NCBI GenBank assembly: GCA_017437755.1
Contig: JAFRXI010000040.1
Span: 1 to 50,828 of the forward strand
Length of the DNA: 50,828 bases
Direction: 5' to 3'
DNA from: Bacteroidales bacterium
GTDB lineage: Bacteria; Bacteroidota; Bacteroidia; Bacteroidales; UBA932
A model generated the notes under the pieces. That model was not told the DNA's origin, made no database searches, and saw only the letters and a program-made list of their open reading frames with translations. The position numbers and the translations under genes were made by a program. This document shows positions 1 through 50,828 of the stretch, in pieces (within the stretch, counting starts at the first letter, position 1; every line of letters begins with the position of its first letter).

Positions 1-31
1 AGTACCGAGCGGCGGCGGTGCCGAGATAAAA

Positions 32-62
32 ATGTCGCGAAAATGTTATATCTTCGCGACAT
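32..62. repeat. perfect 10-bp inverted repeat (hairpin)
   Basis: ATGTCGCGAA at 32-41 is exactly complementary to TTCGCGACAT at 53-62, with an 11-nt loop. A second small hairpin (AGGAC/GTCCT, 80-95) follows directly. An 11-bp direct repeat, ATATCAGGACT, occurs at 75-85 and 126-136, the second copy lying inside the transposase-like gene. I infer that these belong to the upstream end of the REP-associated element. They could also be a terminator of a gene outside the window, but there is no T-run. Confidence 0.55.
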
Positions 63-104
63 CAACGTAAACCGATATCAGGACTTCTTCGTCCTAACCA
101 ATTA

Positions 105-1118
105 TTGTTCAACATCGGTAAACTTATATCAGGACTAGACAGAAAGTGGAGAGCTTGCTTCCTCCCGGAAAAAATATATCTTTGTGACAATGAAAAACTT
201 TATGATATGGAGGGGAGGAATCGTTCGCAGTGCTCGGTCCTGCACATTTATCAACGATCGGCGAAGGGGTATCTGTTATTCTATTCAGTAACTGATTTTT
301 TGGTGTTTTTTACCATTATCTGCGTATCGGCAAGGCGGCATGGTGTGGTCGTCATAGGGGTATGTCCCATGTTTGACCATATCCACATGCTGATTAAGGG
401 AGATTCTCGCAAAAGGGTTGTACCATTCATGAACGCATGCCAGTCGCTTTATGCAAGGGAGTTCAACGGGTCTGTCAGCAGGAACGGGAGTGTCTTCCGC
501 AGGAGTTTTGGCTGTGCGCGTAAAACGGGGGCCAAGGCCATAAGGACAGCCTGTTCTTATCTGTACAATAATCCCGGAGAGAAGAAATTGTGTTCAAGGG
601 CGGAAAAGTATCGCTGGACATTTCTTGCATATGCCGTTACCTCTCATCCGTTTTCCGCCCCGATTAAACAGAGCAAGGCCTCGCGTGCAATGAGAAAAGC
701 CATAAAAATGGTAGAGTATCACAGAATGCGGGGGAATTATCTTAGGTATGAATGGCTGGAGGATTATTTCGCACCTCTTGATAAGAATGAGAGGCAGCAA
801 TTTGTGGATTATATCATCAGCCGCTATAACTGTCTTGATTATAATGAATTGTTGTCGTTCTACGAAGGTTCATACGAAAAGGCGTGCCTTGCCTTTGCGT
901 CAAATCAGGGGAGCGAATATGAAATCAAGGAAGAGTATTACGCAGAGTCACATCGGGCATACCTGGAAATTTCCGCGGCAATAAAGCATAAATACAATAT
1001 CGGAAAAATAAAGTCGGTTCTCCGTGAGCCGCCCGGCAAGCGTCAGGCCCTGTTGTTGGACCTGCTGAGAGAAACGTCTGCCACAGAGAGGCAACTGATA
1101 AAGTATCTGCGTCTTTAG
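105..1118 (+). CDS. REP-associated (Y1/HUH) transposase-like protein
   Basis: The protein is 337 aa. Near residues 87-95 it has the His-x-His motif of single-strand HUH nucleases (FDHIHMLI). Further on it has a Tyr-containing YLYNNP stretch, which matches the place of the catalytic Tyr in the IS200-like/RAYT family. These enzymes act on palindromic REP DNA, and palindromes lie on both sides of this gene. The start is uncertain. A TTG at 105 keeps an N-terminal segment (DRKWRACF...IYLCDN) that looks like part of the fold. The first in-frame ATG is at 207. No second IS gene and no clear terminal inverted repeats are present, so this looks domesticated rather than a complete IS. The family call is firm; activity is inferred. 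Confidence 0.8.
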   Translation: MFNIGKLISGLDRKWRACFLPEKIYLCDNEKLYDMEGRNRSQCSVLHIYQRSAKGYLLFYSVTDFLVFFTIICVSARRHGVVVIGVCPMFDHIHMLIKGDSRKRVVPFMNACQSLYAREFNGSVSRNGSVFRRSFGCARKTGAKAIRTACSYLYNNPGEKKLCSRAEKYRWTFLAYAVTSHPFSAPIKQSKASRAMRKAIKMVEYHRMRGNYLRYEWLEDYFAPLDKNERQQFVDYIISRYNCLDYNELLSFYEGSYEKACLAFASNQGSEYEIKEEYYAESHRAYLEISAAIKHKYNIGKIKSVLREPPGKRQALLLDLLRETSATERQLIKYLRL

Positions 1119-1228
1119 CGTGGCACGTAAGTGCAAGAGGCTCTGCTTGTTCCTGTAAATAACACTCCCGGGCAGTCCGGAGTGTTGATTCCAGGATGTG
1201 CCATGGAGTCAGTCACTTAAGTGCCACG
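1119..1228. repeat. nested palindromic element, REP/BIME-like
   Basis: The outer arms are CGTGGCACGTAAGT (1119-1132) and ACTTAAGTGCCACG (1215-1228), which pair with one mismatch. Each arm is itself palindromic: GCAC-GTAA-GTGC at 1123-1134 and CACTTAAGTG at 1214-1223. Between them AACACTCC (1161-1168) pairs with GGAGTGTT (1179-1186). The element starts directly after the stop codon of the HUH nuclease gene. Two opposed palindromes beside a RAYT gene is the known arrangement of bacterial REP pairs. No other copy was found in the window. Confidence 0.6.
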
Positions 1229-1266
1229 GACGCCGCATATCCGCCTGCGCAAACCGGAGAAATTGC

Positions 1267-1296
1267 TTGTATTTCCGGTTAAACTGATTATTTTTG
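1267..1296 (+). promoter_or_regulatory. Bacteroidota-type promoter for the TlpA-GH13-deformylase operon
   Basis: A -7 element TATTTTTG (1289-1296) is preceded by TTG at 1267-1269 with 19 nt between. This fits the TTG/TAnnTTTG consensus of the phylum. The start codon follows 22 nt downstream. Confidence 0.6.
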
Positions 1297-1318
1297 CATA
1301 GTATCAGTTTCTCAAGTT

Positions 1319-2410
1319 ATGAACATCAGACATTTCCTTTTCGTTGCAGCCATCGCCGCAATGGCTTCCTGCAACCAGGCCACGTCCGGAACTACCACCA
1401 TCAGCGGTGATTTCGGCGAGGACGCCCCCAAGTCCGTCACCATTTCCATCCCCGAGGTGATAGACACAGTGATAACCATTAGTCAGGGAACATTCTCGGC
1501 GGAGATCCCGGCCAGGATAACCGACATGGGCTATATCGAGGTGGAAGACCGGTATTCCGGGACCTTTGTATCCGACGGAACCGTCCTGACCGTCAAGCCC
1601 GGCGAGGGCGAGGACGTGGATGTTTCCTCCAACAAGGCAGGATCGGTCCAGGCCCGCTACAGCGAGTATCAGAAATGGCTCGACGGAGAATTCATGGACA
1701 AGTATTCGGCCATAATGGACGAAGCCGCCGCCGTCCGTGGCGACGAGGAAGCCACGGCCAAGGTTGAGGAAAAGTACGACGCCCTTATGGAAACGCTCAA
1801 CGAGCGCAACCGCAAGCTGATTGCCGCCAACAAGGACAACGTCCTCGCATTGGTGGGTCTTGGGAACTCGGACTTCGACGATGCGGAAATGGAGAAGATC
1901 ATCCTCTCGCTGGCACCGGCCATGCAGGAGAAGGAAGAGGTCCAGGAAATCCTTTCATCCGTCCGGAAGCGCAAGGGGACGGCCGAGGGTGAGATGTTCA
2001 CCGACTTCACCGTGGTCCAGGACCCGGAGAACCCTGAAGCCACCACGGTAAAGCTTTCCGACTACGTGGGCAAGGGAAAATACATCCTGGTGGACTTCTG
2101 GGCATCGTGGTGCGGCCCCTGCAAGAGGGAGATCCCCAATCTCAAGAAGGTGTACGAGACCTACAAGGGCGACAACTTTGACCTGCTGAGCGTGGCCGTC
2201 TGGGATTCTCCCCAGGCCACGGCCGACACCGCCAAGGCCTACGGCATAACCTGGAACCAGATTGTCAACGCCCAGAGGGAGCCCACCGAAATCTATGGCA
2301 TCCAGGGCATTCCGCATATCATCCTCTTTGGCCCCGACGGCAAGATAGTGAAGCGCAACCTCCGCGGTGGAGAAATCGCAAAGGAAGTAGCCAAGGCCCT
2401 TGGAAAATAA
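1319..2410 (+). CDS. TlpA-like thioredoxin-fold lipoprotein with DUF4369-like N-terminus
   Basis: The protein is 363 aa. A short hydrophobic leader ends in a lipobox-like AAMASC (Cys about residue 19), so it is probably an exported, lipid-anchored protein. Residues about 25-120 resemble the DUF4369 beta domain. A Glu/Lys-rich helical linker covers about 120-220. A C-terminal TlpA/AhpC-type thioredoxin domain carries FWASWCGPCK, with both redox cysteines present (Cys265 and Cys268) and a downstream cis-Pro region (GIPHII). Known relatives reduce disulfides or drive cytochrome maturation in the periplasm. The GH13 gene begins 6 nt after the stop, so the two are probably cotranscribed. The exact substrate is unknown. 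Confidence 0.88.
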   Translation: MNIRHFLFVAAIAAMASCNQATSGTTTISGDFGEDAPKSVTISIPEVIDTVITISQGTFSAEIPARITDMGYIEVEDRYSGTFVSDGTVLTVKPGEGEDVDVSSNKAGSVQARYSEYQKWLDGEFMDKYSAIMDEAAAVRGDEEATAKVEEKYDALMETLNERNRKLIAANKDNVLALVGLGNSDFDDAEMEKIILSLAPAMQEKEEVQEILSSVRKRKGTAEGEMFTDFTVVQDPENPEATTVKLSDYVGKGKYILVDFWASWCGPCKREIPNLKKVYETYKGDNFDLLSVAVWDSPQATADTAKAYGITWNQIVNAQREPTEIYGIQGIPHIILFGPDGKIVKRNLRGGEIAKEVAKALGK

Positions 2411-2416
2411 CCGTCG

Positions 2417-4306
2417 ATGAAAAAGGCATTGCTTTTAGTTCTGGTCCTGGCCGCCACCGTCGTCAGGGCCCAGCCCGCTCCGGGCTCGTTTGAACAGACC
2501 TGGACCAAGGGACCCGCATGGCTGCGCGATGCGGTTATCTACCAGATCTATCCGTCGTCGTTCAAAGACTCCGACGGGAACGGTATCGGCGACATCCCCG
2601 GGATAATTTCAAAACTGGATTATATTGAAAGCCTGGGGGTTACGGCCATCTGGTTCAATCCGGTGTTCGTGTCGGGCTGGATCGACGGCGGCTACGACGT
2701 GATTGATTTCTACCGTGTGGACCCACGCTTCGGAACCAACAACGACCTTGTGGAGCTGGTGGAAAAGGCCCACGCCAGGGGGATCCGCGTACTGCTGGAC
2801 CTGGTGGCGGGCCACACGTCCGACAAGCATCCCTGGTTCCTCCAGAGCGGGGAGGACACCAACCTCCGGTATTCGGACTATTATATCTGGAGCGACCGCC
2901 TGCCGGACCGCAAGGCGGAGCAGGAACTGGAGGAGATGCTGAAGGATCCCTCCTACATGCAGAGCACCACGGGCAAGTGGATGAAGAGCAAGTTCCCTCG
3001 GAACAAATTCTATTACAAGAACTTCTATGCCTGCCAGCCGGCCCTGAACTACGGCTTTGCCAATCCCGACCCGTCCCGTCCGTGGGAGCAGTCGCCCGAC
3101 GCACCAGGCCCCCGCGCCGTTATCCGTGAGCTGAAGAACATAATCTCGTTCTGGTATGACCTGGGGGTGGACGGCTTCCGCGTGGACATGGCCGCCAGCC
3201 TGGTCAAGAACGACCCCGACAAGGCCGCGACCATCAAACTCTGGAGGGAAATCCGCAAATGGTCGGACGAAAACTATCCTGAGCGGATACTGCTTGCCGA
3301 ATGGAGCTCCCCCAAGTACTGCCTGGCTTCCGGTTTCCATGTCGACATGTCGCTCCAGAGCACCAGCAAGAAGGTGCGCAGGATGTACTTTGACAAAAAG
3401 CATCAGGCCGACGGCGGTTCGTATTTCTCGCTCGACGGCGGAAAGCCTTCGGTGCGTGACCTTTACGGCAATCCCTGGCCGGAGGACAAGATAGACCGGA
3501 CCACCACTCCCGCCCAGATGCTCAAGGCCTGGGCCGATGATTTCACGTCCGCCCTGGACTGGACCCGCGACTGGGGCTATTATGCCATGCTTACCGGGAA
3601 CCACGACCACCTGAGGCTGAATACCGGCGCCAGGAACTCTCCGGACCAGCTCAAGGTGATGATGGCATGGATCATGACCATGCCGCTCCCCATCCTGTAT
3701 TACGGCGACGAGATAGGCATACGCTCGCTGGTGGACCTGCCCAATGTGGAAGGGGCAAACCATAACGGCAAGGAAAGGGCCGGCGGACGGTCCCCGATGC
3801 AATGGGATTCCGGAGCGAATGCCGGATTCAGCACCTGCGCCCCTGAAAAGATATACCTTCCGGTTTGTCCGGAATGGACGCCGGCAACGTCGTATCCGCT
3901 GTATCTGCAGTGGAAGGCATCCGGCGCCAAGGCTCCCACCGCCCCCGGGGCGATAACGGTTGAAAGCCAGGACACCGATCCGGAATCGCTGCTGAACTGG
4001 ACCAGGGCCCTTATCCGTCTTCGCAAGGAGAGCCCGGCCCTTCGCGGCGACGGGTTCATCGTCCCGATTATCAACGGGGAGAATCCATATCCGATGGTGT
4101 ATACCCGGTCTCTGTACGGGGAAACCTGGATCGTGGTCCTGAACCCCACGGGTAAGAAGCAGTCCGTTACCCTTCCGGCTATGACTTCCCTTTCAACGGG
4201 GGAGGTCCTGCCCCGGCTGTCGGCCGGAAAGACTTCATACAAAGTCACTTCCAAGGGCGACGTGGTAACGATGGGACCCACGTCGGTGTTCATCGCCAAG
4301 ATATGA
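2417..4306 (+). CDS. secreted GH13 family alpha-amylase/glucosidase
   Basis: The protein is 629 aa with a signal peptide ending near VRAQ (residue 19). The (beta/alpha)8 barrel begins with YQIYPSSFKDSDGNGIGD. The GH13 catalytic triad is complete: nucleophile Asp257 in GFRVDMA, acid/base Glu295 in LLAEWS and Asp397 in GNHD. Conserved region I reads DLVAGHTS, where most relatives have Asn rather than Gly before the His. A C-terminal beta-sandwich follows (about 540-629). It likely hydrolyses alpha-glucans or oligosaccharides in the periplasm or at the surface. Subfamily and linkage cannot be told by eye. Its stop overlaps the start of the deformylase gene by 4 nt (ATGA), which indicates translational coupling. 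Confidence 0.9.
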   Translation: MKKALLLVLVLAATVVRAQPAPGSFEQTWTKGPAWLRDAVIYQIYPSSFKDSDGNGIGDIPGIISKLDYIESLGVTAIWFNPVFVSGWIDGGYDVIDFYRVDPRFGTNNDLVELVEKAHARGIRVLLDLVAGHTSDKHPWFLQSGEDTNLRYSDYYIWSDRLPDRKAEQELEEMLKDPSYMQSTTGKWMKSKFPRNKFYYKNFYACQPALNYGFANPDPSRPWEQSPDAPGPRAVIRELKNIISFWYDLGVDGFRVDMAASLVKNDPDKAATIKLWREIRKWSDENYPERILLAEWSSPKYCLASGFHVDMSLQSTSKKVRRMYFDKKHQADGGSYFSLDGGKPSVRDLYGNPWPEDKIDRTTTPAQMLKAWADDFTSALDWTRDWGYYAMLTGNHDHLRLNTGARNSPDQLKVMMAWIMTMPLPILYYGDEIGIRSLVDLPNVEGANHNGKERAGGRSPMQWDSGANAGFSTCAPEKIYLPVCPEWTPATSYPLYLQWKASGAKAPTAPGAITVESQDTDPESLLNWTRALIRLRKESPALRGDGFIVPIINGENPYPMVYTRSLYGETWIVVLNPTGKKQSVTLPAMTSLSTGEVLPRLSAGKTSYKVTSKGDVVTMGPTSVFIAKI

Positions 4307-5001
4307 AAAAGACGTTTTTTTTCCTTGCGGTCCTGCTTGCGGCGGCGGGCCTGTGGGCGTTGTGCCTGAAGGTAACCGTCCGGGAGGGTGATTTCACCCC
4401 GGCCGAGCGGGAAATCATAACCCGGAACGATTCGGTGATGTATGTCACCCTCATTTCCGAGCCGCTGGACAGCGCTTTCCTGCGCACGCCGTCCAGGGAG
4501 TTGTCTCCCAGGGCCATCCGCAGCGGGGAGTTCAGGACGCTCGCCGCCAAGATGCTCGCCACGGTGCAGTCGCCCCAGCAGGGGGGCGTGGGAATTGCGG
4601 CACCGCAGGTCGGAATCGGCCGGAGGGTGATAGCCGTCCAGCGCTTTGACAAGGACGGCGAACCGTTTGAGGTGTATCCCAATGTCAGGATAGATTCGCT
4701 TTTCGGAGAGGTGGTCCCGGGTCCCGAAGGCTGCCTTTCCGTCCCCGGAAAGCGGGGGACAGTCCGCCGTAACCGCAGCGTGATAATACGTTTTACCAAT
4801 CCGGAAACACTTGAAACAGTGGTAGATACGGTTCATGGATTCACCGCGGTGATTTTCCAGCACGAGTGCGACCATCTGGACGGAATCATGTATACCGACC
4901 GTGCCGATTCGGTCTGGACCAATCCTGTCCGTGACGCCGAACGCGCCGCCTACGACGCCCTTGGCCTCTATCGCCGTCCCGCCTGGCTCAAGTTGGAGTA
5001 G
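4303..5001 (+). CDS. def: peptide deformylase homologue with N-terminal export/anchor segment
   Basis: The protein is 232 aa. All three deformylase motifs are intact: GVGIAAPQ (95-102), EGCLS (142-146, metal ligand Cys144) and HECDH (187-191, metal ligands His187 and His191, Glu188). Family members remove the formyl group from nascent proteins in the cytoplasm and are usually about 170-190 aa. This one has an extra N-terminus starting MKKTFFFLAVLLAAAGLWAL, a basic start followed by about 17 hydrophobic residues. That looks like a signal peptide or membrane anchor; the cysteine at 21 is not in a good lipobox. The gene overlaps the secreted GH13 gene by 4 nt. The family call is firm. Location outside the cytoplasm is inferred from the leader only, and this may not be the housekeeping deformylase. 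Confidence 0.85.
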   Translation: MKKTFFFLAVLLAAAGLWALCLKVTVREGDFTPAEREIITRNDSVMYVTLISEPLDSAFLRTPSRELSPRAIRSGEFRTLAAKMLATVQSPQQGGVGIAAPQVGIGRRVIAVQRFDKDGEPFEVYPNVRIDSLFGEVVPGPEGCLSVPGKRGTVRRNRSVIIRFTNPETLETVVDTVHGFTAVIFQHECDHLDGIMYTDRADSVWTNPVRDAERAAYDALGLYRRPAWLKLE

Positions 5002-5162
5002 TTCCCCGGCCGGTGTCGGGCTTCCACTGCAGGCCCCGGCCGGGGGCTGTCATTCCGCTCTCGGCCTCCGGCCTCGGACCCTCCCAAAACCTTCGGTTTC
5101 GGGCCCCTCCCGCTGCATGCGCGGGTGCATACGGCTCATGGAAGTTCCCCGGCCGGGGCTGT
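5001..5162. repeat. GC-rich intergenic repeat, copy 1 (core 5051-5137)
   Basis: Read on the minus strand, the core matches 11725-11815 over about 85 nt, including a 30-nt identical block (5082-5111 here; 11754-11783 there). It can form three consecutive hairpins: CCCGC/GCGGG, AAACC/GGTTT and GGCC/GGCC. The core is flanked by GTTCCCCGGCCGG at 5001-5013 and again at 5144-5156, with a third similar palindrome at 5034-5046. No coding capacity is convincing. Function unknown. Confidence 0.7.
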
Positions 5163-5175
5163 AGTTACGCGCTTT

Positions 5176-5271
5176 GCACGGTCGGGCTCGATTTACCGTG
5201 TTTTCGCTTCCGTCCGTGACAAGCGTGTCACAGCCCGGCCCGATAATGGGCAAAATCGGAGCCAACCGTGC
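5176..5271. repeat. imperfect 16-17 bp inverted repeat in the non-coding region
   Basis: GCACGGTCGGGCTCGAT (5176-5192) pairs imperfectly with ATCGGAGCCAACCGTGC (5255-5271). An internal hairpin GTGAC/GTCAC lies at 5216-5231. Together with copy 1 of the intergenic repeat, it fills the stretch from 5002 to about 5290, in which I see no gene. Confidence 0.45.
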
Positions 5272-5290
5272 AACAAAAACCTGAAGATTA

Positions 5291-5321
5291 TTGGATAATA
5301 AATATTTTTATTACAAATTTG
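5291..5321 (+). promoter_or_regulatory. putative promoter for the small protein-lipoprotein-M6 protease operon
   Basis: TTG at 5291-5293 and CAAATTTG at 5314-5321 are separated by 20 nt. The second is one base off the TAnnTTTG consensus. The predicted transcript would begin at about 5328, the start of the hairpin that follows. Confidence 0.35.
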
Positions 5322-5359
5322 CACCAAGCGGATTTCAGCGATCCGCTTTTTTTGTGCAA
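5319..5359 (+). terminator. hairpin with T-run (terminator or leader attenuator)
   Basis: AGCGGAT (5327-5333) pairs with ATCCGCT (5341-5347), followed by seven Ts. Flanking TTGCAC (5319-5324) and GTGCAA (5354-5359) can extend the stem. It may end transcription from the deformylase operon. It also sits immediately after a putative promoter and before the small acidic ORF, so a 5'-leader role is possible. Confidence 0.5.
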
Positions 5360-5378
5360 GATTTTATGTATCAGGCTT

Positions 5379-5507
5379 ATGTTGAAAGCAAAAAATGAAA
5401 CCTATGAGTCTCCGGAGTGGGAGTTGCTGGAGATAGTCATTGAGGAGAGCATCCTTTCGGACCCGAATATTGAAGACGCGGAAGAGGAAGAGTGGGGTGA
5501 CTTTTAG
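5379..5507 (+). CDS. small acidic hypothetical protein (42 aa)
   Basis: The ATG at 5379 opens a 42-aa protein, highly acidic at its C-terminus (EDAEEEEWGDF) and with a TYESPEWELLEI core. Short proteins of this look often precede secreted or fimbrillin-like lipoprotein genes in Bacteroidales; their role is not known. An in-frame GTG at 5268 would add 37 residues, but it would run through the inverted repeat, the promoter-like site and the T-run hairpin, so I prefer 5379. The next gene begins 17 nt after the stop behind a strong AGGAGG site. Confidence is moderate because the protein is short. Confidence 0.55.
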   Translation: MLKAKNETYESPEWELLEIVIEESILSDPNIEDAEEEEWGDF

Positions 5508-5524
5508 TAAAGGAGGATGTCAAA

Positions 5525-7287
5525 ATGAAAAACGGAATTATGAAATCAGGAATTGTCGCAATTGCGGCACTGTGCCTGGCTTATGGCTGTCAAAGGGCGG
5601 AAATGGACGCCCCTGCAGAAGCCGAAACCGTTTCCGTCAGTTTTACAACGGCGCCTATCGAGGCAAAGACGACTTTCGGCGAGATCAGCGGCAACAAATA
5701 TCCTACATATTGGACAGATAACGATTCCAAGGTGGCTGTCTCCCTGAATCTCAGCAAGCCGCTCGAGATAGATGTGACGCCATCGGCGGACTATCTTAAT
5801 GCACGGTTCTCGGGGGATTTCCCGGTGGACGGGAGCGCTCCGTATACGTTCTATCTGCTGAGTCCTTCGAGCGTTGCCGAATCGGCCAGCGCGAGCCGTA
5901 ACTGCTGGAATATCCTTATCCCGGCAATCCAGACGCCGTCCGAAACTCGGTTGACGAGTCCTCCCAGGTCCTCGTTGCCAAGACCGACCCGATGGACGCG
6001 ATTCCTTCCCAGGTGGAAGTGTATTTTTCCCATCTGACCGCGTATGCAAAAGTGGCCTTGAAAAATGTTGACAAGGCCCTGGAAACAGCCGGCTTTGAGA
6101 ATCCTTCGATAGTCTCGGTTGATTTCACCTCCGAGGAGGCTTTTGCCGGGTCGTGGTACTATAATGTGGACGACGGCTCCGTGACGCCCAAGGATCCGTC
6201 ATACACCGTTACCCTTAAGGTGTCCGACATCTCCGACGCCTCCCTGATAGAGAACCTCTGGTTTTCCTGCCTTCCCGCCGACATGTCGGAGAAGTACTTG
6301 AAAATCAGGGTTAACACCGACAAGGGTTCCGTGGAAAGGACGATTACTTTCCCGTCCGGCCTGTCGTTTAAATCCGGCAAGGTGGCCACTTTCTCGGTTG
6401 ATATGGAAACTGCTGTCATTGCAACTACGACCACACAGAAACCAGAGGTGGTCTTCTCTTTGGTAAAGAATCTGAATGATCTCGAGGAAGGGGATGATTT
6501 CATCCTTGTAAATACATACAATAATCCCATGCGCGCCTTGTCGACGAGCGCTGCCACGACAAGCGGCCTCCCTTCGGTCATGTCTTCAAAAACCAGCTTC
6601 AGCGTTGACTCAGACGGCTATATCAGACTGGCCAAAGGAACGAATGTGGATGTAATGTATGTCTATTCAAAAAACGGTTCCGCTTTGAGTTTCGTGGGTT
6701 ACAATGGCGGCCTGTATTTAAACGGGACAAGGCTTGGTTGGACAGAAACCGCATCGTCAATTACTTCATGGGCCGTGTCCATCGCAGACACCGGCGCGGC
6801 TACCATATATGCGACATATTCTAACAAGAAGTATTACATCAGGTACAACAACAACTATTTTAGTGTCAACACAACGTCTACCAATACAGTTGCAATTTAC
6901 AAGAAGATAATCCTATACAATAGTTCAACAACCGCCGATCAGCTTTGCGACGAGAATGATCCGGTTCTTGGCTATGAGGAATACGGGGCTTACCTGAACG
7001 ACTCCAACCGGCAGATCTATACCCGTCAGACCGACCAGCTAAGCCGGGAATACGGCTATTCCACGGTATCCTTTGGCATATTGACACCCTCTTCGGGCAA
7101 TATCCTGGAGTTCTCCGGCATTCCCAACGGAGCCACGAAAGACAGGACGTTCACCCTCACCGTATGCCGTTACCATGGCACCGATGTGGCTTATATCAAG
7201 CGGTTCAACGTGATCGTGGTCAAGGAAGAAGGCGCCAAGCTCTGGCTGAGCACCGGTGCGGGAGAAGGTTTCATTGTTAAGAAGTAA
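5525..7287 (+). pseudogene. fimbrillin-like lipoprotein, broken by a frameshift near 5940-5946
   Basis: AGGAGG at 5511-5516 sets the start at 5525. The leader ends in a lipobox-like LAYGC. The first frame reads normally to IPAIQTPSE and then turns to Ser/Pro/Arg-rich nonsense, stopping at 6037. The second frame resumes as NSVDESSQVLVAKTDP and runs to 7287. One extra A in the AAA run at 5943-5945 would join the two into a 587-aa protein. The N-terminal part (FTTAPIEAKTTF...YWTDNDSKVAV) resembles fimbrillin-like domains of Bacteroidales surface lipoproteins. The C-terminal half has repeated Ser/Thr/Tyr-rich beta strands and no motif I recognise. The M6 protease gene follows after 5 nt. This may be a true mutation, phase variation or a sequencing error in a short homopolymer. 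Confidence 0.75.
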
Positions 7288-7292
7288 GGTTT

Positions 7293-9845
7293 ATGAAAAG
7301 GAATATTTTCACCTCAATGGTTGCGGCCCTGGCTTTTTGCGTCATGTCTTATGCCGGCCCGGCGCCGACAGGTCCCGTAGCATATACCCAGCCCGACGGC
7401 AGCGTGGTGATGATAACCATGCATGGTGACGAATGGTGTCACTGGGCGACCGACGCCTCCGGGCGCGTCGTGGCGCTTGGCGATGACGGTTACTGGCACC
7501 CCGCGGAGAAACCGGCATCCGAGGATATTGTAAAGGGAAGAGAGCAAAGGGAGAACGCCAACATGAGACGAGTCAGAAAGGCGGCGTCCCACAACAATAC
7601 CGGAACCCGGCGTTTCCTGGTGCTCCTTGTGGAATTCAGCGACAAGACCTTCCGCTCATCGACGGCAAACGCGGACTTTTCCGCGCTGCTCAATCAGGAC
7701 AATTACAGCGCCAACGGCTGCATCGGCTCTGTGAAAGAGTATTTTTATGAGAACTCCATGGGGGTCTTTTCCCCGACCTTTGACGTGGTTGGGCCGATAA
7801 AGCTGGACAAGAGCTATACTTATTATGGAGCCAACGGGACAAACGGGAAAGACACACACCCCGAACTGGCGCTTGCCGACGCCCTGAAAAAATTGAGTTC
7901 ATCACTTGATCTCAGCCCGTATGATTCGGATGGGGATCACGTCCTTGACGCCGTCCTGTTCTATTATGCCGGAAACAATGAGGCGGAAGGCGGCGGAACC
8001 AATACAATCTGGCCCCACGAGTGGTATCTTTCATATAGCAGCTATGTTACGACTTCCGACAGGTATGTGAACGGTTACTATGTGGATTGCTACAGCTGTA
8101 CCTCCGAACTCAGGAAGGCCGGAACCACAATGTGCGGAATAGGAACGGCCTGCCATGAATTCGGTCACGCCCTTGGCCTTCCCGATTTTTATGACACCGA
8201 CGGCACAGACAACGGTTCTTGCGACGGTTGTCTCTACACGTATTCAACCATGTGTTCCGGATCGTACAACAGCGACGGATGCATTCCTCCGTATTTTACT
8301 GCGGAAGAAAGGCTGATCCTCGGTTGGATGGATTCAATCACAATGATGCCGTCCAGCGGAACCGTTACCATCCCCGCCCTGTCCACCAACTTTGCCTATA
8401 AGACCAACAGCAACGTTTCAAACGAATATTTTGTGTATGAATGCCGTTCCGGACAGCGTTGGGACGCCCCTCTTCCGACAGGCATGGTGGTTTACCATGT
8501 GGACAAGTCGTCAAATATAGTTTCCGGTTCAACAAGGGCGTCAAGCCTTTGGAACGGAGGGAACAAGATCAACGCATATGGCAGCCATCCCTGTTGCTAT
8601 ATTGTTCCGGCCAACAACCAGACCAGCCTCGCATATCCCCAAACGGAACTGGAAACATCAAGCGGGACCAAATATCTGCCGTTCCCCGGCCGGGGCAACA
8701 AAATAACGTATACCCCTAAGTTCTGGAGCGGCGCTTCTGCGGATTACAGTTTTACCGGCATCGCCTATAACTCGTCGTCCCAGACGGTAACGATGAACAT
8801 AAGCAGCAATTCGCGCCTGCTCACGGGAAGGGTGAAGACAACAAAGAACGCAGGAATACCAGGGGCTTCCGTGAAAGTATATTCAGCCGCAGCGGCGGTT
8901 TCACAGACCGGAAGGCTGTATTCCAGGGCCCTGGCTTCAGGGAACGTCGTGGCAGAGGCGACTACCGACGATTCCGGCACCTATATCATTGATATGGCTT
9001 CTGTTTCCGGCTCGTCCTTTGACGTGGAGGTATCGGCCGAGGGCTATAATTCCACGACAGCGTCCGTACAGGTTGGCAGCGGGGTCAACGAGCAGGATTT
9101 TGTGCTTGTTTCGGATTCTGCCGTAGAGGATAGTTATCTGTTCAAGTACAATGCGGAGAATGACTTGACAATTATCGGTATGGGTTATGGCTTCGGTATG
9201 ATGGGTGCGGTTGGTTTTACTGCCGACGAGATGTTGGGCAATGTGGGAAGAAGGGTTGACGCCATTTCGTTCATGTATTTCGAGGAGGTTAATGACGGAG
9301 TGTACGTGGTAATAGACTTCGGCACCACGCGTAAGCTTTGGCTGAAGGTTGACAATCCGGTTTCGGGGGCTTATATGACCATAGACCTCAGGGAATACAA
9401 CATAGTCATTCCGGAGGGCCAGGCATGTTATTTCGGGTATGCCGTGGACAATCCTACCGGAGTGGGTTATCCGCTCGTTTATGAGACGGGAGACCACCAG
9501 GAAGGCGGATTCTATTATGCGGCCTTAAATGAATCATCTTCCACCTGGTATGAGCTTGAGGAAGGTAATATCATCGTGGACGTCACGCTTTCCCCTTCAG
9601 TCCCTTACAATTACATCGTGGATCCCAAGAACGGGGTGTATCAGGTTGGAGATTCCTTTGTCCTTGATCTGGTTGAGGCCAGCAACTATCGTGCACCTTA
9701 CTCGATCAGCTGGTATTTCGACGACGAGCCGGTATCCGGAAATACGATCCCTTTGGATACGCCCGGAGACCATACTGTTACGGCAGAAATTACAATGGCG
9801 AACGGTTATAAGAAGATCGTCGAACTGGAAATTTCGGTGGAGTAG
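7293..9845 (+). CDS. secreted M6 family metalloprotease (immune inhibitor A-like)
   Basis: The protein is 850 aa. A signal peptide ends near SYAG (residue 21). The propeptide-like region (GDEWCHWATDASGRVV) is typical of bacterial M6 proteases. The zinc site HEFGHALGLPD begins at His288, with Glu289, His292 and Asp298 in place (HExxHxxGxxD). After about residue 510 comes a carboxypeptidase-regulatory-like beta domain (LTGRVKTTKNAGIPGASVKV), then further beta domains to the C-terminus that may bind substrate or serve export. No clear C-terminal Por sorting motif is visible. It degrades proteins outside the cell or at the surface. It lies 5 nt after the broken lipoprotein gene and is probably cotranscribed with it. 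Confidence 0.92.
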   Translation: MKRNIFTSMVAALAFCVMSYAGPAPTGPVAYTQPDGSVVMITMHGDEWCHWATDASGRVVALGDDGYWHPAEKPASEDIVKGREQRENANMRRVRKAASHNNTGTRRFLVLLVEFSDKTFRSSTANADFSALLNQDNYSANGCIGSVKEYFYENSMGVFSPTFDVVGPIKLDKSYTYYGANGTNGKDTHPELALADALKKLSSSLDLSPYDSDGDHVLDAVLFYYAGNNEAEGGGTNTIWPHEWYLSYSSYVTTSDRYVNGYYVDCYSCTSELRKAGTTMCGIGTACHEFGHALGLPDFYDTDGTDNGSCDGCLYTYSTMCSGSYNSDGCIPPYFTAEERLILGWMDSITMMPSSGTVTIPALSTNFAYKTNSNVSNEYFVYECRSGQRWDAPLPTGMVVYHVDKSSNIVSGSTRASSLWNGGNKINAYGSHPCCYIVPANNQTSLAYPQTELETSSGTKYLPFPGRGNKITYTPKFWSGASADYSFTGIAYNSSSQTVTMNISSNSRLLTGRVKTTKNAGIPGASVKVYSAAAAVSQTGRLYSRALASGNVVAEATTDDSGTYIIDMASVSGSSFDVEVSAEGYNSTTASVQVGSGVNEQDFVLVSDSAVEDSYLFKYNAENDLTIIGMGYGFGMMGAVGFTADEMLGNVGRRVDAISFMYFEEVNDGVYVVIDFGTTRKLWLKVDNPVSGAYMTIDLREYNIVIPEGQACYFGYAVDNPTGVGYPLVYETGDHQEGGFYYAALNESSSTWYELEEGNIIVDVTLSPSVPYNYIVDPKNGVYQVGDSFVLDLVEASNYRAPYSISWYFDDEPVSGNTIPLDTPGDHTVTAEITMANGYKKIVELEISVE

Positions 9846-9859
9846 TTCCCGAAATTGAG

Positions 9860-9867
9860 TATCTTTG
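9860..9867 (+). promoter_or_regulatory. -7 element for uvrC
   Basis: TATCTTTG matches TAnnTTTG exactly and lies 36 nt before the uvrC ATG. The upstream -33 element is weak. A TTG at 9855 in frame with uvrC would be upstream of the transcript start, which argues against it as a start codon. Confidence 0.6.
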
Positions 9868-9902
9868 CAGGCGGCCCGGGCGTCGCCTGCTTTTGTATAA
9901 TT

Positions 9903-11702
9903 ATGACAGTCAAGGAAAAGATAGCCCTGTTCCCCCACCTGCCGGGGGTGTACCGATACTACGACAGCGCCGGGAAGGTTATCTATGTGGGTAAGGCCAA
10001 GGACCTGCACAAGCGGGTGGCGCAGTATTTCGTGCCGCCGGAGAGGCTCAGCACAAAGACCCGCATACTGGTGTCGAAGATTGCCGACGCCCAGTTCTCG
10101 GTGGTGGATTCGGAGGCCGACGCACTGCTCCTGGAAAACAACCTCATAAAGCAGTACAAGCCCAAATACAACATCCTCCTCAAGGACTCCAAGACCTATC
10201 CGTGGATCTGCATCAGCGCCGACGAGTTTCCTAAGGTGTTCATTACCAGGCGGGTGGACCGATCCAAGGGGAACCGGTACTTTGGCCCCTACTCCTCGGC
10301 CCTTCACGCCCGCAGCCTGGTGGAGATGTTCTCGGACATATACCCGCTCCGCAGCTGCAACCTCAAGATAACGTCCGAGGCTGTGTTGAGGAAGAAATTC
10401 CGTCCATGCCTGGATTTCCATATCGGCCGCTGCCGCGGATGCTGCGTGGGCGCCGTTTCCACCGACGAGTATGGACGGTGGATCGATGAAATCGCCCACA
10501 TGCTGTCAGGGAAGGGCGGAGAGATAGTAAGGCGGTACAAGGCCCTGATGCAGGAGGCTGCGGAAAAGCTCGATTTTGAAAGCGCCCAGGAATACAAGGA
10601 CCGCCTGGACCGCCTCCAGAAGCATTATTCAAAGTCGATAATAACTTCTTCGGCCGATACCGACGCCGACGTGTTCTCGCTGGCAGGGGACGCCCCCGAA
10701 TGGTACGGCAACTTCCTGAGGATCAGGGGTGGCGCGGTTGTCCAGTCGCTGAATCTCTCGCTCCGGGCGAATATAGAGGAGGAGCCGTCATCGGTGCTGA
10801 GCACCTTCATCGCCGAGATGGAATCCAAGTTCGGGGCGCTTTCGGCCGAAGTGATAGTCCCGTTCCTGCCCGACGTGGAGATTCCCGGGGTGGAGTTCCG
10901 CATCCCCGTCAGGGGCGACAGGTTGTCGCTGCTGGAACTGAGCGCCAAGAACGCCCGGGAATTCAGGTTCAATTCGCTCAAGCAGAGGGAGCATACCGAC
11001 CCGGACGAATTCCGTGCGGCGGTGGTGGAAGAGTTGCGCAAGGCCCTGGGGATGAAGGAGCCGCCCATACATATGGAGTGCTTTGACAATTCCAACATAC
11101 AGGGGACCAACCCGGTGGCCTCGTGCGTGGTGTTCCGGAACGCAGAGCCGTCCAAAAAGGATTACCGCAAGTTCAAGATCAAGACCGTGGTGGGCGCCAA
11201 CGATTTTGCCTCCATGAAGGAAGTCGTGAACCGCCGCTATTCCAGGATGCTGGAGGAAGCCCCGGACGACCTTCCCCAGCTGATTGTGATCGACGGCGGA
11301 AAGGGCCAGCTGGACGCGGCATACCAGGCCCTGGCGGAGCTTGGCCTGACGGAGAGGCTGACCGTCGTGGGCCTCGCCAAAAGGCTGGAGGAAGTGATAA
11401 GGGTGGGTGACCCCTATCCTCTTTTCATAGACCGTAACTCTCAGGCGCTGAAAGTGTTGCAGCATATAAGGGACGAGGCACACCGCTTTGGGATAACCTT
11501 CCACAGGGCGCTCAGGAGCAAGAGCCAGATACAGTCGGCCCTAAAGGAGATAAAAGGCGTGGGCGACAAGACCGAGCAGAGGCTGTTGCTGCACTTTGGA
11601 AGCGTGGCCCGCATTGCAGACGCCCCGCTTGAGGAAGTCTCGGCCCTGGTGGGCCCCGCCCTTGCCGCCAGAATCCAAGCATACCTCAAAACTCAAGAAT
11701 AA
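9903..11702 (+). CDS. uvrC: UvrABC excinuclease subunit C
   Basis: The protein is 599 aa from the ATG at 9903. The N-terminal GIY-YIG nuclease domain (LPGVYRYYD...VIYVGKAKDLHKRV) makes the 3' incision. A UVR domain for UvrB contact is near residues 200-235 (ALMQEAAEKLDFESAQEYKDR). The RNase H-like domain for the 5' incision covers about 370-530 (ECFDNSNIQGT, VIDGGKGQLDAA). Tandem helix-hairpin-helix motifs close the protein (IKGVGDKTEQRLLLHFGS). The length is normal. It acts in nucleotide excision repair in the cytoplasm. It appears to be transcribed alone or with pnuC, from which it is separated by an intergenic repeat. Confidence 0.97.
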   Translation: MTVKEKIALFPHLPGVYRYYDSAGKVIYVGKAKDLHKRVAQYFVPPERLSTKTRILVSKIADAQFSVVDSEADALLLENNLIKQYKPKYNILLKDSKTYPWICISADEFPKVFITRRVDRSKGNRYFGPYSSALHARSLVEMFSDIYPLRSCNLKITSEAVLRKKFRPCLDFHIGRCRGCCVGAVSTDEYGRWIDEIAHMLSGKGGEIVRRYKALMQEAAEKLDFESAQEYKDRLDRLQKHYSKSIITSSADTDADVFSLAGDAPEWYGNFLRIRGGAVVQSLNLSLRANIEEEPSSVLSTFIAEMESKFGALSAEVIVPFLPDVEIPGVEFRIPVRGDRLSLLELSAKNAREFRFNSLKQREHTDPDEFRAAVVEELRKALGMKEPPIHMECFDNSNIQGTNPVASCVVFRNAEPSKKDYRKFKIKTVVGANDFASMKEVVNRRYSRMLEEAPDDLPQLIVIDGGKGQLDAAYQALAELGLTERLTVVGLAKRLEEVIRVGDPYPLFIDRNSQALKVLQHIRDEAHRFGITFHRALRSKSQIQSALKEIKGVGDKTEQRLLLHFGSVARIADAPLEEVSALVGPALAARIQAYLKTQE

Positions 11703-11705
11703 TGA

Positions 11706-11827
11706 TAATAACCTGTTCCGTCAGAAGACCGTCTGCACCCACGCAGCGTAAGTGGGAGGGGCCCGAAACCGAAGGTTTTGGGAAGGATAGGCCGAAGGCC
11801 GTAGTCTGATGACGGAACAGGTTATTA
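11706..11827. repeat. intergenic repeat copy 2, bounded by a perfect 18-bp inverted repeat
   Basis: TAATAACCTGTTCCGTCA (11706-11723) is perfectly complementary to 11810-11827. The interior (11725-11815) matches copy 1 at 5051-5137 in the opposite orientation, with a 30-nt identical block at 11754-11783. Its first hairpin is CCCAC/GTGGG where copy 1 has CCCGC/GCGGG, a compensatory A-T to G-C change. The right arm of the inverted repeat lies inside the first codons of pnuC. Confidence 0.75.
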
Positions 11828-12606
11828 CAAGAATACAAAACATGTTAAACGAAAAGAAGTTCAATAAAATCTTCTCTGCGGTGATAATGGCGGGGATGCT
11901 GATATCCATCGCCATAGCCACTGCTTTCAAGCTGCAGGATCCCGGAGTCAACCGGGTTATGCTGCTGGTTGCCGGATTCGGGTCGCTGATGGGGGTCCTG
12001 TCGACGGTGCTGTCGGCCAACGCCCTTATATGGACATTCCTGTTCGGGATACTGGACGTGGTGCTGGATTCTGTGGTGGCCCTGGACGCCGGTGCGCCCG
12101 GAAACTTCGCCCTTCACGCATTCTATTTCCTGCCCATGCAGTTCGTTGGGATCTGGCAGTGGCGGAAGAGGGGAGCCACGTCGAACGAGGAGGTCAAGGC
12201 CCGGAAACTCAGGCCGGGGCAGTGGGGCTGGGTGGCGCTGGCCGTAGTCGGGGGAACGGCCCTGTCGTACGTTGTCCTTCTTCTGGTCGAGAGGTACCGC
12301 CTTTCGTCGGGGGCGGTCGACGCCATCGACCACGCCAAGGTTTTCTTCGACGCCGCCGTGCTGGACCTCAACATAGTGGGCCAGGTGATGCTGTCCATGG
12401 CGTTCTACGAGCAGTGGTACATATGGAACCTTGTGAACGTCTTTTCAATCCTCCTCTGGGGGAACCGCATGCTTTCCTCGGTGGAGAGCAGCTACACCGT
12501 GGTTATGTTCATAAAGTACATCTTCTACCTTATGAATTCCATAAACGGGCTCAGGATATGGTACGCTCTGGCGCATAATGCCTCCCCGGGGCCCGGGAAG
12601 GTCTAA
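11809..12606 (+). CDS. pnuC: PnuC-family nicotinamide riboside (or vitamin) transporter
   Basis: The protein is 265 aa and mainly hydrophobic, with about seven predicted membrane segments. The family signature is near WQWRKRG in the middle and in EQWYIWNLVNVFSILLW near the C-terminus, where PnuC proteins have substrate-binding Trp/Asn residues. PnuC carriers move nicotinamide riboside by facilitated diffusion for NAD synthesis; relatives carry thiamine or riboflavin, so the substrate is not certain. The start may be ATG 11809, whose first codons (TEQVIT) coincide with the arm of an 18-bp inverted repeat, or ATG 11842 (MLNEKKFNK). I see no known thiamine or NAD riboswitch in the leader. Confidence 0.8.
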   Translation: MTEQVITRIQNMLNEKKFNKIFSAVIMAGMLISIAIATAFKLQDPGVNRVMLLVAGFGSLMGVLSTVLSANALIWTFLFGILDVVLDSVVALDAGAPGNFALHAFYFLPMQFVGIWQWRKRGATSNEEVKARKLRPGQWGWVALAVVGGTALSYVVLLLVERYRLSSGAVDAIDHAKVFFDAAVLDLNIVGQVMLSMAFYEQWYIWNLVNVFSILLWGNRMLSSVESSYTVVMFIKYIFYLMNSINGLRIWYALAHNASPGPGKV

Positions 12607-12643
12607 ACTTTTGCCAAAATTTTCTTATTTCAGTTTTTTTTGC

Positions 12644-12651
12644 TTACTTTG
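12644..12651 (+). promoter_or_regulatory. -7-like element for acpP
   Basis: TTACTTTG precedes the acpP ATG by 51 nt in an AT-rich stretch (12607-12702). It is one position short of the strict TAnnTTTG pattern. Confidence 0.45.
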
Positions 12652-12702
12652 CAGCCGATTGTGGAAAAAACGTATTAAAAACATAAACTAAATCAATCAA
12701 TT

Positions 12703-12948
12703 ATGACTAAAGAGGAAATCGTAAAGCAGGTCAAGGACATTATCGTTGACAAGCTTGGCGTGGAGGAGTCGGAAGTTACTGAAACCGCAAACTTCACCAA
12801 TGATCTCGGAGCAGACTCCCTTGACACAGTTGAGCTTCTCATGGAATTTGAGAAGGTATTCGGCATAAAGATTCCCGATGAGGAGACCAGCGGAATAGCC
12901 ACCGTGGCCGACGCCATCGCAAAGGTAGAGGAGAAACTCGGCGAGTAA
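12703..12948 (+). CDS. acpP: acyl carrier protein
   Basis: The protein is 81 aa and acidic. The phosphopantetheine attachment motif DSL lies in [15 protein letters not shown], with the serine modified in family members. Length and helices match AcpP, which carries growing acyl chains in fatty acid and lipid A synthesis. It has its own upstream AT-rich promoter region and a strong terminator 20 nt downstream, so it is probably a single-gene transcript. It is not beside fab genes in this window. Confidence 0.97.
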
Positions 12949-12969
12949 TAAAGCCGTCTTCTCAGGATG

Positions 12970-12995
12970 AAACCCGGTCGTTTGGCCGGGTTTTT
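12970..12995 (+). terminator. rho-independent terminator of acpP
   Basis: AAACCCGG (12970-12977) pairs with CCGGGTTT (12986-12993), followed by further Ts. It covers the first codons of the longest reading frame of the next gene, which supports the later start at 13012. Confidence 0.85.
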
Positions 12996-13011
12996 GCGCA
13001 TCAGCCCTCCG

Positions 13012-13761
13012 ATGACCTTAAAAGTCAAGCATATAGTAGTGGTTTCGCTGTGCCTTACGGCGATGGCGCAGCTGTCCCGTGCCGACAACCATGTCCGCAG
13101 GGCCATGCAGCGCGCCCGCGAGCAGCAGGAGGCCCTTGCGCGGAAGAACATTGAGAGCGAGAGGGCCGGGAACACCGTGGGTGGCTACATGTTCTATACG
13201 GTGGAAAACGGCGACACCACCTATTTCGACAACATCGACCCGGTGTGGGTCTTCGCCAGGGCGGCGACGGCCAGCAAGAAGGACTGGCGCAAGTTCTACA
13301 AACTGGTCTACAACTTTGCCAAGGTTTATCCCTATGCCAAGGCGGCAAAGGTCCTGGAGGCCGAGGCCGACAGCACCATAACCACCCAGAAGATGAGCCG
13401 GGCCAAGAAGGAAAAATACGTTGCAGGCATCCAGAAGCAGCTTTTTGCCGACTTTGAGGGGGCTCTCAAGAATATGACCATCTCGCAGGGGGCGCTGCTG
13501 CTGAAGCTCATCGACCGCGAGACGGACAAGACCTCCTACCAGATAATCAAGGAATACAAGAGCGGCATTGCCGCGGGGTTCTGGCAGGGGATTGCCAAGA
13601 TGTTCGACAACAGCCTCAAGTCGCAGTACGACGCCGAAGGGGCCGACAGCGACATAGAGGAACTGGTCCAAAAATGGGAAGACGGGACTTTCCCCGCGTT
13701 CTATTATTCGATATTCTGGGAGGCGCCGCCCGAGGTCAAGGTTCCCGAGCGGTACAAGTAG
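13012..13761 (+). CDS. DUF4294 family protein
   Basis: The protein is 249 aa from ATG 13012. A hydrophobic leader (about residues 4-22, HIVVVSLCLTAMAQLSRA) suggests export. The body matches DUF4294 of Bacteroidota, with the recognisable blocks YFDNIDPVWVF, WRKFYKLVYNFAKVYPYAK and a Lys-rich middle. Its function is unknown. A longer frame from ATG 12967 would be translated through the acpP terminator and is rejected. Its 3' end overlaps the convergent lpxH gene by 58 bp, so both transcripts share antisense sequence at their ends. Confidence 0.8.
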   Translation: MTLKVKHIVVVSLCLTAMAQLSRADNHVRRAMQRAREQQEALARKNIESERAGNTVGGYMFYTVENGDTTYFDNIDPVWVFARAATASKKDWRKFYKLVYNFAKVYPYAKAAKVLEAEADSTITTQKMSRAKKEKYVAGIQKQLFADFEGALKNMTISQGALLLKLIDRETDKTSYQIIKEYKSGIAAGFWQGIAKMFDNSLKSQYDAEGADSDIEELVQKWEDGTFPAFYYSIFWEAPPEVKVPERYK

Positions 13762-14489
13762 CGGCACGTGGAGGCGTCAAACTCAATCCAGCATTCCCCG
13801 TCCATCCAGTCCTTGAGTATCAGGAGCGTGGACGGGGTTTTTCCTACCGGTATCTCAACCCGGCAGTGGAAATGTCCGAAGATGAAGAAATCGGGCCGGG
13901 ACCCGTCCGGTGCGGTGAAATCGCGGCAAAAGGCATAGAGGGGTTCCTCCTCGCCCCTGAACTCATAGGGGATGTCCTTTGCGAGCCGGCTGTGCCTGGA
14001 CCAGTTGTTCCCCAGGCGGAACGCAATCCAGGGATGGAGTGTGGAAAACAGGGCCTGGAGGGTCTTGGAATGGAATATCCTCCGGAGGATTTTGTACCCC
14101 TTGTCGCCGGGACCAAGGCCGTCGCCGTGGCCAAGGCAGAAGAGTTTCCCGCCGATCGCGGCCAGATGCGGCTGGGTCAGCGGTATCATCCCCAGGGATT
14201 CAAAATAGGAATAGGTCCATACGTCGTGGTTTCCCTGGAAGAAATATACCTTTACACCTCCGTCCATCAGGTCCTGAAGCGCGGAAAGCACCCTCAGATA
14301 GCCTTTGGGCACCACGTCGCGGTATTCATACCAGAAGTCCCAGATGTCGCCCAGAAGGTACAGGGCCTCGGTCTGTGCCGCCGGAATCCCCTTCAGGAAT
14401 GAGACAAACCGCTTCTCCCTTTCCTCGGGGCCCTTTACGTCAAGGCCCAGGTGGACGTCTGCGGCAAAATATGTCAGGTGCCTGTCCAT
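13704..14489 (-). CDS. lpxH: UDP-2,3-diacylglucosamine diphosphatase
   Basis: The protein is 261 aa from the ATG at 14489. The calcineurin-like metallophosphatase motifs are all present: DVHLG, GDIWDFW, GNHD, LGHGD and GHFH. LpxH cleaves UDP-2,3-diacylglucosamine to lipid X in lipid A synthesis at the inner membrane. The in-frame extension to 14633 lies inside uppP and is unlikely. Its start overlaps the uppP stop (TGATG), so it is translationally coupled to the cell-envelope operon ftsX-DUF3098-uppP-lpxH. The 3' end overlaps the convergent DUF4294 gene by 58 bp. Confidence 0.92.
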   Translation of the reverse strand: MDRHLTYFAADVHLGLDVKGPEEREKRFVSFLKGIPAAQTEALYLLGDIWDFWYEYRDVVPKGYLRVLSALQDLMDGGVKVYFFQGNHDVWTYSYFESLGMIPLTQPHLAAIGGKLFCLGHGDGLGPGDKGYKILRRIFHSKTLQALFSTLHPWIAFRLGNNWSRHSRLAKDIPYEFRGEEEPLYAFCRDFTAPDGSRPDFFIFGHFHCRVEIPVGKTPSTLLILKDWMDGECWIEFDASTCRYLYRSGTLTSGGASQNIE

Positions 14490-15310
14490 CAGGCAAATAT
14501 GAATAACAGGATTGCAACCGCGAGGCAGTAAAGGGCAAACCAGCCTAGTTTGGCCTTCTTGACCAGGGCGACCATCACCTTGCAGGCGAAAAGTCCGGAC
14601 AGGAACGCCGAAACGAAGCCCAGTGCGAGGCAAAGGGGCGAAACGGCCCCGCCGAAGAAGGCACCTTCGCCGGAAATGCCGTCAAGGACGGAAAGCAGCT
14701 GCTCGCCGATTATTGGGACCAGCACCATCAGGAAGGAAAACTCCGCCATCCTCTCCCTGCGGACCCCGGTCATGAGCCCGGTTGCGATGGTGGTTCCGCT
14801 CCGTGACAGGCCCGGAGCCACCGCGGCGGCCTGGCCGATACCCACCACGAAGGCCTGCAGATAGGAAATCCCGTTCCTGTGGGAGTTGGGCTTGACCCAG
14901 CCCCTGGGGCCTGATGCGATGTCGGAGAACAGCAGCAGTACGGCGGTAACGGTCAGGCAGACGGCAACCACGGTGAGGTTCTCCCCGAAGAGCGACTCCA
15001 CGCTGTCCTTGAAGAAAAAGCCCACCACCGCCACGGGAATCATCGATACCACCAGCTTCAGGACGTAGTCGGTCTCGTCGTTGTAACGGAATTTGAACAG
15101 CCCCCTGAGGAGTTTCCAGATTACACCCCAGAAGACTACCAGGGTGCTGATAACGGTTCCCAGGTGCACCAGGACGGTGAAATCCAGGAAGCCCTCGGCG
15201 TCCACGCCAAGGAGTTCCTTAACGATCATGAGGTGCCCGCTCGACGACACCGGAAGGAACTCGGTGAGTCCTTGTACGATTCCAAGGAGGATAGCCTGCC
15301 ACCAGTCCAT
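14489..15310 (-). CDS. uppP: undecaprenyl-diphosphatase
   Basis: The protein is 273 aa and strongly hydrophobic, with about eight membrane segments. The BacA/UppP signatures are intact: QGLTEFLPVSSSGHL near the N-terminus and PGLSRSGTT in the second half. The enzyme recycles the undecaprenyl carrier lipid for peptidoglycan and other surface polymers by removing a phosphate. It lies 3 nt after the DUF3098 gene and its stop codon overlaps the lpxH start. The order ftsX-DUF3098-uppP is a recurring Bacteroidota arrangement. Confidence 0.96.
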   Translation of the reverse strand: MDWWQAILLGIVQGLTEFLPVSSSGHLMIVKELLGVDAEGFLDFTVLVHLGTVISTLVVFWGVIWKLLRGLFKFRYNDETDYVLKLVVSMIPVAVVGFFFKDSVESLFGENLTVVAVCLTVTAVLLLFSDIASGPRGWVKPNSHRNGISYLQAFVVGIGQAAAVAPGLSRSGTTIATGLMTGVRRERMAEFSFLMVLVPIIGEQLLSVLDGISGEGAFFGGAVSPLCLALGFVSAFLSGLFACKVMVALVKKAKLGWFALYCLAVAILLFIFA

Positions 15311-15313
15311 GTC

Positions 15314-15550
15314 TTATTCCTTTTTGCCGCGGTATCCCATTATTGCCGCTATCTCGATGATGATTCCGCACAGTATGACCACTGGGGCGGCGACGAGGCG
15401 CCGGAAGTCGAACATGGCATAATTGAACACCTGGGGGTCCTTGCTGCCTCCTCCCGAGAGGAGGATGAACCCCGCCGCCATTACCAGCACCCCGGCGATC
15501 ATCAGCCTCAGTCCCTTTGCCGTAACGGCCATTTTTTCTTTGTTCTCCAT
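15314..15550 (-). CDS. DUF3098 family small membrane protein
   Basis: The protein is 78 aa with two hydrophobic segments (about 15-32 and 52-70) separated by a short loop, ending in a basic tail. Length, topology and place between ftsX and uppP match DUF3098 proteins of Bacteroidota. Function unknown; the location suggests a cell-division or envelope role. Confidence 0.8.
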   Translation of the reverse strand: MENKEKMAVTAKGLRLMIAGVLVMAAGFILLSGGGSKDPQVFNYAMFDFRRLVAAPVVILCGIIIEIAAIMGYRGKKE

Positions 15551-15565
15551 TATGGAAGTATCTTG

Positions 15566-16444
15566 TTATGAATATATTTCGTCTTTGCTCATGCCCACGG
15601 CCCTTCCAACGGTGATCCATGTGCTGACAAGGCAGATGACCTCGCCGGCCACCACCACGATGGCCATCACCGGAAGCAGCATCCGGAGACTGAACATCTG
15701 GAAGAGGACGGAAAAACTGTTCCGGAGGAAGTACAGGGCCCCGATTATCATGCATATCGCCAGCAGTGACGCAAACAGCCCCTGGATTGCGCTCTGCCAC
15801 ATGAATGGCCCGCGTATGAAGCCCCTGGTGGCACCCACCAGCTTCATGGTATGTATGGAGAAGCGGCGGGCGAACACATTGAGCCTCACCGTGTTGGCTA
15901 TCAGCACAAAGGAAATGAACAGGAGCAGCGCGATAAGGACGGCTATCACCACGGAGATCTTCCGCAGGTTCTGGTTGAGCTTGTCCACAAGGGATTTCTG
16001 GTAAACCACCTCGTCCACCAGGGGAGAGGCCTCTATCTTTCGGCGGATGACGGCTATGCTGTCGGCCTCCACGTAGGCCGCGTCCAGCGAAACGTCTATC
16101 GAAATGGGCACGGGGGCGGTTTCAAATACGTCCAGGAAGTCCTCGCCCAGGAGCCTTGCCATCTCTCCGATACCCTGCTCGCGCGAGATGAATTCGGTGG
16201 TCCTCACCCCGGTTATGGCGTCGATCCCGGACTGGAGTCTGACGGCCTGGTCCTCGGATGCGTCCTGGACCAGTATCACGGACAGTTTGAGGTTCTCCTT
16301 GAAATAATTGCTCACGCTCCTGGCGTTAACCAGCAGCAGGGCGGCGACGCCCACCAGCAGCAGCACCAGGCTTATGCAGATCACGGTTGAAATCCATGAA
16401 AACGCAAGCCTGCGGCGCAAAGTCCTGTTTTCCTTTCTGGCCAT
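15566..16444 (-). CDS. ftsX: cell division protein FtsX
   Basis: The protein is 292 aa from the ATG at 16444. One N-terminal membrane segment (about residues 17-40) is followed by a large extracytoplasmic domain and three C-terminal membrane segments, the standard FtsX permease-like layout. The block VFARRFSIHTMKLVGATRGF before the second segment is characteristic. FtsX partners FtsE in the divisome and regulates peptidoglycan hydrolases; ftsE is not in this window. A TTG at 16459 would extend it by five codons, but a consensus -7 element at 16467-16474 puts the transcript start close to that position. Confidence 0.92.
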   Translation of the reverse strand: MARKENRTLRRRLAFSWISTVICISLVLLLVGVAALLLVNARSVSNYFKENLKLSVILVQDASEDQAVRLQSGIDAITGVRTTEFISREQGIGEMARLLGEDFLDVFETAPVPISIDVSLDAAYVEADSIAVIRRKIEASPLVDEVVYQKSLVDKLNQNLRKISVVIAVLIALLLFISFVLIANTVRLNVFARRFSIHTMKLVGATRGFIRGPFMWQSAIQGLFASLLAICMIIGALYFLRNSFSVLFQMFSLRMLLPVMAIVVVAGEVICLVSTWITVGRAVGMSKDEIYS

Positions 16445-16466
16445 GTCGGAATACGGCAATTTGCGT

Positions 16467-16474
16467 CAAAGATA
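16467..16474 (-). promoter_or_regulatory. -7 element for ftsX-DUF3098-uppP-lpxH
   Basis: On the minus strand the site reads TATCTTTG, an exact TAnnTTTG match, 22 nt before the ftsX ATG. It lies back to back with the plus-strand element at 16505-16512. Confidence 0.6.
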
Positions 16475-16504
16475 GTGAATTATCGAAATATCGAAAAATA
16501 TTCT

Positions 16505-16512
16505 TATCTTTG
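16505..16512 (+). promoter_or_regulatory. -7 element for the GT5-like and DUF4270 genes
   Basis: TATCTTTG lies 26 nt before the ATG at 16539. The 30-bp AT-rich stretch between this and the divergent element contains a repeated TATCGAAA (about 16481-16497). Confidence 0.6.
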
Positions 16513-16538
16513 TTGGAAATAGACTAAGGTAAACGATT

Positions 16539-17363
16539 ATGGGAGAGTCTGCAAAAAGAGTCCTGTTTGTGAATTCCGAGATATATCCCTATCTCCCGGA
16601 AAGCCCTATGGCGTCCATAGGCCGTTATCTCCCGCAGGGAATACAGGACCGCAAGAAGGAAATCCGTTCGTTCATGCCCCGTTACGGCTGCGTGAACGAG
16701 AGGAAGAACCAGCTCCACGAAGTGATCCGCCTTTCAGGAATGAATATAATCACCGGCGACGTGGACCGTCCGCTTGTAATCAAGGTGGCGTCGATATCGT
16801 CGGCCAGGATGCAGGTGTATTTCATTGACAACGAGGACTATTTCAAGCGCAAGCAGCCATATCGCGACGACAACGGCAAGTTCTTCCCCGACAACGGCGA
16901 GAGGGCCGTGTTCTTTGCCAGGGGAGTCCTGGAAACCGTAAAGAAACTGCGCTGGGCCCCGGACATCATCCATTGCCAGGGCTGGATTTCCCATCTGGTT
17001 CCGCTGTATCTCAAGAAAGTATATCGCGACGACCCCATCTTCTCCCAGTCCAAGATCGTCCTTTCCCTTTACGACGACACCCCGGCCGAGGCTTTCCAGA
17101 AGGATTTTGCAAAGGTGGTGCTCCACGGAGGGATCAAACCTGCCGACACGGGGCTTGGGGACGTGGTTGATGGCATGGAACTTGCGAAACTTGCCATCCG
17201 GTACTCCGACGGCGTAATCCTCGGCTCCGACGGCGTGGCTCCGGAACTTGGTCCGTACAGCGCCTCGCTGGGCCTCCCGGTGCTCCCGTACGACGGTGCC
17301 GCACTTGCCGACGGAAGCTACGTCGACAGCTACAACGCTTTTTACGACAGCCTGATGAAATGA
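16539..17363 (+). CDS. glycogen/starch synthase N-terminal-domain (GT5-like) protein, half length
   Basis: The protein is 274 aa. It matches the N-terminal Rossmann half of GT5 synthases (VLFVNSEIYPYLPES, IRSFMPRYGCVNER, APDIIHCQGWISHLVPLYLKK). Full synthases have about 470 aa, and the C-terminal nucleotide-sugar domain is missing. The lysine-containing KxGG loop that binds ADP-glucose is also absent, replaced by SPMASIGR. Single-domain relatives beside DUF4270 genes are common in Bacteroidota, so this is likely a conserved family rather than a recent truncation. Catalysis is doubtful. It overlaps the DUF4270 gene by 4 nt (ATGA). Confidence 0.8.
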   Translation: MGESAKRVLFVNSEIYPYLPESPMASIGRYLPQGIQDRKKEIRSFMPRYGCVNERKNQLHEVIRLSGMNIITGDVDRPLVIKVASISSARMQVYFIDNEDYFKRKQPYRDDNGKFFPDNGERAVFFARGVLETVKKLRWAPDIIHCQGWISHLVPLYLKKVYRDDPIFSQSKIVLSLYDDTPAEAFQKDFAKVVLHGGIKPADTGLGDVVDGMELAKLAIRYSDGVILGSDGVAPELGPYSASLGLPVLPYDGAALADGSYVDSYNAFYDSLMK

Positions 17364-19114
17364 AATACAGACAGTTACTTTTGCTCTCGGCCGCGGCAGC
17401 CATCGCAGCGTCATGCGTAAAGGTGAACGGCGGGCTCGGAGAGAACTTCATAGCCACATCACAGCAGTACCATATAGAAACGGTGGATTTTCCCCTGACT
17501 GAAACCCGCATGGAAATGTCGGACAGCCTGTCGGGATTCTCCAACTCCAGGATTGTCATCGGCGCCGTAAAGGACGGGGTGTTCGGGGTCACCACCCGCG
17601 CCGCCGCCATGTCGCTGATCCCCGCCCTCGACACCATCGACCTTGGCAGGAACCCGGTGGTGAGGAGGTTCCGTTTCTCGGTGTCGGCCGACAGCGTTTC
17701 CATCCCGCGCGAAAAAGAGAGGTATATCCTCCAGAACGTGAACGTCTACAGCCTTGTCAACCCCATCAACTACGACAAGGTGGGCACGACCCAGGACCTG
17801 GAGCATTCGGCGGCCAGGGTGAACCTGGGAACCCCGGTGGTGAACGGTTCGGACTCCCTCACGTTCGAGTTTACCGAGGAATTCGCCATGCAGTATGTCA
17901 ACGGGATCAAGTCCCTGGCGCCCGACGGGGTCCTGATCGACAGGGCGGGCCACACCGACGCCGACGACGAGTCGGTGCTGGCGGAATACCTCCAGGACAG
18001 GCTCAGGAAGTACTGCAGCGTAATGCCCGGAATCTATATCGACACCGACGTTCCCGAGTCGGACGGGGGCAGGATCAACATCTTCAACCTGTCCTGCCTG
18101 TCGTGGCTCAGCGACGGGACGTATTCCGGCTATTACCGCAACAACAACTACGCGGTGCTCTACCTCAATTCCGAGTACGACGGCGAGCGGAAGGACACCT
18201 CCTTCCTGTTCATTCCCGGAGAGGCCGAATTCTTTGACGAGAATTCCTACCTGAGCAAGAAGAGCAAGTTCTACCAGTATTCGCTGAACATCACCGGGCA
18301 CGAGAAGAGCAAGGCGATGGAGGGCGTGGCCGGAGACTTCATTTACGTTGAGGGCGGCGGCGGCGTGAAGCCGGTGGTGCAGGCCTCGGAACTCCGGAGC
18401 AAGCTTCTGGCGCACATAGCGTCAAAGGGGCTGGACCCGTCTCAGGCGATTATCAGCAAGGCCACCCTGGAAATGCCGTTCGAGGCGCCTGACGACTACC
18501 TCGACTTCTCGGTTTTTCCCGTAATGCTCAGCCCTACCTGCCGTATCGAGGCGGAGTCGGGAAAGGTGACGTTCGCCGGTCTTTCCGACGCCAGTTCGTC
18601 AAACGAGAACCAGGGCGACATCAACCGTTCCACCCTGATGTATTCCCCCGACATAACCCATCACCTGCAGGAGCTGCTGAGGCTTGAGGACACCGGCAAG
18701 ATCCACAACTACGACGTCTGGTTCCTCACCGTGTTCAACGAGATAGTGGAGTCCACCGGAAACAACTCCGGCTATGACACCGATTATTACCGGAACCTCC
18801 TGTATGCGCAGTATTACAACCAGTTGTATAACGGCTACGGGTACGGGTATCCATACGGAGGCTACGGAGGTTATGGTTACGGCGGTTACGGTTATGGCTA
18901 CGGCGGCTATGGCTACGGGTACGACAGCTATGGCTACGGCTACAGCAACTACCTGAACTACGCCCTGATGCAGTCCATGTACTCGTCTTCGTCAAGCACC
19001 GTCCAGCGGGCCATGACCCTGGACAAGGACCGCTACTACAAGGTTGCGCTGAACGGACCGTCTTCGGCCCGTCCCCCCGTCCTCCGCGTCACCTATTGCA
19101 TCCCCAAGGAGTAG
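17360..19114 (+). CDS. DUF4270 family lipoprotein with a Gly-Tyr-rich tract
   Basis: The protein is 584 aa. A signal peptide ends in a lipobox-like AIAASC (Cys20), so it is probably an outer-membrane or periplasmic lipoprotein. The body matches DUF4270, a Bacteroidota family of unknown function, with beta-rich segments such as LTFEFTEEFAMQYVNGI and YSPDITHHLQELLRLED. Residues about 491-530 form a low-complexity run of Gly-Tyr repeats, followed by a Ser-rich patch; this looks like an insertion. It is translationally coupled to the GT5-like gene and followed by a terminator. Confidence 0.85.
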   Translation: MKYRQLLLLSAAAAIAASCVKVNGGLGENFIATSQQYHIETVDFPLTETRMEMSDSLSGFSNSRIVIGAVKDGVFGVTTRAAAMSLIPALDTIDLGRNPVVRRFRFSVSADSVSIPREKERYILQNVNVYSLVNPINYDKVGTTQDLEHSAARVNLGTPVVNGSDSLTFEFTEEFAMQYVNGIKSLAPDGVLIDRAGHTDADDESVLAEYLQDRLRKYCSVMPGIYIDTDVPESDGGRINIFNLSCLSWLSDGTYSGYYRNNNYAVLYLNSEYDGERKDTSFLFIPGEAEFFDENSYLSKKSKFYQYSLNITGHEKSKAMEGVAGDFIYVEGGGGVKPVVQASELRSKLLAHIASKGLDPSQAIISKATLEMPFEAPDDYLDFSVFPVMLSPTCRIEAESGKVTFAGLSDASSSNENQGDINRSTLMYSPDITHHLQELLRLEDTGKIHNYDVWFLTVFNEIVESTGNNSGYDTDYYRNLLYAQYYNQLYNGYGYGYPYGGYGGYGYGGYGYGYGGYGYGYDSYGYGYSNYLNYALMQSMYSSSSSTVQRAMTLDKDRYYKVALNGPSSARPPVLRVTYCIPKE

Positions 19115-19132
19115 CGGCGGACAGCCGCGTCG

Positions 19133-19160
19133 CCCCCGGTCCTTCAGGCCGGGGGTTTTT
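19133..19160 (+). terminator. rho-independent terminator after the DUF4270 gene
   Basis: CCCCCGG (19133-19139) pairs with CCGGGGG (19149-19155), followed by five Ts. It separates the DUF4270 unit from the ribosomal operon. Confidence 0.85.
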
Positions 19161-19199
19161 CGTGGTTTGCGTTGAGCCGGGTATCTTTTTTTCGCGTCC

Positions 19200-19340
19200 G
19201 GTCGAAAATGTTGGAAAAAATTTTTCAACAGTGTTAGGAAGTAACTGAAAAAGCGATAGTTAGGTTGCAAAAATGCCGGTCGAAAAAGTTGAAAAAATTT
19301 TCAGAAAGTGTTTGTTTTTAAAGAAAAATGACTAACTTTG
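19200..19340 (+). promoter_or_regulatory. duplicated promoter region of the ribosomal operon
   Basis: The 315-bp gap 19115-19429 holds no gene. An AT-rich block beginning GGTCGAAAA at 19200 is repeated at 19278 (about 34 bp, imperfect). The better promoter has TTTG at 19311-19314 and TAACTTTG at 19333-19340, 18 nt apart. A weaker partner, TAGGTTGC, lies at 19261-19268 after the first block. The leader from about 19348 to 19429 is untranslated, and I cannot assign a known ribosomal-protein binding site in it. Confidence 0.6.
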
Positions 19341-19429
19341 CAATCCCAAAATTGGGGCGAAGTATACCCAACCAGCTGAGCCTCAATTAGTTAGGGAAAA
19401 AGAGAGAATTTTTTAAAAGTAATACAGCG

Positions 19430-19852
19430 ATGTTACAACCCAAAAGAACAAAGTTTAGAAGGGAGCAGAAGAACCGCATGAAGGGCAACTCCGGAAGGGG
19501 CAACCAGCTTGCGTTCGGTTCGTTTGGAATCAAGACCCTCGAGAATTGTTGGCTTACTGCACAGCAGATAGAGGCCGCCCGTCAGGCGATCTCCCGTCGT
19601 ATGAACCGTGAAGGCCAGATATGGATCAGGATCTTCCCTGTGAAGCCTTTCACCAAGAAGCCTCTCGATACCCGTATGGGTAAGGGTAAGGGTGATCCCC
19701 AGGGCTTCGTAGCCCCCGTGACTCCCGGCCGCATCCTTTTCGAGGCCGAGGGTGTCTCCCTGGAAGTGGCAAAGGACGCAATGCGCCTGGCCGCCCACAA
19801 GCTTCCCGTCGCCACCAAGTTCGTGGTCCGCAGGGATTATGTAGAAGAATAA
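19430..19852 (+). CDS. rplP: 50S ribosomal protein L16
   Basis: The protein is 140 aa. L16 signatures are clear ([51 protein letters not shown]). L16 lies near the peptidyl-transferase and A-site region of the large subunit. It is the first gene of the operon here. In most bacteria rpsC and the rest of the S10 cluster come directly before it, but here a terminator, a promoter and unrelated genes do. Confidence 0.98.
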
Positions 19853-19870
19853 TTTAATGGAGAAAGTACA

Positions 19871-20068
19871 ATGAAAGTATCAGAAGTCAGGGAGATGTCC
19901 GTTGCGGATCTCCGCGATCGCATCGAGGTCGAGAAGCGTAACCTCGACACCATGAAGCTCAATCACGCTATCTCTCCATTAGAGGATACGTCCAAATTCA
20001 AGAAGACCCGCCAGGATATTGCCCGTATGATCACTATCCTCGCCGAGAAAGAGAAACAGCAGAACTAA
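19871..20068 (+). CDS. rpmC: 50S ribosomal protein L29
   Basis: The protein is 65 aa, a two-helix protein (MKVSEVREMSVADLRDRIE, RQDIARMITILAEKE). L29 sits at the peptide exit tunnel near the docking site of trigger factor and SRP. A GGAGAAAG ribosome-binding site lies just upstream. The gene is in the usual place between rplP and rpsQ. Confidence 0.96.
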   Translation: MKVSEVREMSVADLRDRIEVEKRNLDTMKLNHAISPLEDTSKFKKTRQDIARMITILAEKEKQQN

Positions 20069-20080
20069 ATTTTGAGTCCA

Positions 20081-20335
20081 ATGGAAAGAAATCTTCGCAA
20101 AGAAAGAATAGGAGTGGTGGTGAGCAACAAGATGGACAAGACCATCGTGGTTGCCGTCGAGATGAGGGAGAAGCACCCCCTTTACGGCAAGTTCGTCAAG
20201 AAGACCACCAAGTTCGTTGCCCAGGACGATAAGAACGAGTGCTCCGAGGGTGATACCGTGCGTATCATGGAGACCCGCCCCCTGTCCAAGACCAAGAACT
20301 GGAGATTAGTTGAAATCGTTGAAAAAGTCAAATAG
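20081..20335 (+). CDS. rpsQ: 30S ribosomal protein S17
   Basis: The protein is 84 aa from ATG 20081; a TTG at 20072 is the less likely start. The OB-fold signature is [22 protein letters not shown], with [20 protein letters not shown] near the end. S17 binds 16S rRNA early in small-subunit assembly. It is followed after 3 nt by rplN. Confidence 0.97.
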
Positions 20336-20338
20336 TTT

Positions 20339-20704
20339 ATGATACAGCAGGAAACACGTCTGTTGGTGGCCGACAACAGCGGAGCCAAGGAAGTCCTTTG
20401 CATCCGCGTACTTGGAGGTACCCACCATCGTTATGCGACCGTTGGCGACAAGATCGTCGTCACGGTGAAGAGCGCCATCCCCGGCGGCGACGCCAAGAAG
20501 GGTACGGTCTCCAAGGCCGTCATCGTGCGCACAAAGAAAGAGGTCCGCAGGGCGGACGGTTCATACATCCGTTTCGACGACAACGCCTGCGTTCTCCTCA
20601 ACAATGCCGGAGAACTCCGCGGAACCCGTATCTTCGGTCCCGTGGCCAGGGAGCTTCGCGAGAACTACATGAAGATTGTTTCACTGGCACCGGAGGTCCT
20701 TTAA
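20339..20704 (+). CDS. rplN: 50S ribosomal protein L14
   Basis: The protein is 121 aa. L14 is recognised from [39 protein letters not shown] and the length. It contacts 23S rRNA at the subunit interface. Spacing to both neighbours is minimal, as usual for the spc cluster. Confidence 0.98.
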
Positions 20705-20717
20705 TCAGCGTAGCATC

Positions 20718-21032
20718 ATGAAAAAGTTCCATATCAAGAAAGGTGACACCGTATTTGTGAATGCGGGCAACGACAAAGGCAAGACCGGAAAGGTCCTGGA
20801 AGTGCTCCGTGCAAAGGACCGCGTCATCGTAGAGGGTATCAACATGGTGTCAAAGCACACCAAGCCCAATTCCAAGACCCCCCAGGGTGGTATCATCAAA
20901 CAGGAGGCCAGCATCCATATTTCCAACGTCCAGCTCATGGACGCTTCCGGTAAGCCCGTGAAGGTCACTTACAAGGAAGTTGACGGAAAGAAGGTCAGGG
21001 TCGCCAAAACAACAGGAGAGGAGATTAAGTAA
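20718..21032 (+). CDS. rplX: 50S ribosomal protein L24
   Basis: The protein is 104 aa from ATG 20718. The N-terminal KOW motif ([20 protein letters not shown]) binds 23S rRNA, and L24 starts large-subunit assembly. An in-frame TTG at 20676 would overlap rplN by 29 bp and is not needed. The length matches family members. Confidence 0.97.
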
Positions 21033-21034
21033 TT

Positions 21035-21634
21035 ATGGCAAAGAAAACCAACAAACCGGCTGAGGCCCAGGTTCTTCCCAAGGGATATGTCCCCTCGATG
21101 AAGAAGCAGTACAAGGAGGAGATCGTTCCCGCTCTCATGAAGCAGTTCTCCTATACCACCGTGATGCAGGTTCCCAAGCTTGTCAAGATAACCGTCAACG
21201 AAGGTGTCGGTGACGCCACCCAGGACCGCAAGATGGTCGAGGAAGCCGCCGCCGAGCTCTCCATAATCGTTGGCCAGAAGGCAGTCATCACTTCTTCCAG
21301 GAAGGATATCTCCAACTTCAAGCTCCGTAAGGGAATGCCCATCGGCGCAAAGGTCACCCTCCGCAACGTCAAGATGTATGAGTTCCTCGAGAGGCTTATC
21401 CGTGTAGCCCTTCCCCGTATCCGTGACTTCAACGGTATTTCCGAGAAGATGGACGGCCAGGGCAACTACACCCTCGGTATCAAGGAGCAGATCATTTTCC
21501 CCGAAGTCGACATCGACAAGAACCCCCGTATCCACGGTCTTGAGATCACTTTCGTGACCACCGCCCGTACCGACGAAGAGGCTCACGCCCTTCTCAAGGA
21601 GTTCGGTCTTCCTTTCAAGAAACATAACAATTAA
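21035..21634 (+). CDS. rplE: 50S ribosomal protein L5
   Basis: The protein is 199 aa. It has L5 signatures ([64 protein letters not shown]). L5 binds 5S rRNA and the P-site tRNA. The N-terminus is about 15 residues longer than E. coli L5 ([18 protein letters not shown]). It starts 2 nt after rplX. Confidence 0.98.
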
Positions 21635-21638
21635 GAAT

Positions 21639-21908
21639 ATGGCAAAAGAATCAATGAAAGCCCGTGAGGTGAAGCGCGCAAAGATGGTGGCCAAGTATGC
21701 CGCCAAGAGGCAGGCTCTCAAAGAGGCCGGTGATTATGCCGCCCTTGACAAGCTCCCCAAGAATGCAAGCCCCGTACGTCTTCACAACCGCTGCTCCCTT
21801 ACCGGTCGTCCCAAGGGATATATGAGGGATTTCGGCCTCAGCCGTATCCAGTTCCGCGAGATGGCTTCACAGGGTCTCATCCCCGGCGTCAAGAAAGCCT
21901 CCTGGTGA
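21639..21908 (+). CDS. rpsN: 30S ribosomal protein S14
   Basis: The protein is 89 aa, the long form without the CxxC zinc site ([35 protein letters not shown]). S14 binds the head of the small subunit. It is placed between rplE and rpsH as usual. Confidence 0.97.
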
Positions 21909-21933
21909 GAATAATTATTAAAACGACAAGAAA

Positions 21934-22329
21934 ATGACAGATCCAATTGCAGATTACCTGACCAGGATACGCAATGCTTATCTTGCAGGCAAGAAGATAG
22001 TTGAAGTGCCGTCTTCCAACATGAAGGTGGCCCTCACCAAGATCCTGTTCGAGAAGGGTTACATCCTCAGCTACAAGGTGGTTGAGAACGAGCCCGTGAA
22101 CACCATCAAGATGGCTCTCAAATATCACCCGCAGACCAAGGCCGCGGCCATCAAGTCCATCCAGAGGGTTTCCTCTCCCGGACTCCGCAAGTATGTTGAC
22201 GTCGCAAGCATGCCCAGGGTTCTCAACGGACTCGGCATCGCCATCCTTTCAACGTCAAAGGGTGTCATCACCGACAAGGAAGCCAAGGAACTCGGCGTAG
22301 GCGGTGAAGTAATATGTTATGTTTACTAA
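21934..22329 (+). CDS. rpsH: 30S ribosomal protein S8
   Basis: The protein is 131 aa (DPIADYLTRIRNAYLAGK, GLGIAILSTSKGVITDKEA, VGGEVICYVY). S8 binds helix 21 of 16S rRNA. In E. coli it represses the spc operon by binding its mRNA; whether this holds here is unknown. The C-terminal GGEVICYVY motif is complete. Confidence 0.98.
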   Translation: MTDPIADYLTRIRNAYLAGKKIVEVPSSNMKVALTKILFEKGYILSYKVVENEPVNTIKMALKYHPQTKAAAIKSIQRVSSPGLRKYVDVASMPRVLNGLGIAILSTSKGVITDKEAKELGVGGEVICYVY

Positions 22330-22347
22330 TTTATAAAGTATAAAGTA

Positions 22348-22908
22348 ATGTCAAGAATAGGTAAATTGCCTGTAAACCTTCCGGCCGGAGTGACTGTAGA
22401 GGTCCTCGACGGCAACGTGGTGAAGGTTAAAGGCCCCAAGGGTGAGCTCTGCCAGAAGGTAGATCCTGATATCCAGGTCACCATTGAGGGAAATGAAATC
22501 AAGTTTGCCCGTCCCAGCGACCTTCCCCGCTTCCGTTCCATGCACGGCCTCTACAGGGCTCTCGTGAACAACATGGTCACCGGTGTCTCCAAGGGTTTTG
22601 AGATCCGTCAGGAGTTCGTGGGTGTCGGTTACAGGGTGGCGGCCCAGGGTCAGCTCATCACCATGTCGCTCGGTTATTCCCACGACATCCAGATCATGCT
22701 TCCCGCCGAGGTTACCGCCGAGACCCCTCAGGTCCGCAAGGGAGAGAACCCCGTGCTCATCCTCCGCAGTGCCGACAAGCAGCTCGTCGGTGCGGTGGCT
22801 GCCAAGATCCGTTCCTTCCGTCGTCCTGAGCCTTACAAGGGCAAGGGTATCAAGTTCGCCGGCGAGACCCTGCGTCGCAAGGCCGGTAAGAGCGCATCAG
22901 CTAAATAA
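22348..22908 (+). CDS. rplF: 50S ribosomal protein L6
   Basis: The protein is 186 aa with two similar domains (MSRIGKLPVNLPAGVTVEV; GFEIRQEFVGVGYR) and the conserved C-terminal PEPYKGKGIKFAGE motif. L6 contacts the sarcin-ricin loop region of 23S rRNA near the factor-binding site. Confidence 0.98.
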   Translation: MSRIGKLPVNLPAGVTVEVLDGNVVKVKGPKGELCQKVDPDIQVTIEGNEIKFARPSDLPRFRSMHGLYRALVNNMVTGVSKGFEIRQEFVGVGYRVAAQGQLITMSLGYSHDIQIMLPAEVTAETPQVRKGENPVLILRSADKQLVGAVAAKIRSFRRPEPYKGKGIKFAGETLRRKAGKSASAK

Positions 22909-22923
22909 CAGGAGGACAACGTT

Positions 22924-23286
22924 ATGGCATTGAACAGAATAGAAAGAAGAAGAAGGATACATTACCGTATACGCAAGAAGGTCAACGGTACTGCCGAGAG
23001 GCCCCGCATGGTGGTCTTCCGCAGCAACAAGCAGATTTACGTACAGGTAATCGACGATGAGCAGGGTCGTACCCTCGTCGCCGCCGCATCCAACGACAAG
23101 GCTCTCGCCGCCGAGTGCAAGGGCAAGAGCGGTATTGAGGCTGCTGCAATAGTCGGAAAGGCCATTGCAGAGCGCGCCAAGGAAGCCGGAATCCAGTCGG
23201 TCGCATTCGACCGCGGAGGCTATCTCTTCCATGGCAGGGTTAAAAGTTTGGCAGACGCTGCCCGTGAAGGCGGCCTCGATTTCTAA
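22924..23286 (+). CDS. rplR: 50S ribosomal protein L18
   Basis: The protein is 120 aa, basic at the N-terminus ([18 protein letters not shown]). The conserved C-terminal part ([26 protein letters not shown]) identifies L18. It binds 5S rRNA with L5 and L25. A clear AGGAGG lies 9 nt before the ATG. Confidence 0.98.
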
Positions 23287-23296
23287 TATTAGGACT

Positions 23297-23815
23297 ATGG
23301 CAAATTCAAACGTTAAAAGAGTAAAGACATCCGACCTCGAGCTCAAGGACAGGCTCGTAGCCATCAACAGGGTTACCAAGGTCACCAAGGGTGGTCGTCA
23401 CTTCCGCTTTGCCGCCATCGTGGTCGTCGGAGACGAGAACGGTGTCGTGGGCTATGGTCTTGGAAAGGCCAACGAAGTTACCGCAGCCATCGCCAAGGGC
23501 GTTGAGGATGCAAAGAAGAACCTGGTGAAGGTTCCCGTTATCAACACCACCATCCCCCACGAGCAGGAAGCCAGCTTCGGCGGCGCCAGGGTTTTCATGA
23601 AGCCCGCTGCTCCCGGTACCGGTGTGAAGGCCGGCGGCGCCATGCGTGCCGTGTTCGAGTCGGCCGGCGTGCAGAACGTGCTCGCCAAGTCAAAGGGCTC
23701 ATCCAACCCCCACAACCTGGTCAAGGCTACCATCGAGGCCCTCACCGAGATGAGGGACGCCTATACGGTGGCCGGCCTCAGGGGAATTCCCATGAGCAAG
23801 GTGTTCAACGGTTAA
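23297..23815 (+). CDS. rpsE: 30S ribosomal protein S5
   Basis: The protein is 172 aa from the ATG at 23297. It carries the double-stranded RNA-binding domain ([34 protein letters not shown]) and the C-terminal S5 domain ([21 protein letters not shown]). S5 helps translational accuracy and mRNA unwinding at the entry site. The frame stays open upstream into rplR, but no start there is plausible. Confidence 0.98.
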
Positions 23816-23831
23816 CGAGGAGGAAGGAATT

Positions 23832-24014
23832 ATGGCAAAACTCAGAATTACCCAGGTTATCTCCAAGAACGGGGAAACCCGCAGGCAGATTGCTAATCTC
23901 CGCGCTCTCGGTATCCGCAGGATGCACCAGACAGTTGAGGTAGAGGATACTCCCATCACCCGTGGTCAGCTGGAGAAGATTCATCACCTCGTGAAGTACG
24001 AAGTTATTGACTAA
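23832..24014 (+). CDS. rpmD: 50S ribosomal protein L30
   Basis: The protein is 60 aa (KLRITQVISKNGETRRQIAN, LRALGIRRMHQTVEVEDTP). The L30 fold and length are normal. A strong AGGAGG site lies just upstream. L30 is absent in some bacteria, but present here between rpsE and rplO as in E. coli. Confidence 0.97.
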   Translation: MAKLRITQVISKNGETRRQIANLRALGIRRMHQTVEVEDTPITRGQLEKIHHLVKYEVID

Positions 24015-24026
24015 GGAGGACTGAAG

Positions 24027-24476
24027 ATGAAACTTGAAAATCTCAAACCAGCAAAGGGTTCAACCCACAACAGCAAGCGCGTAGGTCGCGGACAGGGTTC
24101 CGGTAAGGGCGGCACCGCCACCCGTGGTACCAAGGGAGCCCAGGCCAGGGCCGGATACGAGCACAAGATCGGATTCGAGGGTGGTCAGATGCCTATCCAG
24201 AGGCGTCTTCCCAAGTTCGGCTTCAAGAACCCCACCAGGGTCGAGTACCTTGCAATCAACGTATCTACCCTCCAGGCTGTTTCCGAACGCACCGGCATCA
24301 CCGCTTTCGACATCGAGACCATGATCGGTGCAGGACTCGCCCACAAGGGTGACCTCGTCAAGGTCCTCGGCAACGGTGAGATCACCGCGGCCCTCGAAGT
24401 CAGCGCCCACGCCTTCTCCGCCTCGGCAGTCAGCAAGATCGAGGCTGCCGGCGGCAAGACAACCGTAATCGAATAA
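24027..24476 (+). CDS. rplO: 50S ribosomal protein L15
   Basis: The protein is 149 aa. The Gly/Arg/Lys-rich N-terminus (KRVGRGQGSGKGGTATRGTK) threads into 23S rRNA, and the globular C-terminal domain ends in KIEAAGGKTTVIE. A GGAGGA site precedes the ATG. secY begins 5 nt downstream. Confidence 0.98.
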   Translation: MKLENLKPAKGSTHNSKRVGRGQGSGKGGTATRGTKGAQARAGYEHKIGFEGGQMPIQRRLPKFGFKNPTRVEYLAINVSTLQAVSERTGITAFDIETMIGAGLAHKGDLVKVLGNGEITAALEVSAHAFSASAVSKIEAAGGKTTVIE

Positions 24477-24481
24477 ACGAG

Positions 24482-25798
24482 ATGAAGAAGTTTTTCGAGA
24501 CAATAAAGAATATATACAAGATCGAGGAGCTCCGCACCAGGATCGGTTACACGATGATACTGGTGCTGATCTACCGTCTGGGGTGCTTCATCGTACTTCC
24601 CGGCGTGGATCCCGGAAGGCTCGCCGACCTGCAGGGCAGCACCCAGGAAGGTCTCGTAGGCCTCCTGAACATGTTCTCGGGCGGTGCTTTCGGTAACGCT
24701 TCGATCTTCGCCCTCGGTGTGATGCCGTACATCTCGGCATCCATCGTGGTGCAGCTCCTCGGCATTTTCGTCCCTTCGTTCCGCAAGATGCAGATGGAGG
24801 GCGAAAGCGGCCGCAGGAAGATGAATCAGATCACGAGGTACCTCACGATCATGATTCTCTGCATCCAGGGTCCCGCCTACGTCACCGGCATGATTCCAAG
24901 GTATGCCGTGTCCGTGGGCTGGAGCAGCTTCGTGTTCAACCTGGTGGCCACCGTCATCCTGATGGCTGGTTCCATGTTCGTCATGTGGCTCGGCGAGAGG
25001 ATTACCGACCGCGGAATCGGCAACGGTATATCCCTCATAATCATGATCGGTATCGTGGCCCGTCTGCCTTACGCACTCGTCGCTGAAATCGGCCAGAAGT
25101 TCACCACCACCAACGGCGGTCCGCTGATCCTCGTTGTGGAGATGCTCATCTGGTTCTTCGTCCTGGTTGCGGCAATCGCCCTCGTCCAGGCCGTGAGGAA
25201 AGTGCCCGTGCAGTATGCCAAGAGGGTTGTTGGCAACCGCCAGTACGGCGGCGTCCGTCAGTACATCCCCCTCAAGATCAATGCGGCCGGCGTCATGCCC
25301 ATCATCTTCGCCCAGGCCCTGATGCTCTTCCCCATCCTGTTCTCGCGCTTTGACGCCACCCGTGGTTTCGCTGCCGCGATGAGCAATTACACCGGAATCT
25401 GGTACAACCTCGTCTTCGGCCTCCTGGTGGTGGTGTTCACCTACTTCTACACCGCCGTTACGGTCAACCCGACCATGATGGCCGACGACATGAAGCGCAA
25501 CGGCGGCTTCATCCCCGGCGTAAAGCCCGGCAAGAAGACCGTCGAGTATCTTGACGACATCATGTCAAGGGTTACCCTGCCCGGTTCAATCTTCCTCGCA
25601 ATCATAGCCATCCTCCCGGCGATAGCCACCAAACTCGGCGTCAACAACCAGTTTGCAAGCTTCTACGGCGGCACTTCGCTGCTCATCACCGTGGGTGTGG
25701 TCCTTGATACTCTCCAGCAGATAGAGAGTTATCTGCTTATGCGTCATTACGACGGACTTATGAAGACCGGCCGCCTTACCGGGCGCTCGGGTATGTAG
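24482..25798 (+). CDS. secY: preprotein translocase subunit SecY
   Basis: The protein is 438 aa with ten predicted membrane segments. Recognised blocks are ELRTRIGYTMILVLIYRLG, PYISASIVVQLL, the cytoplasmic loop with YAKRVVGNRQYGG and the C-terminal MRHYDGLMKTGRLTGR. It forms the protein-conducting channel with SecE and SecG in the inner membrane. Cotranscription with L15 is standard. Confidence 0.98.
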   Translation: MKKFFETIKNIYKIEELRTRIGYTMILVLIYRLGCFIVLPGVDPGRLADLQGSTQEGLVGLLNMFSGGAFGNASIFALGVMPYISASIVVQLLGIFVPSFRKMQMEGESGRRKMNQITRYLTIMILCIQGPAYVTGMIPRYAVSVGWSSFVFNLVATVILMAGSMFVMWLGERITDRGIGNGISLIIMIGIVARLPYALVAEIGQKFTTTNGGPLILVVEMLIWFFVLVAAIALVQAVRKVPVQYAKRVVGNRQYGGVRQYIPLKINAAGVMPIIFAQALMLFPILFSRFDATRGFAAAMSNYTGIWYNLVFGLLVVVFTYFYTAVTVNPTMMADDMKRNGGFIPGVKPGKKTVEYLDDIMSRVTLPGSIFLAIIAILPAIATKLGVNNQFASFYGGTSLLITVGVVLDTLQQIESYLLMRHYDGLMKTGRLTGRSGM

Positions 25799-25823
25799 TT
25801 TTTTGAAATATAGCCACCGACAG

Positions 25824-26603
25824 ATGCTTAGGCCGAAGACCGAAGAGGAGATAGAGCTCCTGAAGATAAACGGAGAGCTGGTGTCAAAGACACTGGCGGA
25901 GGTCGGTAAGGTGGTTGCCCCGGGTGTGACGACTTTCGAGTTGGACAGGGTAGCCGAGACCTTTATCCGTGACCATGGAGCAGTCCCCAGTTTCAAGGGT
26001 TTCGAAGGCTTTCCGTCGGCGCTCTGCCTCTCGGTAAACGATGTCGTCGTCCACGGTTTTCCGTCGGACTACATCCTCAAGGAGGGCGACATCGTTTCCG
26101 TGGACTGCGGAACCTTATACAAGGGCTACAACGGCGACTCCGCCTACACTTTCCCCGTGGGGGAGGTGGATCCTGAGACGCGCCGCCTGCTCGACGTAAC
26201 CAAGGCTTCGCTCTACAAGGGGATAGAGGCCGCCGTGGCGGGAGCCCGGACCGGCGATATCGGACACGCGGTGCAATCGTATGCGGAAGGTGCCGGATTC
26301 TCGGTAGTACGCGAGCTGGAAGGCCACGGAATCGGGAAAGAGATGCACGAAAACCCCGGGATCCCAAACTACGGGCGCCAGGGGCACGGTGCAAGGCTGA
26401 TTCCAGGCATGACCATCTGTATCGAGCCGATGATATGCGCGGGCGGCCGCGGGGTGTATCTTGCAAGAAATGGTTGGGCAGTACACACGGCGGACCACCG
26501 CAATTCGGCTCACTACGAGCTTACGGTTGTTGTCCGGAAGGGCAAGGCGGAACAGCTGTCGACATTCGACTATATCGAGAAAGATGGAACGATTAAATTT
26601 TAA
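25824..26603 (+). CDS. map: type I methionine aminopeptidase
   Basis: The protein is 259 aa from the ATG at 25824 (MLRPKTEEEIELLK). A TTG at 25803 gives seven extra residues and is the less likely start. The pita-bread fold has its metal ligands in place: Asp in VSVDCGT, Asp in GYNGDSAYTF, His in LEGHGIGKEMHE and Glu in CIEPM. The enzyme removes the initiator Met after deformylation. It sits between secY and infA, a common layout. Confidence 0.97.
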   Translation: MLRPKTEEEIELLKINGELVSKTLAEVGKVVAPGVTTFELDRVAETFIRDHGAVPSFKGFEGFPSALCLSVNDVVVHGFPSDYILKEGDIVSVDCGTLYKGYNGDSAYTFPVGEVDPETRRLLDVTKASLYKGIEAAVAGARTGDIGHAVQSYAEGAGFSVVRELEGHGIGKEMHENPGIPNYGRQGHGARLIPGMTICIEPMICAGGRGVYLARNGWAVHTADHRNSAHYELTVVVRKGKAEQLSTFDYIEKDGTIKF

Positions 26604-26615
26604 AGTGGAATTCCA

Positions 26616-26834
26616 ATGTCAAAACAAGTAGCTATCGAGCAGGATGGAAAAGTCATCGAGACCCTACCCAACGCGATGTTCCGCGTGGAGCTGGAGAACG
26701 GTCACGTCCTCCTATGCAACATTTCGGGTAAGATGAGGATGAACTTTATCCATATCCTTCTGGGCGACAGGGTTAAAGTTGAAATCTCACCTTACGATTT
26801 AACCAAAGGCAGAATATCTTTCAGATACAAATAA
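26616..26834 (+). CDS. infA: translation initiation factor IF-1
   Basis: The protein is 72 aa with an S1-type OB fold ([60 protein letters not shown]). IF-1 blocks the A site during initiation. Length and neighbours are as expected. Confidence 0.98.
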
Positions 26835-26846
26835 AAACAGAGTACA

Positions 26847-26963
26847 ATGAAAGTCAAGACATCCATCAAGAAGCGCAGCGAAGACTGCAAGATCGTCAGG
26901 CGCAAAGGCCGCCTCTACGTGATCTGCAAGAAGAACCCCAAGTTCAAGATGCGTCAGGGATAA
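26847..26963 (+). CDS. rpmJ: 50S ribosomal protein L36
   Basis: The protein is 38 aa, starting at ATG 26847. It has the zinc-binding pattern of the C+ form: Cys14, Cys27 and surrounding basic residues ([20 protein letters not shown]). L36 organises 23S rRNA. It is a very short gene, but its place between infA and rpsM is the standard one. Confidence 0.95.
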
Positions 26964-26998
26964 TCGGTTGTATAACAATTTAAGTTTATAATAGAATT

Positions 26999-27376
26999 AT
27001 GGCAAGAATAGCCGGTGTTGATTTACCCAACAACAAAAGAGGAGAGATAGGCCTGACCTATATCTTCGGGATTGGCCGCAGCTCGGCCCAGAAGATCCTT
27101 GACGAGTGCGGAATTGACCGCGCAATCAAGGTCGGCGACTGGAACGACGAGCAGGTTGCCGCAATCCGTAACCTCATCAACAACGAGTACAAGATCGAGG
27201 GCGAACTCCGCAGCTCCGTCCAGATGGACATCAAGCGTCTCATGGACATCGGTTGCTACCGTGGAATCCGTCACCGTATCGGACTCCCTGTCCGTGGCCA
27301 GTCCACCAAGAACAACGCCCGTACCCGCAAGGGTAAGAAGAAGACCGTTGCCAACAAGAAGAAGGCGACCAAATAA
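26999..27376 (+). CDS. rpsM: 30S ribosomal protein S13
   Basis: The protein is 125 aa ([40 protein letters not shown]). The basic C-terminal tail ([16 protein letters not shown]) reaches to the P-site tRNAs. S13 forms bridges to L5 in the large subunit. Confidence 0.98.
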
Positions 27377-27389
27377 AGGAAGATGAATT

Positions 27390-27779
27390 ATGGCAAAGAA
27401 AACAACAACCACCAAGAAGAGAGTTGTCAAGGTTGAGGCTTATGGGCAGGCTCATGTTTCATCGACCTTCAACAACGTCATCGTTTCCCTTACCAACGCC
27501 CAGGGCCAGGTAATAAGCTGGTCTTCGGCAGGAAAGTGCGGATTCAGGGGTTCCAAGAAGAACACCCCGTACGCCGCCCAGATGGCAGCCGAGGACGCCT
27601 CCAAGACGGCGTTCGACGCAGGCCTCCGCAAGGTCAAGTGTTACGTGAAGGGCCCCGGCGCAGGCCGTGAGTCCGCCATCAGGACCATCAACAACGCAGG
27701 CATCACCGTGACCGAGATCATCGACGTCACCCCCATGCCCCACAACGGTTGCAGACCAAAAGGCCGTCGTAAAGTGTGA
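27390..27779 (+). CDS. rpsK: 30S ribosomal protein S11
   Basis: The protein is 129 aa ([33 protein letters not shown] at the C-terminus). S11 lies on the platform of the small subunit by the mRNA exit. The N-terminal Lys/Thr-rich extension is typical of the phylum. Confidence 0.98.
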
Positions 27780-27811
27780 TTTTTATCAAGGATTCATAAA
27801 ACTAGATTACT

Positions 27812-28414
27812 ATGGCAAGATATACTGGTCCTACTACCAAAATCGCCCGCAAGTTCGGTGAGCCGATCTACGGTGCAGACAAGTACTTCGAGAAGAGGAA
27901 CACTCCTCCGGGACAGCACGGTCTCGCTGCGAAGCGCAAGAAACAGAAGGAATACGGCACCCAGCTCAAGGAGAAGCAGAAAGTCAAATACATGTACGGA
28001 GTCCTCGAGCGCCAGTTCCGCAACACTTACGACAAGGCCGCCCGCATGAAGGGTCAGACCGGTGTCAACCTCCTCTTCCTCCTGGAATCGAGGCTCGACA
28101 ACGTCGTTTACCGCATGGGTATCGCCCCCACCAGGGCCGCCGCCCGCCAGATAGTGCTCCATCGTCACATCACCCTCAACGGAGAGATCTGCAACATCCC
28201 TTCCGCACAGGTGAAGCCCGGTGACGCCATCGCCGTCAGGGAGAGGTCAAAGAGCCTCGAGGTCATCCAGAACTCGGTTGCTTCCGCTTCCAAGTATTCC
28301 TGGATCGAGTTCGACACCAAGGCCCTCTCCGGCAAGTTCCTCAATGTCCCCGCCCGCGAGGATATTCCCGAGAACATCAACGAGCAGCTCATAGTCGACC
28401 TGTACTCCAAGTAA
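27812..28414 (+). CDS. rpsD: 30S ribosomal protein S4
   Basis: The protein is 200 aa. The S4 RNA-binding domain is in the middle ([40 protein letters not shown]) and the C-terminus ends [11 protein letters not shown]4 begins assembly of the 16S 5' domain, and in E. coli represses the alpha operon. No cysteine zinc motif is seen at the N-terminus. Confidence 0.98.
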
Positions 28415-28433
28415 AATTTAACACCATAAAATC

Positions 28434-29441
28434 ATGGCAATCTTAGCATTTCAAAAGCCGGACAAGGTGATCATGCTCGAAGGCACCGACACCGTTGGCC
28501 GCTTCGAATTCAGGCCCCTTGAGCCCGGATACGGACAGACCATCGGCAACGCCCTGCGTCGCATCCTCCTCGCGTCCCTCGAAGGTTTTGCCATCTCCTC
28601 GATCAAGGTGAGCGGCGTGGACCAGGAGTTCGCGACCATCCCCGGCGTCATCGAGGGCATGCAGGACATCATCCTCAACCTCAAGCAGGTCCGTTTCAAG
28701 AGGATGGTGGAATCTGTTGACTCAGAGGTGGCAAACATCACTGTAAGCGGCAAACAGGAGTTTACCGCAGAGGATATCTCAAAAGGATTGTCTTCTTTCA
28801 AGGTGTTGAATCCCGAGCAGCACATCTGCTCGCTGGAGCCGTCCGTAAAGATCGAGATCAGCCTCACCATCACCAAGGGCCGCGGCTTTGTTCCTGCCGA
28901 GGAACTCCGGGACGAGAACACACCCATCGGAACCATTCCCGTGGATGCCATCTACACTCCCGTGAAGAAAGTCAACTGGACCGTGGAGAACTGGAGGGTT
29001 GAGCAGAAGACCGACTACGAGAAACTCAACCTCGAGATCGTCACCGACGGGTCCATTTCGCCGAACGCTGCCCTTCAGGACGCCGCTTCCATCCTTATCT
29101 ATCACTTCAAGCTGTTCACCGACGACAAGAAGCTCGCCCTCGAGGCAGCCGTGGAGTCCGACAGCAAAGAGCTGGACGAGGAGAGCCTGCGCATGAGGCA
29201 CCTGCTCCTTACCAAGCTTTCCGACATGGGGCTTTCCGTAAGGGCTTTCAACTGCCTCAAGGCCGCCGACATCGACACTTTCGCCGACCTCGTATCCTAC
29301 TCGAGGGCAGAACTCATGAAGTTCCGCAACTTCGGCCGCAAGTCGCTCAACGAGATCGACCTGCTGGTGGAGAAGATGAAGCTTTCCTTCGGCATGGATG
29401 TTACCAAGTACAATATTGAACCCAAGAAAAAGAACGTTTAG
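28434..29441 (+). CDS. rpoA: DNA-directed RNA polymerase subunit alpha
   Basis: The protein is 335 aa. The N-terminal assembly domain contains [20 protein letters not shown] and [16 protein letters not shown] linker and the C-terminal DNA- and activator-binding domain follow ([40 protein letters not shown]). The length is normal. It is cotranscribed with rpsD and rplQ. Confidence 0.98.
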
Positions 29442-29443
29442 AC

Positions 29444-29926
29444 ATGAGACACAATAGAAAAGTCAATCATCTCGGACGTAAGAGCGCCCACCGCAAGGCT
29501 CTCCTTGCCAACATGGCTTCCTCCCTCATCCTCCACAAGAGGATTGAGACCACGGTTGCAAAGGCAAAGGCCCTCAAGCCTTACGTTGAGCCCCTCATCA
29601 CCAAGTCAAAGGACGACAGCACCCACTCCCGCCGCGTTGTCTTCAGCTACCTGAAGGACAAGGAGGCGACTGCCGAACTCTTCCGCGCCATCGCACCCAA
29701 GATCGCAGACCGTCCCGGCGGATACCTCCGTATCCTCCACATCGGTTTCCGCGCCGGTGACGCCACCGAGATGGCTCTCGTGGAGTTTGTAGACTTCAAC
29801 GAAGCTGCCCTCGCCGGTTCCACCAAGAAGGAGGAGAAGAAGGCCACCCGCCGTTCCCGCGCAAAGAAGGCCGAGGCCGCTCCGGCAGAGGCTGCTCCCG
29901 CAGAGGAAGCTCCTGCTGCAGAGTAG
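29444..29926 (+). CDS. rplQ: 50S ribosomal protein L17
   Basis: The protein is 160 aa. The conserved core ([40 protein letters not shown]) is followed by a C-terminal tail of about 30 residues rich in Lys, Ala, Glu and Pro, common in Bacteroidota but absent from E. coli L17. It is the last gene of the operon, 2 nt after rpoA, and is followed by a strong terminator. Confidence 0.98.
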
Positions 29927-29950
29927 TTTACCCCATACGGTAAAAAGAAA

Positions 29951-29988
29951 GGGACCGCACCGGAACTCTCCGGTGCGGCCCTTTTTTC
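29951..29988 (+). terminator. rho-independent terminator of the ribosomal operon
   Basis: A 14-nt left arm (29951-29964) pairs with 29969-29981 around a 4-nt loop, with core ACCGCACCGGA/TCCGGTGCGG. It is followed by six Ts. Confidence 0.92.
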
Positions 29989-30050
29989 CTACGTCTGTCC
30001 GGCGCATGGGTTTGCACGAAAAGCGCCAAAACCCGCCCCGCCAGTGTGGG

Positions 30051-30545
30051 TTACAGCAGTTTTAAGGCAATTGCGGCGCACGCCTCGGCGTCGGTCAGGG
30101 CGTGATGATGCCGGGTCAGGTCATAACCGCATGCTGCGGATACTGTCTGGAGCTGATGGTTGGGAAGCCGATATCCGAAATGCCGGCGCGAGGCCCGTAG
30201 GGTGTCGAGGAAGACATAATCGGGATAGTCCATCCTGTAAACCCTGAAGACGGATTTAAGGCAGCCTTCGTCAAAGCGGGCGTTGTGGGCCACCAGGGGG
30301 AGCCCCTCCACCAGTGGTGCGATTCGGGCCCAGACTTCCGGGAACAGCGGGGCTCCGTCGGTATCTTCCTCGCACAGTCCGTGCACCTGCTGGCAGAACC
30401 ACTGATAGTATTCCGGCTCCGGGTGTATGAGACTGTAGAACCGGTCGGCTATGACCCCTCCGCGTACAACCACCACCCCCACGCTGCACACGCTGGAGGG
30501 GCATTCGTTTGCCGTTTCAAAGTCGATAGCTGCAAAATCGGTCAT
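30051..30545 (-). CDS. DEDDh 3'-5' exonuclease (DnaQ-like)
   Basis: The protein is 164 aa, a single exonuclease domain. ExoI has Asp8 and Glu10 (AAIDFETAN), ExoII has HNARFDEGCL and ExoIII has HHALTDAEA, so all four acidic metal ligands and the general-base His are present. It is similar to DNA polymerase III epsilon but short, and lacks the polymerase-binding tail. Such stand-alone proteins trim DNA or RNA ends; the precise role is unknown. It ends about 62 nt from the ribosomal terminator on the opposite strand and starts 6 nt after the NfnB-like gene. Confidence 0.88.
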   Translation of the reverse strand: MTDFAAIDFETANECPSSVCSVGVVVVRGGVIADRFYSLIHPEPEYYQWFCQQVHGLCEEDTDGAPLFPEVWARIAPLVEGLPLVAHNARFDEGCLKSVFRVYRMDYPDYVFLDTLRASRRHFGYRLPNHQLQTVSAACGYDLTRHHHALTDAEACAAIALKLL

Positions 30546-30551
30546 GACCCT

Positions 30552-31940
30552 CTAACCCCTGATGTACCTGTCGATTGCGGCTGCGGCGCGGCGGCCGGCA
30601 CCCATCGCCAGGATTACGGTGGCGGCGCCGCTGACGGCATCGCCTCCGGCGAAGATTCCCTTGCGCGTGGTGGCGCCGTCGGGATCGGCGGTGATTCCGC
30701 CCCTGCGGCCGGTTTCAAGTCCGGCCGTGGTCTTTGCGATGAGGGGATTGGGCGATGTTCCCAGGGCCATTATCACGGTCTCGGTGGGAATCTCGAATTC
30801 GCTGCCCGGAACGGGGACGGGGGAGCGGCGGCCGCTCTCGTCGGGCTCGCCCAGTTCCATCCTTATGCAGCGCAGGGCACGGACCCAGCCCTTTTCGTCG
30901 CCGAGGATCTCCACCGGATTGGTAAGCATGTCAAACACAATGCCTTCCTCCACGGCATGATGCACCTCCTCGCGGCGCGCCGGCAGCTCCGCCTCGGTCC
31001 TGCGGTATACTATATGGACCTCGGCACCAAGTCTGAGGGCCGTCCTGGCGGCATCCATGGCTACGTTTCCTCCTCCAACCACGCAAACCTTCCTTCCGGC
31101 ATGGATGGGGGTGAGGTAATCGGGCCGGAAAGCCTTCATCAGGTTGTTCCTGGTGAGGAATTCGTTGGCCGAGAACACCCCGTTGAGGTTCTCTCCGGGA
31201 ATGCCCATGAACTTGGGCAGTCCTGCTCCGGTTCCCACGAACACGGCCTCAAAGCCCTCCTCGTCCATGAGGGAATCGATGCTGACGGTCCTTCCCACGA
31301 TCACGTTGGTCTCGAACCTGACACCCAGGTCCGCCACGGCGCCTATCTCGTGCCTGAGCACGCTGTCTTTGGGAAGACGGAATTCGGGGATTCCGTATTC
31401 CAGCACGCCGCCGGCCTTGTGAAGGGCCTCGAATACCGTGACGTCGTAGCCCATTTTTGCCAGGTCGCCCGCGCAGGCGAGCCCTGCAGGACCGCTGCCT
31501 ATGACCGCCACCTTATGTCCGTTTGCCGGGGCGACCTCGGGGGCGGGGGCCTTGTCGGGATGCTCGCGGGTCCAGTCGGCGACGAACCTTTCCAGTTTTC
31601 CGATAGCCACAGGCTCAAACCTGACGCCCATTATGCAGCTGCCTTCGCACTGGGTTTCCTGCGGGCAGACCCTGCCGCATACCGCGGGCAGGGAGCTGTC
31701 GCGGGCTATCACCGAGGCGGCGCCGGGGAAATCGCCCTGCGCCACACGGGCGATGAATCCGGGGATGTCGATCCCCACCGGGCAAGCGCCCACGCAGCGT
31801 GGATTCTTGCAATGCAGGCACCTGGAGGCCTCCAGGGTGGCTTCAGCCTCGTTGTAACCGAAACAGACTTCGTCAAAATTGGTTGCCCGGACCTTCGGGT
31901 CCTGTTCCCTGACGGGAACGCGCGGGATTCTCTCTGCCAT
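30552..31940 (-). CDS. nfnB: NADPH-dependent glutamate synthase small-chain-like / NfnB subunit
   Basis: The protein is 462 aa. The N-terminal iron-sulfur domain has CLHCKNPRCVGACPVG and a second set (CGRVCPQETQCEGSC). FAD binding is at VIGSGPAGLACAGDL and NADPH binding at VVGGGNVAMDAARTALRLGA. Without the large glutamate synthase subunit nearby, and paired with an NfnA-like gene, it is more likely part of NfnAB (NADH-dependent ferredoxin:NADP+ oxidoreductase, electron-bifurcating) or a sulfide dehydrogenase-like pair. It is 2 nt downstream of nfnA. The pairing is certain; the reaction is inferred. Confidence 0.88.
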   Translation of the reverse strand: MAERIPRVPVREQDPKVRATNFDEVCFGYNEAEATLEASRCLHCKNPRCVGACPVGIDIPGFIARVAQGDFPGAASVIARDSSLPAVCGRVCPQETQCEGSCIMGVRFEPVAIGKLERFVADWTREHPDKAPAPEVAPANGHKVAVIGSGPAGLACAGDLAKMGYDVTVFEALHKAGGVLEYGIPEFRLPKDSVLRHEIGAVADLGVRFETNVIVGRTVSIDSLMDEEGFEAVFVGTGAGLPKFMGIPGENLNGVFSANEFLTRNNLMKAFRPDYLTPIHAGRKVCVVGGGNVAMDAARTALRLGAEVHIVYRRTEAELPARREEVHHAVEEGIVFDMLTNPVEILGDEKGWVRALRCIRMELGEPDESGRRSPVPVPGSEFEIPTETVIMALGTSPNPLIAKTTAGLETGRRGGITADPDGATTRKGIFAGGDAVSGAATVILAMGAGRRAAAAIDRYIRG

Positions 31941-31942
31941 GA

Positions 31943-32788
31943 TTATGCCCTCCCTTGATTTTCAATTGCCTGCCTTTCTTCCGTCCTGTACTGGCCCTGC
32001 CGGCGCATGGCCTCGTCAAAGTCTACCTCGTAGCCGTCGAACTCGGGTCCGTCCACACAGGCGAACCTGGTCTTTCCGCCTACGCTCACGCGGCATGCTC
32101 CGCACATTCCGGTGCCGTCCACCATCAGGGTGTTGAGGCTCACCGTTACCGGAAGGCCCAGCTTGCGGCAGGTGAGGGTTGTGAATTTCATCATTATCAT
32201 GGGGCCGATAGCCACGGCGCGGGTGTATTTCCGGCCTTCAGCCACCAGTTTTTCCAGCAGTGCCGTCACCATTCCGTGGAAGCCCTCGCTTCCGTCGTCG
32301 GTACAGATATGGAGGGCGCTGCAGACCGAAGCCATCTCCTCCTTGTAAATGAGCAGGTCGCCGGTCTTGGCGCCGATGATCACGTCAACGGCAACGCCCC
32401 GCTCGTGCAGCCATTTGGCCTGGGGATATACCGGAGCGGTGCCCACGCCGCCGGCGATGAAGATGAAGTGTTCCTTACGGAGTTCCTCAAGCGGCATCTC
32501 CATGAAGTCCGAAGCCTTTCCAAGGGGGCCGACCACACCGGCGAAGGAGTCTCCGCATTCCATGGCCACAATGTTGCAGCTGGAAACGCCTATCTTCTGG
32601 GTAACGATTGTCACCGTGCCTTTTTCGGGGTCATAGTCGCTGATAGTGAGCGGGATACGTTCGCCCTTGGAATCCGTCAGGACAATCAGGAACTGCCCCG
32701 GCGCCGCGGCTTTTGCCAGCCTTGGAGCCTCCACCACCATACGGCAGACGGTGGGGTTGAGCATTTCTTTTTTGATAATCTTGTACAT
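31943..32788 (-). CDS. nfnA: ferredoxin-NADP reductase-like / NfnA subunit
   Basis: The protein is 281 aa. An FAD-binding beta barrel at the N-terminus is followed by a nucleotide-binding domain (HFIFIAGGVGTAPVYPQAKW) and a C-terminal 2Fe-2S cluster region with Cys residues in GMCGACRVSV and TRFACVDGPEFDG. The family covers dihydroorotate dehydrogenase electron-transfer subunits, sulfide dehydrogenase and NfnA. Adjacency to the NfnB-like gene supports NfnA. It is first in the operon nfnA-nfnB-exonuclease and has an exact -7 element upstream. Confidence 0.87.
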   Translation of the reverse strand: MYKIIKKEMLNPTVCRMVVEAPRLAKAAAPGQFLIVLTDSKGERIPLTISDYDPEKGTVTIVTQKIGVSSCNIVAMECGDSFAGVVGPLGKASDFMEMPLEELRKEHFIFIAGGVGTAPVYPQAKWLHERGVAVDVIIGAKTGDLLIYKEEMASVCSALHICTDDGSEGFHGMVTALLEKLVAEGRKYTRAVAIGPMIMMKFTTLTCRKLGLPVTVSLNTLMVDGTGMCGACRVSVGGKTRFACVDGPEFDGYEVDFDEAMRRQGQYRTEERQAIENQGRA

Positions 32789-32817
32789 AGGTTACAGCAT
32801 TTTCTACCAAATCGGTT

Positions 32818-32825
32818 CAAAGATA
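32818..32825 (-). promoter_or_regulatory. -7 element for the nfnAB operon
   Basis: The minus strand reads TATCTTTG, 29 nt before the nfnA ATG at 32788. It directly adjoins the remnant of a sigma factor gene on the other strand. Confidence 0.6.
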
Positions 32826-32836
32826 GGCATTTTTTT

Positions 32837-32986
32837 CTTCCCGCCAACCAGAAGGCGGCTTTCGAGATGAGCCGGTATCAGGAAAAGACATACGGGGAGA
32901 TTTCGTCCGAACTCGGCATTTCAAAGAAAACGGTCCAGTACCATATTTCAAGGGTGCTGGAAAAACTTCGCAAATTATTGAAATAA
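32837..32986 (+). pseudogene. remnant of an ECF sigma factor (region 4 only)
   Basis: An open frame of about 49 codons to the TAA at 32984 encodes LPANQKAAFEMSRYQEKTYG, then EISSELGISKKTVQYHISRV and a Lys/Leu-rich end. This is the helix-turn-helix of sigma-70 region 4 as in FecI-like ECF factors. No start codon, region 2 or 5' part exists; upstream sequence is the promoter and 5' end of the nfnA gene on the other strand. It points towards the fecR gene, so it may be what remains of the original sigma partner. Confidence 0.75.
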
Positions 32987-32991
32987 CCGCC

Positions 32992-33537
32992 TCACCGGGA
33001 GAGGTCGGGCGGCAGGGCGGAGCGGATGTCGGAAAGGGCGAGTTCGAGGTGCTTTTCCACAGTGCGTACCGAAAGGTCCAGGCGGGCGGCGATGTCGGCA
33101 TTGCAAAGATGTCCTTTCCGGCTCATATTATAAATAAGGTTCCGGCGTGGGGGCAGTGTTGAAATGATCCTTTCCACGAGTTCACCAAGCTGGCTGGCCG
33201 ATACCGAGGCGTCGGCCCCGGGGGAGGCGTCGGGCATGTCCGCCGAGATGGCCTCACTGCGGCGAGAGAACGAATCCCGATGATGGCAGAAAACCTCGTT
33301 TCTGACAGCCACCAGGAGGTAATTCTTGAGGCTTTTGTTTTCGTCCAGCCTTTTCCTGCCTGTCCAGAGCTTCATGAATACATTCTGGACCACATCCTCG
33401 GCGGCGGCCTGGTCCTTCAGCAGAGAGGCGGCAAACCACAGGAAAGAGGGGGCATAAGAATTGAACAGGGCCTTGAAAGCGTCCCTGTCTCCAGCCTTGA
33501 GGCTCCGGGTGAGCATCCTTTCCTGTATTGCGTCCAT
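32992..33537 (-). CDS. ECF-type RNA polymerase sigma factor
   Basis: The protein is 181 aa from ATG 33537. Region 2 is present (AFKALFNSYAPSFLWFAASL, AAEDVVQNVFMKLW) and so is region 4 (LPPRRNLIYNMSRKGHLCNA, IAARLDLSVRTVEKHLELAL). It belongs to the FecI-like group that pairs with FecR anti-sigma factors and SusC proteins carrying an STN domain. It is transcribed away from fecR, unlike the usual sigma-fecR order. A TTG at 33549 and an ATG at 33516 are alternative starts. It is expected to activate the susCD locus when released by FecR. Confidence 0.9.
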   Translation of the reverse strand: MDAIQERMLTRSLKAGDRDAFKALFNSYAPSFLWFAASLLKDQAAAEDVVQNVFMKLWTGRKRLDENKSLKNYLLVAVRNEVFCHHRDSFSRRSEAISADMPDASPGADASVSASQLGELVERIISTLPPRRNLIYNMSRKGHLCNADIAARLDLSVRTVEKHLELALSDIRSALPPDLSR

Positions 33538-33546
33538 ATCTGCATC

Positions 33547-33554
33547 CAAATATA
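33547..33554 (-). promoter_or_regulatory. -7-like element for the ECF sigma gene
   Basis: The minus strand reads TATATTTG only 10 nt before ATG 33537. The transcript would have almost no leader, which fits the later ATG 33516 better if this promoter is used. Confidence 0.4.
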
Positions 33555-33623
33555 TGAATTATTTGGTTATCCGGTTACGTAATCGCAGACTTTGATGCAT
33601 ACTATTAATACAAGAAAGAAAGG

Positions 33624-34622
33624 ATGGAAACAATTAACTTGATCAGGAAATATCTTGAAGGGACGGCAGATGCGGCAGAGCGGGCGGAGGCGGAGGATTG
33701 GCTTTCAGGCCACTTGTCGGACCCGGTGTGCGACGGCATTTTTGAACAGGTGTTCCAGGATATGGAAAACCAGGGCAGAACCTTGCCAGCGGACAGGCTG
33801 GAGATAGCCGTGATGGAAAGGATATCAGCCCGGGAAGAGGCACAGAAGAGGATTCGCAGAAGCCGGATACTGGCATGGTCGTCCGCGGCTGCGGCCATGA
33901 TTGCGGTGGTTTCCCTGCTTTGGGCTTTCCGGCCTGCGGCAAAGGAGGTGGAATGGAAGATGGCCGTTGCAAGTGAGGGGGAAAACCTTGAACTGCAACT
34001 CCCTGACAATTCCCGGCTCTGGCTGAATTCGGGAACAAAAGTCTTGTATCCCAGTAGTTTCCATGGATCGGAGCGCACCGTTTATGTAGATGGCGAACTC
34101 TTTGCCGACATATCGGCCGACAAGCATCATCCCTTTGTCCTTCGCTCCAGCGGAATGAAGATAAAGGTGCTTGGGACGCGTTTCAACATGTGTTCGTACG
34201 CCTCTGACCCAACTGCCGAGGTGACTCTGCTGAGCGGTCGGGTGGAGGTTGAGGCTGAACTTCTGGGAGCCATTCCCGGTAAAGGGGAGGCCACCCGTTC
34301 CTGGATAATGTCGCCCGGCGATTTCTGCCGCCTGGAAAAGGACGGGGGCGCGGTGGAAACATATCGGGTGGACCCCGGCTCCCCGGAGTCCTGGACCAAC
34401 AGGAACAACCTGAGATTCATAAACGAGACGCTTAAAGGCATAGCCATAGACCTTGAGAGGCATTTCGGGACGAGGATTACCATAAACGACACGACACTGG
34501 CCCGGACGCGCTACTTTGCCTCCTTTGTCAACGACGAGCCGCTGGAAAGGATAATCACGGCCCTCAATCCGGCGATTCGCATAAAGAAAACAGAAAACGG
34601 ACTTATACTGTCTTTAAAATAA
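33624..34622 (+). CDS. fecR: FecR family anti-sigma factor
   Basis: The protein is 332 aa. A cytoplasmic N-terminal segment (about 1-80) is followed by one membrane helix (82-101, AWSSAAAAMIAVVSLLWAF), the periplasmic FecR domain (LELQLPDNSRLWLNSGTKVL, VYVDGELFADISAD) and a C-terminal DUF4974-like domain (LKGIAIDLERHFGTRITIND). It holds the ECF sigma factor inactive until the SusC/STN receptor signals. The susC gene begins 11 nt after its stop. The partner sigma gene is divergent, with 86 nt between the start codons. Confidence 0.93.
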   Translation: METINLIRKYLEGTADAAERAEAEDWLSGHLSDPVCDGIFEQVFQDMENQGRTLPADRLEIAVMERISAREEAQKRIRRSRILAWSSAAAAMIAVVSLLWAFRPAAKEVEWKMAVASEGENLELQLPDNSRLWLNSGTKVLYPSSFHGSERTVYVDGELFADISADKHHPFVLRSSGMKIKVLGTRFNMCSYASDPTAEVTLLSGRVEVEAELLGAIPGKGEATRSWIMSPGDFCRLEKDGGAVETYRVDPGSPESWTNRNNLRFINETLKGIAIDLERHFGTRITINDTTLARTRYFASFVNDEPLERIITALNPAIRIKKTENGLILSLK

Positions 34623-34633
34623 TCAAACCATAT

Positions 34634-37600
34634 ATGAGATACAAGATTCCATTGAAACGGGCCGGAGCCGCCCTGGTGTGGTTCCTGATATCCTGCGTCA
34701 CCCTTCCCCTGGCGGCGCAGAACATATCGTTGAGGGCCCGCGACATCACCGTCCTGGAAGTCATGGAACGCCTCCAGAAGGACTATGGCTATTCGTTCTC
34801 CATGGAGGCCGGCACCGTCGACGTCAACCGCAAGGTTTCCATTTCCGAGCGGAACGTGGATATCCGCACCGTCCTTGACCGGATATTCGGCGGTGAAGAT
34901 GTAGTTTATACCATTGACGGAAAGATAGTTTCCGTTACGGTGGCTCAAAAGCCCCAGGCCCGCGAGGAGCAACGCCAGGGGCCTGCTGAAAGGGTGATTA
35001 CCGGAACGGTATCGGACGCTTCCGGCCCGGTGGCGGGGGCTTCGGTGGTGATAAAGGGGACATCCACCGGAACTTATGCCGACCTTGGCGGACGTTTTTC
35101 CGTCAAGACGTCTAAGGCCAATCCGGTACTGGTTGTGAGTTTCATGGGCCTCAAGACAACCGAGGTTGAGGTCGGGAACCGGACCCTCCCGCTGGACATC
35201 ATTATGGAAAACGACGAGAACGTCCTCGACGAACTTGTGATAGTTGGATACGGAGCCCAGCGGAAGGGCCTTATTACCAATGCAATAAGCCAGTTCAAGC
35301 CGGGTGAGGACAACGCCCGCACCGCTCTCAGCCCGTCGGAGCTCCTTCAGGGCAGGGTGGCCGGCGTCAACGTTTCAACAACCAGCGGAAACCTCGGAAC
35401 GGCCGAGAAGATGAGCATCCGCGGCTCCAGTTCGCTGAGCGCCAGCAACGAGCCGCTGTACGTGGTGGACGGGATTCCCCTGAACAACGTGACAGGTTCC
35501 CTGTATTCCCTCGGCGAGGACCTTAGTTCGCTCTCCGTGCTGAACCTGACCGACATAGAGTCCATCGAGGTGCTCAAGGATGCGGCGTCGGCGGCAATCT
35601 ACGGGTCCAGGGCCACCAACGGCGTGGTGCTCATCACCACCAAGCAGGGACGGGAAGGCCGGAGCGAGGTCAAGGTCAATTACAGCATGGGAGTCAACCA
35701 GTTCCCCAACCGGAACCGCATCCGCTACGCCGATTCGGCCTCCTGGATCGAGGTTTACAACGAGGGAATCGACAATTACAATCGCCAGATGGGTTATACC
35801 CGGGAATCCCAGGGCTATATCCAGCATATCAGGAACCCGTTCGGAAACCTTCCGGATACGGACTGGCTGGGGGTGATTACCCGGCTCGGGCAGGCACACA
35901 ACGCGGATGTCTCCTTTACCGGAGGGACCTCCAAGACCAAGGTCTACCTCGGGGCCAACTTCGCTTACCAGGAGGGCGTCATAAAGACCAACGACATCCA
36001 GAAGATCAACCTCAGGGCAAACCTCTCCCACAAGGTCACAAAGTGGCTGGAAGTAGGCGGGAACATGAGCGGGAACTATCTGAAAAACAACAGGGTCCCG
36101 GGTGCGTCCATAGGATCCACCATAATCGGCCGGGCCGTTGAGCAGAGGCCGTTCGACCGTCCTTTCAAGCCTTCGGGCGCTTACTTCCTGGGCGGCACCG
36201 ACGAACTGTCCCGCCACAATCCGGTGCAGATCCTCACCGAGGAGACCTCCACGGTGACCAACTACCGTTTCCTGGCCGCCCTCTGGGCCCAGGCCTCAAT
36301 CGTGGACGGCCTCAAGATGAGGGTCTCGTTCAGTACCGACGATGCTTATACGTTCGATTACCTGTATTACAACGAGAACCATCCGTACAAGGAGGACAAC
36401 GGCCGCATAATCGAGAAGAACCGTTTCTTCATGAGCAATCTGGTGGAGGCATTCCTCACCTACGACAAGACCTGGGGAGACCTCTCGTTGGGGACCATGG
36501 CGGGCCATTCCTTCCAGAAGACCTCCACCCGTAACAACAGCATCGACGCCCAGAACTTCCCCTCGCCGTCGTTCGACACGGTTGGCGTTGCGGCCAACAT
36601 CGCCGGAGTCAGCGGCGGACTCAGCGAATATGCCCTGGAGTCTTTCTTTGGCAGGGTAAACCTCTCATGGAAAGACCGTTACATATTGAACACCACAATC
36701 CGGGCCGACGGGTCGTCGCGTTTTCCAAAAGGTGGCCGCTGGGGCTTTTTCCCTTCCGTGTCGCTTGGATGGAACGTCGCCAAGGAACCGTTCTGGCACT
36801 TTAAGGCGGCCGATCTCAAACTCCGTCTCAGCTACGGAAAAACCGGAAACCAGGACGGAATCAGCAACTACGGCTACAAGCCCCTGATCGGCGGCGGATT
36901 CAACTACCTGGGCGAAAGCGGAATCGCCGTCAGTTCAAAGGGAAACCCGGACCTGTCGTGGGAAATGGCCGACCAGTATGACTTCGGCTTCGATTTCACC
37001 CTGTTCAAGGGAAAGATCGAGATGATCTTCGACACATATCTGAAGAACACCCGTAACCTCCTCTACGACATGCCCATGCATTCCACCACCGGCCAGACAC
37101 AGAAGCTGGCCAATATCGGATCCATGCGCAACTACGGCGTTGAGTTCACGCTCAACACGCACGCGGACCTGGGACCGGTGCACTGGGCCTCGTCGTTCAA
37201 CATCACCCACAACAGGAACACCCTTACCTCGCTTCTTGGGAATGACATAGTATCAATCGGAAGCAACCACGCCCTCCAGGTGGGGAAGGAAGTGGGATCG
37301 TTCTACCTCCTCCGCTTTGACGGGATCTACCAGTACGACGGGGAGGTCCCCGACGCGGAATACGACATGGGAGTGAGGGCCGGCGACATAAAGTATTACG
37401 ACCTCAACGGCGACGGCTTAATCAACGATGACGACCGTATTATCACCGGCTCGCCGAATCCCGTCATCTCCGGTGGCTGGTCCAATACGTTCTCCTGGAA
37501 GGGGCTGAACCTCAATGTGTTCTTCACCTACAGCCAGGGGGCCGAGATTTATGCGACCTGGCTCATGGGCCCCACCAGGATGGGCAACTACCAGGCCCTT

Positions 37601-37960
37601 CTCCAAGAGTGGTGCGACAACCGCTGGACGGGCCCGGGAAGCACCGACAAGTATCCGAGGAGCATATATTCGTTCCACGGTAACAACAACCGGTCGTCCA
37701 CAAAGTATCTGGTGGACGGCTCGTTCATAAAGGTCAAGTCGGTGACCCTCTCTTACACCCTGCCCTCAAAGTGGACGGACGCCGTCAGGATGCGCTCCGT
37801 GAGGGTGTATGTCCAGGGCGAGAACCTCGCCCTGATAAGCAGGTATCCCGGCTGGGATCCGGAGATGTCCACCAGCCTGGACCCTCAGCTCTTCGGAGTG
37901 GCAAACTATGGTGTCCCCTCCCCGCGCGTGTACAAAGCGGGCGTTAACATAACCTTTTAA
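34634..37960 (+). CDS. susC: SusC/RagA family TonB-dependent outer membrane transporter with STN domain
   Basis: The protein is 1108 aa. A signal peptide ends near LAAQ (residue 29). The secretin/TonB STN signalling domain covers about 30-98 (NISLRARDITVLEVMERLQK). A carboxypeptidase-regulatory-like domain covers about 117-200 (ITGTVSDASGPVAGASVVIK), followed by the TonB-box region (ELVIVGYGAQRKG) and plug (SIEVLKDAASAAIYGSRATN). The rest is a 22-strand barrel ending VYKAGVNITF. It imports large glycan or peptide fragments across the outer membrane using TonB energy. The STN domain links it to FecR and the ECF factor. susD follows after 11 nt. Confidence 0.96.
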   Translation: MRYKIPLKRAGAALVWFLISCVTLPLAAQNISLRARDITVLEVMERLQKDYGYSFSMEAGTVDVNRKVSISERNVDIRTVLDRIFGGEDVVYTIDGKIVSVTVAQKPQAREEQRQGPAERVITGTVSDASGPVAGASVVIKGTSTGTYADLGGRFSVKTSKANPVLVVSFMGLKTTEVEVGNRTLPLDIIMENDENVLDELVIVGYGAQRKGLITNAISQFKPGEDNARTALSPSELLQGRVAGVNVSTTSGNLGTAEKMSIRGSSSLSASNEPLYVVDGIPLNNVTGSLYSLGEDLSSLSVLNLTDIESIEVLKDAASAAIYGSRATNGVVLITTKQGREGRSEVKVNYSMGVNQFPNRNRIRYADSASWIEVYNEGIDNYNRQMGYTRESQGYIQHIRNPFGNLPDTDWLGVITRLGQAHNADVSFTGGTSKTKVYLGANFAYQEGVIKTNDIQKINLRANLSHKVTKWLEVGGNMSGNYLKNNRVPGASIGSTIIGRAVEQRPFDRPFKPSGAYFLGGTDELSRHNPVQILTEETSTVTNYRFLAALWAQASIVDGLKMRVSFSTDDAYTFDYLYYNENHPYKEDNGRIIEKNRFFMSNLVEAFLTYDKTWGDLSLGTMAGHSFQKTSTRNNSIDAQNFPSPSFDTVGVAANIAGVSGGLSEYALESFFGRVNLSWKDRYILNTTIRADGSSRFPKGGRWGFFPSVSLGWNVAKEPFWHFKAADLKLRLSYGKTGNQDGISNYGYKPLIGGGFNYLGESGIAVSSKGNPDLSWEMADQYDFGFDFTLFKGKIEMIFDTYLKNTRNLLYDMPMHSTTGQTQKLANIGSMRNYGVEFTLNTHADLGPVHWASSFNITHNRNTLTSLLGNDIVSIGSNHALQVGKEVGSFYLLRFDGIYQYDGEVPDAEYDMGVRAGDIKYYDLNGDGLINDDDRIITGSPNPVISGGWSNTFSWKGLNLNVFFTYSQGAEIYATWLMGPTRMGNYQALLQEWCDNRWTGPGSTDKYPRSIYSFHGNNNRSSTKYLVDGSFIKVKSVTLSYTLPSKWTDAVRMRSVRVYVQGENLALISRYPGWDPEMSTSLDPQLFGVANYGVPSPRVYKAGVNITF

Positions 37961-37971
37961 TTCCGCAGGCC

Positions 37972-39246
37972 ATGAAACGAATAGTAATCACAATACTCAG
38001 CGCCCTGATGGCGGCAACTTCCTGCATGAGCTTGCTTGAACTCGACCCCCACAACGGGGTTTCGCCCTCGTCGGTGGGAACCGGAGACATAGAGGCCTTG
38101 CGCAACGGAATGTACAAATGCGTCCAGGAAAATCCCGGAACACGTTCCTACATAATGTTCGACCTCTGGGGCGGATGCCTGACCGCAAAGCAGAGTACCA
38201 ATTACATGGACCTGATAAACTCCTATGCGAGTTCCCTGAACAGCGAGATTGAATCCCAGTGGCAGGGATATTACAAGGCCCTGATGCAGGTGAACAATGT
38301 ATTCAGCATAGCCAAGGGGCTTCCGGAGGGCGACCTCAGGAACAAGGTCCTCGGTGAATGCCACTATTTCCGGGCATGGCTCCACCTGTGCCTGGTGACC
38401 CGGTGGGGAGATGTTCCCTTGATGCGGGAGAATACCGATGAAAAGGTTCCGAGGACGCCTGCCGGCGAGGTATGGTCGTTCATCTACGAAGAGCTCGGCC
38501 TTGCAGTGGACCTTCTCGGGACTCCGGAAAGCGTTTATTATCTCAGCCGTGACGCCGCGGTGGCGCTCAAGGCCAGGGTGGCCCTTTACATGGGCCTGAA
38601 GGACGAGGCCGCAACCCTTGCGGAAAGCCTCATTTCCGACGCCCGCTACGGTCTGGACAAGTTTGAGAACACCTTCAGGGGCGCCCTGGGAAAGGAGGTG
38701 ATCTTTGCCTTCGCCTGCCGTACGGCCGACAATTCCAAGATAGCCATAAGCACCCTGTTCTATTCCTACAACCATCCGAATTCCGGAAGCTACGTTTACG
38801 CCCCGTCGGCGGAGGTGATGGGAATGTATTCCGACGACGACCTCCGTAAGGAGATATCGGTCACCACCCTGGACAACCTGAATTTCATCAACAAGTATCC
38901 CAGCGGCCAGACCGGAACCGATCCGGTGGTGATTTCCCGCCTCGCCGAGATGTACCTCGTCAGCGCCGAGGCGCAGGGGGTGGAGAAAGGCGGGGCAAGG
39001 CTCAACGACCTTCGGAAGGCCAGGGGCCTGAGGCCGGTCTATCCCTCAACGGAAGCGGCTTTCATCGACGCCGTCCTTCAGGAAAGGCATCTGGAACTGC
39101 TTTGCGAGGGCCATCGCTGGTACGACCTCGTGAGGCTCGGAAAAGCCGAGTCGTTGCTCGGAATCCAGCCCCACATGACCCTCATGCCCATCCCTGCGAG
39201 CGAGATCCAGGCCAATGGCAACATCAAACAGAACAAAGACTATTAG
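37972..39246 (+). CDS. susD: SusD/RagB family nutrient-binding lipoprotein
   Basis: The protein is 424 aa, short for the family (usually 500-600). A lipobox-like MAATSC gives Cys18. N-terminal SusD helices (DIEALRNGMYKCVQENPGTR) and the C-terminal RagB/SusD block (LQERHLELLCEGHRWYDLVRL) are clear. SusD acts as a lid on SusC and binds the ligand at the cell surface. The ligand cannot be read from the sequence. The next gene starts 11 nt after the stop behind AGGAGGAGGG. Confidence 0.95.
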   Translation: MKRIVITILSALMAATSCMSLLELDPHNGVSPSSVGTGDIEALRNGMYKCVQENPGTRSYIMFDLWGGCLTAKQSTNYMDLINSYASSLNSEIESQWQGYYKALMQVNNVFSIAKGLPEGDLRNKVLGECHYFRAWLHLCLVTRWGDVPLMRENTDEKVPRTPAGEVWSFIYEELGLAVDLLGTPESVYYLSRDAAVALKARVALYMGLKDEAATLAESLISDARYGLDKFENTFRGALGKEVIFAFACRTADNSKIAISTLFYSYNHPNSGSYVYAPSAEVMGMYSDDDLRKEISVTTLDNLNFINKYPSGQTGTDPVVISRLAEMYLVSAEAQGVEKGGARLNDLRKARGLRPVYPSTEAAFIDAVLQERHLELLCEGHRWYDLVRLGKAESLLGIQPHMTLMPIPASEIQANGNIKQNKDY

Positions 39247-39257
39247 GAGGAGGGCAT

Positions 39258-40166
39258 ATGAAACGAATAAAATATCTTGTCATTTCAGCGGCTGTCCTTT
39301 GGGGCTGTTCCTCCGATTCCTTTGAGCAGCCCGGTTATTACAGCACCGACGCTTCCTCCCCCCTCGGGAAGGCCATAGTGGAGGCTTCGGCAGGCTACGT
39401 TGCCCATATACAGGAGGAGAGCGAGGTCAAACTCTCCCGCGGGGCCACCCTCCTTAAGATGGCTTATACCAACATGGACGGTCATGCAATGCGCCTTTTC
39501 CTGTTCAAGGCCGTGCTCGGCCCGGTTTCGGTAAGGATGACCCTTCCGGGAGACACTGATGCCACCGGATCGCTCCAGAAACTGTCCGAGCAGGCTTCGG
39601 CCATTGAAAACCACAGCGTCTGGACCGTTTACGGAGCTGTCAGCGGAGGAGCTTTCTCCTCTTCGGGCCAGCCCTCGGGCATCCTTTATCACAACGGAAA
39701 GTCGCTCGGGAAGGAGTCTGCCGAGGATTTGCCTTTCTTTGCAGTGCTTGCCGATGGCCAGGCCGTCTGCGGCGATGGACCCGGATTTGCAGAGATCAGC
39801 TACAAGGTTTCCGAGGCGGTGAGCGGCGGGCCCATGCTGCTCCAGGGAGGCTATGTGCTGGCCCAGGCCAACGTTACGTCCGACGCCCGCGCAGCTGTGG
39901 GTGTGGGTTCCGACGGCAACGAGGTTTACCTCATGGTGATTGACGGGGGCGATTTCTTCTACTCCAACGGCATCACCTGTTCCGACATGGCCCTTCTGAT
40001 GAAGGGCTGCGGCGCCACCGAGGCCATGGTCCTGGATAGTGGAAGTCCGGTTACCGCCATCTGGAGGAACGAGCGCCGGATTGAATTGTTCGAGCTCCTC
40101 AACAAGCCTTCCGACAGGGGAGTTGAGGCCGAAATATGTGACGGAATTGCAATTGTTCAACGATAA
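39258..40166 (+). CDS. NAGPA-like (phosphodiester glycosidase) lipoprotein with altered active-site motifs
   Basis: The protein is 302 aa. The start at 39258 is set by an AGGAGGAGGG site; the leader has a lipobox-like LWGC (Cys17). The whole length aligns by eye with the C-terminal half of the gene at 44502-45983, and both end in GIAIV plus a basic residue. NAGPA enzymes cleave GlcNAc-1-phosphodiesters. The two conserved motifs differ here: NGDFF is SGGAF (129-133) and LDGGGSS is LDSGSPV (from 259). It may bind ligand without cleaving it, or may have changed its specificity. Confidence 0.75.
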   Translation: MKRIKYLVISAAVLWGCSSDSFEQPGYYSTDASSPLGKAIVEASAGYVAHIQEESEVKLSRGATLLKMAYTNMDGHAMRLFLFKAVLGPVSVRMTLPGDTDATGSLQKLSEQASAIENHSVWTVYGAVSGGAFSSSGQPSGILYHNGKSLGKESAEDLPFFAVLADGQAVCGDGPGFAEISYKVSEAVSGGPMLLQGGYVLAQANVTSDARAAVGVGSDGNEVYLMVIDGGDFFYSNGITCSDMALLMKGCGATEAMVLDSGSPVTAIWRNERRIELFELLNKPSDRGVEAEICDGIAIVQR

Positions 40167-40172
40167 CGCCCT

Positions 40173-41936
40173 ATGAATAAAATACAAATATTGATTCTTT
40201 CCTTTATAGGGGGCTTGCTTTTGCAGGGGTGTCTGAATACCGTGGACAACACCGGATTCACCCCGGAGAATCCTTCCATCGCCTTTTCCGAATCGCCTGT
40301 GCAGGTATCCAATGCCGGGGGCGAAGTGGAGGTTGGGATTACGTCAAACCTGCCCTGGAGGGCCGTCAGTGACGCCCCCTGGGCCACCATAAGCGTTTCG
40401 CACGCCGCTTCCAGCGCCCGGATCACCGTCACGGTCCAGAAAAACCGTACCAGGGAAGCCAGGGAAGCCCATATCACCGCTTGGATAACCCGGGAAAGCA
40501 AGACCGTCCTTACTTTGAACCAGGAGGGCGCCGACGCTTCCGAATCGTTCGTCTATTATGTGAAAACCAGCGGTGACGGTCTTGCCTCCGGTCTAAGCTG
40601 GGCGGAGGCTACCACCCTTCCATCGGCCCTCGAGCTGGCCGCGGAGGGAGATGTAATATGCGTTGCGGCAGGCAGTTATTCCCCGGTTGCGCTCATTACG
40701 GGCGGAGAGCTTGAAGAGGAGAAGACCTTTGAAATTCCCGGCAATATAACCATCGAGGGCGGATATCCAGCCGATGCTGCCGACGGTGCCGTCTGTGATC
40801 CCGTGGCCAACGAAACCGTCCTCAGCGGAGGAGGGAAATGCTTCCATACCGTTGTGGTGTCCGCTCCCAAGTCGGCCTCGGCCAAGGTGGTCCTCAAAGG
40901 CCTCACGATTACCGGCGGGGAAGGCTATTCCGCCACCGAGACCTACCGTCGCAGCGTGGGTGGTGTACTTGTGGATGCCGCCTATGGGGGCGGCCTGGTG
41001 ATAGCCGGATCCAATTTCGAGGTTGTGGACTGCCGGATAGCGGAAAATACTTCCACCCATGCCGCAGGCTGTCTCGTGATGCCCCGGTCCGAGGGCTCGT
41101 TTACCCGCTGCACCATCTTCAGGAATACCGCCAACGTCAACGGAGGAGGCCTGTGGAACCAGGGGGGAAGCATTGTGATGAGGGATTGCGTAATCTCGTC
41201 CAATATCTCCGGCCAGCAGGCCGCCGGCTTCTACTCCATAGATTCAGGTGGCGCGCCCAGCGTGAGCAGGGTCTACAACTGCACCTTCCAGGGCAATGAC
41301 AACACCCTTACCAACACCAAGCGCTCCGGAGGCGCCACATATATCCGCGCCGGAAGCGACGCCGTGTTCGTCAACTGCACCTTCACCCAGAACAAGGCCG
41401 GATACGGCGGGGTGATCTCCGGACACGGCACCACCGCCCTGCCTTCCAAGGCGGCATTCATAAGCTGCACCATGACCGGAAACCTTGCCAACGACGGTGG
41501 CGGAGCCCTGTTTGCCTATAACGCAAACGCAACCATAACTGCTTATAACTGTATTATTTCCGGAAATACCGGTCCTTCCGGCAGCGAGAATGCCGGCGTG
41601 CTTGACGGCGTTGGTGCGGAGCATGTAATGGTTCTTTCGTCAATACTCGGAAGCAGCCTGGTCGACAAGGGTGGCCTGCCGGTTCCCGGATGGTCTTTCA
41701 ACGCTGAAACCATGCTCGGGGCCTACGGGACAGTTCCCGGAGGAATTACCCCCTGCTTCCCCCTTGTTGAGTCTGCCGACAACCCGGCCGTCGCCGGAGG
41801 ACTGGACGCCGCCGGCCTCGCCGACGTTGCCGGAAGCTTTGTCCCCCCTGTGGACGGAGCCCTTCTTTCATCCGACCAGAACGGTTCCGCAAGAACCGGT
41901 AAATCAATTGGTTCCGTAACAAGTTCGAAACAATAA
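40173..41936 (+). CDS. BACON-domain and parallel beta-helix lipoprotein
   Basis: The protein is 587 aa. A lipobox-like LLLQGC gives Cys20. Residues about 35-120 form a BACON domain (GEVEVGITSNLPWRAVSDAP), a module often linked to carbohydrate or mucin binding. From about 130 on, right-handed beta-helix repeats with short strands and conserved Gly/Asn/Cys turns are visible (CTIFRNTANVNGGGLWNQGG; CTFTQNKAGYGGVISGHG), as in polysaccharide lyases and adhesins. No catalytic site can be named. It is paralogous in its helix part to the next gene. It starts 6 nt after the NAGPA-like gene and is probably surface exposed. Confidence 0.8.
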   Translation: MNKIQILILSFIGGLLLQGCLNTVDNTGFTPENPSIAFSESPVQVSNAGGEVEVGITSNLPWRAVSDAPWATISVSHAASSARITVTVQKNRTREAREAHITAWITRESKTVLTLNQEGADASESFVYYVKTSGDGLASGLSWAEATTLPSALELAAEGDVICVAAGSYSPVALITGGELEEEKTFEIPGNITIEGGYPADAADGAVCDPVANETVLSGGGKCFHTVVVSAPKSASAKVVLKGLTITGGEGYSATETYRRSVGGVLVDAAYGGGLVIAGSNFEVVDCRIAENTSTHAAGCLVMPRSEGSFTRCTIFRNTANVNGGGLWNQGGSIVMRDCVISSNISGQQAAGFYSIDSGGAPSVSRVYNCTFQGNDNTLTNTKRSGGATYIRAGSDAVFVNCTFTQNKAGYGGVISGHGTTALPSKAAFISCTMTGNLANDGGGALFAYNANATITAYNCIISGNTGPSGSENAGVLDGVGAEHVMVLSSILGSSLVDKGGLPVPGWSFNAETMLGAYGTVPGGITPCFPLVESADNPAVAGGLDAAGLADVAGSFVPPVDGALLSSDQNGSARTGKSIGSVTSSKQ

Positions 41937-41949
41937 AACCACAAATGAT

Positions 41950-44505
41950 ATGAAAACATCAAAACTGATCATCCTTTCCATGGCGGCTTTGGGCATGCTG
42001 GCCGTTTCATGCAAGGAAAACGGCCCGGAGCAACCGGAGAACAAGACGCTGTCGATTCTAGCCACAGTTGACGGGACCCTCGTTAAAGAGTGGAAGGCCT
42101 CCGACGAAATCAAGGTGGTGGTAGCCGATGAAATGTATACCTTCACCACTTCCGGCAGCGGCAGGAGCGCAACCTTCACGGAGCCGGAAGGCCTTCTGAC
42201 GGCCGCCAAGGTCGGAACCAATCCGGTATCGGCGTACTATGGGTGCTCCTCCATGTTCGGAACGTTCAGGATTTCCTCCGAGCCCCAATGGGAGGGCGGT
42301 GCCGTCAAGGGGACCATCCCCATGTACGCCTATACCATGAACGCCCCGGAAAACAACACTCTTGCCCTTTCCTTCAAGAGCCTGGCGTCAATCCTTTCCT
42401 TTGATTTCCAGGCATTTGACATGAAGGTTGACAAGATTTCAATCACTCCGGCCGACAACGCCACCATCTCATTCGGCGCGCTCGCTGGAGGATTTACGGC
42501 CGATGCGGCCCAGGGAAACGTCTCGGTGACCAATGCCGTGAACTCCATCGTGGTGGAATTCCCGTCCAAACTGGACCTTTCCAAGGGCGCCAAGGTGGAT
42601 ATTCCGGTGGGCTGGTTCACCGTGGCCGGCGGCCTCAAGGTGGTGCTGACCTACGATTCGGTCAAAGAATACGAGAGCATTATCTGGGCTGACGGATCCT
42701 CCGTCTCATCGTTTGACAACGCCTCCGGCCTCCGTAGCGGTGCCATAAAGACGGTCTCGTTCGAGTTTGACGCCAACGCCTTCCCGCGTGACTATTATGT
42801 GAAGGCCGACGCCCCCGCAAGCGGCAAAGGCCTCTCCTGGGCCGCCCCCGCAACCCTTTCCTATGCCCTCGAGGCGGCCAAACCGGAGTCCAGGATCCAT
42901 ATGGCGGCCGGAACCTACAAGGTTGACGGCAATATCACCATGGGCGAAACATCCCTCAAGGGCCTCCTGGTTGACAGGAACATCGCCCTGATAGGCGGAT
43001 ATCCTGCAAACGCTTCGGCCGGGGCCACGGCCAATCCGTCGGCCAATCCTACCATAATAGACGGCGGGGAAACCGCCGCCCATGTGCTCGTGGTTGCCGC
43101 TCCCAAGGTGGAAGGCATGAAGGTCACCCTTTCCGGCCTTACCATAAAGGGAGGAAAGAGCACTGCCGGTGATGCCGTGTTGAATTTTGGGGAATTATCA
43201 CTGTATCAGGATTATGCGGCCGGCCTTGCCCTGATGGGCTCCGTGGTGGACATGGAGAACTGCGTGGTTACGGGGAACGACGGCGTAAATGCTGCCGGAC
43301 TGTACTGCACGGGGAGCTCCGTGAACATTAAGGGTGGTGAGATCTCCGGCAACACGTCTTCTGGAAACGGCGCCGGTGCCTGGTTCGCGGCCGGAACCGA
43401 CCTCGTAATGGACGGGACGGTGATAAAGGAAAATGAGGCGGGTGCCATCGTGGGCGGCCTCTACCTCTATACCGCGGCCGAAAAAACCCTTAAGGCGGTG
43501 ATCAGGAACGTTACGTTCCTTTCCAACAAGGCCACTACCAATGCGGGCGGATTGTATGTCCGCGACGACAGCGGAAGCTTCGGCCTGGATGCATCGTTCG
43601 AGAACTGCCTCGTAGAGAAGAACTCCGGCAGCATGGGTGCGGCAATCCTGATCCTCAATGCCAGGCCTTCTTTCAAGGGATGCTCCATCGTGGACAACAT
43701 TGCCGCAGGAAACGGAATGGTTTATGTCCAGACCAGCGGCACCGGCAGCGACGAGGTCCTGTTCGACGGCTGCCTCTTCAAGGGGAATACCTCCTCCGGT
43801 TCGGCCGTAGGATCAGCCATTTATGCCTATAACAACAGTTCCAGCGGAACTATCCGGCTGGACGTGCTGAATTCCGCCTTCGTGGACAATACGTCCGGAG
43901 GCCGGGCGGCCGTCTACCTCAGGAACAACCAGGCCGGAACGGTTACCGGAAACTTCGTCAACTGCACCATGACCGGGAACAGCGCCGGATCATGGGGCGG
44001 CGCCATCGACCTTTACGGGGCCGCTGCCAAGCCGGTTGTGCTCAATCTTTACAGCTGCACCGTGGTGGACAACGTGAGCACAAAGGATACCGCTCCCGGA
44101 GGCATTGTCCTGGAGACGGCGGGGACCAGCGTAAACACCTGGAATTCAATCATTGCCGGAAATACCACCGTTGGTGTCGAGAACAATGTCAATCCTTACA
44201 AGTCCAACGCGGTGGCGCACAGGGCCACCATCGTGGGCGGAGACTATTTCAAAGCCGACAGGACCGCAGGATCGGTGTCACCGGCCTTCAATACCGCCTC
44301 CATGCTCGCCGCTCCCGACTCCTATGGCGTCAGGAAGCTGGTTGGCAACTCTTCAAACAATCCCGCCTTCGGAAACGGGCTCACTGCCACGGCCCTGAAG
44401 GCGCTCGCCTCCGGAAGCATCTCCGCCGAGGTTCTCGGTGCCGATCAGAGGGGGCTTTCCCGTAACGATACGGATAAGATAATGGGCGCAAGCGTAGCGA
44501 AATGA
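41950..44505 (+). CDS. fimbrillin-like N-terminus fused to a parallel beta-helix, lipoprotein
   Basis: The protein is 851 aa. A lipobox-like LAVSC gives Cys21. Residues about 30-260 resemble fimbrillin-type beta domains (WKASDEIKVVVADEMYTFTT). From about 280 a beta-helix begins with YYVKADAPASGKGLSWAAPA, which parallels YYVKTSGDGLASGLSWAEAT in the preceding gene. Repeats such as CVVTGNDGVNAAGLYCTGSS and CTMTGNSAGSWGGAIDLYG continue to about 780. It is probably a surface glycan-binding protein or an unknown lyase-like enzyme. It overlaps the next gene by 4 nt (ATGA), so their translation is coupled. Confidence 0.8.
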   Translation: MKTSKLIILSMAALGMLAVSCKENGPEQPENKTLSILATVDGTLVKEWKASDEIKVVVADEMYTFTTSGSGRSATFTEPEGLLTAAKVGTNPVSAYYGCSSMFGTFRISSEPQWEGGAVKGTIPMYAYTMNAPENNTLALSFKSLASILSFDFQAFDMKVDKISITPADNATISFGALAGGFTADAAQGNVSVTNAVNSIVVEFPSKLDLSKGAKVDIPVGWFTVAGGLKVVLTYDSVKEYESIIWADGSSVSSFDNASGLRSGAIKTVSFEFDANAFPRDYYVKADAPASGKGLSWAAPATLSYALEAAKPESRIHMAAGTYKVDGNITMGETSLKGLLVDRNIALIGGYPANASAGATANPSANPTIIDGGETAAHVLVVAAPKVEGMKVTLSGLTIKGGKSTAGDAVLNFGELSLYQDYAAGLALMGSVVDMENCVVTGNDGVNAAGLYCTGSSVNIKGGEISGNTSSGNGAGAWFAAGTDLVMDGTVIKENEAGAIVGGLYLYTAAEKTLKAVIRNVTFLSNKATTNAGGLYVRDDSGSFGLDASFENCLVEKNSGSMGAAILILNARPSFKGCSIVDNIAAGNGMVYVQTSGTGSDEVLFDGCLFKGNTSSGSAVGSAIYAYNNSSSGTIRLDVLNSAFVDNTSGGRAAVYLRNNQAGTVTGNFVNCTMTGNSAGSWGGAIDLYGAAAKPVVLNLYSCTVVDNVSTKDTAPGGIVLETAGTSVNTWNSIIAGNTTVGVENNVNPYKSNAVAHRATIVGGDYFKADRTAGSVSPAFNTASMLAAPDSYGVRKLVGNSSNNPAFGNGLTATALKALASGSISAEVLGADQRGLSRNDTDKIMGASVAK

Positions 44506-45983
44506 CAAAAAGGATAATTGCATTGGTCCTTCTGGTCTGGGCAGGGGCGGCGATGGCCGTCTCCTGCTCGGACAAGGGACCGGAAGAGAAACATTCCATA
44601 ATCTTTGCCGAGAATCCGGTGATGGCCGGAGCTTCGGCAGGGGATTTCGAGGTTGCAATAGTGGCCGATGCTGAGTGGAAAGCATCCTCTGCGGATTCAT
44701 GGATAACCCTTAAGACTCCCACGGGAGGGGCTTCCTGCTCGTTCTCGGTGGCGGCAAATCCGGAGACATCGTCCCGGGACGGAAAGATAAGGTTTTCCAT
44801 TTCAGGTTATTCCAAAGACCTGACCGTCCGTCAGGTAGGGAATACCGGAAGACTTACCCTGGGGCAGTCGTCGGTGGATATCGACACCTACGGAACCCCG
44901 GTCGAGATAATGGTGACTTCGGCCGAGAACTGGACGGTGTCGTCCGTGGGGGCTTCATGGCTGAAGGCCGTGCCAAAGAACGGAGCGACCCTGACCGTTT
45001 CGGCCGGGATGAACTATTCAGGTAAGGCCAGGACTGCAAGCGTTGTGCTTTCAACGGTGTCGGACCAGGCATCGCTGTCGGTTACCCAGGCTGCGGACAA
45101 TTCGGTTTTCTTTGGGGCATCCACGGAGGAAGGACGGGTTTTCGCTTACAAGACCGGCCTTGTGTCTACGGTTACTTCCGACAGGACCTATACCGTTACC
45201 GACGGCGTAGACGTGCTGGAGATCAGCTATGTGGGCAAGGTGAACGGGGCTCTCGCCCCTACCGCCGTCTTCCTTTACACGATTGACCTGGACAAGGTTT
45301 CGCTTGCCGTAACGTGCGCAAACGACGACGATTCTTCCATAAAGCCCGTCGACACCCAGTTGACGCTTGTGCAGACAATGCGCCAGCAGCTTGCCGCCAT
45401 GCAGTCAAAGCGCGGAATCCAGGTGTGGGGCGGTGTTAACGGCGACTTCTTTTACGGTAGTTCCGGCCGGAACAACCTGGCACAGGGAATCGTGGTCCGC
45501 CGTGGCGTGGTTCTGAAGGATACCTTTGACGGAGGGACGGTATGCACGGTTTTCGCCCTGATGAAGGACGGGACGGGCGCAATCCTCACCCAGGCGGAGT
45601 ATGCGGCCCGCAAAAGCAGCATCGCCGAAGCGCTCGGCGGACGGCAAAGGCTGCTTCAGAACGGCGATATCGTATCGGAAGACACTACCCTGGAGCCGCG
45701 TACGGCGGTAGGCGTGAGTGCGGACAAGAAAACCGTGTACCTCCTGATTGTGGACGGAAGGCGGTCAAGCTGGTCGACCGGAGCATCTTATCCCATGATG
45801 TCCAGGATGTTCCTTGCCATGGGCGCCAGCAATGCCATCAATCTCGACGGCGGCGGTTCGTCCACTTTCGTAGTCCATGAGGGAACGACGGCCGCCCTTT
45901 CGGAATTCGTGACAAAGAACAGGCCGGTCGACAATACCGGAGACCGCGCCGTGATAAACGGCATAGCTATTGTGAAGAAGTAG
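44502..45983 (+). CDS. BACON-domain phosphodiester glycosidase (NAGPA family) lipoprotein
   Basis: The protein is 493 aa. A lipobox-like MAVSC gives Cys22. Two BACON-like domains cover about 30-110 and 115-200 (AEWKASSADSWITLKTPTGG; ENWTVSSVGASWLKAVPKNG). The C-terminal NAGPA/DUF2233 domain has VNGDFFYGSSG (Asn313, Asp315) and INLDGGGSSTFV (Asp449, Gly450-452, Ser453), the family's hallmark motifs. Known relatives hydrolyse alpha-GlcNAc-1-phosphodiesters, exposing a phosphate. It is placed directly before a histidine phosphatase gene. The substrate is inferred only. Confidence 0.87.
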   Translation: MTKRIIALVLLVWAGAAMAVSCSDKGPEEKHSIIFAENPVMAGASAGDFEVAIVADAEWKASSADSWITLKTPTGGASCSFSVAANPETSSRDGKIRFSISGYSKDLTVRQVGNTGRLTLGQSSVDIDTYGTPVEIMVTSAENWTVSSVGASWLKAVPKNGATLTVSAGMNYSGKARTASVVLSTVSDQASLSVTQAADNSVFFGASTEEGRVFAYKTGLVSTVTSDRTYTVTDGVDVLEISYVGKVNGALAPTAVFLYTIDLDKVSLAVTCANDDDSSIKPVDTQLTLVQTMRQQLAAMQSKRGIQVWGGVNGDFFYGSSGRNNLAQGIVVRRGVVLKDTFDGGTVCTVFALMKDGTGAILTQAEYAARKSSIAEALGGRQRLLQNGDIVSEDTTLEPRTAVGVSADKKTVYLLIVDGRRSSWSTGASYPMMSRMFLAMGASNAINLDGGGSSTFVVHEGTTAALSEFVTKNRPVDNTGDRAVINGIAIVKK

Positions 45984-45987
45984 ATTC

Positions 45988-47319
45988 ATGAGAAAGTTTT
46001 TGATTCTTGGCCTGCTTGCCGTTTTCCCCGCGTTGGCGGCTTCGGGGCAGGGGAGGCCGTCGGCCCGCGAGGAAATCGGACAGGACATCAGGAAGGCCGC
46101 GGGAGTGTTCTACCTGTACGATTTCAGCCGGGATGCCACCATAAAGTCGCCTAGGGGATACAAGCCTTTTTACGTGAGCCATTACGGCAGGCACGGGGCC
46201 AGGCGGCATTCCACCGAGGCGGACCTTGTGGCGGTTGACTCCGTTTTTGAGCAGGCCCACCTGGCAGGGAACCTCACGGAGAAGGGAGAGCGGTTCCGCG
46301 CCGCTTTCAAGGAGCTTTATGCCCAGTCCCGATACCACGCCGGGGACCTTACCGAAAAGGGTCGGGAGCAGCATAAGGAGATAGCACGCAGGATGTTCCA
46401 TAATTTCCCGCAGGTGTTCAAGGGCCGTCCTGTGGTAGATGCAAGGGCCACCCTGTCAACAAGGTGCATAATAAGCATGGCGTCGTTCTGCAACGAGCTC
46501 ATTGCGCTGAACCCTTCGGTCCGGGTGCATGAGGAGAGCAGCTATTCCGACATGGGCAGGCTCTCCGTCTTCCATCCGATGCAGCCCCAGTTCCTGGATT
46601 TCGATGATGGCCTTTCAAAAAAAGGACCCTGGTACAAGGACTACAGCAAGTTCTTCAACTCGCTGGACCACAAGTCTTTCCTGAAAAAGTACTTCAAGGA
46701 TGTTTCCGGGATTTCCCGCGAGGCCAATCTGACAAGGCAGATGTATTACATGTTTTGCAGCGGCCCTTGCCTGGACTCCCCGGTGTATTTCTGGGACGTG
46801 ATTGACCAGGACGACGCCTTCAACTACTGGGAGGCCTTCAATTTCCGGTTCTATTCGGCCATGGCGTCGTGGCCTGCCAACAAGGGTCGGAAGCCCGCGC
46901 TCGCCTGGATACTGCTCGACGATATCGTGTCCAGGGCCGACGAGGACATCGCCACCGGAGGCACCCAGGCCCGTCTCCGCTTTGGGCACGACATTGTCCT
47001 GATGTCCTTTATGGACCTTATGGGGGCGGAAGGATGGGACCGTGTGGTGACCGACCCGCATAAGGCAAAGGAGGTTTTCCGCACCTACGACGTTCCCATG
47101 GCGTCCAACATCCAGTTTGCCTTCTACCGCGGCCGCAAGGGCGATGTCATTGTCCGCGTGCTATATAACGGCAACGACCTGCCGCTCCCGGTGGAAAAGG
47201 CTGATGTTTCGGGCGGCAAGGCTTTGGGGTTATTCTACGAGTGGCCCGTGCTGCGCGCTTATTTCATCGACCGCATTGCCTCGGCAAAGGCCCTTCTGGC
47301 TTCCACCGGCAGCCGCTGA
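45988..47319 (+). CDS. histidine acid phosphatase family protein (MINPP/phytase-like)
   Basis: The protein is 443 aa. A signal peptide ends near AASGQ (residue 18). The catalytic RHGAR motif is at residues 68-72 (SHYGRHGARRHS), with His69 as the nucleophile, and the C-terminal proton-donor motif HD is at 334-335 (RFGHDIVLM). The size and Cys-poor sequence suit bacterial clade-2 histidine phosphatases, whose members act on inositol phosphates and sugar phosphates. It follows the NAGPA gene by 4 nt, so it is in the same operon. It converges with a paralogue 2 bp away. Confidence 0.9.
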   Translation: MRKFLILGLLAVFPALAASGQGRPSAREEIGQDIRKAAGVFYLYDFSRDATIKSPRGYKPFYVSHYGRHGARRHSTEADLVAVDSVFEQAHLAGNLTEKGERFRAAFKELYAQSRYHAGDLTEKGREQHKEIARRMFHNFPQVFKGRPVVDARATLSTRCIISMASFCNELIALNPSVRVHEESSYSDMGRLSVFHPMQPQFLDFDDGLSKKGPWYKDYSKFFNSLDHKSFLKKYFKDVSGISREANLTRQMYYMFCSGPCLDSPVYFWDVIDQDDAFNYWEAFNFRFYSAMASWPANKGRKPALAWILLDDIVSRADEDIATGGTQARLRFGHDIVLMSFMDLMGAEGWDRVVTDPHKAKEVFRTYDVPMASNIQFAFYRGRKGDVIVRVLYNGNDLPLPVEKADVSGGKALGLFYEWPVLRAYFIDRIASAKALLASTGSR

Positions 47320-47321
47320 AG

Positions 47322-48647
47322 CTATTTCAGCAAATCCTCAATCATTGACTTTGCGGCCGAGGTGACCGTGCGGTAATGCGACGTGAAGTCGCTCCAGCGG
47401 TAGTATGGGGCGTTTTCTCCCGGGAGGGGCAGGGTGATGTCGCGTTCGTTCAGCATCATCCTCACCAGGGTGGGGGCGCCGCGCCTGGCGTAGAAAACCA
47501 GCTGCAGGTTGGCCGCCATGGGGACGTTGGTGAAATCGTAGAAATACTTTATGTCGGAAGGATGCGCCGCCGGGGTGGACCAGCCGTCCACGCCCATCAG
47601 GCACAGTATCATGGCGATCGGGGTGTCGTGTCCGAAGCGGAGCCTTGCCCCGAATTTCCCGGAGGCGAGGTCCTCGTCGGCCTTGTCCATGATGTCGTCC
47701 AGGAGCAGCGACGCCAGCAGGAAGGCCGGGTTGGTGCCGTTTTCTCCGGGACCCCATTTCTGGTAATAGAAGTAGTTGCGCCATTCCCACAGCCCGTAAA
47801 GTTCCTCGGGCGAGAACATGCCTTCGAACGACACGGGGACGTCGGTGCAGGCGGTGCTGATCATCAGGAAATACAGCTCCAGTTCCAGGTTCGTCTTGCC
47901 GAAGTTCCGCTCTACCCAGTCCAGGTCGGTGAAGTAGCGGGGAAGGAATTCATCGGCCCGTATTGTCCTGGCTTTGAGGTCTTTGACTTCTTTCATCCAG
48001 CCTTTGCCATAAGGTTTCTTCCCACCCCTGACCGATTCGCTGAAGGGGTGGTTGCTATGGTGGGGGTTCATGATGGGCATGAACGACTCGCTGGTCTCCT
48101 TGTCAATCCTGACGTGGCTGTCCTGTTCCTCTATGGCGTCGCAGAAGGCCACCATGGACATTATCGAGCGCTGGATGGTGGAGGCCCTGGCGTCCAGGTG
48201 AGGATGCTTCCTGAACACCTGCCGGTAGTTCCGGTACATCCTGCCTCCGATTCCGTAATGCTGGTCCCAGCCCAGGGGGGTCAGGTCCCCGGCCCTTCCG
48301 TCAAAGTACTTGTAGGCCCCCAGGTACTTCTGTGCCAGGGCCCTGCCATCCGGCGTAAGGACTCCCGCCACGATAGCCTTCTCAAAGAAAGCCTTTAGGT
48401 CGTCGTATCCTTCCTGCTTGTAGTTGTAACGGGCGCCATGCCTGCCGTAATGGCTGATATACACGGGTTTATACCCTTTTGGCGGGACGGCGCACGGCTC
48501 CGTGGGCGCCTTGTATGGGGAGTACTCCAGATAGGCGTAAACGGGATCCTGCATGATGCGGTCGTAGGCGGCGGGTGCCTTTTCCTGGGCGGAGACGGCC
48601 ATGCTGAGAGTCAGCAGTACGGCGGTAAATACCAAGGCTCTTTTCAT
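47322..48647 (-). CDS. histidine acid phosphatase family protein, paralogue
   Basis: The protein is 441 aa from ATG 48647 (MKRALVFTAVLLTLSMAVSA, a clear signal peptide). RHGAR lies at about 69-73 (SHYGRHGARYNY), and the HD motif is in ARLRFGHDTPIAM. It is a paralogue of the gene at 45988-47319, sharing blocks such as PPKGYKPVYISHYGRHGAR and GHD, though clearly diverged. It has its own promoter-like site (48671-48678) on the minus strand and faces the operon of its relative. Longer in-frame starts at 48662 and 48689 exist; the signal peptide favours 48647. Confidence 0.9.
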   Translation of the reverse strand: MKRALVFTAVLLTLSMAVSAQEKAPAAYDRIMQDPVYAYLEYSPYKAPTEPCAVPPKGYKPVYISHYGRHGARYNYKQEGYDDLKAFFEKAIVAGVLTPDGRALAQKYLGAYKYFDGRAGDLTPLGWDQHYGIGGRMYRNYRQVFRKHPHLDARASTIQRSIMSMVAFCDAIEEQDSHVRIDKETSESFMPIMNPHHSNHPFSESVRGGKKPYGKGWMKEVKDLKARTIRADEFLPRYFTDLDWVERNFGKTNLELELYFLMISTACTDVPVSFEGMFSPEELYGLWEWRNYFYYQKWGPGENGTNPAFLLASLLLDDIMDKADEDLASGKFGARLRFGHDTPIAMILCLMGVDGWSTPAAHPSDIKYFYDFTNVPMAANLQLVFYARRGAPTLVRMMLNERDITLPLPGENAPYYRWSDFTSHYRTVTSAAKSMIEDLLK

Positions 48648-48670
48648 GGTTCGGAGATTCATATACCTTA

Positions 48671-48678
48671 CAAAAATA
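48671..48678 (-). promoter_or_regulatory. -7 element for the minus-strand histidine phosphatase
   Basis: The minus strand reads TATTTTTG, 23 nt before ATG 48647. It lies about 21 bp from the plus-strand -7 element of the pyrophosphatase gene. Confidence 0.5.
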
Positions 48679-48699
48679 CTAATTTCCACGAAAAATGCC

Positions 48700-48707
48700 T
48701 ATCTTTG
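48700..48707 (+). promoter_or_regulatory. -7 element for the membrane pyrophosphatase gene
   Basis: TATCTTTG is an exact TAnnTTTG match, 31 nt before ATG 48739. The -33 region overlaps the divergent promoter. Confidence 0.6.
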
Positions 48708-48738
48708 CGAGTCTAACCGCATAGTAAAGTTTAATTAT

Positions 48739-50828
48739 ATGTACCAAACATTATTTTATGCAGTTCCCGTCGCTGCTGTCCTGGCTCTTTTCTTTGCCTG
48801 GCTGTTTTTCCATCAGATGATGAAAGAGAGCGAAGGGACGGTGACCATGAAGGAAATCGCCCAGTACGTGCGTGAGGGGGCAATGGCCTACCTAAAGCAG
48901 CAGTACAAGGTGGTCGTAATCGTTTTCATTGTCCTGGCGGTGCTTTTCGCCATACTTGCCTACGGCTTCGGGGTACAGAATCCCTGGGTTCCGTTCGCCT
49001 TCCTCACCGGCGGTTTCTTCTCGGGCCTGGCCGGTTTCGTGGGGATGAAGACCGCCACCTATGCTTCGGCCCGCACGGCCAACGCCACCATGCGCTCGCT
49101 CAATTCGGGTCTGAAGGTGGCCTTCCGCAGCGGCGCCGTGATGGGTCTGACGGTAGTTGGACTTGGACTTCTGGATATCTCCATATGGTGGGTGATCCTG
49201 AATGCCTTTGTCCATGAAGCATCTGAGGCTCAGACACTTGTGGTAATCACCACCACCATGCTCACCTTCGGGATGGGCGCCTCCACCCAGGCCCTGTTCG
49301 CCAGGGTTGGCGGAGGTATCTACACCAAGGCGGCCGATGTGGGCGCCGACATCGTGGGAAAGGTTGAGCAGGACATCCCCGAGGACGATCCCCGCAACCC
49401 TGCCACCATCGCCGACAACGTGGGCGACAACGTGGGTGACGTGGCAGGCATGGGCGCCGACCTCTACGAGAGCTACTGCGGCTCCATCCTCGCCACCATG
49501 GCGCTGGGAGCCTCGGCCTTCTTCGCCGACGGGACCGCCGTCCAGCTGCGTGCCATCATGGCCCCGATGCTGATAGCCGCCATAGGCGTTGTACTTTCCA
49601 TAATAGGCATTTACGTGGTCCGCACAAAGGAGGGGGCTTCCCTTAAGGACCTTCTGGGTTCGCTCAGCCGCGGCACCAACCTCAGCGCCATCCTCATCGC
49701 CGGCCTGTCGTTCCTGGTATTCTGGCTCCTGGGCTTCCCCAACTGGTGGAAACTCTCGCTTTCGGTGATTTCCGGCCTTCTTGCCGGCGTGGTCATCGGA
49801 AAGGTCACGGAATACTATACCTCCCATTCCTACAGGCCCACCCAGAAGCTTGCCGAGAGCGCGCAGACAGGTCCCGCCACGGTGATTATCAACGGTGTCG
49901 GGCTCGGCATGATTTCCACGGCGGTGCCCGTGGTGACCATCGCCTGCGCAATCCTTCTGGCCTACGGGTTCGCCACCGACTTCGTCTTCTCGACCTCGAG
50001 CCTCAGCCTGGGTCTCTACGGTATCTCAATCGCTGCCGTGGGTATGCTTTCCACGCTTGGAATCACCTTGGCCACAGACGCTTACGGCCCTATCGCCGAC
50101 AATGCCGGAGGTAATGCACAGATGAGCGAACTGGATCCTTCCGTAAGGGAGAAGACCGATATCCTGGACTCCCTCGGAAACACCACTGCCGCAACCGGGA
50201 AGGGCTTCGCCATCGGCAGTGCCGCCCTTACGGCCCTCGCCCTGCTGGCTTCCTATATCGAGGAGATCAAGATAGGCTTCAGCCACATCGGCAAGGACGT
50301 GCTTCAGATCGGCGACAGGACAGTTGACACCGTGAGCGCAACCATCACAGACATAGTCAATTACTATGACATCTCCCTGATGAACCCCTACGTCCTCGTG
50401 GGCGTATTCATCGGCTCCATGATGGCCTTCCTGTTCTGCGGCCTCACGATGAACGCGGTGGGCCGCGCCGCGCAGAAGATGGTCATCGAGGTACGCCGCC
50501 AGTTCCGCGAGATCGCCGGTATCCTCGAAGGCCGGCAGAGGCCTGACTACACTTCCTGCGTGAGGATTTCCACCAAGGCCGCACAGCACGAGATGATCTT
50601 CCCGTCGCTGCTCGCAATCATCGTCCCGATGCTGGTGGGAGTGGTGCTGGGTCCTGCGGGCGTCATCGGACTCCTTGCCGGCGGACTCGGTGCAGGCTTT
50701 GTCCTGGCAGTATTCCTAGCCAACTCGGGCGGCGCCTGGGACAATGCCAAGAAGTACGTGGAAGAGGGTAATTTCGGAGGAAAGAACTCCTCAAGCCATC
50801 ATGCCACCGTGGTGGGCGATACCGTTGG
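48739..50828 (+). CDS. hppA: membrane-bound (ion-translocating) pyrophosphatase, 3' end cut by the window
   Basis: The open frame runs from ATG 48739 to the window edge (696 codons seen; relatives are about 730-770 aa). Many membrane segments and the M-PPase signatures are present: YTKAADVGADIVGKVEQDIP, DNVGDNVGDVAGMGADLYES and DSLGNTTAATGKGFAIGSAA. The enzyme couples pyrophosphate hydrolysis to H+ and/or Na+ pumping across the inner membrane. Ala rather than Lys in GNTTAA marks the K+-dependent subgroup; the pumped ion cannot be told by eye. It stands divergent from the histidine phosphatase gene. Confidence 0.96.
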   Translation, partial: MYQTLFYAVPVAAVLALFFAWLFFHQMMKESEGTVTMKEIAQYVREGAMAYLKQQYKVVVIVFIVLAVLFAILAYGFGVQNPWVPFAFLTGGFFSGLAGFVGMKTATYASARTANATMRSLNSGLKVAFRSGAVMGLTVVGLGLLDISIWWVILNAFVHEASEAQTLVVITTTMLTFGMGASTQALFARVGGGIYTKAADVGADIVGKVEQDIPEDDPRNPATIADNVGDNVGDVAGMGADLYESYCGSILATMALGASAFFADGTAVQLRAIMAPMLIAAIGVVLSIIGIYVVRTKEGASLKDLLGSLSRGTNLSAILIAGLSFLVFWLLGFPNWWKLSLSVISGLLAGVVIGKVTEYYTSHSYRPTQKLAESAQTGPATVIINGVGLGMISTAVPVVTIACAILLAYGFATDFVFSTSSLSLGLYGISIAAVGMLSTLGITLATDAYGPIADNAGGNAQMSELDPSVREKTDILDSLGNTTAATGKGFAIGSAALTALALLASYIEEIKIGFSHIGKDVLQIGDRTVDTVSATITDIVNYYDISLMNPYVLVGVFIGSMMAFLFCGLTMNAVGRAAQKMVIEVRRQFREIAGILEGRQRPDYTSCVRISTKAAQHEMIFPSLLAIIVPMLVGVVLGPAGVIGLLAGGLGAGFVLAVFLANSGGAWDNAKKYVEEGNFGGKNSSSHHATVVGDTV

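What the first reader, a model, noticed from the sequence alone, without database searches (positions are those of the whole stretch)
32992..48647. SusCD locus combining NAGPA-type phosphodiester glycosidases, beta-helix lipoproteins and histidine phosphatases
After ECF sigma, FecR, SusC (with STN) and SusD come a NAGPA-like protein, two parallel beta-helix lipoproteins, a BACON-NAGPA protein and a histidine acid phosphatase, all closely spaced on one strand. A second histidine phosphatase converges with them. No classical glycoside hydrolase or sulfatase is present. The order suggests that a surface phosphodiester is opened by NAGPA and the exposed phosphate is then removed by the phosphatase, with SusCD importing the product. 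Candidate ligands are phosphomannan-like glycans, inositol-phosphate glycans or teichoic-type polymers. This set is not one I recognise as a described utilization locus.
Basis: partly seen in the sequence, partly recalled or inferred. Interest (0 to 1): 0.75.

Follow-up and report, generated by a model that had tools for sequence, protein, structure and literature searches.

The report
Phosphate-linked sugar uptake gene cluster
A gut bacterium carries an uptake gene cluster that appears built to cut sugars joined through phosphate and then remove the phosphate; related species keep its core, and in some of them the two enzymes are fused into one protein, but what it feeds on is not yet known.

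Summary
The genes are there, with corrections: the ECF sigma gene is divergent, NAGPA1 starts at 39258, and NAGPA1 has lost motifs that nearly all its relatives keep. FecR-SusC-SusD-NAGPA1-BH1-BH2-NAGPA2-HP1 is a tight eight-gene run; HP2 converges on it. The core SusC-SusD-NAGPA1-BH1-BH2-NAGPA2 is kept in all 13 closest loci as far as their contigs reach, and NAGPA1 is degenerate in all 13, so it is probably a binding protein derived from the enzyme. The phosphatase is optional: 4 of 11 loci that reach that far. Yet histidine phosphatase and NAGPA are fused in one frame in 21 distinct proteins of relatives, in both domain orders and in several tree branches, and 7 of 29 SusD-NAGPA loci carry an Exo_endo_phos protein. 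HP1 and HP2 have the HD motif, not the MINPP HAE motif, so phytate is unlikely. The substrate is unknown. Phosphate scavenging, as in Flavobacterium PUS loci, is a live rival, and 17 of 29 loci show neither phosphoesterase (several are cut short). My searches found no description of this NAGPA class of SusCD locus. New variant of a known kind.

The parts
32992..33537 (-). ECF sigma factor (TIGR02985), divergent from the operon
33624..34622 (+). FecR anti-sigma factor
34634..37960 (+). SusC TonB-dependent transporter with STN signalling domain
   Evidence: TIGR04056, 855 bits
37972..39246 (+). SusD lipoprotein
39258..40166 (+). NAGPA1: lipoprotein with NAGPA fold but degenerate motifs (PRT to ARA, DGR to DGG, LDGGGS to LDSGSP); probable surface binding protein
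   Evidence: model closest to 3OHG
40173..41936 (+). BH1: BACON plus parallel beta-helix lipoprotein
41950..44505 (+). BH2: beta-helix-type lipoprotein, 33% identical to BH1
44502..45983 (+). NAGPA2: BACON domains plus NAGPA with the motifs intact; lipoprotein
45988..47319 (+). HP1: histidine phosphatase branch 2, RHGAR and HD motifs, signal peptide I
47322..48647 (-). HP2: second histidine phosphatase, convergent, not in the operon

Best explanation
The locus is a SusCD uptake locus for a glycan whose sugars are joined through phosphodiesters. Shown: a tight gene run; conserved core order; NAGPA2 with intact family motifs; phosphatases with intact RHGxR and HD motifs; repeated natural fusion of the two enzyme types in relatives. 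Inferred: NAGPA1, BH1, BH2 and SusD hold the ligand at the surface; NAGPA2, a surface lipoprotein, hydrolyses glycosyl-1-phosphodiester bonds and leaves an oligosaccharide with a terminal phosphate monoester; SusCD imports it; HP1 (and perhaps HP2) removes the phosphate in the periplasm; the divergent ECF sigma with FecR and the STN domain of SusC switches the operon on when ligand passes.
For: Core order in the orthologous loci (SusD 55% identity or more) that reach each gene, window included: NAGPA1 14 of 14, BH1 14 of 14 (two partial), BH2 12 of 12, NAGPA2 11 of 11. Fusions: 23 fused ORFs, 21 distinct, 17 phosphatase-NAGPA and 4 NAGPA-phosphatase; fused against unfused needs 6 changes (gains or losses) on the phosphatase tree, at least 4 by starred branches. 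One fusion sits at the phosphatase position of an orthologous locus (L292). In 24 relatives 9 of 51 NAGPA hits, fusions included, have a PF00328 hit within 6 kb against 0.88 expected by uniform placement. Other phosphoesterase families beside NAGPA: Exo_endo_phos, Metallophos and a partial alkaline phosphatase in Bacteroides finegoldii. NAGPA2 matches 3OHG and animal NAGPA (uncovering) enzymes (species).
Against: No activity or substrate is shown. Seven of 11 orthologous loci lack a histidine phosphatase there, and of 29 loci with NAGPA after SusD, 17 show neither a histidine phosphatase nor an Exo_endo_phos protein, several of them cut short. Two of 15 ortholog-bearing genomes (G346, G378) had no match to a fusion protein at E 1e-15. 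No fusion was seen in the window's own genome. HP1 and HP2 sit among unfused phosphatases, in a 9-row set with support 89/84. Bacterial NAGPA proteins may do other chemistry. Most relatives are fragmentary genomes. Exo_endo_phos and Metallophos families also include nucleases and phosphodiesterases (recalled). Uniform placement ignores gathering of both families in SusCD loci.
Confidence: 0.6

Rival explanations
1. A phosphate-scavenging locus in the style of the Flavobacterium phosphate utilisation systems (PUS): the cell wants the phosphate, and SusCD imports organophosphorus compounds.
For: In F. johnsoniae, PUSI and PUSII join SusCD-like complexes with phosphodiesterases or a phosphomonoesterase rather than CAZymes; ECF or FecR genes occur in PUSI-PUSIII; beta-helix-like lipoproteins (homology to polygalacturonase) occur in PUSIII and PUSIV (PMC8115612, passages and section 16). 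The window has the same kinds of parts.
Against: 'pf09992' and 'glycosidase' have no occurrence in that paper's main text. NAGPA by its known chemistry frees the sugar and not the phosphate, and it is the more constant enzyme here, while the phosphatase is the optional one. Phosphate regulation could not be tested.
Confidence: 0.25
2. The locus uses NAGPA-fold proteins for a different bond (for example nucleotide sugars or a non-phosphate glycoside), and the phosphatase link is secondary.
For: The animal enzyme also hydrolyses UDP-GlcNAc (passage in PMC12024695); I found no bacterial NAGPA substrate in the papers seen; seven of 11 orthologous loci lack the phosphatase.
Against: Repeated fusion of phosphatase and NAGPA in both orders and several phosphoesterase families beside NAGPA.
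Confidence: 0.1
3. A phytate or inositol-phosphate uptake locus, with HP1 and HP2 as MINPP phytases.
For: The nearest solved structures include BtMinpp chains.
Against: HP1 reads HDI and HP2 HDT where MINPP enzymes have the HAE proton-donor motif; NAGPA would have no role.
Confidence: 0.05

Closest known systems
Flavobacterium phosphate utilisation systems (PUSI-PUSIV; PMC8115612, passages and section 16 read)
   Same: SusCD-like transporters, phosphoesterases, ECF or FecR genes and beta-helix-like lipoproteins, spread over the four clusters
   Different: Phosphodiesterases or PhoA in place of NAGPA ('pf09992' not in its main text); defined by induction under phosphate starvation, not testable here
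CAZyme-less susC/D loci with phosphodiesterases (PMC6499787, passages read)
   Same: SusCD without known CAZymes plus phosphate-ester enzymes; 576 of 14,713 such loci
   Different: Counted by PF00149 and PF01663 and read as possible nucleic-acid uptake; NAGPA and histidine phosphatases are not in the passages I saw
Animal mannose 6-phosphate uncovering enzyme (NAGPA)
   Same: Same fold and family; cleaves GlcNAc-1-P-mannose and leaves a phosphate monoester (passages in PMC12024695)
   Different: Golgi processing of a protein tag; no phosphatase partner and no transporter (recalled)
BACOVA_00430 / 3OHG of Bacteroides ovatus
   Same: Nearest solved structure to both NAGPA proteins; a B. finegoldii protein with the BACOVA_00430 N-terminal domain lies in an ECF-FecR-SusC-SusD-NAGPA-BACON-NAGPA locus
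   Different: That locus has two GH3 genes and a Metallophos protein, and no histidine phosphatase by profile

Membership tests
Polysaccharide utilization locus (SusCD type) | Adjacent SusC and SusD genes | tested here: met
Polysaccharide utilization locus (SusCD type) | Linked enzymes acting on the imported glycan | tested here: inconclusive
   NAGPA2 and HP1 linked with intact motifs; activity not shown
Polysaccharide utilization locus (SusCD type) | CAZyme (GH, PL, CE) in the locus | tested here: not met
   no such family among ten proteins; so I file it as a SusCD uptake locus, not as a CAZyme PUL
NAGPA phosphodiester glycosidase (PF09992), NAGPA2 | Family match and the RT, DGR, LDGGG motifs | tested here: met
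   motifs taken from my alignments, their catalytic role not checked in print
NAGPA phosphodiester glycosidase (PF09992), NAGPA1 | The RT, DGR, LDGGG motifs | tested here: not met
   ARA, DGG, LDSG; DGR and LDGGG also lost in 13 of 13 orthologues; family match and fold are met
Histidine phosphatase branch 2 | RHGxR and HD motifs | tested here: met
   HP1 and HP2 both RHGAR and GHD
MINPP | HAE proton-donor motif | tested here: not met
   HDI and HDT; definition from passages of PMC3969271 and PMC7762957. The BtMinpp chains aligned read HDN and HDE; I take them for altered variants, not checked
Flavobacterium-type PUS | Induction by phosphate starvation | not testable with these tools
   no expression data

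The most novel reading that the evidence does not exclude
A distinct class of SusCD loci, phosphoglycan utilization loci, in which NAGPA plus an interchangeable phosphomonoesterase takes the place of, or stands beside, glycoside hydrolases; single two-domain enzymes (phosphatase-NAGPA and NAGPA-phosphatase) carry out both steps in the periplasm, and in the window's clade a dead NAGPA has become a surface glycan-binding protein beside SusD.
Probability: 0.45. Interest if true: 0.75.

Novelty: new variant of a known kind. Interest (0 to 1): 0.6.

Why it matters
If true, gut Bacteroidales have a dedicated way to eat glycans held together by phosphate, a class that CAZyme-based searches for utilization loci overlook. 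It would give bacterial NAGPA proteins a physiological role, explain some SusCD loci without CAZymes, and supply natural two-step enzymes for opening and dephosphorylating phosphoglycans. The conserved dead NAGPA beside SusD would be a clear case of an enzyme turned into a binding protein.

Tried and rejected
Phytate or MINPP reading: disfavoured by the HD motif. Two active NAGPA enzymes: rejected for NAGPA1. Beta-helix proteins as enzymes: not settled. 30 of 70 invariant BH1 positions and 35 of 78 in BH2 are Asn or Gly, with 5 and 6 charged ones (12 and 11 sequences); no solved relative by sequence; the BH1 model (mean pLDDT 52) has only weak matches (best E 0.028) to beta-helix proteins, lyases and hydrolases among them. 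Promoter and terminator scan: no more hits than shuffles. Yeast mannan hint: own genome has one GH92 and one GH76 match, not decisive. SusD-NAGPA linkage outside the genus: 0 of 11 SusD relatives at 29-33% identity have a NAGPA in the stretches fetched (11 to 20 kb; L341 is cut right after SusD), so the linkage looks specific to this SusD clade. First gene calls picked antisense ORFs and were redone with codon scores; the NAGPA seed was out of frame and was corrected.

Papers: passages only of PMC12024695, PMC12419801, PMC11488536, PMC3969271, PMC7762957 and PMC6499787; passages and section 16 of PMC8115612; all others only as search listings. No paper describing this locus was found in the listings (20 of 41 shown; 6 of 6; 15 of 155; 15 of 47; 20 of 52; 10 of 5,721, swamped by other words beginning with 'susc'; 9 of 9). 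Das et al. 2013 on this domain is not held, so which NAGPA residues are catalytic is not checked.
Full report
What is there. The window is one whole contig (G000:C4) of an 85% complete, 2.88 Mb genome. From FecR (33624) to HP1 (47319) eight genes run on the plus strand with gaps of 13 bases or fewer. The ECF sigma gene is divergent, and HP2 converges on HP1 with 2 bases between. SusD, NAGPA1, BH1, BH2 and NAGPA2 begin with lipoprotein-like signal peptides; HP1 and HP2 begin with signal peptide I (read from the sequence, no predictor run). The genome has 8 NAGPA matches and 6 PF00328 matches in all.

NAGPA1 is not like NAGPA2. NAGPA2 carries the residues that are nearly invariant in the alignments. 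In a first set of 55 NAGPA rows (three of them the same gene fetched twice) from window, own genome and relatives, the window's NAGPA1 was the only one that lost PRT, DGR and LDGGG together. In the 13 orthologous loci with SusD at 55% identity or more, the NAGPA next to SusD is degenerate in all 13, while NAGPA2 is intact in all 10 that reach it. A model of NAGPA1 (mean pLDDT 70) still matches 3OHG best (TM 0.74) and then the animal NAGPA enzymes. It is best read as a conserved non-catalytic NAGPA fold in the place where other SusCD loci often encode surface glycan-binding proteins (the last point recalled).

The locus is conserved. A search with the window SusD matched 54 of 400 same-genus genomes at E 1e-40 or better, 68 places. 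I examined 33 of the 68, window included: 29 of 33 have NAGPA directly after SusD. All 13 closest keep SusC-SusD-NAGPA1-BH1 (BH1 partial in two), and BH2 and NAGPA2 follow wherever the contig reaches (12 of 12 and 11 of 11, window included). As a contrast, 0 of 11 out-of-genus SusD relatives at 29-33% identity have a NAGPA in the stretch fetched, one of them cut right after SusD.

The phosphatase is a frequent but not fixed member. Of the 11 loci that reach past NAGPA2, four carry a histidine phosphatase: the window, L291, L293 (continued in L304) and L292, where it is fused to a NAGPA domain. Of the other seven, six carry a further NAGPA gene nearby (in L287 on the other strand) and L288 carries neither. 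A more distant locus, L295, reads SusC-SusD-NAGPA-BH1-phosphatase. In the sister loci that I scanned, at about 40% SusD identity, NAGPA is followed by TIG or NHL propeller lipoproteins and Exo_endo_phos proteins, and one has a GH20. Over the 29 loci with NAGPA after SusD, 5 carry a histidine phosphatase (window, L291, L292, L293, L295), 7 an Exo_endo_phos protein (L300, L308, L309, L310, L317, L319 by profile; L311 by Pfam), and 17 neither, several of these cut short.

Fusions. In 24 same-genus genomes PF00328 was found in 21 of 24 and PF09992 in 19 of 24. Across 101 pooled loci, chosen for NAGPA, phosphatase or SusD hits, 23 ORFs carry both domains, 21 of them distinct: 17 phosphatase-NAGPA and 4 NAGPA-phosphatase. 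A tree of 49 phosphatase domains needs 6 changes between fused and unfused, at least 4 by well supported branches; changes may be gains or losses. HP1 and HP2 lie among unfused rows, and I saw no fusion in the window's own genome. Of those 9, four name a ruminant stomach in the record title (L167, L169, L172, L215); the other five name no source there. L165 and L166 show a further form, SusC-SusD-lipoprotein-NAGPA-(phosphatase-NAGPA); L168 has the same order with only the phosphatase part read; in L167 the fusion lies just before the ECF-FecR-SusC-SusD set. Proximity in the 24 genomes exceeds uniform expectation: 6 of 51 NAGPA hits within 2 kb of a PF00328 hit against 0.29, 9 of 51 within 6 kb against 0.88, fusions included. 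That control does not allow for both families gathering in SusCD loci; the fusions do not suffer from this.

Bacteroides. Two B. finegoldii records carry related loci. L325 reads ECF-FecR-SusC-SusD-NAGPA-BACON-NAGPA-DUF6528-GH3-GH3-Metallophos. L326 reads FecR, then a SusD start (54% identical to the window SusD over 199 residues) in frame with NAGPA, then BACON, NAGPA and a partial alkaline phosphatase; it looks like a shortened copy. All four NAGPA domains there keep the motifs, except that L326's second has PRS for PRT.

Phosphatase type. HP1 and HP2 have RHGAR and an HD motif. MINPP enzymes have HAE instead (passages of PMC3969271 and PMC7762957). Phytate is therefore not the likely substrate.

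Mechanism. The best reading is a two-step attack on glycosyl-1-phosphodiesters: NAGPA2 frees a sugar and leaves a phosphate monoester, and a periplasmic phosphatase removes it. NAGPA2 at the surface and HP1 in the periplasm implies import of a phosphorylated fragment through SusCD; in the fusions both steps would be periplasmic. Order, conservation, motif state and fusions are shown; chemistry, localisation, ligand and regulation are inferred.

Comparison with what is known. The nearest described systems are the PUS loci of Flavobacterium and the CAZyme-less susC/D loci with phosphodiesterases counted in PMC6499787. Neither mentions NAGPA in the parts I read. Whether the cell seeks sugar or phosphate is open.

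Verdict. The link between NAGPA, SusCD and phosphoesterases reaches well beyond this window, but the phosphatase is not a constant partner.

Noticed in passing
window 48739-50828, plus strand: Divergent from HP2, an ORF that looks like a membrane-bound pyrophosphatase (recognised from recall, not scanned) and runs off the contig end.
   Followed up: no
window 30552-32788, minus strand: A pair resembling glutamate synthase small subunit and ferredoxin-NADP reductase (from recall, not scanned) directly left of the locus.
   Followed up: no
L326 11404-15837: Bacteroides finegoldii locus in which a SusD start runs in frame into NAGPA, SusC is absent and the alkaline phosphatase is partial; possibly a shortened copy.
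   Followed up: partly
L325 and L326 (NZ_OY725915.1, NZ_OY725947.1): Records listed as plasmids carry housekeeping genes such as pdxH, fmt and rpe; they may be chromosome pieces.
   Followed up: no
L285 14632-18393: A 1253-residue protein with BH2-like, BACON and NAGPA regions in one frame.
   Followed up: partly
L043 9637-12178 (own genome, C55) and L248 8362-10395 (own genome, C33): Two tandem histidine phosphatases, and a SusCD locus with a histidine phosphatase; no NAGPA found in either stretch.
   Followed up: partly
phage collection record MT839764.1: A fecal contig filed as phage encodes a NAGPA 44% identical to NAGPA2 over 38% of it.
   Followed up: no
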